Positions 1-64,000 of a DNA stretch of 64,000 nt are shown here, in pieces. The stretch comes from Arenibacter sp. 6A1. Lineage in GTDB: Bacteria; Bacteroidota; Bacteroidia; Flavobacteriales; Flavobacteriaceae. Every line of letters begins with the position of its first letter. The stretch's first letter is position 1. The stretch covers positions 186,001 to 250,000 of the forward strand of contig NZ_JAAXCQ010000008.1 of assembly GCF_012272855.1 (NCBI RefSeq). The letters run 5' to 3'. The notes under the pieces were generated by a model that did not search any database, had not been told where the DNA came from, and saw only the letters and a list, made by a program, of their open reading frames with translations. The position numbers and the translations under genes are program-made.

Positions 1-861
1 TCGTTTTTATTTATTGCTGACATGCATTCGCTTACCCAAATAAAAAATGGGGAAGAACTGCGTGCCAACACCTATGCTGTTGCTGCAACATGGCTGGCCT
101 TTGGCTTAGATATTAATAAAACGGTCTTCTATCGCCAGAGCGATGTGCCACAGACCACGGAGCTTAGTTGGTACCTTAGTTGTTTCTTCCCGTACCAGCG
201 CCTTACTTTGGCCCATTCTTTTAAGGACAAGGCCGATCGCTTAAGCGATGTGAACGCCGGACTTTTTAGTTACCCCATGCTAATGGCCGCAGACATCTTA
301 TTGTACGATGCCGAAATAGTTCCAGTCGGAAAAGATCAATTGCAGCATATAGAAATGACCCGCGATGTGGCGTCTAGGTTCCACGCCCAATTGGGAGATA
401 CCTTTGTTATGCCAGAGGGGAAAATACAGGAAGAAACCATGTATGTTCCCGGTACCGACGGTGAAAAAATGAGTAAGAGTAAAGGAAACTTGATCAATCT
501 TTTCCAAACCGACAAAAAACTCCGCAAGCAAATTATGGGGATCCAAACCGATAGTAAGGGTATGGAAGAACCAAAGGACCCAGAAACGGACAATGTTTTT
601 GCTATTTATAAAATATTGGCTTCCGAGAGTCAGATCGAGGAAATGCGTGCCAATTACTTGGGCGGCAACTATGGTTACGGCCATGCCAAACAAGCCTTAT
701 ACGAGCTTATCGTTGAGAAATTTGCCGATGCCCGTGAAAAGTACAATTACTATATGGAGCACTTAGAAGAGGTAGATGCAGCCCTTACCATAGGCGCCGA
801 AAAAGCTAAAAAAGTAGCCGACGAAGTACTACAACGCGTACGTACAAAAGTAGGATACTAA
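1..861 (+). CDS. trpS: Tryptophanyl-tRNA synthetase (5' truncated by window edge)
   Basis: Class I aminoacyl-tRNA synthetase that charges tRNA-Trp in the cytoplasm. The reading frame is open from base 1, and the first residues (SFLFIAD before MHSLTQ) fit the family, so the ATG at 22 is internal. About 40 N-terminal residues, including the HIGH motif, lie outside the window. The signature KMSKS is encoded at 466-480, preceded by a conserved GTDGEK stretch. The C-terminal anticodon-binding helices look complete to the TAA at 859-861. The gene is followed by a probable terminator. Identity is secure; only the start is missing. Confidence 0.96.
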   Translation, partial: SFLFIADMHSLTQIKNGEELRANTYAVAATWLAFGLDINKTVFYRQSDVPQTTELSWYLSCFFPYQRLTLAHSFKDKADRLSDVNAGLFSYPMLMAADILLYDAEIVPVGKDQLQHIEMTRDVASRFHAQLGDTFVMPEGKIQEETMYVPGTDGEKMSKSKGNLINLFQTDKKLRKQIMGIQTDSKGMEEPKDPETDNVFAIYKILASESQIEEMRANYLGGNYGYGHAKQALYELIVEKFADAREKYNYYMEHLEEVDAALTIGAEKAKKVADEVLQRVRTKVGY

Positions 862-882
862 ACAACCCAATAAAAATACATG

Positions 883-915
883 CCCTGGCCGTAGCACTTA
901 CTGTCAGGGTTTTTT
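883..915 (+). terminator. Probable rho-independent terminator after trpS
   Basis: CCCTG at 883-887 can pair with CAGGG at 905-909 and is followed directly by a run of T (910-915). The loop is long (17 nt), so the structure is only moderately convincing. Confidence 0.5.
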
Positions 916-975
916 ATATCCGCTATTGTCGGCCAAATTCCCATAGAACTCTCCTACAATTAGGGCCTGACATTA

Positions 976-1049
976 TTATACCAATCAGTACAACAATGAG
1001 TCCAAAGTTATCTTATGAAGTTTGTTTTATTTTAAACCCATTGGTATAA
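976..1049. repeat. 10-bp inverted repeat between trpS and dprA
   Basis: TTATACCAAT at 976-985 is the exact reverse complement of ATTGGTATAA at 1040-1049, separated by 54 nt. The sequence CCATTGGTATAA of the right arm (1038-1049) recurs at 21501-21512, upstream of the PaaE-like reductase. It may be the end of a small palindromic element or a weak bidirectional hairpin. No gene lies in 862-1077. Confidence 0.5.
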
Positions 1050-1077
1050 AAACTCTGACGCTTCTTTTAATTAAGCT

Positions 1078-2181
1078 TTAAATAGCCTCAAAGAGTTTTC
1101 CCGGCAAGGGCCTTACAACCCCTTTCATTTCCATATTGAACAAGGTAGAAGAGGCCTTAAAAATTGGAAGTTGGCAGTCTAGGGCGATACTGTCGAGCAT
1201 TTGCTTCCCATGGGTCTGCAGATATTTATAAATACTATTCTCGGTAGCGTCCATTTCTACGAACAGTTGTTTTTGCACTCCCTTATCTGACGGTTTTTCT
1301 ACTTCCCAACCCAACATATAAACAAGGTCAGCGGCCGAGGTCAACATCTGTGCCTTTTGTTGTTTAATCAGGGTATTACAGCCCAAGCTATATTTATCGG
1401 TCACCCTCCCCGGGACGGCAAACACCTCTCTGTTATAGCTATGTGCACAATCTGCTGTCACCAAACTACCCCCTTTATCGGCAGACTCTATGACGATGGT
1501 AGCCTCGCTCAGCCCGGCAATTATACGGTTCCTTCTTAAAAAATTCTCTCTTTCCGGATGGCTATTACTTCTAAACTCCGTAAAAAAACCACCATTTTTA
1601 TTCACCTCGTTTACATATTTACCGTGTACCATGGGATAAATCTGGTTAAGGCCATGTGCCAAACACCCAATGGTTTGCAGTCCGTGCTTGATGGCTGCCT
1701 TTTGTGCACAGATATCGACCCCATAGGCAAATCCGCTGACAATCACCGGATCTAAGGGCGCCAAGGCAGCAATAAACTCCTCAATAAATGCCTGGCCGTA
1801 ACTGGTCATATTCCTAGTCCCCACCACACTGATCATTTTTTTGTTTTCCAGGGCCATATTCCCCGTCTTAAACAGCAATAAGGGGCTATCGATACAATGT
1901 TTTAAATTTTTAGGATATTCTGGATCGGTAAAATAAGAATAGGCAATGTTTTCTCTTTGGATAAATTCATATTCCGACTCGGCCAATTCAAGGTATTCCC
2001 CATCCCTTAGTCCCTTTAAAGTATGGGATCCTATGCCGTCAATTTTTAAGAGTTGCTTGTAATTATCCTCAAATACTGCCATTGGACTACCACAATGTGT
2101 AATAAGTTTTTTTGCCGTAATATCTCCTATATTCGGAATCCCCTGTAACCTCAATACCGCAATCAATTCATCTTTAGACAT
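1078..2181 (-). CDS. dprA: DNA-processing protein DprA
   Basis: DprA/Smf family: binds incoming single-stranded DNA and loads RecA during natural transformation; it is also present in species not known to be competent. The N-terminus (residues 1-60) has a helix-hairpin-helix-like region. The Rossmann core carries SVVGTR (about 118-123), SGFAYGVD (149-156), ERENFLRRNRIIAG (210-223) and KGGSLVTA (236-243). The last 60 residues fit the DprA winged helix. The frame can begin at a GTG (2187), but the ATG at 2181 gives the usual N-terminus. Length (about 367 aa) is normal. It diverges from the HU/SPOR gene across about 100 bp. Confidence 0.95.
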   Translation of the reverse strand: MSKDELIAVLRLQGIPNIGDITAKKLITHCGSPMAVFEDNYKQLLKIDGIGSHTLKGLRDGEYLELAESEYEFIQRENIAYSYFTDPEYPKNLKHCIDSPLLLFKTGNMALENKKMISVVGTRNMTSYGQAFIEEFIAALAPLDPVIVSGFAYGVDICAQKAAIKHGLQTIGCLAHGLNQIYPMVHGKYVNEVNKNGGFFTEFRSNSHPERENFLRRNRIIAGLSEATIVIESADKGGSLVTADCAHSYNREVFAVPGRVTDKYSLGCNTLIKQQKAQMLTSAADLVYMLGWEVEKPSDKGVQKQLFVEMDATENSIYKYLQTHGKQMLDSIALDCQLPIFKASSTLFNMEMKGVVRPLPGKLFEAI

Positions 2182-2284
2182 TTGCACCTACTGTTTATTT
2201 CTTTACAAAATACACAAAATATAATGTTAATAAAAAGTTAGCTTTAGAGTTTTGAACTTGTATAATTTTTACAATCTTTGTGTT

Positions 2285-3232
2285 ATGAGGACAGAACAGT
2301 ATATAACAGAGCTTCTTTACAGGTATAACTGTGTAGTGGTACCGGAATTTGGTGCTTTTCTTACCCAAATGAAATCTGCTATCATTCATGAAACCAATCA
2401 TGAATTTCATCCTCCTTCCAAGATCGTTTCTTTTAACGGACAGCTTTCTTCCAATGACGGCCTATTGGTTTCCTATATGGCCGATGCCGAAAAAACCTCC
2501 TATGACGAGATGCTTAAGCGCGTATTGCTGATCGTTCAGCAGTGGAAAGCTACCTTAGCGCAAGGTGAGCGATTGCTTCTTGCCAACATTGGAGAGTTAT
2601 GGCTCAACAAGGAAGAGAAAATTCAGTTTCAGCCTTTCAACCAGGTAAATTACCTGACCTCTTCTTTTGGACTGTCGTCTTTTGTGACGGCTCCCGTAGC
2701 TAGAGAGGTACTTAAAGAGGAAGTTGAAGCCATGGAAGAAAAAATTCCTTTTATGATTACTCCTGAAACCAGGAAAGAATCTGGCATCAGACCTTATTTG
2801 AAATATGCAGCCGTTATTTTACTGGCCGTTGCAACAGGGTTTACAGGGTATAGACTTTATAACGATACCTTGGACAACCAGCAATTGGTACGACAAAATG
2901 CACAACAGCAAGTTTCTAAAAACATACAAGAGGCGACCTTCTTTAACACCGCCCCTTTAGAATTGCCTGCGGTATCCTTAAATATCGCCACGGAGAAAAA
3001 AGTTACGGTACACCAAATTATTGCGGGTGCCTTTAGAGTGCAGGAAAACGCCGAGAAGAAAGCCCAACAGTTAAAGGCTAAAGGCTACGATGCTACCTAT
3101 GTAGGCGTAAACGACTACGGATTGCACATGGTGGCCTACGGAAGTTTTACCGACGCAAACAAAGCCATCAATTATCTAAATAAGATAAAACGCACCGAAT
3201 CTAGCGAGGCGTGGCTGCTTACCGTAAAATAA
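2285..3232 (+). CDS. HU-CCDC81 / SPOR-domain envelope protein
   Basis: About 315 aa from the ATG at 2285; an in-frame ATG at 2252 falls inside the probable promoter, so the downstream start is preferred. Residues 1 to about 130 match the paired HU-like (CCDC81-type) domains known in Bacteroidota, beginning MRTEQYITELLYRYNCVVVP. A single membrane segment lies at about 173-194. The last 70 residues (HQIIAGAFRVQENAEKKAQ onward) form a SPOR domain, which binds denuded peptidoglycan glycan strands. The likely topology is a cytoplasmic HU domain and a periplasmic SPOR domain, linking the inner membrane to septal wall. The exact role is not established. Confidence 0.85.
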   Translation: MRTEQYITELLYRYNCVVVPEFGAFLTQMKSAIIHETNHEFHPPSKIVSFNGQLSSNDGLLVSYMADAEKTSYDEMLKRVLLIVQQWKATLAQGERLLLANIGELWLNKEEKIQFQPFNQVNYLTSSFGLSSFVTAPVAREVLKEEVEAMEEKIPFMITPETRKESGIRPYLKYAAVILLAVATGFTGYRLYNDTLDNQQLVRQNAQQQVSKNIQEATFFNTAPLELPAVSLNIATEKKVTVHQIIAGAFRVQENAEKKAQQLKAKGYDATYVGVNDYGLHMVAYGSFTDANKAINYLNKIKRTESSEAWLLTVK

Positions 3233-3267
3233 TTACCTTACTATTTCTTAGCTTATTATCGGCAATG

Positions 3268-3275
3268 TATCTTTG
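3268..3275 (+). promoter_or_regulatory. -7 promoter element for the thioesterase gene
   Basis: TATCTTTG matches the Bacteroidota sigma-A -7 consensus TAnnTTTG exactly and lies 16 nt before the ATG at 3291. No clear -33 TTG is visible at the usual spacing. If real, the 5' leader is only about 9 nt. Confidence 0.5.
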
Positions 3276-3290
3276 CTAAAAATAAATTTA

Positions 3291-3803
3291 ATGGAGCCTA
3301 AAACCCCAAGTGAATCTCGTACTTTAATGACCGATATGGTCCTTCCTAGCGAAACAAATCCTTTGAACAATTTGTTTGGCGGAGAATTATTGGCCCGTAT
3401 GGACAGAGCTGCTAGTATTGCCGCTAGAAGACATAGCCGACGTATTACCGTTACGGCTTCCGTAAACCACGTGGCTTTTAACCAAGCGGTACCTGTTGGG
3501 AGTGTTGTGACGGTTGAGGCAGCTGTTTCTAGAGCATTTAACACCTCTATGGAGATCTATATAGATGTGTGGATGGAAGACCGCTTTAACGGCGAGAGAT
3601 CTAAGGTAAACGAGGCTATTTATACCTTCGTGGCCGTGGACGATACCGGTAAACCTACCCGTGTGCCCGAGTTAAAGCCAGAGACTCCCTTAGAAATAGA
3701 TCGCTTTAATGCGGCCCTGAGACGCAAACAGCTCAGTTTGGTATTGGCTGGGAAAATGAAGCCCCATGACGCTACCGAATTAAAGGCGTTGTTTGTAGAG
3801 TAA
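3291..3803 (+). CDS. Acyl-CoA thioesterase, hotdog fold (YciA-like)
   Basis: About 170 aa. Thioesterase superfamily enzymes hydrolyse acyl-CoA to free acid and CoA in the cytosol. The N-terminal SETNPLNNLFGGELLARMD is typical of this group; the LFGG turn and following Asp lie on the hotdog helix. It is followed by VTASVNHVAFNQAVPVGS, which matches the conserved central strand. The frame is open to a TTG at 3273, but the ATG at 3291 yields the usual start and lies just after a -7 element. Convergent with the aldo/keto reductase; no terminator hairpin is visible in the 32-bp gap. Substrate chain length cannot be told. Confidence 0.9.
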   Translation: MEPKTPSESRTLMTDMVLPSETNPLNNLFGGELLARMDRAASIAARRHSRRITVTASVNHVAFNQAVPVGSVVTVEAAVSRAFNTSMEIYIDVWMEDRFNGERSKVNEAIYTFVAVDDTGKPTRVPELKPETPLEIDRFNAALRRKQLSLVLAGKMKPHDATELKALFVE

Positions 3804-3835
3804 CACCCTTTTATTTATTGGAAAATTTTACCGAC

Positions 3836-4672
3836 CTAGAAATCGAAATTATCCGGGTCGGGTCCAAATCGTTCGCTTCTTTCTAGTTGGTTTAATAATA
3901 GCATATCGTCTTGAGACAGCTCAAAATCGAAGACATTGGCATTGGCTATTATCCTGTCTTTTTTGGTCGATTTCGGGATGGTCACCAATCCCTTTTGTAA
4001 ATCCCAGCGCAAAACGATCTGCGCAATTGTTTTCTCATATTTTTGGGCCAACTTTTTCATTACGTCCAACTCAAATATTTTTCCCTGCATCAAAGGAGAC
4101 CAACATTCATACTGAATGGTATTATTGTTGCAGAAGTCTATTAACTCTTGTTGTACCAAGTAAGGATGGCACTCCATTTGGTTCACCATGGGGACAATTT
4201 CGGCCGTACCCATAAGGTCTTCTAAATGATGCTGTAAAAAGTTGCTCACCCCAATGGCCCGAATGCGCTTTTGTTTGTACAAATCCTCTAGCGCCCTCCA
4301 GGTTTCCTTATATTTTCCTTTTACCGGCCAATGGATTAAGTACAGGTCCAGATAATCTGTCCCCAGCCGTTTTAAGCTGTTTTCAAAGGCCTCTATGGTG
4401 CTGTCGTACCCTTGATCGGAATTCCAGACCTTACTGACCAAAAATATCTCTTCGCGCGGAACACCGCTTTCTTTAATTCCTTTGCCTACCCCTGTTTCAT
4501 TTTTATAGATCGATGCCGTGTCTATATGCCTATAGCCCGCTTCTAAGGCCCATTTGACCGCATTGACGACTTCTTTTCCTTCTTCCGATAAATACACTCC
4601 TAAGCCCAAATAAGGCATCGCTACACCATTAGATAACGCAACGCTCCCTTTTAAATCTGTTATAGTCTTCAT
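3836..4672 (-). CDS. Aldo/keto reductase
   Basis: 278 aa, a normal length for this NADPH-dependent (beta/alpha)8 family that reduces aldehydes and ketones. The catalytic tetrad is complete: Asp51, Tyr56, Lys81 and His114 (HIDTASIYKNE, LVSKVW, LYLIHWP). The C-terminus carries IPKSTKKDRIIANANVFDF, the usual cofactor-binding loop. The gene sits 20 bp downstream of the EnvC-like gene, so it may be read through from that operon. Substrate unknown; 2,5-diketo-gluconate reductase-like proteins are the nearest general class. Confidence 0.92.
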   Translation of the reverse strand: MKTITDLKGSVALSNGVAMPYLGLGVYLSEEGKEVVNAVKWALEAGYRHIDTASIYKNETGVGKGIKESGVPREEIFLVSKVWNSDQGYDSTIEAFENSLKRLGTDYLDLYLIHWPVKGKYKETWRALEDLYKQKRIRAIGVSNFLQHHLEDLMGTAEIVPMVNQMECHPYLVQQELIDFCNNNTIQYECWSPLMQGKIFELDVMKKLAQKYEKTIAQIVLRWDLQKGLVTIPKSTKKDRIIANANVFDFELSQDDMLLLNQLERSERFGPDPDNFDF

Positions 4673-4692
4673 CTCTCAAACTTTTTACATTA

Positions 4693-5946
4693 TTATAATC
4701 GATAGACCCATTCTTCGGGGTTTAATTTAGCCGTATCTCTATGGAGGTAGAATTTCAATCGGGTTTCACCGCTGAACCGATTGGTATAAATAGTGCCCAA
4801 ATCTGTTTTAGCCTTTACCTTGTCTCCTTTTTTTACGTTTAGGGTAGATAAATTGTAATAGGTGCTTATAAAGTTACCATGCTTAATCTGCACGCCTTTA
4901 TTTCCTCCGGGTACGGCGATCACAGCAATGACTTCCCCCTCGAAGATGGCCCTAGCTTTGGCCCCTGCCTCGGTGGCGATGATTACCCCGTTACTTTCGT
5001 GCTTAATGCCAGGATAGACGGCGTCTTTATACACGCCAAAACCTTGACTTTTTATTCCCTTTTCTACCGGCCAAATAAGCTTGCCCTTGTTCGCCGTAAA
5101 ATTATTGGCCACGATGGCGGCTTCAGGCGTCAGTACAAACTTACTACTACTGCTGCTACTGGCCGTGGCACTACTGCTGCTCCCGGCGGCCTTCTTATTG
5201 GAAGCCGCAATAGCCTCGCGGATCAGTTTTTCGATCTGTTGATCAATCTGTTTGGCTTCCTTCTTTTTCTTAGCGATGGTAGCCGTGTATTTAGATTCGT
5301 TTTTCCGTATGGTCTGCAACAACTCCTTTTGGGCAGCAAGCTCTTTGAACAATTCGTTCTTAACCTTTGTGTTTTCGGCAATCAAACGGTCTTTTTGCTT
5401 GCGTTGAACGGTAAGGTCTTGATTTAACTTGGTAAGTTCATCGGTTTTTAAAACAATCTGCTCCCCTTGCTCCTTTCGGTACTGGGTATATTGTTTCATG
5501 TATTGAAACCGCTTAAAGCCCTGCTGAAAATTTTCGGCAGACAACAAAAACATCAACCGGCTCTGTTGGGATTTATTCTGATAGGACTTTTGAATCAAAT
5601 TGGCGTATTCCTCTTTCAAGGCCTCTAATTCGCTCCGTAGTTTACTGATGTTTCTAATATTGGTATTTATCTGTCGATTTAACAGATTGGATTGCTGATT
5701 GGTTACCCGGATCAATTGCTGACGCACATTTATTTTTTGATCCATGGCCTCCATCTGCCCTATAACATTCCCCTTTTCCTTTTTTTCATTGAACAACAAA
5801 CGGTTTATTTGGGTAATCTCCTTTTGAAGCTGTTCTCTTTTTGCTTCCAAGGCTTTTTGCTCCGTTGTTTGCCCAAACCCCTTAAAGCTCGCCAAAGCGA
5901 TTACCAACAATACCGTATAAATTAAAGGCAGTGATTTAATTTTCAT
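4693..5946 (-). CDS. EnvC-like murein hydrolase activator (degenerate M23/LytM)
   Basis: 417 aa. A signal peptide ends near SFKGFGQ, long coiled coils cover roughly residues 25-250, and a Ser/Ala-rich linker precedes a C-terminal LytM domain. The LytM zinc ligands appear lost: the usual HxxxD is HESN, and the usual HxH near the end is YYN. This is the hallmark of EnvC-type proteins, which activate amidases rather than cut peptidoglycan. It is the last gene of a flippase-dut-TPR-DUF4292 run and starts 1 bp after the DUF4292 stop. It probably acts in the periplasm at the septum. Confidence 0.88.
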   Translation of the reverse strand: MKIKSLPLIYTVLLVIALASFKGFGQTTEQKALEAKREQLQKEITQINRLLFNEKKEKGNVIGQMEAMDQKINVRQQLIRVTNQQSNLLNRQINTNIRNISKLRSELEALKEEYANLIQKSYQNKSQQSRLMFLLSAENFQQGFKRFQYMKQYTQYRKEQGEQIVLKTDELTKLNQDLTVQRKQKDRLIAENTKVKNELFKELAAQKELLQTIRKNESKYTATIAKKKKEAKQIDQQIEKLIREAIAASNKKAAGSSSSATASSSSSSKFVLTPEAAIVANNFTANKGKLIWPVEKGIKSQGFGVYKDAVYPGIKHESNGVIIATEAGAKARAIFEGEVIAVIAVPGGNKGVQIKHGNFISTYYNLSTLNVKKGDKVKAKTDLGTIYTNRFSGETRLKFYLHRDTAKLNPEEWVYRL

Positions 5947-5947
5947 C

Positions 5948-6733
5948 TTACTTTAAAACAATTTGTTTGTAACCATTGGGAATGTTGTAATTGAAATTTA
6001 AGGCCCTATTAAACTCCATATTACGATATTGAATGTCTATGTTATTGGTCTTATCCCCTTCCATGGTGGTAATTTGGATATGATTGGGCAATACCCAATT
6101 GCTTATTTTCTGATAATTTTTATATTCTATGGCTAGCATCCTGTTCTTTAATGGCTGTGCCAATAATTGAGACGCCATTTTAAAATTTTGAGGTTCTACC
6201 ACAAACAAGGTCTTTAATAAATCGGCCACCTTTTGTGGCTTCAATTCGTAGTTGCCATCTTTAATAGCTACCGCATACTTGTCATCCCTTAAATCTACCA
6301 AGGCCTCGCCCAAAAGCAGGCTCTGTATTTTTTCGAAGTCGATATCGGTGCCTAAAAGCTTGCTCAAATAGGAAAAATCGCCATCAAAATACTCGTTGTC
6401 CAATTTATTGTAAAAAGATACCCGTTTAGGGGTTATAAACGCCTTCACCACCCCTAAAGGAGCACTCAGCCAAATAGCCTTGTCCTTTTCCATCCGTATA
6501 CTTACATTCACCCCTTGAGAGCCATGCCCGTCGGAATAATCAACCTTGATTCTACCGCTCAGGGTCTTAAAATTCAGGTGACTATAATAATGGTTCCTGA
6601 TCACCGCTTTGGCGCTCATGTTTTCATCTACAGTACCATCTGAACTGATTTTTGTCGATTTACATGACACCGCCATGATCACAAAAATGTATAATACGGC
6701 CCATTTCTGCACCTTTTGTATCCTATTCTTCAT
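5948..6733 (-). CDS. DUF4292 lipoprotein
   Basis: 261 aa with a lipoprotein signal: a hydrophobic segment ending in the lipobox-like AVSC, so Cys about residue 24 would be lipidated. The rest fits DUF4292, a Bacteroidota family whose LolA/LolB-like fold has been suggested but whose function is not proven. It lies between the TPR gene (4 bp upstream) and the EnvC-like gene (1 bp downstream), an order often seen in flavobacteria. This suggests an outer-envelope or cell-wall task. Confidence 0.85.
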   Translation of the reverse strand: MKNRIQKVQKWAVLYIFVIMAVSCKSTKISSDGTVDENMSAKAVIRNHYYSHLNFKTLSGRIKVDYSDGHGSQGVNVSIRMEKDKAIWLSAPLGVVKAFITPKRVSFYNKLDNEYFDGDFSYLSKLLGTDIDFEKIQSLLLGEALVDLRDDKYAVAIKDGNYELKPQKVADLLKTLFVVEPQNFKMASQLLAQPLKNRMLAIEYKNYQKISNWVLPNHIQITTMEGDKTNNIDIQYRNMEFNRALNFNYNIPNGYKQIVLK

Positions 6734-6737
6734 ATAA

Positions 6738-7670
6738 TTATAAGCCCGATTTAATTTTACTAAGATACATATTTGACTTTGAAGAATCTCCTAAAGCCTT
6801 ATAAGCATCTGCCAATTCCTTATATATTTTATTGGCCAGCGGGATATCGTCTATCAAATAATCCAATCCGGATTCCAATATAGCGATGGCCTGTTTGTAT
6901 TTTTCATTCTTCTGCAGGGCCATGCCATGCATATAATAAAAGTATACCTGTGCGGGAAAGACTTCCAAAGCCTCGGCACTAAGCTGTTCTAATTCCTCAA
7001 AATTGTTTTGAGCCAAGAGTTCGTCCATTGTGGCCCTATAGTTTTCATAGGGATCATCTGCCTGCTTACTCTCTATGACCATGTCTACCTCATTCACCTG
7101 CCCGTCTCTTTGCTGTATGGACTCTTTAATTTTAAAACGCATTTCCGCCACAAATGGTGATGCTTTTATACCATCTAGTAGTTGTAACGCTTCTTCGTAC
7201 TGTTGGTTCTGATAGTAGAGCAGCACCATATTTTCACGAAGTTTAGGGTTTTTTAACGGAATTTCGGAATTGAGGTATTGCAGGGAGTAGCCCTGACTTT
7301 GCAGTGCTTGGTGTAGGGTATTTAAAAACCAATAGTTTTCTGGTTCTCCTACTACGGCAGCCTTGGCATGGTCTTGTGCCAAGACAAATTGTTTTAAGGA
7401 AATATACGCCTTTGCCAGCTCGTGGTCTACATCGACATTATGAGGGTCTAGACGTTTGCATTCCAGGAAATGGACAATAGCCCTATCGTAGTTTTCTATC
7501 CCCTTTTGCTTTAAGCCTTCAAAAAAGTTTTCTTGAAATTCATCGGAATAATCCTCTAGGGAAACTGCCGCACTTTCTTCTTCCTGCAATTCTTTTTCTT
7601 GGGCATAGGTCGTTGCTGGGATTAACCATAATCCAAGAATAAAAACAACTAAGTACAGTGTGTTTTTCAT
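6738..7670 (-). CDS. Secreted tetratricopeptide-repeat protein
   Basis: About 310 aa from the ATG at 7670, chosen because it starts a clean signal peptide (MKNTLYLVVFILGLWL...TTYA). An in-frame ATG at 7739 would add 23 residues that spoil the signal. Several TPR units follow: one near residues 45-110 (FFEGLKQKGIENYDRAIVH) and others near the C-terminus (KNEKYKQAIAILESGL). TPRs mediate protein contacts. Its place ahead of the DUF4292 lipoprotein and the EnvC-like gene suggests a periplasmic scaffold in envelope assembly. No catalytic motif is seen. Confidence 0.82.
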   Translation of the reverse strand: MKNTLYLVVFILGLWLIPATTYAQEKELQEEESAAVSLEDYSDEFQENFFEGLKQKGIENYDRAIVHFLECKRLDPHNVDVDHELAKAYISLKQFVLAQDHAKAAVVGEPENYWFLNTLHQALQSQGYSLQYLNSEIPLKNPKLRENMVLLYYQNQQYEEALQLLDGIKASPFVAEMRFKIKESIQQRDGQVNEVDMVIESKQADDPYENYRATMDELLAQNNFEELEQLSAEALEVFPAQVYFYYMHGMALQKNEKYKQAIAILESGLDYLIDDIPLANKIYKELADAYKALGDSSKSNMYLSKIKSGL

Positions 7671-7769
7671 ACCCATAAAAATTGACCGTTTAACCCAAAA
7701 TCCCAAGCAGAAATATGGGAAGCGAACAAAACGAATCATCGCTTCCCCTGTTTTTCCCTAGGGCATGTA

Positions 7770-8204
7770 TTATTTTACGCCAGTACTGCCAAAGCCGCCT
7801 TCGCCCCTTGAGGTTTCGGACAATTGATCCGCGTCTAACCATTCTGCACGTTCGTGCTTGGCAATGACCAATTGGGCTATGCGCTCTCCGTTTTCTACCG
7901 TAAAGTCTTCATTGGACAAGTTAACTAAAATAACGCCAATTTCGCCCCTATAATCCGCATCGATCGTTCCGGGAGCATTCAATACGGTAACGCCTTTTTT
8001 GGCGGCTAAACCGCTCCTTGGACGCACTTGGGCCTCTGTACCTACCGGAAGTTCAATAAAAAGTCCGGTCTTTACAATAGCCCTTGCTAATGGAGCCAAT
8101 ACTATTGGCCCTTCTAAATGGGCCCTCAAATCCATCCCTGCCGAAGCCAAGGTTTCATAACTCGGTAATGGGTGAGCAGATTTGTTGATAATCTTAATAT
8201 GCAT
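7770..8204 (-). CDS. dut: Deoxyuridine 5'-triphosphate nucleotidohydrolase
   Basis: 144 aa trimeric dUTPase, hydrolysing dUTP to dUMP and PPi so that uracil stays out of DNA and dTMP synthesis is fed. All five motifs are visible: [17 protein letters not shown], the uridine-binding [14 protein letters not shown] with its catalytic Asp, RIAQLVI, and the C-terminal Phe arm [10 protein letters not shown]. Start ATG at 8204. It lies between a flippase gene and the TPR gene on the same strand. Confidence 0.97.
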
Positions 8205-8309
8205 AATGGTATGATTTTGTTTGTAAGCGCTTGTTCAATATTATAGTCTCTTCCGCAATTCTAATGCCATATAAATATGTATAGCCTTATTCCCCGAGAA
8301 CCGCAACAG

Positions 8310-9770
8310 TTATTTCTTTACAAAAAGCTGTTTTAGTTTTACGCCCTCCCGTGAGTAGACCAATCCTAAATACAGCAACAAAAGTACAATACCTATAATT
8401 AAATTCCGATCAAACACATAAAAGGATAGCACGGAAAAACCTATAGATACCAACAGGTAAAACAATATTTTACGCAGGTCGTACGGTATAGGGTAATACC
8501 GCTGCCCGATACTGAAAGAAAGCAACATCATCACAGCATAGGCCACTAGGGTGGCTACTGCCGAGGCCATATACCCATAAAGGGGAATAAAGGCGTAATT
8601 AACAATAATCGTCAGCACGGCGCCCACAATAGAGATATAGGCCCCAACTTTAGTCCTGTCGGTTACCTTGTACCAAACAGACAAGTTATGGTAAATGCCC
8701 AAACAGAAACTTGCCAAAACTATCAAGGGTACCACCGGCATGGCTTCCCAATAATCTTCATTGCGCACCAACAATAATTTTAAGGTATCGGCAAAAACAA
8801 CTACCCCTAATAAGATAATACTGCCAAAGACGACAAAATAATTGGTGATTTGCGCATAGGTCTTTTGTGGATTTTCAGAAGAGGAATGACTAAAGAAAAA
8901 AGGCTCTATTCCCATCCTAAAGGCGGTAGCAAACAAGGTCATAAACATAGCCAATCGATAGCAACCGGCATACTTGCCAATTTCGCTCTCCGCAATATCT
9001 GCTGGCAAAAGGTAAGACAGCATAATCTTGTCAAAGACCTCATTTACCGAATAGGCCAAGCCGGCGATCAATACTGGAAAGGCATACTTCATCATTTTCT
9101 TCCACAATAGCCTATCGAAGCGATACGTGCTTTTAAAATAAACATCGGACATCAATAACAAGCTCGATCCGCTTGCGATAAGATTGGCAATAAATATATA
9201 GGAGATTTCAAAATCGGGACGGTACAACATACTCCAAACCGAATCGGCACCTGGTACCGCCATTTTTGGCAACACCAATAAAAAGAAAATATTCAGCCCA
9301 AAATTTAAAACTACATTGGCCATTTTGACCAGCGCATACCGCATTGGTTCTTCATTGGCTCTTAACCATGCAAAAGGAATAATCACAAGGGCATCTAGGG
9401 CCAAAATATAGATGGCATACTGTATGTACTTGGCATCGATATTCGTCAGACTGGCCATAGTGTCCTGAAAACTCAGCGCTAATATCAAGAACAAGAAGGT
9501 AGAACTGCCTATGGTCATCAAAGAAGTGCTAACCACCTTGGCCTTATCTACAGCATTGTTATAAAACCTAAAGAAGGCCGTTTCCATTCCGTATGCCAAC
9601 ACAACATTAAAGATGGCAAACCAGGAAAATATAATGCTGACCTCCCCAAAACCGGCAGTTTCCAATACCTCTGTATACAACGGCAACAAAAGAAAGCTCA
9701 GCATCCGGGGCAGTACCGTTGCCATACCGTATATAAAGGTATGCTTAAAAAGTTTTTTTAAGGGGTTCAA
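8310..9770 (-). CDS. Oligosaccharide flippase / polysaccharide biosynthesis membrane protein
   Basis: 486 aa, MOP-superfamily (Wzx/MurJ-like) protein with about 14 hydrophobic segments. The N-terminal FKHTFIYGMATVLPRMLSF is typical of flavobacterial family members encoded next to dut. Such proteins flip lipid-linked sugars across the inner membrane. The start appears to be TTG at 9770; no ATG in this frame lies nearer the conserved N-terminus. It is first in a minus-strand run with dut, TPR, DUF4292 and EnvC-like genes, which makes a cell-envelope lipid-linked substrate plausible. Confidence 0.87.
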   Translation of the reverse strand: MNPLKKLFKHTFIYGMATVLPRMLSFLLLPLYTEVLETAGFGEVSIIFSWFAIFNVVLAYGMETAFFRFYNNAVDKAKVVSTSLMTIGSSTFLFLILALSFQDTMASLTNIDAKYIQYAIYILALDALVIIPFAWLRANEEPMRYALVKMANVVLNFGLNIFFLLVLPKMAVPGADSVWSMLYRPDFEISYIFIANLIASGSSLLLMSDVYFKSTYRFDRLLWKKMMKYAFPVLIAGLAYSVNEVFDKIMLSYLLPADIAESEIGKYAGCYRLAMFMTLFATAFRMGIEPFFFSHSSSENPQKTYAQITNYFVVFGSIILLGVVVFADTLKLLLVRNEDYWEAMPVVPLIVLASFCLGIYHNLSVWYKVTDRTKVGAYISIVGAVLTIIVNYAFIPLYGYMASAVATLVAYAVMMLLSFSIGQRYYPIPYDLRKILFYLLVSIGFSVLSFYVFDRNLIIGIVLLLLYLGLVYSREGVKLKQLFVKK

Positions 9771-9915
9771 AGATTCTAAAATTAAGGTTTAAAAGTAGTT
9801 ATTAATACCCTCACCACAAAGTACCTTTTAAGGTTTAGGGAGCACGGCAGGGCGAAAACTACCCAATTCCGCAATTTTTAACGATAAGGGCCAACTTCCT
9901 AAAAAGTACAGGCAT

Positions 9916-9942
9916 AAAAAAACCCCACATTGCTGTGGGGTT
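9916..9942 (-). terminator. Terminator of the ATP synthase operon
   Basis: AACCCCACA (9921-9929) and TGTGGGGTT (9934-9942) form a 9-bp perfect stem with a 4-nt loop. On the minus strand it is followed by a run of T. It lies 66 bp after the atpG stop codon. Confidence 0.88.
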
Positions 9943-10007
9943 CATTTTATATTCTCTCGAAAATAAAAGACTGTTGCTTAACACAACTAGCTCATACCTT
10001 CTATATA

Positions 10008-10868
10008 TTAGTTGTTCAAAGCTTCTGCACCACCAACGATTTCCAAGATTTCGTTTGTAATAGCTGCTTGTCTAGCTTTGTTATAAGTCAGTTTCAACTG
10101 ATCTCTAAGTTCTGTTGCGTTATCTGTTGCCTTGTGCATCGCTGTCATACGCGCTCCGTGCTCACTGGCAAAAGAATCGCGTATACCTTTGTACAACTGT
10201 GTCTTTAAAGACTTTGGTATCAATTGCTCTATAATTTCAACCTTAGAAGGTTCAAAAATATAGTCACCATTTAAATCAGCATCGCCCTCCATAGGAACAA
10301 TTGGTAAAAATTGCTCGGTCATTACAATCTGGGTCGCGGCATTCTTGAACTTGTTGTAAACAATTTCAATCTTGTCATAAGTCCCATCTGTAAACAGCTT
10401 CATTAAATCTTCGGCAATAGCAGCTACATTGTCAAAAGTAAGGTCATCATATATATCGCTATGGTTGGCGATAACATTAAATTTTTTACCTAAGACATCG
10501 TCCCCTTTTTTCCCTATGGCCATAATGTCCACTTCCTTCCCGGCATATTTCCCACCGATCAAGGCTGAACTTTGTTTGATCACATTAGTATTAAAGGCAC
10601 CACACAAACCACGGTTAGAGGTAACGACCACCACCATTACTTTGTTGATTTCACGGACTTCGGAATATTGATTTCCAGATTCAGCTTCCATAGAGGAGCT
10701 CAACCCTTGTAAAAGTTCCGATAGTTTATCAGAATAAGGACGCATAGCGGTAATGGCATCCTGTGCCTTCTTCAATTTTGCAGCCGATACCATTTTCATG
10801 GCACTGGTGATCTGCATGGTTGAAGATACCGATGCAATCCTATTACGTATTTCTTTTAAGTTTGCCAT
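10008..10868 (-). CDS. atpG: ATP synthase F1 subunit gamma
   Basis: 286 aa. The gamma subunit is the central rotor shaft that couples the c-ring to the catalytic alpha/beta hexamer. The N-terminal helix NLKEIRNRIASVSSTMQITSAMKMVSAAKL and the C-terminal ASEHGARMTAMHKATDNA helix are both diagnostic. It is the last gene of the atpB-E-F-H-A-G operon and is followed by a strong terminator. Beta and epsilon (atpD, atpC) are not in the window, as is usual in Bacteroidota, where they lie elsewhere. Confidence 0.98.
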   Translation of the reverse strand: MANLKEIRNRIASVSSTMQITSAMKMVSAAKLKKAQDAITAMRPYSDKLSELLQGLSSSMEAESGNQYSEVREINKVMVVVVTSNRGLCGAFNTNVIKQSSALIGGKYAGKEVDIMAIGKKGDDVLGKKFNVIANHSDIYDDLTFDNVAAIAEDLMKLFTDGTYDKIEIVYNKFKNAATQIVMTEQFLPIVPMEGDADLNGDYIFEPSKVEIIEQLIPKSLKTQLYKGIRDSFASEHGARMTAMHKATDNATELRDQLKLTYNKARQAAITNEILEIVGGAEALNN

Positions 10869-10887
10869 TTTTTTTCCTATCCTACAT

Positions 10888-10966
10888 CCTTTCGAATCGA
10901 AAGGAACTGATTAACATTGATATAAAATATAAAAGCTAAAATTACCTACTCCCCGAAGGGAGCAGG
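10888..10966 (-). other. Two hairpins between atpA and atpG
   Basis: CCTTTCG (10888-10894) pairs with CGAAAGG (10898-10904). CTCCC (10949-10953) pairs with GGGAG (10958-10962), with outer CCT/AGG pairs extending the stem. Neither has a T-run on the minus strand, so mRNA processing or stability sites are likelier than terminators. Confidence 0.5.
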
Positions 10967-10973
10967 CTATGCT

Positions 10974-12551
10974 TTAATTATACTTCGCTGCTAACTCTTT
11001 ACAAACCGCAGATATCGTCTCTATAACTTCGTCCGTTAACTTTCCAGCCTTTAGAGTATCCAACACATCTCTGTGTTTTGCATTTAGGTATTCCAAGAAA
11101 TCCTTTTCAAATTCCTTCACTTTCTCTACAGGAACATTTCTCAACAAGTTTTTAGCACCTGCGTAGATAATAGCTACCTGATCTTCTACTGTAAAAGGAT
11201 CGTTTTGTGCCTGCTTAAGGATCTCAACGTTTCTACGACCTTTTTCAATTACGTTTAAAGTTGCTGCATCCAAATCAGAACCAAACTTAGCAAACGCTTC
11301 CAATTCACGGAACTGCGCCTGATCTAGTTTTAAGGTACCTGCTACCTTTTTCATCGATTTAATCTGAGCGTTACCACCAACACGAGATACAGAAATACCT
11401 ACGTTAATTGCTGGACGCACCCCTTGGTTGAACAAATCTTGCTCCAAGAAAATCTGACCATCGGTAATAGAAATTACGTTGGTTGGGATATAAGCAGAAA
11501 CGTCACCTGCTTGTGTTTCAATAATTGGCAATGCCGTTAAAGATCCACCACCTTTTACGATTGGCTTTAAGTTGTCTGGCAAGTCGTTCATTTCCTTAGC
11601 AATAGTATCATCGGCGATCACTTTTGCAGCACGCTCCAACAATCTAGAGTGAAGGAAGAAAACATCCCCAGGGTAAGCCTCACGTCCCGGTGGTCTTCTT
11701 AATAACAAAGACACCTCACGGTAAGCTACCGCTTGTTTCGATAAATCGTCATAAATAATCAATGCAGGACGACCTGTATCTCTAAAATACTCTCCGATGG
11801 CCGCACCGGCGAAAGGAGCATATACCTGCATTGCTGCAGGATCGGAAGCATTGGCCGCTACGATAGTCGTATATGCCAAAGCACCGTTATCTTCTAATGT
11901 TTTTGCGATGTTTGCTACTGTAGAGGCTTTTTGCCCAATAGCAACATAGATACAATAAACTGGTTCCCCAGCATCGTAAAATTCTTTTTGGTTTAGGATG
12001 GTATCGATACAAACGGTAGTCTTACCTGTTTGACGGTCACCAATCACAAGCTCACGCTGTCCTCTACCTACAGGGATCATGGCATCGATCGCTTTAATTC
12101 CCGTTTGCAACGGCTCATTTACCGGCTGACGATAGATAACCCCTGGCGCCTTACGCTCCAATGGCATATCGTAAACTTTACCTTCAATAGGTCCTTTACC
12201 ATCTATTGGTGCTCCAAGAGTATCAACAACACGTCCTACAATACCTTCACCTACTTTAATAGAGGCAATAGACTGTGTACGTTTTACCACTGAACCTTCT
12301 TTAACATCTCTAGAAGGGCTCAACAATACCACACCAACATTATCTTCTTCTAAGTTAAGAACGATCCCTTGAAGACCCCCCTCAAACTCTACCAATTCGC
12401 CATACTCTACGTTCGATAGTCCGTAAACTCTAGCGATACCATCACCTACTTGTAAAACCGTACCGACTTCGTTTAAAGAAGCGGACGCTTCGTATCCTGA
12501 TAATTGATTTTTTAATATTGCTGAAACTTCAGCGGCTTTTACTCCTGCCAT
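10974..12551 (-). CDS. atpA: ATP synthase F1 subunit alpha
   Basis: 525 aa, the non-catalytic nucleotide-binding subunit of F1. The P-loop is GDRQTGKT in the expected place, followed by [10 protein letters not shown] and the Walker-B region [33 protein letters not shown] supplies the conserved Ser-Arg arginine-finger region. N-terminal beta-barrel and C-terminal helical domains are complete. Start ATG at 12551. It is separated from atpG by a 105-bp spacer with two small hairpins. Confidence 0.98.
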
Positions 12552-12610
12552 TTGTTATAGATATAAGATTAGGACAAAGACCTAAATGGACTTTTGGCCA
12601 AAAAAATTAT

Positions 12611-13150
12611 TTATAGACTATTTGTAAATTCTCGTTTTAAGCTACTCAATTTATGTGCGATACTGGCATCGTACTGTAAATCGCCTACTCGTAAAATGAA
12701 ACCACCAATAATGCTTTCATCTATTGTATTCTCTAAAGTAGACTCCTTGCCGGTCATTTCCACAACCTGCTTTATAATCTTCTTTTCCAATTCTGGTGTT
12801 AACGCTACAGCGGTCGTCACATATGCCACTCCCTGTCCTTTGCGCTCTTCGTTTAAAAGAACAAATTTCTCGGCTACATTTGCTAGCAGCGCAATTCTTT
12901 TGTTCTCTACCAAAACATTGATCAAGCCTTCGGTGATTGCATTACTCCCTTTAAAAACATCTAAAAGAACTACTTTCTTTAAATTAGCTTTTACTATAGG
13001 ATTCGCTAACAACTCACGAAGTTCGGCACTATCAGTAATAGTACTGACTACAGAACGCATATCCTTTTCTACCGCATCCGTTGCCTTATTGTCCACTGCC
13101 AAGTCCAAAATAGCTTTGGCATAACGGACGGCTGCTCTAGATTCGTTCAT
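12611..13150 (-). CDS. atpH: ATP synthase F1 subunit delta
   Basis: 179 aa OSCP/delta-type stator subunit that joins the F1 head to the b-subunit stalk. The N-terminal helical bundle (ESRAAVRYAKAILDLAVDN) and the C-terminal DESIIGGFILRVGDLQYDASI are characteristic. Located 9 bp after the atpF stop and 59 bp before atpA. Confidence 0.95.
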   Translation of the reverse strand: MNESRAAVRYAKAILDLAVDNKATDAVEKDMRSVVSTITDSAELRELLANPIVKANLKKVVLLDVFKGSNAITEGLINVLVENKRIALLANVAEKFVLLNEERKGQGVAYVTTAVALTPELEKKIIKQVVEMTGKESTLENTIDESIIGGFILRVGDLQYDASIAHKLSSLKREFTNSL

Positions 13151-13159
13151 ATCTTTAGT

Positions 13160-13660
13160 TTAGTTAAGCTTAATATCTGCCATCAATTCTTCTACCAACT
13201 CTAATTGCTTGTTATCGGTAGACAATTGTCCTTTGATCATTTTTTCGGCAATACCCAATGAAATACTAGCTACTTCACTTTTTAGCTCTGCAAAAGCAGC
13301 TTTCTTCTCTGCTTCGATCGCCAATTGTGCCTTCTCAATCATTTTATCACCTTCTGATTGCGCAGTTTCCTTTGCATCGGCAATAATCTTCTCCTTCATC
13401 TCACGTGCTTCTCTAATCATTGCTTCACGCTCTGCACGGGCTTCTTTGATCATTTTTTCATTATCGGCCTGTAAGTTTTGCATCTCCTTACGCGCTTCCT
13501 CAGCTGCTGCCAAAGCTTCACTAATCCCCTCTTCTCTTTCGTTTAAAGCGTCCAAGATAGGTCTCCAAGCAAACTTTGCCATCAAAAATATTAAAACTAG
13601 CAAAATCACTAACTGCATTGTAAACAGCCCTGGTGAAAAATCGTTTAATAATTGATCCAT
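13160..13660 (-). CDS. atpF: ATP synthase F0 subunit b
   Basis: 166 aa peripheral-stalk subunit. One N-terminal membrane helix (about residues 8-28, PGLFTMQLVILLVLIFLMAK) is followed by a long charged amphipathic helix rich in Glu, Lys and Ala, as expected for the b dimer. The 91-bp spacer before it, after atpE, contains a strong 15-bp hairpin. Confidence 0.96.
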   Translation of the reverse strand: MDQLLNDFSPGLFTMQLVILLVLIFLMAKFAWRPILDALNEREEGISEALAAAEEARKEMQNLQADNEKMIKEARAEREAMIREAREMKEKIIADAKETAQSEGDKMIEKAQLAIEAEKKAAFAELKSEVASISLGIAEKMIKGQLSTDNKQLELVEELMADIKLN

Positions 13661-13703
13661 TTTATATAGTATTTATTTTTCTAAATTCGTTTTCGTTAAA
13701 AGA

Positions 13704-13738
13704 ACATCTTTTTGCAACCAACCGTTGCAAAAAGATGT
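13704..13738 (-). other. Strong hairpin directly after atpE
   Basis: ACATCTTTTTGCAAC (13704-13718) and GTTGCAAAAAGATGT (13724-13738) form a perfect 15-bp stem with a 5-nt loop, 14 bp beyond the atpE stop in the direction of transcription. No T-run follows on the minus strand. The position suggests 3'-end stabilisation of an atpB-atpE transcript or partial attenuation, so that more c subunit is made than downstream subunits. The structure is seen; the role is inferred. Confidence 0.75.
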
Positions 13739-13751
13739 CTGTTCAAAAAGA

Positions 13752-13967
<216 letters not shown>

Positions 13968-13996
13968 TTAAACGAAAATTGTAATACTCTTATTTA

Positions 13997-15106
13997 TTAA
14001 TGTTCGTGATCCTGTACCGCCATCCCGATAAATACCGCAGACAACATGGTAAAGATAAACGCCTGCAAGAAGGCAATTAAAATCTCAAGAATTGTCAAAA
14101 ACAACGACAATACAAAAGAAAGACCTGTAGAGGCAACCGGCCCCATAACTACTTTCAACGTAATCATCACCGATATAAGACTCATCACTACAATGTGACC
14201 TGCAGACATATTCGCGAACAAACGAATCATAAGCGAAAACGGTCTTGTCAAAGTTCCCAACAATTCAATTGGAATAAGGATAAGCTTCATTGGAACAGGA
14301 ACTCCTGGCATCCAGAAAATATGCTTCCAATAATCCTTATTGGCCGTGAACTGCGTAATCAAGAACGTACATAAGGCCAAACAAAAAGTTACGGCAATAT
14401 TCCCGGTTACGTTAAATCCTAGCGGCGTTAACCCTAACAAATTCAAAGTCCATATAAAGAAAAATACGGTCAACAAGAAGCCCATAAATTTTCTGTACTT
14501 CTTATCCCCAATATTTGGTCTTGCAATTTCATCACGTACGTAGATCACCAAAGGCTCTAATCCTCTAGCCAATCCGGTTGGAATAGGTCCTTTCTTGTAC
14601 CCTCTTGCCAAGGAAACAAACCCTAACAACATCAAGACTGCCGTTAACAACATCCCCACAACAGATTTGGTAATGGATAAATCCAAAGGCCTTACTGCGT
14701 TCGTGGCATGATGCTTGTCGTCAAAAGCAACAACATCTTCCCCGGCGTTCAACTCATAAATTTTAGTGTGGATCTTGGCAAACTTCAAACCGTTCTTCTC
14801 AACGATCACTTCACCATTGTCATCATGCTGAAACTCCGACGACATAAATGTCACCAAACCTTCACTCGTCCAGAGAATTACCGGCAGTGGAAAGCCGTAA
14901 TGTTTTCCAGTTTTCGCACTACTATAGAGTGTGAAATCGTGGGAATCCTGAAGGTGATGCATGATATATGCACTAATTTCCTCTTGGGTATCTATGGGGT
15001 CACCCTTTTTTCCGCCTGCATAAGTAGACAATGAAAAAAACAATCCTAATACCAATGCGAAGAGTTTTGTAGGTCTCTTGCTGAACCATTTACTTTTTAC
15101 CAACAT
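13997..15106 (-). CDS. atpB: ATP synthase F0 subunit a
   Basis: About 369 aa, longer than the E. coli subunit because of an N-terminal periplasmic extension typical of Bacteroidota. It carries a signal-like segment (KLFALVLGLFFSLSTYAGG). The conserved half-channel helix is MIRLFANMSAGHIVVM, with the essential Arg opposite the c-ring Glu. The frame can be extended to a TTG at 15145, but the ATG at 15106 (MLVKSKWF) sits better before the signal-like segment. First core subunit gene of the operon. Confidence 0.95.
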   Translation of the reverse strand: MLVKSKWFSKRPTKLFALVLGLFFSLSTYAGGKKGDPIDTQEEISAYIMHHLQDSHDFTLYSSAKTGKHYGFPLPVILWTSEGLVTFMSSEFQHDDNGEVIVEKNGLKFAKIHTKIYELNAGEDVVAFDDKHHATNAVRPLDLSITKSVVGMLLTAVLMLLGFVSLARGYKKGPIPTGLARGLEPLVIYVRDEIARPNIGDKKYRKFMGFLLTVFFFIWTLNLLGLTPLGFNVTGNIAVTFCLALCTFLITQFTANKDYWKHIFWMPGVPVPMKLILIPIELLGTLTRPFSLMIRLFANMSAGHIVVMSLISVMITLKVVMGPVASTGLSFVLSLFLTILEILIAFLQAFIFTMLSAVFIGMAVQDHEH

Positions 15107-15200
15107 AGCTTTTATGCTCTCAAAAATTTCGGCAAAGGTATTCAATATATTTATATTATCTATGCCTTTTCTGAGTCGATTTTGTTAATTTATAAAAACC

Positions 15201-15581
15201 CTATTTTAAATTCAATAATTTTGCAATACTCCAAACTTCTACTCCCAAAAACATAAAAAGCGGCAATACCAAAGGTAAACGCTCGTATAGCGGCATGTTC
15301 TCGGTATAGAAAATAGGGGTCTGAAAAACGAGTACAAAGACTCCGATTTTTATAAAAACACCCATTAAAAATCCGTACCCAACTTGGTCGGGCACATACG
15401 AATAGACAAATTCTAGTAATAAATACACTACAGAACTAGCCACAAAATGAAACAGGTATACCGAAAACAAATTGTAGCGCAGACTTACGTTCCAGTGTTG
15501 CAACAAATAATTGTGCAGAAAAAAACCAACCACAAAGACGGCTATCGCCACCCATAAAAAACTCAATAATCTCTTTACCAT
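15201..15581 (-). CDS. Small membrane protein of the ATP synthase operon (DUF6168-like)
   Basis: About 126 aa with four hydrophobic segments. The start is ATG 15581, which overlaps the stop of the AtpI-like gene by one base (TAATG), so translation is probably coupled; an upstream reading of the same frame runs through that gene and is not used. It occupies the place often held in flavobacteria by a DUF6168-type membrane protein between atpI/atpZ and atpB. The family name is from memory. A helper role in F0 assembly is inferred from context only. Confidence 0.75.
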   Translation of the reverse strand: MVKRLLSFLWVAIAVFVVGFFLHNYLLQHWNVSLRYNLFSVYLFHFVASSVVYLLLEFVYSYVPDQVGYGFLMGVFIKIGVFVLVFQTPIFYTENMPLYERLPLVLPLFMFLGVEVWSIAKLLNLK

Positions 15582-15820
15582 TACTCTTCTTTTTTGGAAA
15601 TCCGAATTACCTGGACTATAGCCGAGCCCATAGCCAGAAAAATAGCGGCCAAGGTACAAATATTCGTATACAATTGGTTGTCTGTTTGGTATTTTTCGTC
15701 CAACCACGTTCCTAACCAATTGCCCAAATAAATAGTAATACCGATTTGAAAAGACAAACCGGTAAACTGAATAAACTTACTTATTTTACTAGAGGAATCA
15801 GGAGACTTTTTCTTTTTCAT
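15581..15820 (-). CDS. AtpZ/AtpI-family protein
   Basis: 79 aa with a charged N-terminus, two membrane helices (about 16-38 and 50-72) and a basic C-terminal tail. The pattern FTGLSFQIGITIYLGNWLGTWLDEKY matches the AtpZ/AtpI group, small proteins that assist F0 c-ring assembly or cation transport. The start overlaps the end of the bactofilin gene by 23 bp, and the stop overlaps the next start by one base. Confidence 0.85.
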   Translation of the reverse strand: MKKKKSPDSSSKISKFIQFTGLSFQIGITIYLGNWLGTWLDEKYQTDNQLYTNICTLAAIFLAMGSAIVQVIRISKKEE

Positions 15821-16217
15821 TATTGACGATCGTCTTTTTGTTATTGTTAAGGGATTCCTTGCCCTTCATGGTACAGGTGGCATTAAAGGTCGCTCCCGGC
15901 TCTATGGCCAGTTTAGCGACGGTAACGGCCCCTTCTATCACTGCGGACTCCTTTAACGTCAAAAGTTCGGTCACCAAAAGCTCTCCGTTAAAACTGCCTT
16001 CTATATCGGCATTTACACATTCTACTTTCCCTTGAATATAACCATCGGCACCGATCACTACTTTTCCGGAAGTTTTCAGGTTCCCGTCCAATTTTCCATC
16101 GATCCTAAAATCGGCTTCGGAAATAATATCGCCTTTAATGTTGGTGTTTTTCTCAATTCTGTTGGGTTGCCCACCGATCTCTGGTGATAAACGAGGTTTT
16201 TTGTTGTCTGAAAACAT
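15798..16217 (-). CDS. Bactofilin (polymer-forming cytoskeletal protein)
   Basis: 139 aa. The central domain (about residues 22-115) shows the repeating beta-helix pattern of bactofilins: NIKGDIISEADFRIDGKLDG, then short strands with Gly and Asp turns. Bactofilins form cytoskeletal filaments bound to the membrane and can scaffold cell-wall enzymes. The N- and C-termini are polar and disordered-looking, as usual. It lies 19 bp after sprE and overlaps the AtpI-like gene, suggesting one transcript. Confidence 0.92.
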   Translation of the reverse strand: MFSDNKKPRLSPEIGGQPNRIEKNTNIKGDIISEADFRIDGKLDGNLKTSGKVVIGADGYIQGKVECVNADIEGSFNGELLVTELLTLKESAVIEGAVTVAKLAIEPGATFNATCTMKGKESLNNNKKTIVNNEKEKVS

Positions 16218-16236
16218 TACTCTATGATTTTGGGGA

Positions 16237-18774
16237 TTATTGCTGCGCCCTGTAGGCCTGCAGATTTTTATGGATTTGAACTATTTTATAATTGGTCGAT
16301 AAAATTACGAAATTCTCATCATTGACTAGATAGTCCTTGTTGTTTTTTAACAGTTCGGCATACCCTAAGGCATACGATTCGGACAAAAAGCCATGGACGA
16401 TTACAAACTGATCGTCAATAGTGTATATATCCTTCGATATCTTATGTGTGTACTTTAAATCCTTCATCGATTTTTCTAACAACGCCTTTAGCTTCAAGGC
16501 CTTTGCATTGTCCTTTATTTTCATTGGAAATACCAACTTCCAATTTCCCCTGCTCCCCTCTTCGGACGCCCTTATAAAATCCGTATTCGATAATCTTGGC
16601 AAGAGATCGTTTACCATGGCCTGGGCTTTTTTGCCCTCTGGATGGTTAGGGTAGTTGAGCGCCACAAAGTTCAAAGCCTCCTTATAATCTTCGTATCCCA
16701 TGACCCTTCCTATGGCATTTGCTTTTAACATCTCCAATTTTGGCACTATGGGGTCACCAGTGTATTTAGCGATATTTTCCTCGGCCTGGGCAATGACTTC
16801 TACATATTCCTGTTGCTGGAACAGTTTATACAGCTCCCCGTATTTGGCATCGGGACTCTCTACACTACCTTGTAATATCGCCTGCGGATTGATGAGGATT
16901 TCGGCATAGCGCGATTCGGGATGATTCGCGATAATATCGTTCTTCATGGATACGACAAGCGGACTCCCCTCTTCCTCGTAAATTTTGTACAGGTTGTATT
17001 TAGACGGAATGATCAGGCGCTCTTCGGGAGCCGATTTTAGGACGGCCTCGAGCTTGGCAGCAGCCAAACGATTTTCTTTGAATTTTTCCTTATAAATCAA
17101 CCCTAATTGATAGTTGGCGAAATTGCGCTCCCTGCGAAGGCTATCTATAACAGCCTCTTCTTGCGGAATGCCTTCCAAGTAAAAAGCTAGATTGTATTGC
17201 TGCTCGTCGGTAGTAGCCAAAGGAGCCGCTGCCCCGTCTACGGGCGTATCGGCATATTGCGCCGCCTGTACCTTAGTTTTATTGGACCATCGCCAATCGT
17301 CTTCCAAAACACGGTTTCCCCATCTGGACTTAAAATCGGTTTTTCCATACCCAAGGGCCGTAACATTGTAGAAATAAAATTTCCCCTGACTGTCTTTTCT
17401 CCCACTGGCATTGCCAAAGGAGGCCACCCCGGTATTTATAATTTTATCCCTTCCTTTTTCCGCTGCTTCTTTCGCTGCCTTTAATTGGGCAATATGGTCC
17501 TTAAAATAGGACTCCCTGGCCGCTAAGGGCATTTCATAAAGCGTAATGATACTATCGGTATGTTTGGCAATATCCTCGTATTTTATAACGTCTTGCAGGT
17601 TGTCCAACTTCTTTTTAACCGCCCTATATTTTTTGGTGCTTTCCGGAAGATTCAGCAGAACGCTATCGTAGTAGGCGCCCGCCAATTTAAATTCATTATC
17701 ATCAAAATTGTGAATCGCCAATGCCTCGTAATTCAGCGCATTTAACTGTGGCATAAGTTCGGTGGCCCGCAAGGATTTATTAAAATAAAGCAAGGCCAAA
17801 CTATCGGCCTGGTTACCGAGGTGGTACTGGGCCAATTGATGGTAGATTTTATTTAAAAAAGGTCTGTTTTCCCTGTTTTCTTCCATCTCCGAAAGAAACT
17901 CAAAAATCGCTTCCCTATTTTCATCGGTAATTACCGTATTCTGAATTTTCTGAAGTTCCGCATTCACCTTGTATACTCGGGGCGAACTCCTATTTAGGGC
18001 TATTACCTTATCAAAGGCCATATTGGCACTGTCCTTTTTTCCCAGCTGATTGTACAATTGCCCTATAATATAATTGTATCGTCCCTTTTCCGGATTTTTA
18101 CGGGTATAGGCCGATGCTATTTTTAACTGCTGAATGGCAGTATCCACCACCTTTAAATTAATATAGGCCTGCCCCATCATAGCACGGGCATCGGCATAAT
18201 CCTGATCGTTAAGGCGGTACAATTTTAAAAGACGCTTAAGATTCTCCAGGGCTATCTCCTCATTTTCGAGGCGAATATTCACTTTTTCGCGCCAAATCAC
18301 CGCTTCATTCAGCTTATCGCTATAGGTATATCGGTTTAAAATATAATTAAAAGCTTCCAAGGCAGGAATGTACCGCTGATCAAAATACCGCGCCTTCCCC
18401 AGCAGAAGAAAAGCCTCGTCGGTTTGGGGGTTGTGTTCGGTATCCTTTATCATCATACTGTGCTTCTGAATGGCTTTGGCAGCCTTTTCTTCGGCAATGA
18501 TAAAGTTGGGATTGTTGTCTTCGGAATCTAATTTTATATCATCGGTCACCTCCATCCGCTCAACGGGCAGTACCTCCCAATAATTGTCCCGGTAGGTGTC
18601 GTTAAGCCCTTGGCGTCCTTCTTCAAAGGCAAGATTGCCGTTGTACAAAGTATTGTACTTAGTATTCATCGCATGCCAATTGCGATTTACAAAGGCGTCC
18701 TTTTTAGTAGAACAGGCGTTAAAAAGGATTCCTCCTAAAAGGGGTAGGGCTATAAGAGTATGGCGGAGCTTCAA
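16237..18774 (-). CDS. sprE: SprE/PorW, type IX secretion lipoprotein
   Basis: 845 aa. A lipoprotein signal (LGGILFNACS) is followed by a TPR-rich protein. The early conserved stretch VNRNWHAMNTKYNTLYNGNL is typical of SprE (PorW in Porphyromonas), needed for type IX secretion and gliding. Several TPRs lie between about 110 and 430 and again near 560-720. The start appears to be TTG at 18774, since no ATG precedes the signal peptide. Genes for the T9SS core are not in the window. It precedes the bactofilin and ATP synthase genes on the same strand. Confidence 0.88.
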   Translation of the reverse strand: MKLRHTLIALPLLGGILFNACSTKKDAFVNRNWHAMNTKYNTLYNGNLAFEEGRQGLNDTYRDNYWEVLPVERMEVTDDIKLDSEDNNPNFIIAEEKAAKAIQKHSMMIKDTEHNPQTDEAFLLLGKARYFDQRYIPALEAFNYILNRYTYSDKLNEAVIWREKVNIRLENEEIALENLKRLLKLYRLNDQDYADARAMMGQAYINLKVVDTAIQQLKIASAYTRKNPEKGRYNYIIGQLYNQLGKKDSANMAFDKVIALNRSSPRVYKVNAELQKIQNTVITDENREAIFEFLSEMEENRENRPFLNKIYHQLAQYHLGNQADSLALLYFNKSLRATELMPQLNALNYEALAIHNFDDNEFKLAGAYYDSVLLNLPESTKKYRAVKKKLDNLQDVIKYEDIAKHTDSIITLYEMPLAARESYFKDHIAQLKAAKEAAEKGRDKIINTGVASFGNASGRKDSQGKFYFYNVTALGYGKTDFKSRWGNRVLEDDWRWSNKTKVQAAQYADTPVDGAAAPLATTDEQQYNLAFYLEGIPQEEAVIDSLRRERNFANYQLGLIYKEKFKENRLAAAKLEAVLKSAPEERLIIPSKYNLYKIYEEEGSPLVVSMKNDIIANHPESRYAEILINPQAILQGSVESPDAKYGELYKLFQQQEYVEVIAQAEENIAKYTGDPIVPKLEMLKANAIGRVMGYEDYKEALNFVALNYPNHPEGKKAQAMVNDLLPRLSNTDFIRASEEGSRGNWKLVFPMKIKDNAKALKLKALLEKSMKDLKYTHKISKDIYTIDDQFVIVHGFLSESYALGYAELLKNNKDYLVNDENFVILSTNYKIVQIHKNLQAYRAQQ

Positions 18775-19234
18775 AATAGTATGTCTTCGTATGTATCCTT
18801 AACTAAAAAACAGCGTAATTATTATGCTATTGGTGGGGTAATGTACAAATATTTTGACTTCTTTACTCGCAGTAAGGAGCAAAACAAAGGCTGTTGTTCA
18901 GAAAAACAAGGTGTTAGGGTTTTTAAAAGCAGCTAATTTAAATAAGGTAAGATCACATTTTTTTAGTGTCAAGCGCGGGTTTTTATTCGTTTTACCTTAA
19001 AAAACAGGCTTAAAAAGAAGCTGCTTAGAATATTTTTGAGAAGGGTTTTAACGACTAATCATGGTCAAATAATTTCAAGTGGGAGCATTTTTCTTTGGGC
19101 GTTCCCTCCTTCGTCGGGCGGGCACTTGGCTATATCCCTTGCTCCGCTGCGGGGATGCCGCCGCGGTCCCTAACGCAAAACACTGCAAACAATGACAGCC
19201 CTCACTTCCTTATTAAGGCGCTTCTTTATGACCG
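18775..19234. other. Gene-poor spacer with nested inverted repeats
   Basis: No gene is seen. AAGCAGCT (18927-18934) pairs with AGCTGCTT (19019-19026), and inside it TAAGGTAA (18943-18950) pairs with TTACCTTA (18992-18999), giving a possible 100-nt nested structure upstream of sprE. Copy 1 of the dispersed repeat lies at 19097-19176. Confidence 0.5.
19097..19176 (+). repeat. Dispersed 80-nt repeat, copy 1
   Basis: Begins GGGCGTTCCC and ends TCCCTAACGC, which is the frame shared with copies at 28007-28096 (reverse) and 34728-34807. The ends GCGTT/AACGC can pair. An inner ATCCC can pair with GGGAT. It lies just after the 3' end of the ABC transporter genes. Confidence 0.75.
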
Positions 19235-19930
19235 CTATCCGCCAAAGAACACCTCGAGCTCTTTTAGGGTCTCTGCCTCGGTTTTAATGTCTTTTACCAA
19301 CTGCCCCTTGTCCAGCACCACAATGCGCTCACATACTTCGGTCACATGAATAAGGTCGTGGCTAGAGACTAAAATGGTGACCTCCTTATCTGCCGCCATA
19401 TTTTTAATGATCCCCTTGAGCCTTATTTGGGTCGTTGGGTCTAGATTAGCAAAAGGTTCGTCCAAAATTATGACTTCCGGGTTTCCTATAAAAGAGGCTA
19501 CAATCCCTACCTTCTTTTGGTTTCCTTTAGAGAGGTCGCGCAAATATTTTTTCTGTCCTAGAATTTCCCCATGGAAAAAATCTTCAAACCCGGCCAATAA
19601 GGCATCGACATCGGCTTTGTTTTGCCCCCTTAATTCTCCAATAAAATAAAAATACTCCTCCGGGGTCAGGTAACCAATTAAAAAAGTTTCGTCTATAAAG
19701 GCCGATGTAAAAGGTTTCCAAGCTTCACTGCTATTTACTTGCACCCCATGGTTACTGATATGGCCGCTAGTCGGTTCAATCAAATCTAGCAACAAACTAA
19801 AGAAGGTGGTCTTCCCGGCACCATTGTTCCCCACCAGCCCAAAACTCTGCCCTTTGGGGATTTCTAAATGTTCTATGTTTAATACGGTGACATCACCGTA
19901 GGTTTTGGTTAAATTTTGGGTAGTGATCAT
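19235..19930 (-). CDS. ABC transporter ATP-binding protein
   Basis: 231 aa. Walker A is GNNGAGKTT, the signature is LSKGNQKKV (a common variant of LSGGQ in ABC-2 exporters), and Walker B is VIILDEPFANLD, followed by a switch His in SSHDL. It hydrolyses ATP to drive the membrane partner encoded 20 bp upstream. The substrate is not known; such pairs often export drugs, lipids or peptides. Start ATG at 19930. Confidence 0.93.
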   Translation of the reverse strand: MITTQNLTKTYGDVTVLNIEHLEIPKGQSFGLVGNNGAGKTTFFSLLLDLIEPTSGHISNHGVQVNSSEAWKPFTSAFIDETFLIGYLTPEEYFYFIGELRGQNKADVDALLAGFEDFFHGEILGQKKYLRDLSKGNQKKVGIVASFIGNPEVIILDEPFANLDPTTQIRLKGIIKNMAADKEVTILVSSHDLIHVTEVCERIVVLDKGQLVKDIKTEAETLKELEVFFGG

Positions 19931-19950
19931 AACTATAGCTATTAAATTCC

Positions 19951-21423
19951 CTAGGCTTTTTGCTTGTAGGCGGCCAAGGTTTTATATTTTTCTTTTTTAT
20001 AAATCTTCTCTATTCTGGCAAACACGGCATTTTTAAAGGCAAAGCCAATGCAACCGCTCAGGGCAACAAAAACATAGCCTGCAGCCGGACTTATTACATA
20101 GTGCCCTAAGGCGTACACCCCTAGGGGCAATATAAGCTTGGGCAAGGTAAGCAAGAGGGTTTTGGAATTAAAAGACTGCTTATCGCCAAAAGCCTTTTTG
20201 TTAGATCCTAGGTCTATAGGCGTTTTTATATAGGCCCCGCCCCAAAGGACCAGGTACGAGTTGACGCCAATATTGTAAATAGCCCCCACTAAGACCGCCA
20301 AGTAGGCTTCCCATCCAAAATAAATGTAAAAAGAAGCCAAGATGGTCGTAATGACCGTGGCAATACACATTAAATACCATTTAGAAGACAGGTATTCCTT
20401 GTACTGAATGTTCTGGCTCATCATTAAAGGATAATAAGCGCTGTCCCAACTAGGTACAAACTGCCCAAAACTAAAAAGAAAGCCACCCGAGATAAATATC
20501 CCGGCGAATATTTTCCAAACAGGGGCGTCATAAGTTTCTATACTGCCCGTAAAAAACAACAAGCCATAAAAAATAAAGAAAAAACTCATCATAACCGAAG
20601 TCTTGGATCGTTTGTTCCTTCGGATGAGTTTAATATCGTTCTTTAAAAAAGTCCCCAGGTTCCCAAAGCGGTTCAACCAAGCATAGTCCTCTGTTTTGGC
20701 GGTGGACTTTTTACCGGCCAGACCGGCATCTAAAAACATGTATTTCTTAAAATATCGAAAAGAAAAAACATAAAGAAAAACAAGGGTGGCAGCAGGCAAC
20801 AAGGCGGTCCATGGTTGTTGAAACAGTATATGAAAGAAGGGAGCGGTATAGTCCGTTATATTGAACAGCCCGTAATATTGCGCTAAGCCCAAAACAATGG
20901 CCAGGCCAAGGAGGCCATAGAGCAAGCGATCTTTACTGTTCAGTAATACATTGATGAAATTATTGCTAAAAATAAGGGCCATCATGGCTAAATGCCATCC
21001 TATAACGCCAAGGGGAGCATAGCCTTCTATCAACAGCACAATAGAAAAAGGAATAAAGAAAAAAGCATGGGACCAGTTGAAAAAAGATACCAGCGTTTTT
21101 CCCAGGGAATAATGTACTACCAACTGTTTTTTAATAGGGAGGTACAATAATGGCTTTATATTGGTAATGGGCATCTTTTGCAGCATATACCTAATATAGA
21201 GATCGCCCACCAAATAGTAGATCATAAATTGGTTTACTATTTCCAAGGGATCGCCCCAGCCTGCTTTTTCTATGATATAAAAAGCCCCAACTCCCAAGGC
21301 TAGGAAAACGGCCATAAAATAAAGGGCCCCAAAAACCATAAAAATTTTGATCAGCAGATTGGCCTTAAAAGAAGCCGCCCTAAAAAAAGATTTCCATTCT
21401 AAAGTAAGAAAGTGTTTAAGCAT
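19951..21423 (-). CDS. ABC exporter membrane subunit (DUF5687-like)
   Basis: 490 aa with about 10-12 hydrophobic segments. The N-terminal LEWKSFFRAASFKANLLIKI and the central cytoplasmic region (FLKNDIKLIRRNKRSKTSVMM) fit the DUF5687 family of Bacteroidota, found beside ATP-binding proteins such as the one immediately downstream. Together they form an ABC-2-like exporter. Substrate unknown. The family name is from memory; membrane nature and pairing are seen. Confidence 0.82.
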   Translation of the reverse strand: MLKHFLTLEWKSFFRAASFKANLLIKIFMVFGALYFMAVFLALGVGAFYIIEKAGWGDPLEIVNQFMIYYLVGDLYIRYMLQKMPITNIKPLLYLPIKKQLVVHYSLGKTLVSFFNWSHAFFFIPFSIVLLIEGYAPLGVIGWHLAMMALIFSNNFINVLLNSKDRLLYGLLGLAIVLGLAQYYGLFNITDYTAPFFHILFQQPWTALLPAATLVFLYVFSFRYFKKYMFLDAGLAGKKSTAKTEDYAWLNRFGNLGTFLKNDIKLIRRNKRSKTSVMMSFFFIFYGLLFFTGSIETYDAPVWKIFAGIFISGGFLFSFGQFVPSWDSAYYPLMMSQNIQYKEYLSSKWYLMCIATVITTILASFYIYFGWEAYLAVLVGAIYNIGVNSYLVLWGGAYIKTPIDLGSNKKAFGDKQSFNSKTLLLTLPKLILPLGVYALGHYVISPAAGYVFVALSGCIGFAFKNAVFARIEKIYKKEKYKTLAAYKQKA

Positions 21424-21600
21424 AAGGTAAAAGGGATTTGCTTAGAATTGGTGTGCTAAGCTTGCTTTTTGTTACAACAATGTAAACATTTTTAAGACTT
21501 CCATTGGTATAATTACCGTTCAGGCTCCGATTTTTTCCTTTAAAACTATACACAACTTTCTTATGCATGAGAATATTAGGTGTTTTTTTCGTAATCTCAT

Positions 21601-21633
21601 TTTGTTTCGTCCTAGCTTTCCGTAATTTTACGG
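21601..21633 (+). promoter_or_regulatory. Promoter with overlapping palindrome, PaaE-like gene
   Basis: TTTG at 21601-21604 and TAATTTTA at 21623-21630 resemble the -33 and -7 elements of Bacteroidota with an 18-nt spacer. The perfect palindrome CCGTAA-TT-TTACGG (21620-21633) covers the -7 box, which suggests a repressor site. The ATG follows at 21646. Confidence 0.5.
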
Positions 21634-21645
21634 CAAATTTTTAAT

Positions 21646-22695
21646 ATGGCAGATTTTCATTCCCTTACGGTACAGCACGTAAAGCCTTTAACGGACGATG
21701 CAGTAGCAATTACATTTACCATTCCAAAAGACCTGGCACAGACCTTTGCATTTACTTCTGGACAATATATAACCATCAAAAAAGAAATTAAAGGCAAGGA
21801 ATTGCGAAGAGCCTACTCTATTAGTTCTTCTCCTACTTCTGGGTCTATTACCATTGGGGTAAAAAAAGTTGACAAAGGCGGATTTTCAGATTATGCCAAC
21901 ACTAAGATAAAAGCAGGAGATGTATTAGAAGTAATGCCTCCGGAAGGAAGGTTTGTTTTTAAGCCTACCGATAAAGCTAAAAACATAGCGGCTTTTGCTG
22001 CCGGTAGTGGTATTACCCCTATTATTAGTATTGCCAGAACGGTTTTGGCGAGCAACCCTAAGAGTAAATTTGTATTGGTTTATGGGAACAAATCCTATAA
22101 AGAGACCATGTTTTATACAGAATTGGTAAAACTTCAGCTAGAATATGCCAATAGATTTTTTATAAACTTTATCTGCAGCCAAGAAAAGGAAGAAAATTCC
22201 CTTTTTGGTCGTATCGATGTTTCTACGGTGAACTATACCCTAAAGAACAAACACAAGGACACCATCTTTGACGATTACTTTTTGTGCGGTCCAGAGGCCA
22301 TGATCAATTTGGTAAGCGATACCCTAAAAGAAGAGGATGTTCCTGCCGATAAAATTCATTTTGAACTGTTTACCGCTACGGAGATCAAGGACGAACTACC
22401 GGTACATTTAGATGGACAAACACAGGTATCCGTAGTTGTCGATGATGAGGAGTTTACTTTTTCCATGGATAAAAAGGCCATCGTCCTCGATGCGGTTCTT
22501 AAAGAAAATATAGATGCCCCCTACTCTTGCCAAGGTGGCGTATGCAGTAGTTGTATTGCCAGGGTTACCGAAGGGCAGGCAGAAATGGTAAAAAATCAGA
22601 TCTTAACGGACAGTGAGATTGCAGAAGGGTTGATCCTTACCTGCCAAGCACATCCTACCACCCCTACTTTAAAGGTAGACTACGATGACGTATAG
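21646..22695 (+). CDS. PaaE-like ferredoxin/flavin reductase
   Basis: 349 aa with three domains in order: an FAD-binding barrel with RRAYSISS (about 56-63), an NAD(P)-binding domain with AAGSGITPIISI (about 117-128), and a C-terminal plant-type [2Fe-2S] domain with CQGGVCSSC plus a fourth Cys in LTCQAHP. It moves electrons from NAD(P)H through FAD to the cluster. PaaE serves phenylacetyl-CoA epoxidase, but paaABCD are absent here, so the partner is unknown; stand-alone copies are common in flavobacteria. A palindrome over the promoter hints at specific control. Confidence 0.9.
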   Translation: MADFHSLTVQHVKPLTDDAVAITFTIPKDLAQTFAFTSGQYITIKKEIKGKELRRAYSISSSPTSGSITIGVKKVDKGGFSDYANTKIKAGDVLEVMPPEGRFVFKPTDKAKNIAAFAAGSGITPIISIARTVLASNPKSKFVLVYGNKSYKETMFYTELVKLQLEYANRFFINFICSQEKEENSLFGRIDVSTVNYTLKNKHKDTIFDDYFLCGPEAMINLVSDTLKEEDVPADKIHFELFTATEIKDELPVHLDGQTQVSVVVDDEEFTFSMDKKAIVLDAVLKENIDAPYSCQGGVCSSCIARVTEGQAEMVKNQILTDSEIAEGLILTCQAHPTTPTLKVDYDDV

Positions 22696-22720
22696 GTTGA
22701 AGCCTTGTACTAAAAATCAA

Positions 22721-22749
22721 AAACCACGCTTTTCGCGTGGTTTTTTTTT
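22721..22749. terminator. Bidirectional terminator
   Basis: AAACCACGC (22721-22729) pairs with GCGTGGTTT (22735-22743) around a 5-nt loop. T-runs follow on both strands, so it serves the reductase (plus) and the patatin gene (minus), which converge here. Confidence 0.9.
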
Positions 22750-22751
22750 GA

Positions 22752-23537
22752 TCAACGATTAATAAATCGATCCCTAATCTTCATAACGGCGTGTTCATAG
22801 CCAATATCATAGGCTTTTTCGATACCCTTTTTATCAAGCACCCCAATCTGTTCCAGTTCCCGAGGCTCAAAAATAAGGTCGCATTTATTTATTTTTTCTC
22901 TATTCGTAGCGTATATCATCAAGGCCGTTGTTCTGTTCGCCAACTGTAAGGACGATTTGATACCTTCTTTCCCTATTTGGTTAATTCCAGAAACATTACT
23001 GCCTATGATAAAATTGGTCTCTCCTACCACCTCATCGTAGGGAAAGTTGTTCATAATACCTCCATCGGCATATAATTGCCCTTCTATTTCGACCGGACTA
23101 AAAACTGGTGGTAGTGCGGCAGAAGCCAACAGTGGCAGAATAAGTTCTCCTTGCGAAAACACCCGCTGATCGCCTTTTTGTAAATCCGTGGTAATGACAT
23201 GCAGTTTCCTATGCAACTTTTCAAAAGAATCCTCGGGGAAGTATTTTAAAAACAACTCAAAATACCGTTCTGTATCTATAAGTCCAGGTTTTAAAATGGT
23301 CATAAAGTTATATCGGAACAGGGGGGTCTCCTTAAAAAAAGTTAGCATGTCCGACACCGAATTATTATTGGCATATAAGGCCCCGATCAATGCCCCCACA
23401 CTGCTTCCAGAAATGGTATGGGCTTTGAGTCCAAATTCATTAAGGGCTTGTATAACCCCAATATGAGCCATCCCTTTTACCCCTCCCCCAGATAATACCA
23501 AACCTAAAGATTTGTTTTCTACCTCCGATAAATTCAT
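22752..23537 (-). CDS. Patatin-like phospholipase
   Basis: 261 aa. The Ser-Asp dyad is complete: nucleophile elbow GSSVG (about residues 44-48) and DGG in YADGGIMNNFP. The oxyanion-hole region is LVLSGGGVKGMAHIG; the usual Arg after GGG-x-x-G is replaced by Met-Ala-His, as in one bacterial subgroup. There is no signal peptide, so it is likely cytosolic or membrane-associated, hydrolysing acyl chains from phospholipids. Monocistronic, with a terminator just after the stop. Confidence 0.92.
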   Translation of the reverse strand: MNLSEVENKSLGLVLSGGGVKGMAHIGVIQALNEFGLKAHTISGSSVGALIGALYANNNSVSDMLTFFKETPLFRYNFMTILKPGLIDTERYFELFLKYFPEDSFEKLHRKLHVITTDLQKGDQRVFSQGELILPLLASAALPPVFSPVEIEGQLYADGGIMNNFPYDEVVGETNFIIGSNVSGINQIGKEGIKSSLQLANRTTALMIYATNREKINKCDLIFEPRELEQIGVLDKKGIEKAYDIGYEHAVMKIRDRFINR

Positions 23538-23776
23538 CCTTTTTGTTATTAATAATATATGTCGGTACTCCCTTACGGGCGCCCTAAAGGAATTAAGGCA
23601 ACCTTCATCTTTAAATTTACCTTTTTCAAATTAGACTCCGCCTATTTTTTAGGCTGAATTTAAACTTTTATTCCTACTCCTCAGTTAAAAAAACTTTAAA
23701 GCTGCTATTGCTTATAGCAACTATAATGCCACCGTAGTCACCACCCTCACTGCCAGCATTCTAATGATTCCACCTC
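23538..23776. other. Spacer upstream of the patatin gene
   Basis: No gene found. A small hairpin GCCTA-TTTTT-TAGGC lies near 23641-23655. Otherwise nothing notable before the terminator at 23777. Confidence 0.4.
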
Positions 23777-23814
23777 AAAAAAAAGCCTGTTCTATCAAAT
23801 CAAGAACAGGCTTT
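23777..23814 (-). terminator. Terminator of the TetR/oxidoreductase/DJ-1 operon
   Basis: AAAGCCTGTTCT (23782-23793) pairs with AGAACAGGCTTT (23803-23814), a 12-bp stem with a 9-nt loop. The minus strand continues with eight T. It lies 26 bp beyond the DJ-1/PfpI stop. Confidence 0.92.
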
Positions 23815-23839
23815 AGTAGTTGCTTTTAAAAAGTATACC

Positions 23840-24523
23840 TTATATACTTTTCAACATTTTTAGGAGCTCATCGGCTACCAAGGCAGAAGATGCCGGGTTT
23901 TGCCCGGTAACCAAATTGCCGTCCTTTAGGGCGTATGGCTGCCAATCGGCGACCTTACTATAGGTACCGCCCTGTTCTTTTAGCATATCTTCTACCAAAA
24001 AGGGAACTACATCGGTCAATTGTACCGCGGCCTCTTCGGTATTCGAAAATCCGGTTACTTTTTTCCCTTTTACCAGCGCTTCCCCATCGGTACCCTTCAC
24101 ATGGCGCAAGGCGGCAGGTGCGTGACAGACAAAGCCAATTGGTTTTTCGGCTTTATTAAAGGCCTCTATCAGTTGTACCGATACCTTGTCTTCTGCCAAA
24201 TCCCATAATGGTCCATGCCCCCCTGGATAAAATACAGCATCAAAATCGGCCTGATCGATGGTATCTAATTTTTTGGTATTGTTAATTTTCTCCTGGGCTA
24301 CCGCATCTTTTTTGAAGCGTTCGGTATCTTCGGTTTGGGCATCTGGAGTATCACTACTAGGATCTATAGGGGCTTTTCCCCCTTTAGGCGTGGCCAAAAC
24401 AATATTGGCTCCCTGGTCTAATAATTTATAATATGGATTGGCAAACTCTTCTATCCAAAATCCTGTTTTCTTTCCGGTATCTCCCAAAGTATCGTGGGAG
24501 GTTAATACGAATAATATTTTCAT
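23840..24523 (-). CDS. DJ-1/PfpI class I amidotransferase-like protein
   Basis: 227 aa. The nucleophile Cys lies in GFVCHAPAAL, with the adjacent His typical of Hsp31-type DJ-1 proteins. A Glu in the FWIEEF segment is placed to tune the Cys. Members act as glyoxalase III or deglycase-like enzymes, or chaperones; glutaminase activity is not expected. It is the last gene of an operon with an iron-dependent alcohol dehydrogenase, an MDR reductase and a TetR regulator, which points to defence against reactive carbonyls. Start ATG at 24523. Confidence 0.9.
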   Translation of the reverse strand: MKILFVLTSHDTLGDTGKKTGFWIEEFANPYYKLLDQGANIVLATPKGGKAPIDPSSDTPDAQTEDTERFKKDAVAQEKINNTKKLDTIDQADFDAVFYPGGHGPLWDLAEDKVSVQLIEAFNKAEKPIGFVCHAPAALRHVKGTDGEALVKGKKVTGFSNTEEAAVQLTDVVPFLVEDMLKEQGGTYSKVADWQPYALKDGNLVTGQNPASSALVADELLKMLKSI

Positions 24524-24581
24524 CTTTTCTTGTTGTTTTTAATTAAACTTCAATGTGTTTAAGCGCTTGTACTTCCTTCTT

Positions 24582-25742
24582 TTAGTAGGCCATAGTCACT
24601 ATCTGGGCCACATCGGAAGGTTTTAGAGACTGATGTTCTCCTAAGCCCAACCATCCGCGATCGGTAAAACGTTTTTCAATGGTTTCTGCCGTCCCCTGAA
24701 ACTCGTCTGTATATTGTGAAAGCTTGGTCGCTATTCCCAATTCATGGAAAAAGGCTTCGGTCTTGTCTATGGCAGCATGGGCCTTTTCATCGACACTCCC
24801 TTGGGTTATTCCCCAAACACGTTCTGCAAACTGTGCCAGCTTCTCTTTTTTGGCTTCAAAATTAAAACGGTAGTGACTAGGGGCCATTATGGCCAAGGTT
24901 CTGGCGTGATCTATTCCGTACATTGCGGTTAACTCGTGCCCCATAGCATGCACTGCCCAATCGGTAGGCACTCCCAATGGCAATAGTCCGTTCAAGGCCA
25001 TCGTACAGCTCCACATAAAATTAGAGGCTGCCTGATAGTCCGTAGGATCCTTAAGGATGGCAGGAGCTACTTCTAAAAGGGTCTGTAAAACACTTTCGGC
25101 CATCCTGTCCTGTAGTAAGGCCCCTATCGGATAGGTCATATACTGTTCCAATACATGGGTAAAGGCATCGGCAATACCATTGGCCAACTGACGTTCTGGA
25201 ATAGAACTTATTACTTGGGGATCCAAGACCGAGAATACGGGGAAAATTCCCGATCCGCTCATGGCCAGTTTTTCTTGGGTTTCCTTTCTGGTAATGACCG
25301 AATTGGAATTCATTTCCGATCCGGTTGCAGGAAGGGTCAATACCGCTCCAAAGGGCATGCCCTTGGCTACCGGCTTCCCGGCCGTTAGCAGTTCCCATGG
25401 CGTATCTCCATCATACTGGGCGGCAGCTGCTAAAAATTTAGTCCCGTCAATCACAGAACCACCGCCAACGGCCAATAAGAAATCGATGTTTTGCGACTTA
25501 ATTACCGCTAGGGCTTCCATTAATACCTCGTATTCCGGATTGGCAGGAATTCCGCCAAATTCCACTACTTCAACACCATTAAGCGCCTCTTTTACTTGGT
25601 CATAGACGCCGTTCTTTTTAATACTTCCCCCACCGTACAGCAGTAATACCTTGGCATTTTGAGGGATTTCTTGGGAAAGATTGGCTATCTGCCCTTTTCC
25701 GAATAGTATTTTAGTTGGATTCTTATATTGAAAATTGTTCAT
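24582..25742 (-). CDS. Iron-containing alcohol dehydrogenase (YqhD-like)
   Basis: 386 aa. The NAD(P)-binding GGGSVIDGTKFLA and the metal site DAFTHVLEQY...HAMGHELTA...DHARTLAI place it in the type III Fe-ADH family, nearest YqhD, which uses NADPH to reduce short aldehydes such as methylglyoxal and acrolein. It is 25 bp downstream of the MDR reductase gene and upstream of the DJ-1/PfpI gene. Likely role: aldehyde reduction under carbonyl stress, controlled by the TetR protein of the operon. Start ATG at 25742. Confidence 0.92.
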   Translation of the reverse strand: MNNFQYKNPTKILFGKGQIANLSQEIPQNAKVLLLYGGGSIKKNGVYDQVKEALNGVEVVEFGGIPANPEYEVLMEALAVIKSQNIDFLLAVGGGSVIDGTKFLAAAAQYDGDTPWELLTAGKPVAKGMPFGAVLTLPATGSEMNSNSVITRKETQEKLAMSGSGIFPVFSVLDPQVISSIPERQLANGIADAFTHVLEQYMTYPIGALLQDRMAESVLQTLLEVAPAILKDPTDYQAASNFMWSCTMALNGLLPLGVPTDWAVHAMGHELTAMYGIDHARTLAIMAPSHYRFNFEAKKEKLAQFAERVWGITQGSVDEKAHAAIDKTEAFFHELGIATKLSQYTDEFQGTAETIEKRFTDRGWLGLGEHQSLKPSDVAQIVTMAY

Positions 25743-25767
25743 CTGTGTTTTTGTTTTTAGTTGTTGA

Positions 25768-26763
25768 TTAGACTTTTACGATCATTTTACCCTTGTTTTT
25801 CCCTACGAAAAGGTCCATAAAGGCCTGAGGGGTATTCTCAAATCCATCTACGATGGTTTCCTTATAGGTTAATTTCCCTTCTCCCAACCAGCTGGCCAAT
25901 TGTGCAATGGCTTCTGGGAACTTATCGGCATAATTGCTTACGATAAAGCCTTGCATAAGGGCACTATTTTTTACCAAAAACGGTTGCACCCTTGGTCCCA
26001 CCGGCATCTGTGTTTCGTTGTATAGGGAAATAGCCCCACAAATCACCATACGGGCAAATCTGTTGATATTCAGGAGTACCCCGTCCGAGATTTCGCCCCC
26101 GACATTATCAAAATAGATATCTACCCCTTGTGGACATGCGTCAGCAATGGCTTTGGCCATATTTTCGGTAGTGTTGTAATTGATTCCTTCGTCAAAGCCA
26201 AAGTCTTCTTTTAGCATGGCTACCTTTTCATCGGTGCCCGCAATTCCTACCACTCTTAACCCTAATATTTTTCCTATCTGGCCCACGACACTACCCACGG
26301 CCCCGGCAGCTCCTGAAACCACCAAGGTCTCTCCTTTTTTAGGGGCTCCAATTTGGTGTAGGCCCAAATAGGCCGTGAGGCCCGTCATTCCTAAAATTCC
26401 CAAATAGGCCGATAAGGGTGCTTTGTCACCATCGACCTTATAAACGGCATTGGCACTTGCCGTTTGATACTCCTTCCAAGCCAACATCCCGGATACAAAG
26501 TCGCCCTTGCTATATTGGTCATTGGTAGAACTAATAACTTCGGCAACGATACCAGAACTGATGGGCTCGTTTAATTTAAAAGGATCTATATAAGATTTGG
26601 CATCGCTCATACGTCCCCGTAAATAAGGATCTACAGAAATGTAAGTGGTTTTTAACAGCAGTTCCCCTGCTCCCTCCTTGGGCATCTCTTGGTCCGTGAT
26701 CTTAAAGTCCGACATTTTTGGCTTCCCTATTGGTCTCTTATCTAATACTATAGTCTTGTTCAT
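25768..26763 (-). CDS. NADP-dependent MDR oxidoreductase (CurA/PTGR-like)
   Basis: 331 aa zinc-free medium-chain reductase. Conserved pieces: TYISVDPYLRGRMSD near the N-terminus, the Rossmann turn AAGAVGSVVGQIGK, and YFDNVGGEISD. These match the leukotriene B4 12-hydroxydehydrogenase/CurA group, which reduces the C=C bond of alpha,beta-unsaturated carbonyls with NADPH. Its operon partners (Fe-ADH, DJ-1) fit a detoxification route in which the double bond, then the aldehyde, is reduced. Start ATG at 26763, 54 bp after the TetR stop. Confidence 0.92.
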   Translation of the reverse strand: MNKTIVLDKRPIGKPKMSDFKITDQEMPKEGAGELLLKTTYISVDPYLRGRMSDAKSYIDPFKLNEPISSGIVAEVISSTNDQYSKGDFVSGMLAWKEYQTASANAVYKVDGDKAPLSAYLGILGMTGLTAYLGLHQIGAPKKGETLVVSGAAGAVGSVVGQIGKILGLRVVGIAGTDEKVAMLKEDFGFDEGINYNTTENMAKAIADACPQGVDIYFDNVGGEISDGVLLNINRFARMVICGAISLYNETQMPVGPRVQPFLVKNSALMQGFIVSNYADKFPEAIAQLASWLGEGKLTYKETIVDGFENTPQAFMDLFVGKNKGKMIVKV

Positions 26764-26817
26764 GTGGTCTGTTTTAAATTGTTGTTGTTGTGTATAGCCC
26801 CTTTAATAGGGCTACTC

Positions 26818-27396
26818 TTATTTTTTTATACTGTCCCAAGCCGATTGGAAGACAATATCAAGGTTTTGGGTGTCCCATTGGTACAATCCCCTTTTTTGCA
26901 TGGTCATTAAAAATGCTAATGGATAGATAGAAAAAGCGTAGAGCTGATACAGGGATGTATTTTTAAGGAGCCCTTCTTCTTGTCCCCTTTTCCATAAATC
27001 TAATAAGGGCTGCAAATGCTTTAGCCCTTCTTGGCGGGTTTCCTCATCGATCATGGTGGTATTGTCGCACTGCGACAAAAAATAAGCCTCTTCTACCTGG
27101 GTAAGTTTGTAATCGGCAATATTGTACCATATATTTTTAAAGCCTTCGGCAACCGTCATCCCCTCTTCATAATCTTTAAAGGCATGGGTGCTAAAAGTTG
27201 CTTTTACGGATATATAAAGATTGTTTATTAAATCTTGCTTGTTTTCAAAATACAGGTAAATGGTAGCTGGAGATACCCCGGCCAGCTTTGCTATTTTGGA
27301 CATGGGGGCATCGTGAAAGCCGTTGTCGTTTACCAAGCTTAGGGTGGCCTGTAATAAGGCGGTGCGTTTTTCGGTACTCTTTTGTCGTATGGCCAT
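26818..27396 (-). CDS. TetR/AcrR-family regulator of the carbonyl operon
   Basis: 192 aa. The N-terminal helix-turn-helix is MSKIAKLAGVSPATIYLYFE (about residues 35-54), and the C-terminal ligand-binding domain is typical in length. It is first in the operon, so autoregulation is likely. A perfect 14-bp palindrome and a -7 box lie 26-54 bp upstream of its start. The ligand may be an electrophilic aldehyde, by inference from the neighbours. Confidence 0.92.
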   Translation of the reverse strand: MAIRQKSTEKRTALLQATLSLVNDNGFHDAPMSKIAKLAGVSPATIYLYFENKQDLINNLYISVKATFSTHAFKDYEEGMTVAEGFKNIWYNIADYKLTQVEEAYFLSQCDNTTMIDEETRQEGLKHLQPLLDLWKRGQEEGLLKNTSLYQLYAFSIYPLAFLMTMQKRGLYQWDTQNLDIVFQSAWDSIKK

Positions 27397-27421
27397 GGAG
27401 GTATTGTTTCGTTTACAAGGA

Positions 27422-27450
27422 CAAAGATACTCACAAAATGAACGTTCATT
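27422..27450 (-). promoter_or_regulatory. Promoter and operator of the tetR operon
   Basis: On the minus strand the -7 element TATCTTTG lies at 27429-27422, 26 bp before the tetR start. The palindrome AATGAACGTTCATT (27437-27450) sits between the -7 and the expected -33 position, the classic place for a TetR-family operator. Confidence 0.75.
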
Positions 27451-28006
27451 CTTTTTTAGGCCGACTTTAACATTCCCCTAAGAAAGGAAGGAGTGGTTTA
27501 TGATAATACTAACATAAAAAGGGGGCTTTTTGCCTTGAGATTGCAAAAAAAATTAACACCTCCGAGATGAATCTCGGAGCAATGTAGCATGTAAGCATCA
27601 TTTTCGATAGCATTGCTCCGCTAAGTCGGGAAACTTTGCGGCGCTGGATGCATACTTCCTCTATGAGGGTTGTCCGGTATTAGACATTAATTTCAGTATT
27701 AAAGAACAGCTTTTATTAATTATTGTTTTAAGACTCACTACTTAAAAAGGATATTCTTAACCACAACCCAAAAACAGTCATGCCTGATTTTTAAAAAGCC
27801 TGTTTTTAGTTTCTAGAAAATACTGTTTTCGACCTCTATCGCTAGCGCGAGTGTCACGCTCGTGCTCGAACAGAAAAAAATAGGGCGACAGCAATAATTT
27901 TGAAAGATCATATCTTTTATAAATCAAAAAGTTACTTTTTAGTGGTCGACCTATATCAGGGACGTACACTATTGTTAATTGCTAATTGTTTATTGTTCAC
28001 TGAAAA
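27451..28006. other. Gene-poor region with hairpins and a REP-like palindrome
   Basis: No convincing gene. CTCCGAGAT (27560-27568) pairs with ATCTCGGAG (27571-27579), while GGAGCAATG (27576-27584) can instead pair with CATTGCTCC (27611-27619); the two stems exclude each other. A REP-like near-palindrome, AGCGCGAG (27844-27851) with CTCGTGCT (27859-27866), follows. AT-rich heptad-like repeats of AACAATT type occupy about 27972-28001. Confidence 0.55.
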
Positions 28007-28096
28007 GCGTTAGGGATTGCAGCGGCATCCTTTTTTAGGCGGTTTTGCCGGCTAAAAAAGATAGAGCGGAAAGCGCGACCCGATAGGGAAACGCCC
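28007..28096 (-). repeat. Dispersed 80-90-nt repeat, copy 2 (reverse)
   Basis: Read on the minus strand it begins GGGCGTTTCCC and ends AATCCCTAACGC, matching copies 1 and 3. Its inner stem is different in sequence but still pairs (TTTTTTAG with CTAAAAAA around an AAAAC-type loop). The flank CAGTGAACAAT is shared with copy 3. Confidence 0.75.
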
Positions 28097-28126
28097 GGAA
28101 CAACAAAACATTGAATATCCTGAAAC

Positions 28127-28154
28127 AAAAAAAGGACAGCCATAGCCGTCCTTT
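28127..28154 (-). terminator. Terminator of the small DUF6341-like gene
   Basis: AAAGGAC (28131-28137) pairs with GTCCTTT (28148-28154), with inner GC pairs. On the minus strand a T-run of seven follows. It lies about 95 bp beyond the stop of the small gene. Confidence 0.8.
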
Positions 28155-28248
28155 CATCGTATATATTTTTTGAGTCGGAAACTGTCTCGGAATGCGGAAC
28201 GATCAGAAATCCGTCCTTTCCCGAAGAGCAGCGCCCTTGTTTCTTTTC

Positions 28249-28470
28249 TTATAGGTAAGAATGAGCAGAGGTATCTTGATTTTCCTCGCCTTTATCGTTG
28301 TATTTTTTCAATTCCAACATCCAGTAAACCATGGCTACTGCACCGATAATCATGAAAATCCAGTTTAGGGCATTGGCACCCCACCAACTATCCATAAAAC
28401 GCATAGCATCCAAAGGAGCAAATAGCACATTTACAAATAAATCCTCGATCGCTTTAAATAATGATGTCAT
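28249..28470 (-). CDS. Small conserved membrane protein (DUF6341-like)
   Basis: About 73 aa from the ATG at 28470; the frame also reaches a TTG at 28488 but the ATG gives MTSLFKAIEDLF. One hydrophobic helix (ALNWIFMIIGAVAMVYWML, about 38-56) is followed by a charged tail. The pattern LFAPLDAMRFMDSWWGANALNW is strongly conserved in flavobacterial DUF6341 proteins, sometimes mislabelled as uracil phosphoribosyltransferase. Function unknown. Divergent from the DUF6427-like gene. Confidence 0.75.
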   Translation of the reverse strand: MTSLFKAIEDLFVNVLFAPLDAMRFMDSWWGANALNWIFMIIGAVAMVYWMLELKKYNDKGEENQDTSAHSYL

Positions 28471-28489
28471 CTTAATTATATTTACCAAG

Positions 28490-28497
28490 CAAAAATA
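28490..28497 (-). promoter_or_regulatory. -7 element upstream of the small DUF6341-like gene
   Basis: On the minus strand TATTTTTG matches TAnnTTTG, 19 bp before the ATG at 28470, in the 39-bp divergent spacer. Confidence 0.45.
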
Positions 28498-28509
28498 TAA
28501 AATCTTAGG

Positions 28510-29442
28510 ATGATATCAAGCTTTTTTGGAAAAACTAAACCAATAAATTATATAATTCTACTGGTTTTTCTATTTGTCTTTTATTGGTACGTACATTTTT
28601 CTTGGTTACAGAGCACTTTCGAGCCCCAAAAGTTCATGGGTCAGGCCGGAATACTGGGCCTTTTAATGCTCAGTATTTTTCTGGTAAATTTTATTCTGAA
28701 AAAAAATAAAATCACCGGTGGCAATTCCTTGGCCATCCTCTTCTACACCCTTTTAGTGGTTATTTTTCCGGCAACGCTTGCCGATTCCAACGCTATTATT
28801 GCAAGTTTCTTTTTGTTGTTGGCCATCCGTAGGCTGCTGAGTTTTAAATCGCTCAAAAACCTGAAACTCAAGATTTTTGACGCCTCTTTTTGGATTATGA
28901 TGGCCAGTTTGTTTTACGATTGGGCCATTCTTTACCTCTTTGTAGTATATATCGCTATTTACTTTTACGAGGCTAAAAACATCCGGAATTGGTTGGTGCC
29001 CATCGTAGCGATTATTGCCCATCTCCTGATAACCATGGCCTACCTTGTGCTTACCGACAATATGGATTTTATGGTGCGCCATTACCAACTCGATTTTCAC
29101 TTCGATCAAGAGTACTTTTTAGAGCTAAGACACAGTTTCCGCTTTGGGACGTATGTATTCCTTTCCTTATTACTGGCTTTTTTAGGCTTTATAAAATTGA
29201 GCAACGTAGGGGTTGGAAAACTGGTATTGTTGCGATTGATTGTACTGTGGTTCTTAACGGGACTAATGATAAAGGTCCTAAAATCGTCTCAAGAGGTGAA
29301 GCCTATTATGCTTACCTTTTTTCCGGCAGTTGTTTTCATTGCCAATTATGTTGAAGGAATAAAGAAGAAAAAAATAAGGGAAATGGTCTTGTGGGCCGCC
29401 ATCATTCTTTCCTTTGTTGTTTTTATCACGGCTTCCCTATAA
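28510..29442 (+). CDS. Multi-pass membrane protein (DUF6427-like)
   Basis: 310 aa with about nine to ten hydrophobic segments covering nearly the whole chain. It begins MISSFFGKTKPINYIILLV, as in DUF6427 proteins of flavobacteria. Residues such as PATLADSNAIIASFFLLLAIRR fit a Wzy- or GT-C-like membrane fold, but I see no clear catalytic motif. It is the first gene of a plus-strand group with a DUF4254 protein and a GT9 glycosyltransferase, so a task in surface glycan assembly is possible. The family label is from memory. Confidence 0.75.
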   Translation: MISSFFGKTKPINYIILLVFLFVFYWYVHFSWLQSTFEPQKFMGQAGILGLLMLSIFLVNFILKKNKITGGNSLAILFYTLLVVIFPATLADSNAIIASFFLLLAIRRLLSFKSLKNLKLKIFDASFWIMMASLFYDWAILYLFVVYIAIYFYEAKNIRNWLVPIVAIIAHLLITMAYLVLTDNMDFMVRHYQLDFHFDQEYFLELRHSFRFGTYVFLSLLLAFLGFIKLSNVGVGKLVLLRLIVLWFLTGLMIKVLKSSQEVKPIMLTFFPAVVFIANYVEGIKKKKIREMVLWAAIILSFVVFITASL

Positions 29443-29481
29443 AATAAATAAACGGTATCTTTACCGCTAAAATGTACCCTT

Positions 29482-30084
29482 ATGTTCAGTGATTTTGCCT
29501 TTAAAATATTTCAGGAAAGCATTCAAAAATACCATATCAAGGACGATGTAAATCAGCCTTTTGAAAACCCATATCCACAGGACGATATTGCTCATTTATT
29601 GTATCGTAAAAACTGGATAGATACGGTACAATGGCACTATGAGGATATTATTAGAGATCCGCAAATAGATCCGGTTGCCGCTTTAAAACTAAAACGACAG
29701 ATCGATGCCAGTAACCAGGACAGGACTGATTTGGTAGAGTATATTGACAGTTATTTTTTAAACAAATACAAGGCTGTTAAAAAACAAGACAATGCTACCA
29801 TCAATACCGAAAGTCCGGCTTGGGCTATTGACCGTTTGTCTATTTTGGCCTTAAAAGTGTACCATATGCAGGAAGAGGTTGACAGAACCGATGCTTCTGA
29901 AGGGCATATTGCCAAGTGTACTGAAAAGCTGAACGTTTTGTTAGAACAGCGAAAGGACCTTTCTACGGCCATAGACCAGTTATTGACCGATATTGAAGCT
30001 GGCGCCAAGTATATGAAGGTTTACAAGCAGATGAAAATGTACAACGACGACGAATTAAATCCGGTCCTTCGTGGGCAAAAATAA
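29482..30084 (+). CDS. DUF4254 protein
   Basis: 200 aa soluble, mostly helical, with no signal peptide. HLLYRKNWIDTVQWHYEDIIRDP near residues 38-60 and the charged C-terminus match DUF4254, a Bacteroidota family of unknown function regularly encoded upstream of GT9 glycosyltransferases. The next gene overlaps its end by 14 bp, which implies coupled translation. A TATCTTTA box near 29456 may be its own -7 element. Confidence 0.85.
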   Translation: MFSDFAFKIFQESIQKYHIKDDVNQPFENPYPQDDIAHLLYRKNWIDTVQWHYEDIIRDPQIDPVAALKLKRQIDASNQDRTDLVEYIDSYFLNKYKAVKKQDNATINTESPAWAIDRLSILALKVYHMQEEVDRTDASEGHIAKCTEKLNVLLEQRKDLSTAIDQLLTDIEAGAKYMKVYKQMKMYNDDELNPVLRGQK

Positions 30085-31135
30085 GCGTATCCAACACAAG
30101 CCCTCTCATATATTGGTCATTCGCCTATCGGCCATGGGCGATGTGGCTATGACCGTACCGGTACTCGCTGCCATGTCACAACAGTACCCTGATGTGAAAA
30201 TAACGGTACTTACCCGTGCCTTTTTTGCCCCTATGTTTGCGCAACTGCCGAATGTAACGGTATATGAAGCCGATGTGAAGGGGCAGCATAAGGGGGTATT
30301 GGGCCTTTGGAAATTGTACCGATCCCTAAAAGGCCTCGGTATTGATGCCGTTGCCGACCTGCACAATGTACTGCGCAGCAATATTCTAAAAACTTATTTT
30401 ACTTTTAGCGGCCTTCCCTTTGAACAGGTAGACAAGGGAAGGGCCGATAAAAAAGCCCTGACGGCAGCTGTCCACAAGGTATTTAAACCCCTGACGACCA
30501 CACACCAACGCTATGCAGAAGTGTTTGCGCGTCTAGGGTATCCGCTAGATTTGGAAGCCGTAAGCCTACCGGCGAAACGCCCTTTGCAAGAGAGCACCAG
30601 GAGCCTGATACAGGCGCCGACGCAACCATGGATCGGGATAGCCCCCTTTGCCGCCTTTGAAGGAAAAATGTATCCTATAGCACTAATGCAAGAAGTGGTA
30701 GGCCAATTGAATGCTACCAATGCCTATAGAATACTCCTTTTTGGAGGTGGAAAAAAAGAAGGCGAAGAATTGCAAAAATGGGAAGATGCCTACCCAAACT
30801 GCCTTAATATGGTAGGGAAAATCTCTTTTGAAGAAGAACTGGCGCTTATTTCACAGCTAGATCTAATGTTGGCCATGGATAGCGGTAATGCGCATATGGC
30901 AGCTATGTTTGGACTGCCGACCCTTACCCTGTGGGGAGTGACCCATCCTTATGCGGGATTCTACCCTTTTGGGCAACCCCTAGAACATGCCCTGATGGCC
31001 GATAGAATGCAATATCCCTTAATACCGACTTCGGTATACGGCAATAAATTTCCCCCAGGCTATGAAAACGCTATGCAGACCATAGCACCAGAGGCGGTTG
31101 TACAAAAAATTCAACATATTTTAAGCGGGAACTAG
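30071..31135 (+). CDS. Glycosyltransferase family 9 (heptosyltransferase-like)
   Basis: 354 aa. ILVIRLSAMGDVAMTVPVL at the N-terminus and DSGNAHMAAMFGLPTLTLWG near residue 275 are the two hallmarks of GT9/heptosyltransferases, which add heptose or related sugars to lipid A core in the cytoplasm. The start is GTG at 30071, inside the DUF4254 gene; the frame has no better start. It converges with the TetR gene with a 1-bp gap and no visible terminator. Confidence 0.93.
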   Translation: MGKNKRIQHKPSHILVIRLSAMGDVAMTVPVLAAMSQQYPDVKITVLTRAFFAPMFAQLPNVTVYEADVKGQHKGVLGLWKLYRSLKGLGIDAVADLHNVLRSNILKTYFTFSGLPFEQVDKGRADKKALTAAVHKVFKPLTTTHQRYAEVFARLGYPLDLEAVSLPAKRPLQESTRSLIQAPTQPWIGIAPFAAFEGKMYPIALMQEVVGQLNATNAYRILLFGGGKKEGEELQKWEDAYPNCLNMVGKISFEEELALISQLDLMLAMDSGNAHMAAMFGLPTLTLWGVTHPYAGFYPFGQPLEHALMADRMQYPLIPTSVYGNKFPPGYENAMQTIAPEAVVQKIQHILSGN

Positions 31136-31136
31136 C

Positions 31137-31751
31137 TTACACTGTCTCGTTGTGTTCCATCAGTTTAAAGTAATGTCTCAATTGGGACATATATTTGTAG
31201 CGTAGGTTTTTGGCATTTCCGTCTACCATAAGAGTCCTAATACCCATATAAGACGATATAATAAAGCTTGCTATGGCCTCGCTATCGGCATGCCTACTGA
31301 CAAAACCATCGGTCTTTCCTTTTTGCAGGACGGTGATAAGGCATACTTCCCATACTTTCAGAATATCGTTCAAGGCTCTCATAACCTCGGGATGCTTCCC
31401 GTTAAATTCATTGATGAAATTGCCGAGTTCAAAGCCATAATCAAGAAAATTGAGTTCGGCTGTTTCTAAAGATTTGTCCAAACAATCTGCAATGGTATGC
31501 AAGGGGTCTTCCTTTCCTTCTATAGGCGCTACAAGCTGACTGTACACTTTTCTGAACAACAACTGTTGTACGATGCTGATAAAATACTCTTCCTTGGAAT
31601 TAAAATGATAATAAAAGCCGCCTTTGGACAGGGAGAGTTCTTTTAAGATATCGTCTATACTGGTATTGAAATAGCCATTCTGATAAAACATTTCTAAGCC
31701 CTTGGCTTGCATCCGATGCATGGTCGCCATGCGTTTTAGATTCCTTTCCAT
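31137..31751 (-). CDS. TetR/AcrR-family regulator
   Basis: 204 aa. The helix-turn-helix is SIDDILKELSLSKGGFYYHF, with the conserved YYHF and SKEEYF ending. The C-terminal domain is of TetR type. It is monocistronic, and its target is unknown. A CCGAC/GTCGG inverted repeat 148 bp upstream is a possible operator. It is next to the arsenosugar genes but separated by about 480 bp and a terminator, so control of them is speculative. Confidence 0.9.
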   Translation of the reverse strand: MERNLKRMATMHRMQAKGLEMFYQNGYFNTSIDDILKELSLSKGGFYYHFNSKEEYFISIVQQLLFRKVYSQLVAPIEGKEDPLHTIADCLDKSLETAELNFLDYGFELGNFINEFNGKHPEVMRALNDILKVWEVCLITVLQKGKTDGFVSRHADSEAIASFIISSYMGIRTLMVDGNAKNLRYKYMSQLRHYFKLMEHNETV

Positions 31752-32157
31752 TTCGTTTTATTTTGGGGTGTAAAGACCAAGAAGTCTCTCTATAGTAACG
31801 CTATAATAATCGCATTTATCAGATTTATCGTTAAAAAGCTCATCTTTTTCGACGAACTACACAATTAGAAGGGTTTTATGCACAAAAAGTAAGGCTTCCC
31901 GACAAAATAGTCGGTTTTACAATCCGATGATCGGCTACTATAAGCTCACAAAAATAAGAAGAATAAGTGCTGTGGAGGATAAAATGTCTGTTAGTTGCCT
32001 TAGAAATAGCGCAAGAATAACTGCTTTACTTAAAAGCCTCCCTACACTAACAAAAGGCGAAACTTTTAATTTGCATAAACACAACCACTGCCCCATGCCC
32101 AAAAATTTCCGAAGAAAGCAAACTAAAGAAGGATCCCTAAAAAAATAAAGGAACTAT
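31752..32157. other. Spacer upstream of the TetR gene
   Basis: No gene is supported; a 73-codon open frame at 31927-32148 has no family resemblance. The inverted repeat CCGAC-N6-GTCGG at 31899-31914 may be a TetR operator or a weak hairpin, as TTTT follows it. Confidence 0.35.
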
Positions 32158-32208
32158 AAACCAGGAACGAAGGCAGGTACACACCTAGATTTCCGTTCCT
32201 GGTTTTTA
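32158..32208. terminator. Terminator between arsS and the TetR region
   Basis: AAACCAGGAACG (32158-32169) pairs with CGTTCCTGGTTT (32194-32205), with an inner AGGT-ACAC-ACCT hairpin. The T-run is better on the plus strand, but the position right after arsS (minus) makes it the likely arsS terminator. Confidence 0.75.
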
Positions 32209-32228
32209 AATAAGAATAATATATTTCT

Positions 32229-33284
32229 TTATGCCACGGTACCTTGGCAGCTACTACCCGCACCAGCGGTACAGCCATAACAATGCTGTGAGATTACGAT
32301 ATCGCGGTCGTTTAGCACTTCCTCGTTGTAATCTTTTAGGTGTTTGATCTTACTGGCCACTTTAAGGCCCAGCATTTGGTTAAAATCGCAGTCGTACAGC
32401 CATCCGTCCCAACTTACCGAGATGGTATTGGTACACATTACGCTGGCCACGGCCGAGGGATTATACGCCTCTACCAAGGAGTACATATAGTCCTCATAGT
32501 TTCCGGAAGCAATTAAATAATCTAAAAAACGGGCAATAGGCAGGTTGGTAATGGCAAAGAGGTTATGGAAATCAATATCAAAATCTTGTTTAAGCGCCTT
32601 TTTAAAATCGGCTTCCAAGGCAGCCTGGTTCCCTGGCAAAAAAGCTCCGGAGGGATTATAGACCAGATCGAGCCTCAGATCGCTGTCGGGCATTCCGTAA
32701 CCTACGGCATTCAATTCCTGCAGTGCCTTTATAGAACTGTCAAAAACTCCGTCGCCACGCTGCTTATCGGTTTTCCCACGGGTGTAGTGCGGCATGGAAG
32801 AGATGACGTGAATATTGTGTTTTTTAAAGAACTGTGGCAGGTCGTAATACTTCTTATTGGCCCTTATAATGGTCAGGTTAGAACGGACGATAAAATCTTT
32901 GATGCCGGCTTCGGCTGCCTGTTCTACAAACCACCTAAAGTCCGGATTCATCTCTGGTGCCCCACCGGTAAGGTCCAAGGTATGGGCGCCAGTATTGCGA
33001 ATGACCTCCAAACAAAGCTCCATGGTATCGCGGGTCATGATCTCCTTACGGTCCGGACCGGCATCGACATGGCAGTGCTCACAAACCTGGTTGCACATAT
33101 AGCCCACGTTAATTTGAAGGATTTCCAATTTCTTAGGCCGTAGCGGATACGCCCCTATCGCATCGATCTTATCCTTAAAAAAGGGAAGTTCACCCTCCTC
33201 AAAAAGGCCACCGTTAAGGATTTCCAATTGTTTATTGCTCTGAGCAAGGACATCGTGCCTTGCCTTTAGTGATTTTGTCGACAT
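32229..33284 (-). CDS. arsS: Arsenosugar biosynthesis radical SAM protein ArsS
   Basis: About 351 aa from the ATG at 33284; a TTG at 33299 adds five residues. The radical-SAM Cys triad is CNQVCEHCHVD (CxxxCxxC). A C-terminal Cys-rich region (CYGCTAGAGSSCQG) could bind an extra cluster, as in the ArsS/DUF3641 family. ArsS joins the adenosyl group of SAM to arsenic in the path to arsenosugars. It is the last gene of a three-gene run. The 128-bp spacer before it is filled with three hairpins. Confidence 0.94.
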   Translation of the reverse strand: MSTKSLKARHDVLAQSNKQLEILNGGLFEEGELPFFKDKIDAIGAYPLRPKKLEILQINVGYMCNQVCEHCHVDAGPDRKEIMTRDTMELCLEVIRNTGAHTLDLTGGAPEMNPDFRWFVEQAAEAGIKDFIVRSNLTIIRANKKYYDLPQFFKKHNIHVISSMPHYTRGKTDKQRGDGVFDSSIKALQELNAVGYGMPDSDLRLDLVYNPSGAFLPGNQAALEADFKKALKQDFDIDFHNLFAITNLPIARFLDYLIASGNYEDYMYSLVEAYNPSAVASVMCTNTISVSWDGWLYDCDFNQMLGLKVASKIKHLKDYNEEVLNDRDIVISQHCYGCTAGAGSSCQGTVA

Positions 33285-33309
33285 GCTAAAACTATTCAAT
33301 TATTGTATG

Positions 33310-33405
33310 CCCCTTTTCGGGGAATGCCAAAAGGGATGTCCCTTTTGGCCGTGTTGCTGTTGCTGGTATTTCCCAGGCCCAAGATAGTAGTCCTTGGCTT
33401 GGGAA
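33310..33405 (-). other. Three tandem hairpins in the spacer before arsS
   Basis: CCCC (33310-33313)/GGGG (33319-33322); GCCAAAAGGGA (33326-33336)/TCCCTTTTGGC (33339-33349), a perfect 11-bp stem; and an imperfect stem TTCCCA..GCC..AAG (33370-33383) with CTTGGCTTGGGAA (33393-33405). They fill the 128-bp spacer between the peroxidase-like gene and arsS. Confidence 0.7.
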
Positions 33406-33412
33406 GGCGTCT

Positions 33413-33748
33413 TTACATAGACAGCTTATCGTACTTTTTCATCATTTGTACCCCATGTACCAAGGTAGCCCCGCTTTCAATGGCCGCTCCTACGTGTACA
33501 GATTCCATCATTTCTTCCTTGGTAATGCCTCTTTGCAAGCCGTCCTTGGTATAGGCATCTATGCAATAGGGACATTTTACCACATGCGCCACCGCCAGGG
33601 CGATCAACGATTTTTCGCGGGCACTAAGCGCCCCTTCTTCAAATACTTTTCCGTAATAGTCAAAAAATTTGCTCCCCAGTTCCTCGCTCCATTCAGAGAT
33701 TTTACCGAATTTTCGTAAATCTGCCGGATCGTAATATGTGTCTGCCAT
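33413..33748 (-). CDS. Arsenosugar-associated AhpD/CMD-like protein
   Basis: 111 aa. The carboxymuconolactone-decarboxylase/AhpD motif with its Cys pair is VVKCPYCIDAYTKDGLQRG (about residues 57-75), and HVGAAIESGATLVHG follows. This matches the arsenosugar biosynthesis-associated peroxidase-like family found beside arsS. CxxC proteins of this fold reduce peroxides or disulfides; the exact reaction in this pathway is not known. ATG start at 33748. Confidence 0.9.
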   Translation of the reverse strand: MADTYYDPADLRKFGKISEWSEELGSKFFDYYGKVFEEGALSAREKSLIALAVAHVVKCPYCIDAYTKDGLQRGITKEEMMESVHVGAAIESGATLVHGVQMMKKYDKLSM

Positions 33749-33941
33749 GTTATAAATATGTATTAAATAGGTATATAATTAAAGGATGTTATCCCTGTTT
33801 TTGTTCCATAACCGTACCCCTTGTTCTTCTAAAAACAAGGAAATACAATAACTACATGCCCGTGCAATAGGCGGTAGTCCTTTGGTAATGCTATTGGATG
33901 TTTAGGTGGTTGTTCGCCTCAAAAAGTATTGGGCAACCTTC

Positions 33942-34643
33942 CTATAAGAAGGCCCTTCCCAGCCTGGGAGACCCCTTATTGTAGTATTGGTTAGAAAAGA
34001 TAGTATTCTTCCCCTGAGGCCTGTGAAATATGGCCTTCCCCGTGCTGTGCAATAAGGAAATTAGCAGCTGTACAATTCTACCTCCGCTACAAGAGGCTTC
34101 CCTGATAAGGCGTTTTAGATCGTCCCAGCGATCTAGGTCCAATAAAGGGCGGAGCCTTACAACAGAAGTTTGTGTCTTGGCAATAAGGGCCGTAATTTGG
34201 GTGGCCACCGATTTGGTCTGCCATGGCAAGGCCAAAAAGCTATGGGCATTAAAACAAGATTTCTGTAGGCCCATCAGGTAAAATCCACCGTCTTTGGAGG
34301 GTCCAAGTATAAAATGGCCTTCGTCTAGCTGCTTGGCCGCCTGTACAATATCCGAGGCCCTCAGCAAGGGCGCATCGTTCCCAATAGTGATCAGTTGGGT
34401 AAAGCCCATGTTAAAAACGGAGGCAATGGCATGTACAAAACGTTCCCCAAAACTAGCCCCTCTCTGCTCCTTTTCCGTAAAATGAAAATAGGGCAGCTTG
34501 GTTTTTTTTACCGTTTTCAGGGTATGTTGGCTCAAAGCCTCAAAAATAACGGCACCATGCTGTAGGGGTTTATGCTTCATTTCCTCTTGGGAAGAATGGG
34601 CAAAAACCAAAATGGCGGTACTATGTAAGGCAGTTCGGGGCAT
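33942..34643 (-). CDS. TIGR04282-type arsenosugar glycosyltransferase (DUF2064)
   Basis: About 233 aa from the ATG at 34643 (MPRTALHSTAILVFAHSS); the frame extends to a TTG at 34700 but the ATG fits the family. The Rossmann-like GT-A core shows LITIGNDAPLLRASDI and FILGPSKDGGFYLMGL, both diagnostic of the DUF2064/TIGR04282 transferases linked to arsenosugars. First gene of the arsenosugar run; the 193-bp gap to the next gene holds a CCTTGTT/AACAAGG hairpin at 33819-33840. No arsM methyltransferase is in the window. Confidence 0.88.
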   Translation of the reverse strand: MPRTALHSTAILVFAHSSQEEMKHKPLQHGAVIFEALSQHTLKTVKKTKLPYFHFTEKEQRGASFGERFVHAIASVFNMGFTQLITIGNDAPLLRASDIVQAAKQLDEGHFILGPSKDGGFYLMGLQKSCFNAHSFLALPWQTKSVATQITALIAKTQTSVVRLRPLLDLDRWDDLKRLIREASCSGGRIVQLLISLLHSTGKAIFHRPQGKNTIFSNQYYNKGSPRLGRAFL

Positions 34644-34727
34644 TATCACTTCTTCTTTAGTAAAAATACGATAAATAAGGCTAGTAGTTTGGTCGGCCAA
34701 TAAAGTTTTTCCTTACAACTGTCTTTT

Positions 34728-34807
34728 GGGCGTTCCCCCCTGCGGCGGTCGGGCACTCCGCTATATCCCTCGCTCCGCTACGGGGATGCCGCTGCGATCC
34801 CTAACGC
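34728..34807 (+). repeat. Dispersed 80-nt repeat, copy 3
   Basis: Same length and order as copy 1: GGGCGTTCCC start, inner ATCCC and GGGGAT arms, and a GATCCCTAACGC end. It lies upstream of the arsenosugar genes. The flank CAGTGAACAATGAACAATTA is shared with copy 2. Confidence 0.78.
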
Positions 34808-34868
34808 GAAATTCAGTGAACAATGAACAATTAGAAGAGAGAAGAGAAAAAAGAAAAGAGAGAAGAGA

Positions 34869-34913
34869 GGACCGAGCGGAGAATGCAACGATTTGCATTT
34901 GGAGTAAGGGGCC
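34869..34913 (+). repeat. AATGCAA/TTGCATT palindromic element, copy A
   Basis: GGACCGA leads into the palindrome AATGCAA-CGAT-TTGCATT (34882-34899) and then AAGGGGCC. Copy B at 35104-35148 has the same order. Confidence 0.7.
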
Positions 34914-35103
34914 TAATCAATGTACAATAAGCAGTAAACAATTAGCAATGAAAAAAGTAATCAGTAAACGGTAAACAGCAGTCAGTACCCTCCCCCGTTA
35001 AACCGCGGGACTACCGGACGATATGATTTTTGCTACAATAAAAAGTACTGCTTCTCTCAAATGGTTAAAATCAAAAGAATCCGGCCTATTTTAATTTTCG
35101 TAA

Positions 35104-35320
35104 GGACCGAACGAAAAATGCAACGATTTGCATTTACAGCGAGGGGCCAGCCGGCGCGTTGGCTTTCACAGCGGGTGGCGGAAGCCGTCCAAAGAGCATT
35201 TCACCCTTGTGAAAGCGGTCTGGGCGGTGCGGCCGTGGAAAGTGCGTAGATTTTTAGAAAATGAAAATCAGCCTAGCGTTTTTTCGTCCTTTTTTGGGCG
35301 ATGCAAAAAAGGACAAGAAC
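35104..35320 (+). repeat. AATGCAA/TTGCATT element copy B with GC-rich composite tail
   Basis: GGACCGA, the palindrome at 35117-35134, then GAGGGGCC. It continues into GC-rich sequence with a hairpin TTTCAC (35199-35204)/GTGAAA (35209-35214) and a 10-bp stem GTCCTTTTTT (35286-35295)/AAAAAAGGAC (35305-35314). The last hairpin with its AGCCTAGCG lead resembles repeats often met in flavobacterial intergenic DNA. It may be a mobile or structured-RNA element. Confidence 0.6.
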
Positions 35321-35377
35321 TAAGATATTCAAGAAAGAAGAATGATCCTTAAAAAAGAAAAAAATCGAAATAAAACA

Positions 35378-35770
35378 TCAACTAGATTTGTATAAGGACA
35401 ATAGAAATATAGTTATATAATATCTACGACCCCGGATACATAAGCTTACCAGCCTGCTCCTGATAGGAAAATCATCGATTATTCGTGGCTCCATAAACCC
35501 ATAAGCTTTATAAACGCGGTCCTTGTAATGCTCCAAAATCGTCCTTTTTTTCTGCAAGGTAAATAGTAAGTTTTTCCGAGTATGCCTTCTTATTTTTTCG
35601 AGTACTATGATAGTTTTAAGCATCAAAATAATCCAATAACCCTTCGGGAAAAACAAGAGCCAATAGAAAGGCAGCATTAAGCTGGGGTAACTGTCTAGTT
35701 TTCCAACACAAAAAAAAACAGAAATATTGACATTGATCCTTAAGTTCTTGTACGTCAAAAAACATATCAA
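35378..35770 (-). pseudogene. Remnant of an ISAon1-like transposase N-terminal region
   Basis: An open frame of 130 codons whose second half (YKAYGFMEPRIIDDFPIR, then SRLVSLCIRGRRYY) resembles the N-terminal region of ISAon1/ISL3-type transposases, where IxDFPIRG-like and RxRR motifs precede the zinc-binding part. The first half is hydrophobic and unlike a transposase, and the catalytic domain is absent. I read it as an insertion-sequence fragment, not a working gene. The resemblance is from memory. Confidence 0.45.
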
Positions 35771-35831
35771 ATAAGAGCTTAAGTTTAATTATTACGGGTA
35801 TCTTTGTTTCCCATTTTTAAGATATAATAAA

Positions 35832-36235
35832 ATGGATATGATCTTTTTTTATATTTATTGAAGGCCTTGGTTTACCTTTTACTACTTATCCCCAGGATAA
35901 AAAATCTAGTATAAAAGCAGGAGTAAACTTTAGTGGGTTACATAGTTTAGAAGCAAAAGAAAAAAATAAGAGTAATTTTTGGAGTTACATATAAATTGGG
36001 TAAACGATACCATTTCTATTCAGCCTGAATTAGTATTTTCTTCACAAGGGGCTGCAAAATCATAAACAACGGAAAAACTATAAATTTAAATTATCATAAC
36101 ATTCCTATTCTAGCACTGTATAAATTATTTTTTTTTAAAAGGAGAGCTATTAAAACAGGTCCCCAATTTGGTGTCTTATTAAGTGATAAAAACGGTGATA
36201 CCGATTTTATAGATTCAAATAATTTAAATAAATGA
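35832..36235 (+). pseudogene. Broken outer-membrane beta-barrel (PorT-type) gene
   Basis: Three frames must be joined. DKKSSIKAGVNFSGLHSLEA (from 35896), VNDTISIQPELVFSSQGAAKS (ending about 36065) and TINLNYHNIPILALYKLFFF, GPQFGVLLSDKNG (to the TGA at 36233-36235) together match the order of PF13568-type barrels: Gxn-FSG, IQPEL-SSQGA, LNYxNIPxL, GPQFGxLLS. A signal-like start near 35832 is out of frame. The C-terminal half of the barrel is missing. At least three frameshifts and a 3' truncation show decay. It lies directly against the island start. Confidence 0.75.
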
Positions 36236-36245
36236 TCATTAACTA

Positions 36246-37349
36246 ATGATTCCAATAACAAAACCCTTTCTCCCTCCAAAGGAAGAATATGAAAAAATGA
36301 TTTCCATTATTTGGGAATCACATTGGCTTACCAATTCTGGTCCTTTAGTAGAAAAATTAGAAAAAGAATTATTAAAAGAATTAGCAGTTTCTAATTTATT
36401 GTTTGTTGTGAATGGCACTATGGCCTTACAATTAGCAATAAAAGCACTTTGCCTTGAAGGTGAAATCATTACAACTCCCTTCTCTTTTGTAGCAACAACA
36501 AGCAGTATTGTTTGGGAAAATAATAGACCCGTTTTTGTTGATATTGATTCTGATACGCTAAATATCGATGCTTCAAAAATAGAAGCAGCCATTACACCAA
36601 AAACAGTTGCTATTGTTGCAACACATGTTTTTGGAAACCCTTGTGATGTTGTTGAAATTGAAAAAATTGCCAAAAAACACAAGCTTAAAGTTATTTATGA
36701 TGGAGCACATGCTTTTGGAGTAAAAATCGAAGGTAAGTCAATTTTTGAATTTGGAGATATTTCTATTTGTAGTACACACGCAACCAAAATATACCACACT
36801 ACAGAAGGGGGTTTTATTGTTACCAAAGACAAAAAACTATTAAAGGAATTAAGACTGATGATTAACTTTGGTTTTAAGAGTGCTGTTTCTTTTGCTAATT
36901 TGGGAATTAACGCAAAAAATTCTGAGTTCCACGCGGCTATGGGTTTGGTTAACCTTAAATATATTGAAGAAAATTGGGAAAACAGAAAAAAGATTAGTCT
37001 TCTTTATGACAGTATTTTAAGTGGCTCTATAAAAAAGCAGTCGTGGGCAGATAATGCTACTATCTCGTACGCTTATTACCCGGTTATTTTTAATTCTGAA
37101 ATGGAATTAGAAGTTTGTATTGAATCACTTTTAAAAGAAAATATAATCCCCAGAAGATATTTTTATCCACTACTTTCAGAGTCTTTACCTTATGTGGCGT
37201 ATGTAAAGCTTCCTATTGCCGAAGACGTTTCTAGAAGAGTTCTTTGTCTTCCCTTGTACAATGAGTTAGCTCTTGAAGTAGTAGAAAGAATAGGGCGAGT
37301 AATTTGCAACTCTATTAAAGACAGTGCAGTTATCAGCTATAAAGAGTGA
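36246..37349 (+). CDS. DegT/DnrJ/EryC1/StrS sugar aminotransferase
   Basis: 367 aa PLP enzyme. The PLP-binding Asp is in YDGAHAFG (Asp152), and the Schiff-base Lys is Lys181 in STHATKIYHTTEGG. GTMALQLAIKAL is the phosphate-binding helix. Members convert keto-sugar nucleotides to amino sugars; the dTDP-4-keto-6-deoxyglucose made by rfbA/rfbB (encoded 20 kb away) is a plausible substrate, giving a VioA- or Fdt-type amino sugar. First gene of the AT-rich seven-gene island; its start is 10 bp beyond the broken barrel gene, so the promoter is not obvious. The next gene overlaps by four bases. Confidence 0.93.
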   Translation: MIPITKPFLPPKEEYEKMISIIWESHWLTNSGPLVEKLEKELLKELAVSNLLFVVNGTMALQLAIKALCLEGEIITTPFSFVATTSSIVWENNRPVFVDIDSDTLNIDASKIEAAITPKTVAIVATHVFGNPCDVVEIEKIAKKHKLKVIYDGAHAFGVKIEGKSIFEFGDISICSTHATKIYHTTEGGFIVTKDKKLLKELRLMINFGFKSAVSFANLGINAKNSEFHAAMGLVNLKYIEENWENRKKISLLYDSILSGSIKKQSWADNATISYAYYPVIFNSEMELEVCIESLLKENIIPRRYFYPLLSESLPYVAYVKLPIAEDVSRRVLCLPLYNELALEVVERIGRVICNSIKDSAVISYKE

Positions 37350-38794
37350 GTGTACTACAAAACTTATTAAAAAAGGGACTTATCTGGTCCTTTGTAGATA
37401 ATGTACTTTTAAAGGGGATTACCTTTATTGTAACAATTTTCCTTGCGCGTATTTTAACACCAAATGACTTTGGCCTTTTGGGTATAATTACAATTTTTAT
37501 AAGTTTAGGAAATGCTATTATTGAGGGAGGAATGGGGAATTCTATTATTAGAGATAATAAAACCACCTCCTCAGATTACAATGCCGTTTTTTATGGTAAT
37601 TTAATTATAAGTCTTTTACTTTATCCTATTTTATTTTTTACAGCTCCGATTTTATCTGAATATTTTAATAATGATCTTATAGTTCCTTTAATTAGGGTTT
37701 ATGGGCTAAGTTTTATTATTTCTGCTTTTTTTTACATACAGTATAGTATTTTTCTGAAGGAGATGTCTTTTAAAAAAATAACGGCGTTAAACGGGCCTGC
37801 CGTAATAACTGGTGCTATTGTTGGGTTAGTAAGTGCGTATGTAGGCAAAGGAGTATGGAGTTTGGTTTACATGCAGTTATCAACCTTGGTTTTTAAAGTG
37901 TTTTTTTATTGGATGTTTTCTAGTTGGACACCACAAGTAGGTTTTTCTTTTAAAGTACTGAAAAAGCATTTAAATTTTGGTTACAAACTAATGATTTCTT
38001 CCATAATGGACGCTGCCATGCGCGAAGCTTATTCGTTTATTATCGGAAAACATTTTTCCATAAAAACTTTGGGTCATTTTAACCATTCAAAAAGTTTTAG
38101 AAATTACCCAGTTAATTTATTGAGTACTGTTGTTTCTAGTGTAACATTTCCATTGCTCTCAAAAATTCAGGACGATAAAGAAAAAGTAGGTAGGCTTTAC
38201 GCCAAAATTTTAAGGAGTATGTTTTTTATTATTACCCCATTTATGGTTGCATTAATAGTTGTAGCCAAACCTTTGTTTCTCTTATTGTTTACCGCAAAAT
38301 GGCTACCGGCAGTTCCGTATTTTCAGTTATTGGCAATAGCAGGAACCCTAATTCCAATACATATTTGTAACCTAAATATTTTTAAGATTTTTAACCGAAC
38401 AGATTTGTTTTTAAAACTAGAGGTAATTAAAGTACTACTTGTTTGTGTTTCATTAGCTATAGGGTATTTTTGGGGGATTTTTGGATTGTTATATGCCAAT
38501 ATAGGCAGTTCTATTTTAGGGTTATTTGTGAATACCTACTACGGAAAAAAGTTGATAAATTACAGTACGTTAGATCAGTTGTTGGATATGTTTCCAATAG
38601 TCATATTTGCCAGTGTATCTTATTTTTTAGGTACTTATGCACTTTTACAATCAGACAGTCTACACATCATTTTTCAAATAACTGTTGGAGTTGTTTTTAC
38701 GATGGTTTGCTATTTAACCTTAGCCTTTTTGTTTAAAAGTAAATCTTTAAATGAGGTTAAAGGTTTAGGTAAACTAATTTTAAAGCGTAATTAA
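37346..38794 (+). CDS. Wzx-like oligosaccharide flippase
   Basis: 482 aa with 12-14 hydrophobic segments. The N-terminus LLKKGLIWSFVDNVLLKGITF is typical of the Wzx/RfbX group (MOP superfamily), which flips undecaprenyl-linked repeat units. The start is GTG in the GTGA overlap with the aminotransferase stop. It is encoded inside the island and is separate from the flippases at 8310 and 56174, so the island may have its own export step. Confidence 0.92.
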   Translation: MSVLQNLLKKGLIWSFVDNVLLKGITFIVTIFLARILTPNDFGLLGIITIFISLGNAIIEGGMGNSIIRDNKTTSSDYNAVFYGNLIISLLLYPILFFTAPILSEYFNNDLIVPLIRVYGLSFIISAFFYIQYSIFLKEMSFKKITALNGPAVITGAIVGLVSAYVGKGVWSLVYMQLSTLVFKVFFYWMFSSWTPQVGFSFKVLKKHLNFGYKLMISSIMDAAMREAYSFIIGKHFSIKTLGHFNHSKSFRNYPVNLLSTVVSSVTFPLLSKIQDDKEKVGRLYAKILRSMFFIITPFMVALIVVAKPLFLLLFTAKWLPAVPYFQLLAIAGTLIPIHICNLNIFKIFNRTDLFLKLEVIKVLLVCVSLAIGYFWGIFGLLYANIGSSILGLFVNTYYGKKLINYSTLDQLLDMFPIVIFASVSYFLGTYALLQSDSLHIIFQITVGVVFTMVCYLTLAFLFKSKSLNEVKGLGKLILKRN

Positions 38795-38796
38795 GA

Positions 38797-39531
38797 ATGA
38801 AAATTGGAATAATGCAAGCTTATTTTTTTCCCTATATAGGATACTTTCAGTTGATAGATGCATCAGATGAATTTATTTTATATGAGCATGTAGCGTTTCG
38901 AAAAAAATCATGGATTACAAAAAATAGAATTTTAGATAAAGGACGTAAACTACCTATTGAGATTAAAATTCCAGTAATTAAAAAATGTTCTTATAAAACT
39001 ATAAGCGAAATTGAAATAAATGGTACTTACTGGAAAAGACCGTTGTTAAAGTCGATTTATTTTAACTATAAAAAAGCAGCGTATTTTAAAGAGGTTTATC
39101 CGCTAATTGAGAAGTGTATACAGACAGATACAAGCTCGTTACATGATTACAACAGTGCTATTATCAAAGAAATTTGTAATTATTTAGATCTTAAAACCAA
39201 AATAAAATCAAAAAATGAAACATTTTTAAAGCTCGAAGCTAGTTTGTTAAATGATGAAATTATAAAACAAGAAGTTAAGTCTTTAAGAATTATTGAAATA
39301 TGTAGGCAACAAAAAGCACATACGTATATTAATGCTGCTGGTGGAATCGAGCTTTACGATAAAGCCTATTTTAAGAAGAATAACCTCTCGCTTTTTTTTA
39401 TCAACACAAAAGAATATTCATACAATCAGTTTAATATGGAATTTGCACCACACCTCTCCATTATTGATGTGTTAATGCATAATGGAAAAGATGGTACAAA
39501 GAAGTTGATTAAAAACTACAGCTTAATATAG
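38797..39531 (+). CDS. WbqC-family protein
   Basis: 244 aa. MKIGIMQAYFFPYIGYFQLI is the conserved start of the WbqC family (PF08889), and FRKKSWITKNRI and TYINAAGGIELYD are also conserved. Family members occur in O-antigen and natural-product loci, often with amino-sugar genes. Their reaction is not settled; an acyl or aminoacyl transfer onto an amino sugar has been considered, which would fit this island. No signal peptide, so cytosolic. Confidence 0.9.
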   Translation: MKIGIMQAYFFPYIGYFQLIDASDEFILYEHVAFRKKSWITKNRILDKGRKLPIEIKIPVIKKCSYKTISEIEINGTYWKRPLLKSIYFNYKKAAYFKEVYPLIEKCIQTDTSSLHDYNSAIIKEICNYLDLKTKIKSKNETFLKLEASLLNDEIIKQEVKSLRIIEICRQQKAHTYINAAGGIELYDKAYFKKNNLSLFFINTKEYSYNQFNMEFAPHLSIIDVLMHNGKDGTKKLIKNYSLI

Positions 39532-39533
39532 TG

Positions 39534-40745
39534 ATGACTTTAGAAAAATCAGTTCAAGAATTTATCAAAAGCAAAAAGGATTATTATCAACAATGGATTT
39601 TTGACGAACCTATTGTGATCAGTGCAGCTCATAATGCCGATATTAGTAAACTTCAAAAAATAATGTATAAACTTATAAAGGAGTTTGTAATAGGTTATAA
39701 GAACTATAAACATTTAATGCCAGTATGTGCAGGAGTTGAAAAAGTATTGAATGTTTTTAATCAAAAAGAATATAAAATAGGGACGTATAGAACGGATTTT
39801 GTTTACGATACCAACAATCAAGTAAAGCTAATAGAAATCACCTGTCGTTTTGCTTTAAATGGGGTGTTTTTATCTGGATTAATGGATGCTGTGGCAAGAG
39901 AAACTAAACCTATAAGTTTGCAGAATGTAAAAATAAAAGATCAATATTCACCTATTTATAAACATCTAAAAGAATATTTAAATGAAGTAACATCTATTTG
40001 TATATTAAAAGGTGAAGATGTACGAAATGAATCAAAATTATATACAGATATTCTAAAAAGAACAGGGCTAGTAGTTAACGAAGTTTTGTATACAGAAATA
40101 GATCAAAATTTTGATAAATTAGAAAAGGCATGGGTTGTAAGTGAACTTTCCTTTGATGAAATTTTATCTTTTTCTAAAGACACCTTAGAGAAATTAATCT
40201 CAGCTAATCTTATAAATGATTTTAGAACGGTGTTTTTAATACACGATAAAAGATTTTTTTCTGTATTAGGTAAAAAGGAATTACAAAATAAGGTTTTAAC
40301 CCAAGAAGAAATATCATTTTTTGAGAAGTATTATATTCCAACTTATACTGCAAATGAAGCCGAAGATATCTGGAAAAACGCCAAAGAAAATAAAAACGAA
40401 TGGATTATAAAGCACAGAGCTTTAGGTAAAAGTCAACAGATTTATGCAGGATTAGTAACTCCTTTAGAAGAATGGGCTGCCATTTTTGGAAGTACCGATT
40501 TAAAAGATTTTATTTTGCAAAAATGGATTCCTCAAAAAACAATCAAAGGAACAATTAACGGCGAAGTATTTCATGATTTTGTAACCGGGACAGCCTTGTT
40601 TTTTGATGACCATTATTTTGGATTTGGAGATTTTAGAACTTCATCTCACCCGGTTACTAATAAAGTAGATCATAGAAAGGCAACCGGTTTAATTCTAGAT
40701 GAAGAGATAGAAAATAATGGTGAAATTGCAAATTATATACCATAG
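39534..40745 (+). CDS. ATP-grasp-like protein of unknown function
   Basis: About 403 aa; the ATG at 39534 is preferred to the GTG at 39531, which overlaps the WbqC stop. I do not recognise a named family. The middle (YRTDFVYD...KLIEITCRF) resembles the pre-ATP-grasp substrate region with Asp and Glu ligands. The C-terminal third (EWIIKHRALGKSQ, DFILQKWIPQK, DFVTGTALFFDDHYFG) fits an ATP-grasp nucleotide fold with its Lys and a late acidic strand. Such enzymes join a carboxylate to an amine or thiol by an acyl phosphate. In this setting it may activate the group that WbqC adds. Function is inferred. Confidence 0.65.
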   Translation: MTLEKSVQEFIKSKKDYYQQWIFDEPIVISAAHNADISKLQKIMYKLIKEFVIGYKNYKHLMPVCAGVEKVLNVFNQKEYKIGTYRTDFVYDTNNQVKLIEITCRFALNGVFLSGLMDAVARETKPISLQNVKIKDQYSPIYKHLKEYLNEVTSICILKGEDVRNESKLYTDILKRTGLVVNEVLYTEIDQNFDKLEKAWVVSELSFDEILSFSKDTLEKLISANLINDFRTVFLIHDKRFFSVLGKKELQNKVLTQEEISFFEKYYIPTYTANEAEDIWKNAKENKNEWIIKHRALGKSQQIYAGLVTPLEEWAAIFGSTDLKDFILQKWIPQKTIKGTINGEVFHDFVTGTALFFDDHYFGFGDFRTSSHPVTNKVDHRKATGLILDEEIENNGEIANYIP

Positions 40746-40750
40746 AAACT

Positions 40751-41632
40751 ATGCACGCAAAAAAAATATCAGCAGCAGAAATGGAAATGTTGCCTACGGA
40801 AAATCAGATTTTAGAATATGAGAAGAAAGGTTGGTATGTGGGTAATTTTATACTGCCTGAAGAAATTATAGACAAGGCTGAAAAAGGTGCAAAAGATTTT
40901 TACAATGGTTTAAAAGATTATCATCTTTCTGAATTTACAGGGATTGCAGATGATGTTTTTGATGATACAGCGGTGATTAGAAATAATGAATTTGTAACGC
41001 TCCAAAAAAAGGAATTGCAGGCCTTAGGTTTTCATCAGCTTATAACGGCAACTGCTGCAAAACTAGCTCGCACAGATGAAATTCGATTGTTTGCAGATTC
41101 TTTGATTAACAAATTGCCTACAAATGCAAAAAAAGAAGGAGTTGTTGGGTGGCATTCAGATAAAGCCTATTGGCCAACTTGTACTTCACAAAACATGGTG
41201 ACAGCTTGGATTCCTCTGCAAGACGTTACTATAGATATGGGGCCCCTTTTATATATTGACCAAAGTAATCTATGGAAAGATGAAAAAGAATTAAAATCTT
41301 TTTTCTCATTTAACAACCAAGACCTTAGCTCCTTTGAAAATTATTTGTCAAAAAGTAAATCTAACCATATTAAATCGGCTATGGTTTTAAAGAAAGGGCA
41401 AGTAAGTTTTCATAATTGTAATACCATTCACGCCAGTTATCCGAATGTAAGTAATAAGAACCGTATGGCTTTAGCGATGCATTTTCAAGATAAATCTAAT
41501 CAATACCAAAAGGCATATAACGATAATGGAGATCTTATTGTTATTGGCTACGATCAAATTTGCGAAAAAGATTCAGACGGAAACCCTGATTATTCCGATA
41601 AAAAAATATTTCCTAAAATTATTAAATTTTAA
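40751..41632 (+). CDS. Phytanoyl-CoA dioxygenase-family (Fe/2OG) hydroxylase
   Basis: 293 aa. The iron triad is His135-x-Asp137 (GWHSDKAYW) and His227 (CNTIHASYP), with a 2-oxoglutarate-binding Arg238 (NRMALAMHF). The jelly-roll core TAWIPLQDVTIDMGPLLYI is typical of PhyH. These enzymes hydroxylate free or CoA- or carrier-linked small molecules. The full set of ligands suggests activity. It follows the ATP-grasp-like gene by 5 bp and precedes the GT2 gene by 1 bp. Confidence 0.92.
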   Translation: MHAKKISAAEMEMLPTENQILEYEKKGWYVGNFILPEEIIDKAEKGAKDFYNGLKDYHLSEFTGIADDVFDDTAVIRNNEFVTLQKKELQALGFHQLITATAAKLARTDEIRLFADSLINKLPTNAKKEGVVGWHSDKAYWPTCTSQNMVTAWIPLQDVTIDMGPLLYIDQSNLWKDEKELKSFFSFNNQDLSSFENYLSKSKSNHIKSAMVLKKGQVSFHNCNTIHASYPNVSNKNRMALAMHFQDKSNQYQKAYNDNGDLIVIGYDQICEKDSDGNPDYSDKKIFPKIIKF

Positions 41633-41633
41633 T

Positions 41634-42638
41634 ATGGATTTTAAGACTTTTAAAACAGCATATGAAAAAAGTCCTGTTCTAGAATATGTAAACAAACGCG
41701 CAGGAAAAGTGCCTTTGGCTACAATTAAGTTAATAACATACAATCATGCCAAGTATATAGCAACCTGTCTAGATTCCTTATTAAAACAGAAAACGAATTT
41801 TGATTTTGAAATATTAATTGCCGAGGATGAATCATCTGATGGCACTAGAGAAATTTGTAAAGAATATGCTGACAAGTATCCAGATAAAATTAGGCTTTTA
41901 TTAAATTCCAGAGCAAACAATATTGCTATAAACGGAAAGCCTTCTGGAACCTTTAATAGTGTTTTTGCAAATTTTTCAGCCAAGGGAAAGTACCTAACAA
42001 CTATTGAGGGAGATGACTATCTGATGGATGAAAACTCACTCCAAAAAAGAGTCGAATTTTTGGAGAACAATGAACGATTTGTAGCTTGTTTTCATAATAC
42101 AAAAGTTATAGAACAAGAAACATCAAAAGAACAACATGTTTTTAACTTCAAGAGTGATAGAACATTTGAGGCAGACGATTTGTTGAAGGTTTCCATACAT
42201 ACCGCATCACTCTTGTATAGAAATAACCTTATCAAGTTGTTTGATGAGGATATGAAAAATATTGTATGTGGAGATTTTATTTTAAGAGGAAAGTTAGCCG
42301 AATTCGGTGCTGCAAAGTTTTTATACGATGTTAAGCCAGCAGTGTATAGAAGGCATGACCAAGGTATTTTTAGTCCTATTCCTTTAGAAGCGCAAACCAA
42401 GCTAGCCATTGATGGGTTGCAATATTTAATAAACTATTATAAAACGAAAAAATCCAATTTAGATATTAAAAAAAATGCTTCGTATTTATACTTGTCTTAC
42501 TTTGTTTCTCACCTTATGAAAGATAAAAAGATAAAATTAAACTATCTAAAAAAAAGTTTGTTGTATGGAAAGGAAGTGAATTATTCACCTTACCAAATAA
42601 TTAAAGAATTTTTATTTTTCAAATTATATCGATTGTAG
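41634..42638 (+). CDS. Glycosyltransferase family 2
   Basis: About 334 aa from the ATG at 41634, one base after the preceding stop; the same frame runs further upstream inside the dioxygenase gene and that part is not used. LITYNHAKYIATCLDSLL, EILIAEDESSDGT and the acidic EGDDYLMD place it in GT2 with a GT-A fold and a DxD-like metal site. It is the only glycosyltransferase of the island, so it likely adds one sugar, perhaps the modified amino sugar, to a lipid carrier. Confidence 0.92.
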   Translation: MDFKTFKTAYEKSPVLEYVNKRAGKVPLATIKLITYNHAKYIATCLDSLLKQKTNFDFEILIAEDESSDGTREICKEYADKYPDKIRLLLNSRANNIAINGKPSGTFNSVFANFSAKGKYLTTIEGDDYLMDENSLQKRVEFLENNERFVACFHNTKVIEQETSKEQHVFNFKSDRTFEADDLLKVSIHTASLLYRNNLIKLFDEDMKNIVCGDFILRGKLAEFGAAKFLYDVKPAVYRRHDQGIFSPIPLEAQTKLAIDGLQYLINYYKTKKSNLDIKKNASYLYLSYFVSHLMKDKKIKLNYLKKSLLYGKEVNYSPYQIIKEFLFFKLYRL

Positions 42639-42642
42639 TATT

Positions 42643-43458
42643 ATGACCAATACTTTAATACAAAATATCAATTATTTAGATTATAAAGATTCAAATTTAA
42701 GTTATTTTGATTTAGCAGTCCGAATAAAAAAAGACCTTGATTCTGTAGGTTACATTGTTATTCAGAATTTTAATGTGGATACAGATAATGTTGAAGAAGC
42801 GAATCAAAAATTTCTCGAATTATCTGAATTAATTGGAACACCTATTTCTCATGATGGCAATAATAAAATCATTTGGGATATTAAATCAGCATCTAAATCT
42901 AAAAGTTTTATAAAGACTTATTCGGAACACAGTCATGAAGCAGAACTTCATACGGATAGTCAATATAGTTTTTACCCCGAAGATTATTTTGGTTTGTTGA
43001 CCTTAAAAAAAGCGGAATGTGGTGGTGGAGTATCGTCTCTTTTAAGTTTAAAAAATATATTAAAAACGCTTACTGAATTAGAGAATGCTAAGTCATTAAT
43101 AGAAATTCTTTCTTCAACAGATTATCCTTTTATAGTTCCTAATGTGTTTAAAAAACGTAAAGAAGATAAGGTTGAATTCAACTATGGACCAATATTAAGA
43201 GAAAATGAAATTCGTTTTAGAGTAGATACCTTTGAAAAAGCTTTAATGCACAAGGAAGCCATTTGTTCTACAGCACAAATTGAAGCCTATCAAATTTTAA
43301 AAGAAGTAATTCTTAACAATAGTTTTACTCAATATTTTTATTTAGAACCTAAAGATTTAATTTTTATAAATAATAAAACAATGTTGCATGGAAGAAGCGA
43401 GTTTTCCGATGAAAAAAGACATCTAATAAGGATCAGGATGAATAAAAATAGTGAATAA
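42643..43458 (+). CDS. TauD/TfdA-family (Fe/2OG) dioxygenase
   Basis: 271 aa. The iron triad is His103-x-Asp105 (ELHTDSQYS) and His249 (MLHGRSEF), followed by the Arg-rich RHLIRIR that binds 2-oxoglutarate. LLTLKKAECGGGVSSLLSL matches the family core. TauD relatives oxidise amino-acid- and sulfonate-type molecules and often hydroxylate amino acids in natural-product pathways. It is the last gene of the island and is unrelated in sequence to the PhyH-type enzyme two genes earlier. Confidence 0.9.
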   Translation: MTNTLIQNINYLDYKDSNLSYFDLAVRIKKDLDSVGYIVIQNFNVDTDNVEEANQKFLELSELIGTPISHDGNNKIIWDIKSASKSKSFIKTYSEHSHEAELHTDSQYSFYPEDYFGLLTLKKAECGGGVSSLLSLKNILKTLTELENAKSLIEILSSTDYPFIVPNVFKKRKEDKVEFNYGPILRENEIRFRVDTFEKALMHKEAICSTAQIEAYQILKEVILNNSFTQYFYLEPKDLIFINNKTMLHGRSEFSDEKRHLIRIRMNKNSE

Positions 43459-43634
43459 ATGCACAATCCGGTGAGAACGAACACCCATCCCCTAGAGAGC
43501 GGATAGTCATTCCGAAATAAAACGGACTTCCGTTCCAGGGTGGTTATACCGCAGCATATCTCTCCCCTTTAAAATAGAAAGTAGTTGGCACAAAACGAAC
43601 CGAAATATCCGTTCCCTAGCGGTCATTATCCAAC

Positions 43635-43666
43635 AAAAAAAGGCTGTCGTTCCCGACAGCCTTTTT
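43635..43666. terminator. Bidirectional terminator between the island and purD
   Basis: AGGCTGTCG (43641-43649) pairs with CGACAGCCT (43654-43662) around TTCC, with A and T runs outside. It ends both the island operon (plus) and purD (minus). The 176 bp before it (43459-43634) hold no gene. Confidence 0.92.
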
Positions 43667-43702
43667 AATAGTTATCTGCCCATAGGGCATTGAGGTTTCT
43701 TC

Positions 43703-44974
43703 TTATAGATCGAAACCAAGGTCCTTACGGAAGTACATTTCATCGAAATGTACTTTCTCTATATTTTTATAAGAGGTTTTTAAAGCCTCTTTAAAGTCGG
43801 CACCATAGGCGGTAACGGCCATGACCCTACCTCCATTGGTTACTACTTTTCCGTCTTTTAGTTGAGTCCCTGCATGGAAAACCACGGCGTCGTCAACAGT
43901 ATCAAAACCGGTGATTACCTTGCCGTTTACATAGGCTCCTGGGTAACCGCCAGACACCATCATAACGGTGGTAGCGGTACGCTCGTCTATTTCTAGGTTA
44001 ATGCTGTCCAAGGTCTGGTTGCCCACGGCCTGAAAAACTTCTACTAAATCGTTTTTGATCCTTGGAATTACCACTTCGGTCTCCGGATCGCCCATACGAA
44101 CGTTGTATTCTATCACTTTAGGGTCGTCACCAACTTTTATAAGTCCGATAAAGACAAATCCCTTATACGGCATATTGTCCTTTTTAAAGCCTTCTACGGT
44201 AGGTTTTACGATACGCTCGTGTACCTTGTCCATAAATGCCTTATCGGCAAAAGGAACTGGAGAAATAGCGCCCATACCTCCTGTATTCAGTCCGGTATCG
44301 CCTTCCCCTATTCGTTTGTAATCCTTGGCAGTTGGCAATACTTTATAGCCTTCACCATCGGTCAGTACAAAACAACTAAGCTCAATACCGTCCAAGAACT
44401 CCTCTATCACCACAGTAGTACTGGCGTTGCCAAATTTGGCATCGACCAACATGGTTTTCAATTCGTCCTTTGCCTCTTGTAGGTCCTGAAGGATCAGCAC
44501 CCCTTTTCCAGCGGCCAAACCATCGGCTTTTAGTACGTATGGCGGTTGTAAACTTTCTAAAAAGGCATATCCTTTTTCCAATGTCTCGGCAGTAAAGCTT
44601 TCATAGGCAGCGGTAGGAATGTTATGACGCATCATAAACTCCTTGGCAAACTGCTTGGAGCCTTCCAAGGTTGCAGCTAATTTTTGAGGTCCAATAACCG
44701 GAATATCCTTTAAGGCTTCATCGTTTAGGAAAAAATCGTGTACCCCGTTCACCAACGGATCTTCTGGGCCTACGACCACCATATTGATGCCTTCGGACAG
44801 TACCGCTTTTTTAATAGCCTCAAAATCGTTTACCCCTATCGGTAGGTTGGTAGCAATTGCTGCCGTTCCTGCATTACCGGGAGCTACAAAAAGATTGGAT
44901 AGTTTTGTACTTTGTTTCAGTTTCCATGCTATGGTATGTTCGCGCCCACCAGCACCAAGAATAAGGATGTTCAT
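43703..44974 (-). CDS. purD: Phosphoribosylamine-glycine ligase
   Basis: 423 aa GAR synthetase, the second step of purine synthesis, joining glycine to 5-phosphoribosylamine with ATP. NILILGAGGREHTIAWKL is the N-terminal GARS domain, and KADGLAAGKGVLI and EEFLDGIELSCFVLTDG form the ATP-grasp. YNVRMGDPETEV is the classic C-terminal motif. Start ATG at 44974. A TATTTTTG box at 44991-44998 (minus) may be its -7 element. Confidence 0.97.
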   Translation of the reverse strand: MNILILGAGGREHTIAWKLKQSTKLSNLFVAPGNAGTAAIATNLPIGVNDFEAIKKAVLSEGINMVVVGPEDPLVNGVHDFFLNDEALKDIPVIGPQKLAATLEGSKQFAKEFMMRHNIPTAAYESFTAETLEKGYAFLESLQPPYVLKADGLAAGKGVLILQDLQEAKDELKTMLVDAKFGNASTTVVIEEFLDGIELSCFVLTDGEGYKVLPTAKDYKRIGEGDTGLNTGGMGAISPVPFADKAFMDKVHERIVKPTVEGFKKDNMPYKGFVFIGLIKVGDDPKVIEYNVRMGDPETEVVIPRIKNDLVEVFQAVGNQTLDSINLEIDERTATTVMMVSGGYPGAYVNGKVITGFDTVDDAVVFHAGTQLKDGKVVTNGGRVMAVTAYGADFKEALKTSYKNIEKVHFDEMYFRKDLGFDL

Positions 44975-45020
44975 GCTTCAAAAATTTGTTCAAAAATACG
45001 GTTTGCAATGGAAATATCCA

Positions 45021-45998
45021 TTATAAGCTAGAGAAATCCCTGTGTTCTTTTTTCTGTAGTTCCTCCGGAGAAAGGGATTTAAAATACTCATATACCTTTT
45101 TAAGCCCTTCGGCACGCGATACTTTGGGCTCCCAGCCCAAGATTTCCTTGGCCAGGCTAATATCGGGTTCCCGCTGTAAAGGATCGTCTTGCGGCAACTC
45201 TTTATAGATAATTTTCTGATCTGTGCCAGTGAGTTTAATGATCTCCTCGGCAAATTCCTTGATGGTAGTTTCGTGCGGATTCCCAATATTGATAGGTTCG
45301 GTATAATCGCTCATTAACAAGCGGTAAATCCCTTCTACCTGGTCGTCTATATAACAAAAGGAGCGCGTTTGCGAGCCATCGCCAAAAACGGTCAGGTCTT
45401 CTCCCCGTAGTGCCTGTCCCATAAAGGCAGGTACCACTCTCCCATCGTTTAAACGCATTCTAGAGCCGTAGGTATTAAAAATACGAACGATACGGGTATC
45501 TACCCCATGAAAGCGGTGATAGGCCATGGTAATCGATTCCATAAAGCGCTTGGCCTCGTCATAGACCCCACGTGGCCCAATGGGACTCACATTCCCGTTA
45601 TAGGTTTCTTTTTGCGGATGTACCAGCGGATCGCCATATACCTCCGAAGTAGAAGCTACCAATATCCGCGCCTTTTTCTCTTTGGCTACTCCCAATAAGT
45701 TAAGGGTTCCCAGAGATCCTACCTTTAGGGTCTCTATCGGAATTTTTAAATAGTCGATAGGACTGGCGGGAGAGGCAAAATGCAAAATATAGTCCAGCTT
45801 GCCAGGAATGTGTACAAACTTGGTCACATCGTGGTGCTGGAACTCAAAATTCTTAAGGGGAAATAGGTGTTCTATGTTTTTTAGATCGCCGGTGATCAGG
45901 TTATCCATGGCAATCACATAAAACCCTTCTTTTATAAACCGATCGCACAAATGCGATCCTAAAAATCCGGCTGCCCCGGTGATGAGTACTTTTTTCAA
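45021..45998 (-). CDS. UDP-glucuronate decarboxylase (UXS-type SDR)
   Basis: 325 aa extended short-chain dehydrogenase. The NAD motif is [10 protein letters not shown], catalytic Ser is in STSEVYGDP, and Tyr146-x3-Lys150 is in [30 protein letters not shown] and [13 protein letters not shown] are typical of UXS, which makes UDP-xylose from UDP-glucuronate. The start is TTG at 45998, immediately before KKVLITG; no ATG fits. It supplies sugar nucleotides to the polysaccharide locus. Confidence 0.9.
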
Positions 45999-46130
45999 AT
46001 GTATATGTTTTAGCTATTCTCCTCCTTAGGGCCACCAATTTTCGGGTAAGGGTCCTAAAAAGGTCTATCTCCTGTTTATTTTTCAAGTCTTAAAGATACA
46101 AAATAGGACGGTATACACGAGGCTAGCTTC

Positions 46131-47483
46131 TTAATATGCCTTCTCTTCTCCAGAGACCGCATTGATCACCGTTTGAAGGATAATCTTAAGATCTAGGAAA
46201 ATAGACCAGTTTTCGATATAAAAAATATCAAATTTGGTACGGTTAAATATATCCGTATCGGTTTCTATCTCTCCCCTATAGCCTTTTACCTGTGCCAGGC
46301 CTGTAATTCCAGGTTTTACAAAATGGCGCACCATATACTTGTCTACCCTATGGGCATATTCGTTGGTATGCTTTACCATATGAGGCCTTGGCCCTACGAC
46401 AGACATATTGCCAAAGAGCACATTGTAAAATTGTGGCAGCTCGTCTATACTCGTTTTACGCATAAAACGGCCAACCTTGGTAATCCGCATATCGTTCTTG
46501 CTCGCCATTTGGTTATCGGCATCGGCATTGGGAGCCATGGAGCGGAATTTATAGCAGTAGAACTCCTTATTGTCTATCCCGTTTCGCTTCTGTCTAAAAT
46601 AAATAGGACCCTTAGATTCCCAACGGATAAACATAGCCACTATTGGGGCCAACCATGAAAGTAGGAACACAATCACAAAAAGAGAGAACAGTATATCGAA
46701 AACCCTTTTTAAAGCCGAATTTAGCGGCTGATGCAAAGGAATATCGCGAAGGGACAAAATAGGAATATAATCGTAGTACTCAAAGGTGAGTTTTTTGGTA
46801 AATATATTCTTGTTGTCCGGAATAAACTTCAAGGTTTTTAGGTTGTTATCGGCAAAGTTGATAAAAAGGTTCAACTGGCTGTTCTTTAACTCTGCCACCG
46901 AACAGTATATCTCGTCTATATTGTTGTCTAAGATATACTCAAAACACTTTCTAATATCAAAATCTTTGTCATCTGCACAGAATTGCTGCATAAAATGGTA
47001 GCCAAACTCCCTGCGTTGGTGGAAAACCTCAATCAATTGATCCGTTTTCTTGTTCTTACCAATGACCACCACATTGCGCATATTCCCCTTTACTTCCTTA
47101 CGATACTGCATCAGCAGCACATAGTTGAGGAGTTTTAGCAGAAAAACACTGCCAAAAACACAGAGAAAATATTCTGCTAGACCCAAACGGCTCATATTGG
47201 GCTGTTTAAAGAAGCCTATAAAGGCATAGAGCACCAAAAAGAAAAATACAAATTGAGTCAACAATAACTTTACGATATAGGTTACCTTGGTATAGCGGTG
47301 CACCTCGTAAAAGCTGTTTTTAAAAGAAATGATAAACCAAGCCAGGGTTATATAGCCATGGAAAAGAAATGGGTATTGAAAATTAATGGGCAACACCAAG
47401 GCAAACAGGTTGATGACCAACAAGTCTATCCCATACGAAATGGGCGTTATAAAGCCGGAATAGCGGTGTTTTTTGGAAAACAT
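46131..47483 (-). CDS. Undecaprenyl-phosphate glycosyl-1-phosphate transferase
   Basis: 450 aa polyisoprenylphosphate hexose-1-phosphate transferase (WcaJ/WbaP type). Four or so N-terminal membrane helices, a CoA-binding-like middle domain (VVVIGKNKKTDQLI), and the catalytic C-terminal domain with FRSM, SIDELPQFYNVLFG and GPRP motifs. It starts repeat-unit synthesis by moving a sugar-1-phosphate to undecaprenyl phosphate. ATG start at 47483; a perfect TATCTTTG -7 element lies 32 bp upstream. Confidence 0.94.
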   Translation of the reverse strand: MFSKKHRYSGFITPISYGIDLLVINLFALVLPINFQYPFLFHGYITLAWFIISFKNSFYEVHRYTKVTYIVKLLLTQFVFFFLVLYAFIGFFKQPNMSRLGLAEYFLCVFGSVFLLKLLNYVLLMQYRKEVKGNMRNVVVIGKNKKTDQLIEVFHQRREFGYHFMQQFCADDKDFDIRKCFEYILDNNIDEIYCSVAELKNSQLNLFINFADNNLKTLKFIPDNKNIFTKKLTFEYYDYIPILSLRDIPLHQPLNSALKRVFDILFSLFVIVFLLSWLAPIVAMFIRWESKGPIYFRQKRNGIDNKEFYCYKFRSMAPNADADNQMASKNDMRITKVGRFMRKTSIDELPQFYNVLFGNMSVVGPRPHMVKHTNEYAHRVDKYMVRHFVKPGITGLAQVKGYRGEIETDTDIFNRTKFDIFYIENWSIFLDLKIILQTVINAVSGEEKAY

Positions 47484-47514
47484 GAATACCGTTTGGTTAG
47501 GTTTTTAGAGACTT

Positions 47515-47522
47515 CAAAGATA
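47515..47522 (-). promoter_or_regulatory. -7 element for the initiating transferase gene
   Basis: TATCTTTG on the minus strand, an exact TAnnTTTG, 32 bp before the ATG. The -33 element is not clear. Confidence 0.5.
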
Positions 47523-47587
47523 AATTTAAAAAACAAATCCACCTCGTGTATTCCTAAGAACTTAAATTTAGTGTAATAAGATCGCTT

Positions 47588-48328
47588 TTAAGCTTTTGAA
47601 AAAGCTTCTTTTACCACCAATCCAATAAACTTACTATTTCCCACTAAATAACGTTTCCACATACGTTTTGGTTCTTGTGCAAACCTATAAAACCACTCTA
47701 GACCTGCCTTTTGCATCCATAGGGGTGCTCGTTGCACTTTCCCTGCCACTACATCAAAACTTCCGCCTACTCCCATAACAAAATTTACCTTTTGCAACAA
47801 AGCTTTGTTTTCATATAGAAAATTTTCCTTGGTAGGAGAACTAATAGCTACAAATAAAATATTGGCACCACTTGCGGCAATTTCTTGGGCTATAGATTGT
47901 TCTTCTTCTTTTTTAAAATACCCATTTCTATAACCAGCGATGATATTTGGCGAATATTGATCGGTATAGGTATCTACTACTTTTCTCACCACTTCTTCTT
48001 GAGCTCCAAAGAAAAATATTTTATAGTTTTTATCATGAGCCATTTGCACTAGGTTAACCATCAGGTCTATCCCCGCTACGCGTTCTTTTAAGGGCTTCCC
48101 TAACACTTTTGATGCCCACACTACTGCTTGTCCGTCTGCATTGATTAAATCGCTCTCATTGACGCTTTGGCGCAACTGCAGATCTTTTTGCATAGCCACA
48201 ATCTTTCCTGCATTGACAACAACGTGATGCAATTGTTTCCCCTCAGCTATAGTATTGTCCACGATCTGTAGGGTTTCATTCATAGTAAGGTTATGAATGG
48301 AAGTATTAAGGATGTTGATTTTGTTCAT
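47588..48328 (-). CDS. WecG/TagA/CpsF-family glycosyltransferase
   Basis: 246 aa GT26 enzyme. NADGQAVVWASKVLGKPLKER is the conserved acceptor-side segment, and GVGGSFDVVAGKVQRAPLWMQ followed by GLEWFYRFAQEPKR is the family signature. WecG and TagA transfer ManNAcA or ManNAc to an undecaprenyl-linked GlcNAc, which fits the wecB/wecC genes in this locus. The gene overlaps the preceding one by 23 bp. Confidence 0.93.
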   Translation of the reverse strand: MNKINILNTSIHNLTMNETLQIVDNTIAEGKQLHHVVVNAGKIVAMQKDLQLRQSVNESDLINADGQAVVWASKVLGKPLKERVAGIDLMVNLVQMAHDKNYKIFFFGAQEEVVRKVVDTYTDQYSPNIIAGYRNGYFKKEEEQSIAQEIAASGANILFVAISSPTKENFLYENKALLQKVNFVMGVGGSFDVVAGKVQRAPLWMQKAGLEWFYRFAQEPKRMWKRYLVGNSKFIGLVVKEAFSKA

Positions 48329-49484
48329 TTAAATGTAATTCTAATAAATAATAACTAAATGCGTAAAACATCCAAGACTGTGCCCAACGAATATATGGAA
48401 TTTTAGATGTTACCCATTTCTTTTTTTGGTAGTAAAAATATCCTTTGGAAGATTGCATATTGTCAGTTGTCCAAAACAATACCCGGTCTACCAATTCCTT
48501 ATTTTCATTTAACACACCCAATTTGCTTAAAGTTACGATTAGCTGTGCTGGAGCATGAATATCGATTGGATAGGTTTTATTATTATAATACTTTGAAATT
48601 CCATCTTCGGTAAAAAAGGTATTCACATAGAATTCTAATCCTTTATCAATATATTTTTGAAAAGATAAATCTCCTGATATTTCTTGGTATCTATAAATAC
48701 ATTCTAGATTATAACCTGTATGAAAATTGTCTATCCATTGGTGAAAAGGCAAGGTGCCGTAGGACCAAGCGCCCTCTTTGGTTTGCCTCTTACAGACATA
48801 AGAAACTACTTTTTTAGCGGTTGCCAATAAATTAGAATCATTAGTATAAGGATATACTATAGCCAACAATTTAGCTCCTAATAGTCCTGCATTGTAGACC
48901 TGTGTACTATCTAGGGGTGAATAGGAAAAAGTAAAATCTTTGTCTTCGTCCAAGGATTTATTAAGATCTTTTAAAATAAAGTTTGTACAACTTATAGCTG
49001 TTTGCAATAACTCATCTCTTTTTGTAATCTCGTAAGCATCAATAAGTGCTTCACCTATAAATGAAGTAGCTACTACCGTTGGAGTATGCTTAGGTTGAAA
49101 AAAAGCTCTAGCTTGCCAATCAAAATTATATCCCCAGCAGGCACCTGAATAGCCACTAGTCTTTAATTCAAGAATTTTGGTCGATAAAAAATTTATTTTT
49201 TCTAAATATTCTACTCTTGGTTCTATTTTATACAGGTTACAATATCCCGTTAAAAACAATCCCAAACCTTTTGGATTATAATCCTTTTTTACTCCAAACA
49301 AAGGCCTAAGATTTATTGGATTTCTTTTAAAAAGTTGTATCCAAGCCAATCTAAAAAACCTGGACTTTCCTAAAGCTGTTTTTTGAATGACCCAACTGTT
49401 CAATCCGTCATAGGGATCCCAGCCTTTAAATTCTTCCGCTTCGCAAAAATCTTTTAGGTGCTTAAAACTTATATTTTTATCCAA
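48306..49484 (-). CDS. Alpha/alpha-toroid-like protein of the polysaccharide locus
   Basis: 392 aa, no signal peptide. It shows repeated helical hairpins (for example GACWGYNFDWQARAF, GAWSYGTLPFHQWIDNFHTGYN), like an (alpha/alpha)6-barrel such as glycan epimerases or lyases. Homologues in Bacteroidota are often loosely labelled delta-aminolevulinic acid dehydratase, a label I would not trust. The only available start is TTG at 49484, which follows an in-frame stop directly. It overlaps the WecG-type gene, so it probably acts on the same glycan. Function unknown. Confidence 0.7.
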   Translation of the reverse strand: MDKNISFKHLKDFCEAEEFKGWDPYDGLNSWVIQKTALGKSRFFRLAWIQLFKRNPINLRPLFGVKKDYNPKGLGLFLTGYCNLYKIEPRVEYLEKINFLSTKILELKTSGYSGACWGYNFDWQARAFFQPKHTPTVVATSFIGEALIDAYEITKRDELLQTAISCTNFILKDLNKSLDEDKDFTFSYSPLDSTQVYNAGLLGAKLLAIVYPYTNDSNLLATAKKVVSYVCKRQTKEGAWSYGTLPFHQWIDNFHTGYNLECIYRYQEISGDLSFQKYIDKGLEFYVNTFFTEDGISKYYNNKTYPIDIHAPAQLIVTLSKLGVLNENKELVDRVLFWTTDNMQSSKGYFYYQKKKWVTSKIPYIRWAQSWMFYAFSYYLLELHLNEQNQHP

Positions 49485-49595
49485 TTATTTATTTTTAAAG
49501 TTATATATTAACATTACCTCTCATCGTCGAATTAAAATACCGACAATCAAGAAAGCATGTTCCTAATTAGACATTATAATTAATTTAATCATTCA

Positions 49596-49612
49596 TTGTT
49601 ATAACAAATGTA
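49596..49612 (-). promoter_or_regulatory. -7 element with overlapping palindrome
   Basis: TACATTTG on the minus strand (49612-49605) matches TAnnTTTG. The perfect 12-bp palindrome TTGTTATAACAA (49596-49607) overlaps it and the expected transcription start. It lies in the 249-bp spacer 49485-49733, about 120 bp upstream of the TTG start. Confidence 0.45.
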
Positions 49613-49733
49613 CTTCCTTTCTTGACTCCTTTGAAAATACTTTCTTAGATAGGTTTAATCTTACTTTCCTTTTTCTAATAAGAACAGAAGTAAATCGGTA
49701 GAATAAGAACAATATTTAATGATTTTTTTTCCA

Positions 49734-50969
49734 TTAGCATTTTTCTTTTTTGAAATTTTGTTCTAAATTCATATATACATATGTTATTATATAAGAATAT
49801 ATAATGATTCCTAAACTCCTTAAAAGAATTGATTCAGTAATAAAAAAGATCAGTACTGAGCTATACATCAGAAATAAAAACCAATTTCTATCATTGTAAA
49901 TCGATTTTAATAAAAAACAGCAGTGATAAATAAAAATTAAAAAACCTACAATACCGAACATATAAAAAGACTCAACAAACTGATTATGGCTATTATAATT
50001 TTCTTTTATAGCCTTATTTAATCCATTTATTTTATATTCTTTTAGTCTTTTATCATTATGCGAACCAGTGCCATTTCCAAAAAGGATTTCTAATCCCTCT
50101 AAACTATTAATACTACTTTTCCAAAGTAAATATCTAGGTTGAACATCCTTCTCTAGAAAATTGGAAAACAATTCGGTAGTGGCTAATTTTTCCCTTTCTT
50201 CTAATTTTCTATTTGCTAATCTCGTTTCAAAGACTTTACTCACTGTAAAAAAGAACGCAATTAATATTCCCAAAAACAATATTGTTTTTTTAATCGTTGA
50301 AACCTTAATTAAAAAGAATTCATAAATCATTAAAATAGCAATAATTATAAAAGCGACCTTTGAAGCAATAAGAATTAATAAAAAAACATGCCCAAAAAAC
50401 ACCCCGTAATACGCCATCATTGAAAGCTCCGATCTTCTTTTTATGATAAATAAGGTTGAACAAATAATAATTAATGCCATATAGGTTGTATGAACATCGA
50501 CTATTTTTGAGAAACCAGAATAGTATAAATAATCTCCATAACCAATACTTTTTAAATATAAACCAATTAAGACATTAGAATAATAAGTTACCAAAACCAT
50601 AATCGGAAAATAAATCTCCAATAATTGAAATCCCTTACGAATTATATCCTTATCCGAATAGATATATACCCAAGGAACTAAAATTAATGGAAGTGACCGA
50701 AAAACAAGTTCTAGTCCGTTGATATAGTTAGTGGACCATAATAGTCCAAATAGGGAGAGAAAGAAGGGAATTGTTAGAATGAATAATTCCTTTTTAAAAA
50801 CAATATTTTCTCTTTTATTCTTATAATTTAAATTATATAGAAGCAACACTGCGATATTAATTAAAAGGGTAATTGAAACAAAGATTTCTCCTCGTAAAAG
50901 TATAGAACTGAAAGAAAGAAAAACCGAAATAATAACCAAATTAAAATGGTTTTGCTTAATATTAGCCAT
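49734..50969 (-). CDS. O-antigen ligase/polymerase-like membrane protein
   Basis: 411 aa with 10-12 hydrophobic segments. A periplasmic loop near residues 265-325 holds GNGTGSHNDKR and NYNSHNQFVESFYMFG; the His and Arg residues there match the Wzy_C (PF04932) signature of O-antigen ligases and polymerases. It is the last gene of the AT-rich core and starts directly after the stop of the small orphan gene (TAA then ATG). A second polymerase-like gene is at 53846, so one may polymerise and the other ligate. Confidence 0.87.
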   Translation of the reverse strand: MANIKQNHFNLVIISVFLSFSSILLRGEIFVSITLLINIAVLLLYNLNYKNKRENIVFKKELFILTIPFFLSLFGLLWSTNYINGLELVFRSLPLILVPWVYIYSDKDIIRKGFQLLEIYFPIMVLVTYYSNVLIGLYLKSIGYGDYLYYSGFSKIVDVHTTYMALIIICSTLFIIKRRSELSMMAYYGVFFGHVFLLILIASKVAFIIIAILMIYEFFLIKVSTIKKTILFLGILIAFFFTVSKVFETRLANRKLEEREKLATTELFSNFLEKDVQPRYLLWKSSINSLEGLEILFGNGTGSHNDKRLKEYKINGLNKAIKENYNSHNQFVESFYMFGIVGFLIFIYHCCFLLKSIYNDRNWFLFLMYSSVLIFFITESILLRSLGIIIYSYIITYVYMNLEQNFKKEKC

Positions 50970-51347
50970 TTACTGATTATTTATTTTATTTAAACTATAA
51001 GTCCCTTTTTCGATTTTTCGATTTTTGCTTGTAACCCAATTTATATGTTGAAAAAAATATAATGAATCTTTATTCTTAACAGTATTCACTCTAAAATATA
51101 TAACGTCCCCTGAAGATTTATTTTTAACCATATACAATTGCTCACCATTAATAATCTGAAGATTTTTTCTTGTAATAAAGAAAAAAGAATTAGAATATAC
51201 CTCATTTATACAAATTTCATCTAACAACTCTATATCTCCACTATTTATATCAATCAAGTCTCCTAACAGATCATTATCCATGAAAACAGAAATATAATTT
51301 ATACATATAAAAATAAATATTATGATATATAAATTAGACCTTTTCAT
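50970..51347 (-). CDS. Small membrane-anchored protein of unknown function
   Basis: 125 aa. One N-terminal hydrophobic helix (LYIIIFIFICINYISVF) probably anchors it, leaving about 100 residues outside, rich in Asp, Asn and Ile. I recognise no family. It starts within the hexapeptide acetyltransferase gene (14-bp overlap) and ends against the ligase-like gene without a gap, so it is clearly part of the operon. It may be an accessory to the polymerase or ligase. Confidence 0.7.
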   Translation of the reverse strand: MKRSNLYIIIFIFICINYISVFMDNDLLGDLIDINSGDIELLDEICINEVYSNSFFFITRKNLQIINGEQLYMVKNKSSGDVIYFRVNTVKNKDSLYFFQHINWVTSKNRKIEKGTYSLNKINNQ

Positions 51348-51777
51348 CTATAACAGAATTAATTTTAATTATTCTAGCAGGTATCCCAGCAACCACAGCG
51401 AAATCGGGTACATCTTTAATTACTACAGAATTAGCGCCTATAATCACGTTATTTCCAATTTTAATAGGACCTAGCACCTTTGCGCCTGTTGCAATGTATA
51501 CATTATCACCAATAATAGGCACCTTTAAATGGCCAGACTTGCCACCAATTGTAACACTCGTCCCAATTATGCAATTATCTCCTATTACGGCCCTTTTATG
51601 AATAACTACGGCAATACCGCCATAACCAAAAGTTGTTCCTTTCCCTATACTCGCCTGATAGGGTATACTCGAGTTATAAATTAAAAAGATTAATAATTTA
51701 ATAATCTTTGGTAAAAACGGTATCTTCTTTTTGTAAAGAAAGTTAGAGAATTGATAAAGTTTATAAGCATTTATCAT
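51334..51777 (-). CDS. Left-handed beta-helix (hexapeptide) acetyltransferase
   Basis: 147 aa. About five hexapeptide turns (IGKGTTFGYGGIAVVIHKRA, IGDNCIIGTSVTIGG, VPIIGDNVYIATGAKV, IKIGNNVIIGANSVV) build the LbH domain. SGHLKVPIIGDNV and VVAGIPARII are typical of serine- or sugar O-acetyltransferases (CysE/WcaB-like). In this operon O- or N-acetylation of a repeat-unit sugar is likely. Its start overlaps the upstream GT4 gene by four bases. Confidence 0.9.
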   Translation of the reverse strand: MINAYKLYQFSNFLYKKKIPFLPKIIKLLIFLIYNSSIPYQASIGKGTTFGYGGIAVVIHKRAVIGDNCIIGTSVTIGGKSGHLKVPIIGDNVYIATGAKVLGPIKIGNNVIIGANSVVIKDVPDFAVVAGIPARIIKINSVIDEKV

Positions 51778-52808
51778 TCGACATAAATTTTAATTAATTT
51801 TTCAGTAACTCGTTCAATATTAAATTCCGAGAAATTATTGAGGGAATTTTTCACAAAGGAAGGATAATTTTCATTATTAAAATACAAAATAGCATCTATC
51901 AATTCTTGGACAGATTTCTGCCTAATAAGTAATCCATTATATTTATGAATTACAATTTCGTCTAAAGCGTTTAACTTTGTCGTAATAATTGGCTTTCCTA
52001 AAGACATTGCTTCAATTAAAATTCCTGGATAGCCTTCTCCTTGATAATATGTTGGTAAAATAACGACATCGTAATTACTTAATGTTTTATTAACCTCATG
52101 ACTTTTTAATACACCTCTATAGTCCAACCGTGAGTTATTAAAACTTTCTTCGGAAAAATAGATTAAGTCTATAGGACCATAAACATCTATTACAAAATCT
52201 TTAGGCAATACCTTTACAGCCTCAAACAATAAATTTATTCCTTTCGTTTTAGTAACTCTAGATATAAAAACAAATCTCCTGCTATAGTTTAATATAGTTA
52301 GTTCCTCCTTATTTGCCTTTCTAGAATTAGGGAACCAAATACATTTATCCGTAATACCATGATTTTCGAAATACTCTATCATCTTTTTGGTTTCCATCAA
52401 AATATAATCAGAACTCAAAATAGTTGTCTTCAACCACCACTGTAGAACTCTAGGAAAACAATCAAACTGTTTATGAAAATTTCCTCCAAAAAAATGATAA
52501 ACAATCTTTTTTTTGAATAATTTAGATATAATGTAAATAAATGGACCTATTGTTACATGAAAATCCCAAGAAGCATGTACACTTACAATTTCTTTTTCTT
52601 TTAAATAAAAAGGAAACTTAAGAATTAATAAAATAAAGTCAGGAATTTGTCCTAATTTCCCCCAACAATTTCTTGTCTTGAGTTGTTTAATGTTTATTTC
52701 ATCGTTTAAAGCTAAAATTTCTAGTAAATTTTGAGTGTAAACGGTAGCCCCCCCAATAGATTTAGGATCTGAAGTTGGAACATTTCCAAGAAATAGAATT
52801 TCTTTCAT
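51774..52808 (-). CDS. Glycosyltransferase family 4
   Basis: 344 aa, GT-B fold. N-terminal NVPTSDPKSIGGATVYTQNL binds the acceptor region, and the donor-binding C-terminal half has SRVTKTKGINLLFEAVKVL and YQGEGYPGILIEAMSLGKP with the EX7E-type Glu. Adds one sugar to the lipid-linked repeat unit in the cytosol. ATG at 52808, 16 bp after the previous stop. Confidence 0.93.
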   Translation of the reverse strand: MKEILFLGNVPTSDPKSIGGATVYTQNLLEILALNDEINIKQLKTRNCWGKLGQIPDFILLILKFPFYLKEKEIVSVHASWDFHVTIGPFIYIISKLFKKKIVYHFFGGNFHKQFDCFPRVLQWWLKTTILSSDYILMETKKMIEYFENHGITDKCIWFPNSRKANKEELTILNYSRRFVFISRVTKTKGINLLFEAVKVLPKDFVIDVYGPIDLIYFSEESFNNSRLDYRGVLKSHEVNKTLSNYDVVILPTYYQGEGYPGILIEAMSLGKPIITTKLNALDEIVIHKYNGLLIRQKSVQELIDAILYFNNENYPSFVKNSLNNFSEFNIERVTEKLIKIYVE

Positions 52809-52824
52809 TTAAACATTATTATAA

Positions 52825-53877
52825 CTAATTATCATTCAAAAAAGTTCGAATCTCCATATCCAAGGATTTCCTTGTAAAGAAAGTATTATAGAGATTTATT
52901 GCATTTTTTGAATTTGTTTTGTGCTCCAAAAGCTTTAAGATAGCTTGATGGTTATTTTCGTTTTCAATAACAATCCCACAGTCATAATCTAAAATTAAGT
53001 CCTTAAACTCAACTAAACTATCACTAATAATAGGATTAACGCCACATGCTAGATATTCTGCTAACTTTATTGGGGAAGCCACGTTATTTAATAAAATGTT
53101 ATCCCTGATTAAAAAACCATATTCCATTTTACTTAAAAAATCTTCAACCTCCAACGATGTTCTTACATTTACAAGTGTAACACGATTTCTTTTATCTTGC
53201 TCAACATATCTATATATCAACTCTTTAGCTTTTACATGATCAAAAGTAGCTATATGTAGTGAATAATGTTTTGAACTATTTAATAATTCATTAAATAATG
53301 ATAACACTTTATCAATGTTCTGCCAACTCGACAATCCCCCAATGTAGCAAAGACTTTTTTCTATTTTTTTTGCGTTACTAAAATTAACTCTAGAAGTACA
53401 ATTTATTACAATATGTTTTTTACTTGGTTTACAACTGTATTGATTTACTAATATGGTAAACATGTTTTTAGTAACAACAACCAACTTATCGCTACATTTT
53501 ATAGCAATTTTTAACAGCATATTAAAAAGCCAATATCTCCACTTTACTTTATATGAAAGAAAATCCTCATGATCGACTAAGCCCTGTACCCAAAAAATTA
53601 TAATTTTTTTATTTCCAAATAAATTAGATAAAGTACCCAATAAAACCTCAAAAACAGTGATTCCATAAAAATCCCCATGTTTTTGTTTTGCCAAAAATTT
53701 AAGAATTTCGTACCAACTATTAAAATATACTATCCGTTCATCACTAATCTCTTTATTCCGAGAAAGATAAATAATATTTTTATTTGAACGCTCAAACAGG
53801 GTTGTATGTCTTTTTAGAGCTTCAAAAACGCTAAAACTAATATTTTTAGGTAGACTGATATAAATTATTTCTTTCAT
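52825..53877 (-). CDS. Glycosyltransferase (GT4-like)
   Basis: About 350 aa from the ATG at 53877 (MKEIIYISLP); the TTG at 53901 gives eight extra residues and is less likely. The GT-B pattern is weaker than in its neighbour, but KKIEKSLCYIGGLSSWQNID and ASPIKLAEYLACGVNPIIS are typical donor-site motifs. The start overlaps the polymerase-like gene by 32 bp, so the two are translated together. Confidence 0.85.
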   Translation of the reverse strand: MKEIIYISLPKNISFSVFEALKRHTTLFERSNKNIIYLSRNKEISDERIVYFNSWYEILKFLAKQKHGDFYGITVFEVLLGTLSNLFGNKKIIIFWVQGLVDHEDFLSYKVKWRYWLFNMLLKIAIKCSDKLVVVTKNMFTILVNQYSCKPSKKHIVINCTSRVNFSNAKKIEKSLCYIGGLSSWQNIDKVLSLFNELLNSSKHYSLHIATFDHVKAKELIYRYVEQDKRNRVTLVNVRTSLEVEDFLSKMEYGFLIRDNILLNNVASPIKLAEYLACGVNPIISDSLVEFKDLILDYDCGIVIENENNHQAILKLLEHKTNSKNAINLYNTFFTRKSLDMEIRTFLNDN

Positions 53878-55054
53878 TAATAATTGATAAGTTAGAGACA
53901 ACGACCAATGTTAAAAAATATAATAATGACTCGTTAAATTCAAAAAAGGTTGGATTATAATTTATTATTAGAAACAGAAAAATAGTCATAACCCTGATAT
54001 TGAAATTAGCAGTTTTTAGAAGTTTGTTAAACCACTTGAATAAAATCGATATCGGAATTAATGAGAAAATTCCTAGCTCTATAAATAGCACATATAAACT
54101 GGATAAACCATAGGGAGCTTTTGTATCGAAAAGTGGTGCCCAAAATTTTATCCGTTGTTTGGGTATGTTTGCAGTAATTTCAGAATTAAATATTTGACCA
54201 GACCTACTAGTAAAATTGCCTAAACCAACTCCAAGAAAGTAACTTTCTTTTAATTTTACAAAACCATATTTATAGACCGCAGCTACTCCATGTTCCGAAT
54301 GAAAAAATCTGTGGTAATTCATATCTAATGTAGAATAATTCTTACTATTTTCTTTATTTAAATACATTTTTGAGATAGATCCCAACGCAAATATCCCTAT
54401 TATGTAAAATATAAACACGGTATAAATATTTTTAGATATTAATGCAAGACCAAGACTAATAATAAAAATAAGAATGGCAAGGTTAGAATAACCGATATAA
54501 ATACTTATAACTACAGAAACTAAAAAGAAAAACTTTCCAATAAAATTTAGATAATACTGATTTTTGGGCAAAAGAAAGGCAAATGGTAAAATAAACATTA
54601 AAAACCTACTCTTATTATTAGCCATTATAAAAGTTCCAGAATATTGATCCTTCAAATCAATAACCTCCCTAGGAAATAGCAAATCGAAGAAAAGTTGGGA
54701 AAAACTAAAAATTAGAATTAATCCTAATAACTTTTTCAGACTTTTTTCATCTAATTTATGCGCGAAAAATATGAATATAAAATTTGATGCAATTAGAATT
54801 AATTGAAATAGATTCAATAAAAATTGATTTCTAATTAAACCAATTGATAAAATTGAAATTATTAAAAAAACGAATTTTGCAGAATTTAAATCTATTCTTC
54901 TTTTATAAAAATAAATAATTAAAAAAATAAAAACAACGCTGAATAATAATTGTGTAGAATGGCTAAAATAAGTCACTAACCTACTAACAAAGTCGCTAAT
55001 AAAAACTATTCCTAATTGAATAAAAAGTATTAAATAACCGATTTTAATTTTCAT
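53846..55054 (-). CDS. Wzy-like polysaccharide polymerase
   Basis: 402 aa with about 11 hydrophobic segments and one larger loop (about residues 245-310, MNYHRFFHSEHGVAAVYKYG), as expected for Wzy. Sequence is poorly conserved in this class, and I assign it by topology and locus. It overlaps the GT-like gene downstream and the pyruvyltransferase gene upstream by 11 bp. Confidence 0.75.
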   Translation of the reverse strand: MKIKIGYLILFIQLGIVFISDFVSRLVTYFSHSTQLLFSVVFIFLIIYFYKRRIDLNSAKFVFLIISILSIGLIRNQFLLNLFQLILIASNFIFIFFAHKLDEKSLKKLLGLILIFSFSQLFFDLLFPREVIDLKDQYSGTFIMANNKSRFLMFILPFAFLLPKNQYYLNFIGKFFFLVSVVISIYIGYSNLAILIFIISLGLALISKNIYTVFIFYIIGIFALGSISKMYLNKENSKNYSTLDMNYHRFFHSEHGVAAVYKYGFVKLKESYFLGVGLGNFTSRSGQIFNSEITANIPKQRIKFWAPLFDTKAPYGLSSLYVLFIELGIFSLIPISILFKWFNKLLKTANFNIRVMTIFLFLIINYNPTFFEFNESLLYFLTLVVVSNLSIINERNNLYQST

Positions 55055-56171
55055 CTAGTTGGGTCACTTGCCTTATTTCTCTTAATAAATTATCAAACAT
55101 TTTCACAGCATTCATCTCTTGATTCCTAACCGCAATCGTTAAACTCTCTTTAGCTTCTATATAATTAATCCTATCTATCATTAATAATAAATCTTCACTA
55201 AAAGGTTGTTCCCAAATAGAAACTCCTTTACCTAACAATTCCTTTGTCACCCTTAATTTTGGCTCAATTTCAATAGCAATGCTAGGTATATTAAGCAATG
55301 CTCCAAAAATAACACCATGGAATCTTGATGAGATAAACAAGTCATAATTTGATAGAACCTTCAAAAAGTCGTCAAGATTCTGATTATCTGGATTCCATTT
55401 TATTATTCTGTGATTTGAATTATTAAGTTCTAATTCACACATTGGCTCATCCCTAAACAGTATAAAATCCAATACGTAAGAATAAGAAATTAACTTATCT
55501 GCCTCCTCCAGAACACGTTCAAAATAAAGACTTCCTTCCTTGGAAAACTCCCAATCTCTAACAATAATTCCAATTCGCTTTACTTCAATACTTTTATTAA
55601 AATAAGGTTTAAAATTAAGGATATTGGGCAGGAAACATATATCAGTGGCTAAGTAGGTGTTTTGATTAATATTTTTGGAAAATTCAAAACTGAATTTATC
55701 TCTAACATAGACACCTTTCATAATGCTAAGCTGTTTTTTTGCTAATAATTCTCTTTCAGAATTCCTAACAAACGGACCAAGTCCAATACCTACTGAAAAT
55801 ATATTATCAAACCTTGGTTGCCCTAAAAACAACTTTTTTTCAATAAACAACAATAGTTTTTTTATAAATAATATGGGGTTTGAATAAACTAATTTCCAAT
55901 ATTCACTTTTTTGAGAATTATTTTTAAACGAAAAAAATTGTGTACCCCCTCCAAAAATTAGGGTTTTAAAATTATACTTATGAAAATTATTGACTAAAAG
56001 ATACCGTTCCAAAGGCAGGTATTTTTTAAGATAATTAGCCTTTTTCCCTATAAAAAAAGGGTCTAAATCATTGTTCTTAGACCATTTTAATAAATAAATC
56101 ATAAGAGCATCATCACCAAAATTTCTTTCGCCATAGGCGCCTTTTATTCCAAATTTTATATAATTTTTCAT
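55044..56171 (-). CDS. Polysaccharide pyruvyl transferase family protein
   Basis: 375 aa. GAYGERNFGDDALM near the N-terminus and FISSRFHGVIFGALLNIPSIAIE near residue 285 are hallmarks of PF04230 (CsaB/WcaK-like), which transfer pyruvate from PEP to a sugar as a ketal and so add negative charge. Whether this member is a true pyruvyltransferase or a related glycosyltransferase cannot be told. ATG at 56171. Confidence 0.9.
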   Translation of the reverse strand: MKNYIKFGIKGAYGERNFGDDALMIYLLKWSKNNDLDPFFIGKKANYLKKYLPLERYLLVNNFHKYNFKTLIFGGGTQFFSFKNNSQKSEYWKLVYSNPILFIKKLLLFIEKKLFLGQPRFDNIFSVGIGLGPFVRNSERELLAKKQLSIMKGVYVRDKFSFEFSKNINQNTYLATDICFLPNILNFKPYFNKSIEVKRIGIIVRDWEFSKEGSLYFERVLEEADKLISYSYVLDFILFRDEPMCELELNNSNHRIIKWNPDNQNLDDFLKVLSNYDLFISSRFHGVIFGALLNIPSIAIEIEPKLRVTKELLGKGVSIWEQPFSEDLLLMIDRINYIEAKESLTIAVRNQEMNAVKMFDNLLREIRQVTQLDEN

Positions 56172-56173
56172 TT

Positions 56174-57625
56174 CTATTTTTTGATTAACTTGAAAAATAT
56201 TCCAAAGAATGCGGCTAATGAAACAAAAAAGCCTAATAAATTTATTATAATACTAAAGTTATTGAAATAAAGTACAATACTAATTATTCCTAATAAAATC
56301 CACAAAGCAAACATTGCTAGATTAGCTACATATTTTTTTGGGATTATTCCTTTTTTTGTATAATACGGTATTATTACAAGAATATTAATTACGTATGCTA
56401 TGAAATATGAAAAAGCGAATGTTCTGGCATCTTTTATATTGGATAGTTTAAAGGTCATTAACAATACTAAGCCCCAAATTAAATTACTACAAAAACTAAA
56501 CCACATTAAATTATTTATTACCATAATTCTAGCTATACCTTGCTTGTAAAGCATTAAAATCGTGGTAATTAAAATTAAGATCATTGTTTGGTTATAGTTA
56601 GGATCATTAACATACTCACTCCCTAAAAAGAAGCCAAATATTTGCGGAAAAAAAAGAAAAGGTATTACCAGTGTTATTCCTAGAAACAAAGGACCGTAAA
56701 TACTTATTTTATTAATACTATTATTGTTTTTATTCTCAGCCATTAATGTTAGAAGTGGCGCATTTAATGAATTTGCTAATACTACTAAAAAGGTCTGAAA
56801 GAGTATTAAAGCGCTATAAAGCCCAAGTTCGTTTAAGCCATTAGTGCTCTTGACCAAAAATGCATCAAGGGCCCATTTAAAAGGCACCACCATTAGCCCT
56901 GATAATATAGAAGGAACTGTAAAATTTTTTAAAATTGTAAATTCTGAAATGAAATTTGAATTAAACTCAATTCCCTCTTGTTTGAGTTTCTTTTTTAGAT
57001 AGTAATGGCTTTGTATCAATAAAATAACTGCGCTTATTAATAATCCAATAAATGCGCCATGAACTGAGTAAAAATAAGCTCCTAAATAAACAAAAACAAA
57101 GGTTGCCACCCCATTAATTGTATTGATAAAGGAAATCAATTTAAAGGTTCTAAAACCTTGTAAGCAACCGGTTATAAAGCTATTTAATGAATTAAAAAAA
57201 ATCAAAAAAGAACCAATTTGTAATGATAATTTCAAATCTTTTGAGCCAGAAATCCATATAGAAATATATTCCGCTAAAAAATATAAAAGAAATGTTAGAA
57301 GGGCTGAAAATGATAAGGTAAAAAATAAATTTAAGCTATAAATTTTACTGACTCTTTGCTTATCTTTTTGTACATACATTGGTATGTACTTGGTCATAGT
57401 AATAGATATCCCAGTTCCCAAAAAAATAATAAATAAGTTTATTGTAGATCTTACAATTCCTATTTCTCCGTACAACTCCTTACCTAACATCCTGGCCACC
57501 AAAACCCAAACTGCAAACAATAAGGATTTGGATGATAATGAACCAACAAGAGACCAAAAAGAACTACTTAGCAATTCATTTATCTCCTTTGAAAATCGAG
57601 ATTTAATATTTAAATATCCAGGCAT
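56174..57625 (-). CDS. Wzx-like oligosaccharide flippase
   Basis: 483 aa, MOP superfamily, 12-14 membrane segments. ELLSSSFWSLVGSLSSKSLLFAVWVLVARMLGKELYG is a typical Wzx start. It exports the undecaprenyl-linked repeat unit for the polymerase. Its ATG shares one base with the wecC stop (TAATG). It is markedly more AT-rich than wecC, which marks the start of the variable core. Confidence 0.93.
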   Translation of the reverse strand: MPGYLNIKSRFSKEINELLSSSFWSLVGSLSSKSLLFAVWVLVARMLGKELYGEIGIVRSTINLFIIFLGTGISITMTKYIPMYVQKDKQRVSKIYSLNLFFTLSFSALLTFLLYFLAEYISIWISGSKDLKLSLQIGSFLIFFNSLNSFITGCLQGFRTFKLISFINTINGVATFVFVYLGAYFYSVHGAFIGLLISAVILLIQSHYYLKKKLKQEGIEFNSNFISEFTILKNFTVPSILSGLMVVPFKWALDAFLVKSTNGLNELGLYSALILFQTFLVVLANSLNAPLLTLMAENKNNNSINKISIYGPLFLGITLVIPFLFFPQIFGFFLGSEYVNDPNYNQTMILILITTILMLYKQGIARIMVINNLMWFSFCSNLIWGLVLLMTFKLSNIKDARTFAFSYFIAYVINILVIIPYYTKKGIIPKKYVANLAMFALWILLGIISIVLYFNNFSIIINLLGFFVSLAAFFGIFFKLIKK

Positions 57626-58836
57626 TATATATTAACCCCACAAAAATCCAACACCAACTTTTCTTCGGACAAGACTAGGGTTTTAAATTCCGCATGGGCT
57701 ACCAAAAACACTATAATATCTGCTTTTTCTGCAGCTTCCTTGTAATTAGTTAACTTAAACACCTTATGATCGTCTATATTGGGCTCCACAATATAGTATT
57801 CTTCGTTGTTGGCGTTTTGTAATACCTTTTGAGCTATGTATTTGGCCGGAGATTCCCTTAAATCGTCAATATTAGGTTTAAAAGCCAATCCCATTATAGC
57901 TATGCTGGGTTTGCGTCCGTATTGTAATTCAAATTGCAATTTTGCTGTTTGCACTTTTTCGGCACACCAAAATGATTTGTAATTGTTTATTTCCCTGGCC
58001 TTTCCTATGATTTGAGATTCCATTGGGTATTCAGCTACAATAAAATAAGGGTCTACCGCAATACAATGCCCCCCTACCCCACACCCAGGCTGTAAAATAT
58101 TTACCCTAGGGTGTTTATTGGCCAAGGCTATTAATTCCCAAACATTAATATCGGCTTTGTCACAAATTAAGGATAACTCATTAGCAAAAGCAATCTGAAC
58201 GTCTCTAGAAGAGTTTTCTACCAGCTTACACATCTCTGCGGTACGGGCATTGGTTTTATGCAAATCTCCTTTTATAAACTGTCTGTAAAAGGTCACTGCC
58301 TTTTCTGTAGAAGCTTCATTAACACCCCCAATAACCCTGTCATTATGGACCAGCTCGTACATAACATTTCCTGGTAAAACCCTTTCTGGACAATAGGCAA
58401 TATGTATGTTCCCTTCCAACTCCGGACGTTCATTAAATATCAAGGCCATCATCTTTTCTGTTGTTCCAACAGGGGAAGTAGACTCAATAATATAAAGATC
58501 TCCTGACTTTAATAAAGGTAATACTGCCTTTGTCGCGGCTTCTACAAAAGAGATATCTGGTTCATTTTTCCCTTTAAAAGGAGTGGGTACTACAATAAGG
58601 TACGTATTCGCCTCAACTGGTTTCGTCGCAGCTTTTAAATATCCTTCCTTGACTGCATTGGCCACTGCAGTATCCAATTCGGGCTCAACAATATGAATCT
58701 TTCCGGCATTGATTGTCTCTACCACTTTTGGATTTATATCTACTCCGTGTACTTGGGTTTTATTTTGTGCAATCAAGGCCGCTGTTGGTAGGCCAATATA
58801 GCCCAAACCAATCATTACTACTTCTGGTTTGTTCAT
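57625..58836 (-). CDS. wecC: UDP-N-acetyl-D-mannosamine dehydrogenase
   Basis: 403 aa member of the UDP-sugar 6-dehydrogenase family. NAD motif GLGYIGLPTAAL, catalytic Cys in LQPGCGVGGHCIAVDPYF, and GLAFKPNIDDLRESPA complete the signature; HCIAVDPYFIV and neighbours favour the WecC branch. It makes UDP-ManNAcA from UDP-ManNAc with two NAD. It follows wecB and feeds the WecG-type transferase. ATG at 58836. Confidence 0.93.
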   Translation of the reverse strand: MNKPEVVMIGLGYIGLPTAALIAQNKTQVHGVDINPKVVETINAGKIHIVEPELDTAVANAVKEGYLKAATKPVEANTYLIVVPTPFKGKNEPDISFVEAATKAVLPLLKSGDLYIIESTSPVGTTEKMMALIFNERPELEGNIHIAYCPERVLPGNVMYELVHNDRVIGGVNEASTEKAVTFYRQFIKGDLHKTNARTAEMCKLVENSSRDVQIAFANELSLICDKADINVWELIALANKHPRVNILQPGCGVGGHCIAVDPYFIVAEYPMESQIIGKAREINNYKSFWCAEKVQTAKLQFELQYGRKPSIAIMGLAFKPNIDDLRESPAKYIAQKVLQNANNEEYYIVEPNIDDHKVFKLTNYKEAAEKADIIVFLVAHAEFKTLVLSEEKLVLDFCGVNI

Positions 58837-58942
58837 TTTAGTTTGTGTTGTATAAATGCAGTGTTTTTATCTTTTCAGGTATTCCTTAATCACTATAAGG
58901 ACATATAACGATATATCCTACATCATAAGGAGACTTATATTT

Positions 58943-60067
58943 TTATTTTATAATATGCGCTACTATTCTACTACAGGCCTTTCCATCCCCGTATGGGTTA
59001 TGTAATTTCCCCATCTGTTCATAGGCCTCAGTGTTGTTTAGGAGCTTTGTAGCTTCGACAACAATTTTTTCTTTGCTTGTACCTACCAACAATACCGTGC
59101 CTGCGTCAACGGCCTCAGGACGCTCTGTGGTGTCTCGCATGACCAATACAGGCTTTCCTAAACTAGGTGCTTCTTCCTGCACCCCGCCACTATCGGTTAT
59201 AATTAGATAAGACTTTTCCATAAGCCATACAAAGGCAGGATAAGAAAGTGGGGCTATCAGTGAAATATTATCGATATCAGCTAACAACTCATATACCGGC
59301 TTTTGTACATTTGGATTTAGGTGTACGGGATATACAATTTGAGTATCCGGATTTTCTAAAGCTATTTGTTTTAACGCCTCGCAAATATTTATAAATCCTT
59401 GACCGTGGTTTTCCCTTCTATGTCCTGTAACTAAAATTAATCTTTTGTTGCTGTCTAAAAGTATTTCTAATTGGGCAACCTCAGTATCTGTAAAATCGCT
59501 ACTATTTACCTTATTTACACTAAACAACAAGGCATCAATGACCGTATTACCGGTGATTACAATACTTTCTTCCTTTTTATTCTCTCGCAGCAAATTATCC
59601 CTAGAAGTTGTTGTAGGGGCAAAATGTAAATTACTCACAACGCCAGTTACACTCCTATTCATCTCCTCTGGGAATGGCGATTGCATATTAAAGGTTCTTA
59701 GCCCAGCTTCTATATGGCAGACCTTTGCCCCTCCATAAAAAGCAGCCAAACTAGCCGCCATGGTTGTAGTGGTATCACCATGAACATACACATAATCGGG
59801 CTGAAATTCTTCCAAAACCGGTTTTAAGTTGGTAATAATATCGGAGGTAAGGGAAAATAAATTTTGATTGGGCTTCATTAAATCCAAGTCAAAATCGGGG
59901 GTAATTTCGAAGAAATCCAACACCTGATCTAACATTTCTCGGTGTTGGGCAGTAATACATACTTTGGTTTCACATTTGTCTGAATGTTTTTGAAATTCTT
60001 TAACCAAAGGCGCCATTTTTATGGCTTCTGGACGAGTACCAAAAATTATTAAATTTTTAATTTTCAT
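58943..60067 (-). CDS. wecB: UDP-N-acetylglucosamine 2-epimerase
   Basis: 374 aa non-hydrolysing epimerase, UDP-GlcNAc to UDP-ManNAc. FGTRPEAIKMAPLV, the VHGDTTTTMAASLAAFY stretch, HIEAGLRTF and TDSGGVQEEAPSLGKPVL are all conserved. First gene of the wecB-wecC-flippase operon. A nested palindrome and a -7 element lie within 65 bp upstream. The 106-bp gap to wecC holds a weak AT-rich hairpin (58899-58920). Confidence 0.96.
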   Translation of the reverse strand: MKIKNLIIFGTRPEAIKMAPLVKEFQKHSDKCETKVCITAQHREMLDQVLDFFEITPDFDLDLMKPNQNLFSLTSDIITNLKPVLEEFQPDYVYVHGDTTTTMAASLAAFYGGAKVCHIEAGLRTFNMQSPFPEEMNRSVTGVVSNLHFAPTTTSRDNLLRENKKEESIVITGNTVIDALLFSVNKVNSSDFTDTEVAQLEILLDSNKRLILVTGHRRENHGQGFINICEALKQIALENPDTQIVYPVHLNPNVQKPVYELLADIDNISLIAPLSYPAFVWLMEKSYLIITDSGGVQEEAPSLGKPVLVMRDTTERPEAVDAGTVLLVGTSKEKIVVEATKLLNNTEAYEQMGKLHNPYGDGKACSRIVAHIIK

Positions 60068-60096
60068 TCTATGATTGTATTACAATTCTTAATTAA

Positions 60097-60131
60097 CCAA
60101 CACCCAAAATTTGGATTAGTTGGCAAAATTA
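60097..60131 (-). promoter_or_regulatory. -7 element and nested palindrome upstream of wecB
   Basis: TAATTTTG on the minus strand (60131-60124) matches TAnnTTTG. Just downstream, CCAAC (60097-60101)/GTTGG (60119-60123) encloses the palindrome CCAAAATTTGG (60104-60114). It covers the expected transcription start, so it may be an operator or a leader hairpin of the large operon. Confidence 0.5.
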
Positions 60132-60288
60132 CGACAAATATTCTCCATGGCCCTTTTTGTAGTACTTTTCATTCTTAAATTTATCTTAAAACTTGAGGGT
60201 TAACTTTAAGTATTTAAATCTTTTTGCTAACATACGAGGGTCGTGGTAAGAATTTGAATGTTTATTGCAACTCCCTGGTACTTGTTTG

Positions 60289-60327
60289 ATTTTTCTCGTC
60301 CCCCTGCCCTAAAGGGTGGAGAAAAAT
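60289..60327 (-). terminator. Possible terminator after rfbD
   Basis: ATTTTTCTC (60289-60297) pairs with GAGAAAAAT (60319-60327), with an inner CCC-TAAA-GGG hairpin. No separate T-run follows on the minus strand, so termination is uncertain. It lies 16 bp beyond the rfbD stop. Confidence 0.45.
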
Positions 60328-60342
60328 CTAGGAACAGCATCC

Positions 60343-61146
60343 TTAGTTTTCACTCAACAACACGCTGTATTTTGGACGCTTGGCAAGAGTTTGGTACGTA
60401 TTGTCCTTAATGATATTGGTAGTGTTTAATAAATCGTTTTCATCCAAAATACTTAGAGCGAATCCGTACCAGCTCATAGGCTGTCCGTCTGTAAAATGAT
60501 AAAGGCCATAGTCCTGATTATCGTCGGCTATAAGATTCACGATAAAGCTTGCCAAGTTTTCCGCATTTGTAGGGCAGCCGGTTTCCCGGTTCGTGATTCG
60601 CAGCGTATCTCCTTTTTGTACCTTTTCCAAAATGGTTTTATAAAAATTTTTTCCGTGCTTTTTATGGTATACCCAAGATGTTCGTATTATAAAATGGTTG
60701 CGCAAAACTTGCTGAATGTACTGCTCTCCCTTTAGTTTAGACTTACCGTACTCGTTAATAGGGTTAGTAAGGTCATTTACGGTATAGCCACTACCCTTTT
60801 CTCCGTCGAACACATAATCCGTAGAGATATGGATTAGGGTTATATCATAGGCTTTACAAACCAGCGCTAGGGTCTTCACCCCTTCCGCATTTACTTTAAA
60901 GGCTATTTCAGGGGTTTTCTCTGCCTGTTCTACATTGGTGTAGGCAGCACAATTAATACAGTAATCAAAGCTAGCTGAAGCCATTATCTTATCTAGCTTA
61001 GCGGCATTGGTAATATCCAAGGTCTTGGAGTTGGCGAAAACAAACTCCATTGTAGGGTAGTTTGCCGCAATATCCTGAATACTGCGTCCCAACTGTCCCG
61101 AGGCTCCGGTGACCAATATCCGTTTTACAGTTCCAGCTCTTTCCAT
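60343..61146 (-). CDS. rfbD: dTDP-4-dehydrorhamnose reductase
   Basis: About 267 aa from the ATG at 61146 (MERAGTVKRILVTGASG); the frame extends upstream inside rfbC, but that part is not family-like. Rossmann motif TGASGQLGRS; the catalytic Tyr-Lys is in NEYGKSKLKGE. It performs the last step to dTDP-L-rhamnose using NAD(P)H. It overlaps the end of rfbC by 22 bp, which indicates coupled translation. Confidence 0.95.
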   Translation of the reverse strand: MERAGTVKRILVTGASGQLGRSIQDIAANYPTMEFVFANSKTLDITNAAKLDKIMASASFDYCINCAAYTNVEQAEKTPEIAFKVNAEGVKTLALVCKAYDITLIHISTDYVFDGEKGSGYTVNDLTNPINEYGKSKLKGEQYIQQVLRNHFIIRTSWVYHKKHGKNFYKTILEKVQKGDTLRITNRETGCPTNAENLASFIVNLIADDNQDYGLYHFTDGQPMSWYGFALSILDENDLLNTTNIIKDNTYQTLAKRPKYSVLLSEN

Positions 61147-61670
61147 AGAGGCAGTTCTAAGTCTTTTTCGGAGAGGATCATTTCGACTTCTGGCAGTTCC
61201 CAATCGATGTTTAGATTGGGATCCTTAAACAAAATTCCAGCTTCGGCTTCTGGATGATAATAATGATCGCATTTATAGGAAAAAATAACGTCTTCGGTCA
61301 AGGCTAAAAACCCGTGGGCACATCCTTTAGGGATAAAAATAGCCTTTCTATTTTCCGAGGATATTTCCATTTTAAAATGCTTTCCAAAGGTGTTGCTTTC
61401 CTTGCGCAAGTCTACCACTACATCCAATACAGAACCCTTTAATACTTGCACTAATTTGGCCTGGGCATATTTCCCCTTCTGGTAATGCAACCCGCGTACT
61501 ACTCCTTTTTTGGAAACAGATACATTATCCTGAACAAAATTGACTTTCGTTCCTAAAAGTTCTTCAAACCGTTCTTTTTGATACGATTCGTAAAACACTC
61601 CCCTATTGTCCTTAAAACTTTTGGGCTCTAGGACAAAACATCCTTCTAATATCGTTTCGGTTACTTTCAA
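61125..61670 (-). CDS. rfbC: dTDP-4-dehydrorhamnose 3,5-epimerase
   Basis: 181 aa cupin. VRGLHYQKGKYAQAKLVQVLKG holds the catalytic His and substrate-binding residues, and IPKGCAHGFLALTEDV the second conserved patch. It converts dTDP-4-keto-6-deoxyglucose to the L-lyxo epimer. The start is TTG at 61670 (KVTETILEG follows); no ATG is available. Upstream lies a GTTAT-rich repeat tract and a four-helix-bundle gene that splits rfbC from rfbA. Confidence 0.95.
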   Translation of the reverse strand: MKVTETILEGCFVLEPKSFKDNRGVFYESYQKERFEELLGTKVNFVQDNVSVSKKGVVRGLHYQKGKYAQAKLVQVLKGSVLDVVVDLRKESNTFGKHFKMEISSENRKAIFIPKGCAHGFLALTEDVIFSYKCDHYYHPEAEAGILFKDPNLNIDWELPEVEMILSEKDLELPLWKELEL

Positions 61671-61674
61671 TGAG

Positions 61675-61740
61675 TTGTTGTTATATAGTAATAGAGTTAT
61701 CTTGTTATCGAGTTATCCTGTTACCTTGTTATGAAGTTAT
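61675..61740. repeat. GTTAT-type short tandem repeat tract
   Basis: Degenerate 7-10-nt units built on GTTAT (TTGTTATATAG, AGTTATCTT, GTTATCGA, GTTATCCT, GTTACCTT, GTTATGAA) fill the space between rfbC and the four-helix-bundle gene and run into its 3' end. A second tract of the same type is at 62097-62135. Confidence 0.65.
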
Positions 61741-62082
61741 GCTAGCTATCAGTTTAAACAGCATTCTTCGTATATAAATGATGGTTTTCTGCGTATCTTC
61801 TGAAGTTGAAACATACTTTAAGCGAGTTGCTATTTCAAGCTGCGTTTCTAATTCTGACAATGATCCTTGGGCAATATATAAAAAACGCCCCAATTCCTTG
61901 GCTCCTTTCCTCCCACATCCTTCGGCAATATTGGAAGAAATTGAAATGGCCGCTCTCCGCATTTGGGAAACCAATCCAAAATGCTCCTTCCCCGGAAATT
62001 TTGCGGTCAATCCATTTATTCCTATAACCAAATCCATAGCAGTCTGCCAAACAGTAAGATCTTTATGGGAGTTGATTTTCAT
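61729..62082 (-). CDS. Four-helix-bundle protein (23S rRNA intervening-sequence-like)
   Basis: 117 aa. HKDLTVWQTAMDLVIGI at the start, RRAAISISSNIAEGCGRKG in the middle and IRRMLFKLIASITS at the end match the four-helix bundle family first seen in 23S rRNA intervening sequences. Such genes are often found inside dTDP-rhamnose and capsule loci of Bacteroidota; they may form pentamers, function unknown. A broken second copy of its 3' end lies just upstream at 62122-62170. Confidence 0.9.
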   Translation of the reverse strand: MKINSHKDLTVWQTAMDLVIGINGLTAKFPGKEHFGLVSQMRRAAISISSNIAEGCGRKGAKELGRFLYIAQGSLSELETQLEIATRLKYVSTSEDTQKTIIYIRRMLFKLIASITS

Positions 62083-62121
62083 TATAGAAATTATAAACTT
62101 ATCAAGTTATGATGTTATCCT

Positions 62122-62170
62122 GTTATGAAGTTATGCTGGTTATCAATTTGAACAGCATTCTTTGTATCGG
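62122..62170 (-). pseudogene. 3' remnant of a second four-helix-bundle gene
   Basis: On the minus strand the sequence encodes RMLFKLITSITS then a stop, one residue different from the intact gene's C-terminus (RMLFKLIASITS). Upstream of it the frame is lost. The flanking GTTAT repeats are also duplicated, so this is the stub of a tandem duplicate left by deletion or recombination. Confidence 0.75.
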
Positions 62171-62250
62171 TATGCTTTCTCAACATCATCAATGGTTATC
62201 TCAAAGGCGCTGTTATAAATAATTGAGTTTCTATCCTATCACCCTACACC

Positions 62251-63108
62251 TTATTTTAAGGCCATTAAATACTTCCCATAGCCACTTTTTAGCAAGGGCT
62301 GTGCCAAGGCGTGTAGTTGTTCTTTGGAAATATACCCCATGGTATAGGCTACTTCTTCTATAGCCCCTATTTTAAGTCCTTGCCGTTCTTCTATGACCTC
62401 GACAAACTGTGATGCCTGCATTAAGGAGGCAAAAGTACCGGTATCTAACCAGGCCGTTCCCCTATCTAAAATACTAACTTGTAATTTCCCTTTGGCCAAA
62501 TACACCTTATTGATATCGGTGATTTCCAGTTCGCCTCTATGGCTAGGGGCTATATTTTTCGCGATTTCTACCACCTCATTATCGTAAAAATAGATCCCTG
62601 GAACGGCGTAATTAGATTTTGGATGTTCGGGTTTTTCTTCAATACTGATAGCTTTTCCGTCGGCATCAAAGTCCACTACCCCATAGCGTTCCGGATCTTG
62701 TACGTGGTACCCATAAATGATCCCCCCATCCGGATCGTTATTGGCCTGTAATAATGTGGCCAATCCAGACCCATAAAAAATATTGTCCCCTAGGATCAGT
62801 GCTACCTTGTCTTTCCCTATAAATTCTTCCCCTATGATAAAAGCCTCCGCCAAACCGTTGGGAGCTTCTTGTACCGCATAGTGAAAGGAACACCCCAATT
62901 GGGAACCATCGCCCAATAAGTTTTTAAACAAGTCACTGTCCTTAGGAGTGGTAATAATCAATATTTGCCGTATCCCTGCCGCCATTAAGGTCGCCAAAGG
63001 ATAATAGATCATGGGTTTATCGTAAATAGGCATCAGCTGTTTACTGACCGAGAGGGTTAACGGATGTAACCTGGTCCCTGAACCGCCTGCCAATATAATG
63101 CCTTTCAT
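62251..63108 (-). CDS. rfbA: Glucose-1-phosphate thymidylyltransferase
   Basis: 285 aa. [21 protein letters not shown] is the nucleotide-binding signature, LGDNIFYG carries the metal-binding Asp, and [14 protein letters not shown] and [11 protein letters not shown] are conserved. Makes dTDP-glucose from dTTP and glucose-1-phosphate. ATG at 63108. A small hairpin (CTTTCC 63133-63138/GGAAAG 63143-63148) lies in the gap to rfbB. Confidence 0.97.
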
Positions 63109-63197
63109 TTTTTACTGTATTTTATGTGTCCTCTTTCCAAAAGGAAAGGGTATAATTTTAAGTGCAATAGACCTGTTTGACTAAATTCTTGGCTACT

Positions 63198-64000
63198 CTA
63201 ATTTCCTTTATATTTTTGAATATACCAGTCGACTGTTTTTTCCATCCCAGAACTAAAATGTTCTTCGGGTTGCCATCCAAGTTCTTTTGAAACCTTGGTA
63301 AAATCTATAGCATACCTAAAATCGTGCCCAGGTCGGTCTTTTACAAAGGCGATTTGACTGCTATAACTCCCATCTTTTTTAGGTAGTTTTCGGTCTAATA
63401 CGGCACATATTTCGGCTACAATCTCCAAATTAGTGCGTTCTGCATTCCCTCCCAACAAATAAGTTTCTCCAGCCTTACCCTTGCTATATACTGTATAAAT
63501 TCCTTTACAATGATCCGTGACATACAGCCAATCGCGAATGTTCTTTCCATCGCCATATATGGGGATATCGGCTCCTTCCAAGGCTTTCCTTATCACGGTC
63601 GGAATCAGTTTTTCATCGTGCTGATGGGGGCCGTAATTGTTAGAGCAATTGGTAGTTACTACATTGAGTCCATAGGTATGGAAATAGCTCCGTACCAAAA
63701 AATCCGAGGCCGCTTTGGAAGCGCTATAAGGACTGTTGGGGGCATAAGCCTGGTCTTCGGTAAAAAATCCAGTAGATCCCAAACTACCATAGACCTCGTC
63801 TGTAGAAATATGGTGAAACCTAGCTTTCTCAAACCCAATTTTTAACTGATGTGGTCCCTCCATCCAGGTATTCTTAGCAGCATCTAAAAGACAAAAGGTG
63901 CCGTCTACATTGGTCCTTATAAAATTCTTAGGACTGCTAATGGAATTATCCACATGCGATTCTGCCGCAAAATGAAATACCGCTTTGATCTGGTATTTTT
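63198..64000 (-). CDS. rfbB: dTDP-glucose 4,6-dehydratase (5' end outside window)
   Basis: The frame stays open to the window edge, and KYQIKAVFHFAAESHVDNS is the conserved continuation, so the GTG at 63953 is internal. The Tyr-Lys pair is in NSPYSASKAASDFLV, and TDEVYG carries the catalytic Thr-Asp-Glu. NNYGPHQHDEKLIP and RDWLYVTDHC are also family marks. Makes dTDP-4-keto-6-deoxyglucose, the branch point to rhamnose and to amino sugars such as the island's aminotransferase product. About 70-80 N-terminal residues, with the NAD motif, are missing. Confidence 0.95.
   Translation of the reverse strand, partial: KYQIKAVFHFAAESHVDNSISSPKNFIRTNVDGTFCLLDAAKNTWMEGPHQLKIGFEKARFHHISTDEVYGSLGSTGFFTEDQAYAPNSPYSASKAASDFLVRSYFHTYGLNVVTTNCSNNYGPHQHDEKLIPTVIRKALEGADIPIYGDGKNIRDWLYVTDHCKGIYTVYSKGKAGETYLLGGNAERTNLEIVAEICAVLDRKLPKKDGSYSSQIAFVKDRPGHDFRYAIDFTKVSKELGWQPEEHFSSGMEKTVDWYIQKYKGN

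Follow-up and report, generated by a model that had tools for sequence, protein, structure and literature searches.

The question raised by this locus is what seven closely packed genes, lying on the opposite strand to their neighbors, would make. The window (the whole stretch of DNA that was analyzed, 64,000 nucleotides from Arenibacter sp. 6A1) contains this island at 36246-43458 of the plus strand. The genes encode, in order, a DegT-family aminotransferase (36246..37349, PF01041), a MOP-superfamily flippase (Wzx; 37346..38794, PF13440), WbqC, a putative aminoacyl:amino-sugar ligase of predicted BshC-like fold (38797..39531, PF08889), a Cp1B-like ATP-grasp carboxylate-amine ligase (39531..40745, assigned by family profile against Cp1B), a PhyH-type Fe(II)/2-oxoglutarate oxygenase (40751..41632, PF05721), a GT2 glycosyltransferase (41634..42638, PF00535) and a TauD-type Fe(II)/2-oxoglutarate oxygenase (42643..43458, PF02668). 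The GT2 start was set at the ATG common to the window and A. aquaticus; the longest open reading frame begins at 41526. An earlier note on this DNA had described the seven plus-strand reading frames as tightly packed, which was borne out by overlaps or gaps of 1–5 bases. A Pfam search of the seven proteins returned the same DegT, flippase, WbqC, PhyH, GT2 and TauD families, with one GT2 and one flippase as the note had listed.

GC content was 0.304 in the island and 0.397–0.431 in 7.2-kb stretches starting at or before window position 30001. The adjacent genes are indeed on the minus strand, and the island is AT-rich relative to the left part of the window, but it is not uniquely so: the minus-strand EPS locus reaches a GC content of 0.26–0.32 per kb at 49–58 kb, as low as the island or lower. 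Composition alone therefore cannot set the island apart. All seven genes were intact, with 0 internal stops in the window and in A. aquaticus, and dN/dS between the two was 0.10–0.27 across the genes. No Bacteroidetes-type promoter (TTG-N17-23-TAnnTTTG) was found in window 35301-36300. Scans for sigma-70 promoters (41 against 38.5 expected) and terminators (5 against 4.0 expected) gave no excess. An inverted repeat with a T run (43637..43666), absent from the terminator-scan list, was read by eye between the last gene and purD and is a possible terminator for either of them. Upstream, a stretch (35653..36229) in which each of the six frames contains stops shares 72% DNA identity with A. aquaticus and is perhaps part of the moved block. 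Neither a polymerase nor an initiating transferase was found by Pfam among the seven island proteins, so the sugar must join a chain begun elsewhere.

The island is a unit: all seven genes occur together in three Arenibacter species. BLAST of window 33901-45000 against the A. aquaticus locus gave a block of 7247 bases with 90.9% identity (window 36213-43459) and, as a second block, the upstream stretch at 35653-36229. With the intact reading frames and the dN/dS values, the first block indicates more than a chance arrangement. The A. aquaticus island has different flanks, with genes of M20 peptidase and sigma-70 type nearby, and purD and the EPS genes are on another contig. In A. nanhaiticus the island occupies the same site as in the window, beside the EPS locus. 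Next to purD, 1.5 kb was examined in 18 Arenibacter loci; a homologue of window gene 28510-29442 was present in 11, the island in 2 and neither in 5. The left minus-strand neighbors belong to a block (28510-34700) that has the opposite orientation in A. aquaticus, where it runs from a DUF2064 gene to the gene at 28510-29442; in the window lineage the island thus lies at one end of an inverted block. Insertion at a tRNA gene was rejected, as 0 tRNA genes lie within the window. Relatives of the ATP-grasp protein were found neither on plasmids nor on viral contigs; for WbqC there were six viral contigs.

Counting the window's own genome, the ATP-grasp gene was present in 3 of 18 Arenibacter genomes, in 2 of 299 in the family sample and in 4 of 395 in the phylum sample. 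The TauD protein profile had one match at E<=1e-25 among 395 genomes, the window's own. A WbqC family member was found in 111 of the 119 relatives searched. Among 19 related genomes, DegT was present in 4/4 with the ATP-grasp gene and in 1/15 without it; because of the kinship of these genomes, the counts are given without a probability. A scan of genome contigs with two peptide patterns gave four loci; the genera named here derive from this one scan, and as both patterns were strict, the actual distribution is probably broader.

The gene-order search in relatives that the earlier note had proposed thus found the full set in Arenibacter, but in Flavicella only in pieces, which does not support one indivisible set. 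Flavicella sediminum carries a WbqC-ATP-grasp-PhyH-TauD cassette in island order. On one side of it lie ATP synthase genes with a regulator, on the other genes without visible sugar role (named by eye). The absence of sugar genes adjacent to this cassette counts against the pathway proposed below. A separate locus 1.3 Mb away reads rmlB-rmlA-flippase (42%)-DegT (60%)-ATPgrasp_Ter-pyruvyl transferase-GT2 (38%), its rmlA being named from a 59% match to the window's rmlA. The TauD protein has conserved counterparts in Flavicella and a Saprospiraceae MAG, in which TauD and ATP-grasp genes lie side by side near a contig end. In G680, a genome of another family of the same phylum, a relative of the ATP-grasp gene clusters with DegT (46%), PhyH, methyltransferase, SDR, KAS III, PglD/hexapeptide protein and GT2 genes, a layout resembling the Flavobacterium psychrophilum R-group genes as given in the available part of the source (PMC6519341). 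The two most distant ATP-grasp relatives, in G644 and G548, have radical SAM, methyltransferase, GT2 and sub-threshold AMP-binding proteins as neighbors (families scanned in G644; G548 judged similar by eye). Going by these families, their surroundings look like a small-molecule locus, which also counts against the pathway.

The island aminotransferase matched PF01041 at E 7e-82 (275.9 bits, cut-off 19.8), with 2po3 as best PDB match (E 7e-52). It is 45% (PM22) and 44% identical to VioA (RefSeq annotation) of two E. coli strains, and 46–59% identical to DegT proteins of six loci in the same phylum, with 59% for the DegT of L052, which adjoins WbqC near rmlA/rmlB. The keto-sugar aminotransferase of the earlier note is accordingly of VioA/DesI type by sequence, and we infer that it would convert dTDP-4-keto-6-deoxyglucose to dTDP-Qui4N, the gluco configuration being presumed from the 45% identity to annotated VioA. 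Against the NCBIfam equivalog for DesI (TIGR04427) it scored 246.3 bits, below the cut-off of 650, a point against the pathway.

The proposal that rfbA/rfbB supply the sugar stands in part. Both genes are near, on the minus strand: rmlA (rfbA; 62251..63108, TIGR01207 470 bits, cut-off 360.65), a possible supplier of dTDP-glucose, and rmlB (rfbB; 63213..64000, TIGR01181 463.7 bits, cut-off 365.1), a possible supplier of dTDP-4-keto-6-deoxyglucose, which runs past the window end (full match at 249213-250205 of the contig). RmlC (61125-61670) and RmlD (60343-61203) are also present, however, so that the rml set may mainly serve rhamnose. It is compatible with dTDP-Qui4N and does not single it out; a complete rhamnose set counts against the pathway.

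The flippase matched PF13440 (Polysacc_synt_3) at E 2e-83 and is 42% identical to flippases adjoining DegT in Flavicella (L092) and Arenibacter (L093). An O-glycosylation flippase label (NF058658) was rejected on score (274 bits, cut-off 720). The protein had no match to the E. coli O121 flippase at E<=1e-5, again a point against the pathway. The GT2 protein matched PF00535 at E 2e-21 and is 38% identical to the GT2 near the Flavicella DegT.

WbqC matched PF08889 with 210.9 bits (cut-off 21.3) as its only Pfam family at E<=1; PF10079 (BshC) was not matched. In its predicted structure, the Rossmann core fold of BshC, the enzyme of bacillithiol synthesis, was found over nearly the full WbqC length. 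This link comes from a single model and a single structural alignment, and a Foldseek search returned no match at E<=0.001. Sequence homology between WbqC and BshC was not found, with an hhalign probability of 0.1 and no BshC match at E<=10 when the WbqC profile was searched against PDB sequences; these results and the Foldseek outcome count against the pathway. BshC differs in being about twice as long (507–536 aa in nine relatives) and in having a coiled-coil domain (PMC4360819); according to this 2015 review, BshC activity was undemonstrated in vitro at that time. A likeness would be that both couple an amino acid to an amino sugar. In five of eight long WbqC loci, all from the same bacterial order, DegT is immediately followed by WbqC. 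The other three lack a DegT directly before WbqC, which counts against the pathway; one of them (L051) has a weaker DegT two genes on. Taken together, the DegT-WbqC order in these five loci and in E. coli O121 and the predicted fold match make WbqC the best candidate for the enzyme that aminoacylates the sugar amine. The family set on which the earlier note built its scheme holds, but WbqC, to which it assigned no step, is now a candidate for this one.

The fourth protein, which the note had called ATP-grasp-like, was without Pfam match at E<=1, yet proved Cp1B-like by sequence. The single protein matched Cp1B in the PDB at E 1.6e-4, and its family profile (A7) at E 6.4e-28 in two stretches, with homoglutathione synthetase matched weakly (5.6e-5). 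R87, D89 and E102 align with Cp1B R139, D141 and E163, a pairing that rests on the Cp1B chain in the PDB appearing to be numbered 15 above the paper. Cp1B N165 is replaced by T104, and by G in L017-L019; this change counts against the pathway. So does the poor AF2 model, whose pLDDT of 57.7 was too low for a fold search. A match to phosphoglycerate mutase (17 of 378 bits) was dismissed as chance. According to the available part of PMC12568646, Cp1B joins trans-epoxysuccinate and an L-amino acid, its amine substrate, via an acyl phosphate.

Both oxygenases, families named in the note, keep the metal-binding HxD...H motifs. PhyH (PF05721, E 2e-21) has H135-x-D137, H227 and R238, with SnoK and MysH as best PDB relatives. 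L017 also has a genuine PhyH, but MAFFT placed its motif badly (26%), and it was excluded from the residue comparison. TauD (PF02668, E 1.8e-20) has H103-x-D105 and H249; its best PDB matches, a predicted hydroxylase and arginine hydroxylases, were weak, as were the NCBIfam matches to trimethyllysine and butyrobetaine dioxygenases. These relatives suggest that the substrates may be amino-acid-like or carboxylic acids.

From gene content, conservation, selection, linkage in relatives and sequence and fold resemblance, which were established directly, we infer every substrate, the step order and export of the following pathway. RmlA and RmlB, encoded outside the island, would make dTDP-4-keto-6-deoxyglucose, which DegT would aminate to dTDP-Qui4N. 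WbqC, as a BshC-like ligase, would place an amino acid on the 4-amine, and the Cp1B-like ATP-grasp enzyme would acylate the free amine of the aminoacyl group with a carboxylic acid. PhyH and TauD would oxidize (hydroxylate or epoxidize) the acid or the amino acid. GT2 would then attach the sugar to a lipid-linked acceptor that genes elsewhere had started, and the flippase would export the product. The step order follows from the DegT-WbqC-GNAT trio of some other loci, which seems to make N-acetyl-aminoacyl-Qui4N: the island has ATP-grasp, PhyH and TauD in place of the acetyltransferase GNAT, so that a 4-N-(acyl-aminoacyl) sugar, oxidized once or twice, would result. Acylation of the aminoacyl group by the ATP-grasp enzyme is more likely than acylation of the sugar itself. 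Acyl-aminoacyl groups of this kind exist; N-[(R)-3-hydroxybutyryl]-L-alanyl-Qui4N is listed with a Hafnia alvei reference (PMC3210612). We give about even chances to this explanation as a whole, in which the island is a portable module supplying a surface glycan with one decorated amino sugar. Clearly more tentative is the idea that WbqC and the Cp1B-like enzyme form a ribosome- and NRPS-free line that assembles an oxidized pseudodipeptide on dTDP-Qui4N; this would be displayed at the surface and might carry an E-64-like epoxide or hydroxyl.

ATP-grasp ligases form amides with many amines, and the ATP-grasp enzyme might instead, along the lines of the earlier note, join the hydroxylated acid directly to the amino sugar, leaving WbqC some other task, for instance in transferring sugar or handling acyl groups. 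The G680 cluster, with DegT and ATP-grasp genes and no WbqC recognized within 16 kb, fits this arrangement. We nevertheless think it unlikely: WbqC comes right after DegT in five of the eight loci and in O121, no Cp1B-like gene was recognized in those five stretches or (from annotation) in O121, and the amine taken by Cp1B is an L-amino acid (PMC12568646, available part). Poorer still are the prospects of a small-molecule pathway with WbqC-ATP-grasp-PhyH-TauD as its core, yielding an E-64-like pseudopeptide, and sugar genes that serve another product or glycosylate this one. The four-gene cassette standing alone in Flavicella, the adjoining TauD and ATP-grasp genes of the Saprospiraceae contig and the profile relation to Cp1B favor it, as does the pairing of an Fe/2-oxoglutarate oxygenase with ATP-grasp in E-64 synthesis (PMC12568646, same part); yet an ANL-family match, needed for E-64, is absent among the seven proteins, the Flavicella relatives of DegT, flippase and GT2 lie in an rml locus, and the seven genes stay together in three Arenibacter species.

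A further reading concerns the target only and is compatible with the others: the island would decorate the neighboring EPS (46–64 kb) and make no glycan of its own. It adjoins the EPS locus in the window and in A. nanhaiticus and lacks its own polymerase and initiating transferase. The separate contigs in A. aquaticus and a second flippase in the island, although the EPS locus has one, speak against this, and we consider EPS an improbable target.

Surface glycans with acylated 4-amino sugars are well known. Among the described systems closest to the island is the E. coli O121 O-antigen locus (rfbB-rfbA-DegT-WbqC-GNAT-wzx). The window wbqC had no match to E. coli DNA at E<=1, and O121 was reached via vioA. 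The O121 locus holds relatives of DegT (41% identical), WbqC (35%) and GT2 (28%) in one cluster, and Qui4N with N-acetylglycyl is known from it (PMC3210612). Unlike the island, O121 is a complete O-antigen locus that includes wzy and rml genes and has GNAT after WbqC, where the island has ATP-grasp, plus PhyH and TauD. The E-64 (cp1) cluster is similar in the family-level match to Cp1B and in combining ATP-grasp with an Fe/2-oxoglutarate oxygenase; the island differs by lacking an ANL amide synthetase, by its linkage to sugar genes and by the N165 to T change. The R-group (Qui2NAc4NR) of F. psychrophilum, a related bacterium, is likewise an acyl group on a 4-amino sugar with strain-variable genes, but for its chain, synthesis via KAS/ACP genes and attachment by a PglD-like acyltransferase are predicted, and the available part of that report (PMC6519341) describes no WbqC or ATP-grasp route.

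The claim that no described locus has this gene set was uncontradicted in the open-licence literature, in which we found no account of how amino acids get onto 4-amino sugars and, going by titles and abstracts, nothing linking WbqC, Qui4N, BshC and ATP-grasp. The island places in a glycan locus an ATP-grasp enzyme of the Cp1B type, which is known from protease inhibitors of fungi. Its WbqC has a candidate role that is open to direct and cheap assay. If this reading of WbqC is true, it suggests a function for a widespread, unexplained family, and the island could shed light on BshC.

To the right of the island, window positions 43703-64000 were occupied by purD and then by an EPS locus on the minus strand. 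This locus encodes a WcaJ-like initiating transferase, a WecG-type GT, a Wzy_C protein and further GTs, together with a pyruvyl transferase and a flippase of its own. It also carries a ManNAc dehydrogenase gene, wecB and rmlDCAB. Window positions 28510-34700 were reversed in orientation relative to A. aquaticus (an Arenibacter relative carrying the same seven genes in other surroundings), with the island at one end of this block. Near the left flank, a short repeat was located at window 34866-34913 and 35103-35162; several copies of it were also present in A. nanhaiticus (L007).

The majority of WbqC (PF08889) matches in the 119 relatives searched belonged to a short class (L032-L049), with frames of about 200-240 aa and scores below 116 bits. 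Members of one gene family neighboured short WbqC in all 18 loci compared (18/18); the one member scanned was a signal peptidase I. WbqC was also present on six IMG/VR contigs (L058-L063). Among the nearby genes scanned, one in L058 coded for a GNAT; in L060, one coded for a hexapeptide transferase and another for a PhyH oxygenase.

In the Flavicella rml-flippase-DegT-GT2 locus (L092), an ATPgrasp_Ter gene at 7335-8612 directly follows DegT; its ATP-grasp protein differs from that of the island. Distant Cp1B-like relatives of the island ATP-grasp gene were located in clusters at L018 6707-13129 and L019 5579-11866. Both clusters consist of radical SAM/SPASM, methyltransferase, 270 aa protein (without Pfam match), ATP-grasp, GT2 and AMP-binding-like genes, and possibly represent a small-molecule locus.
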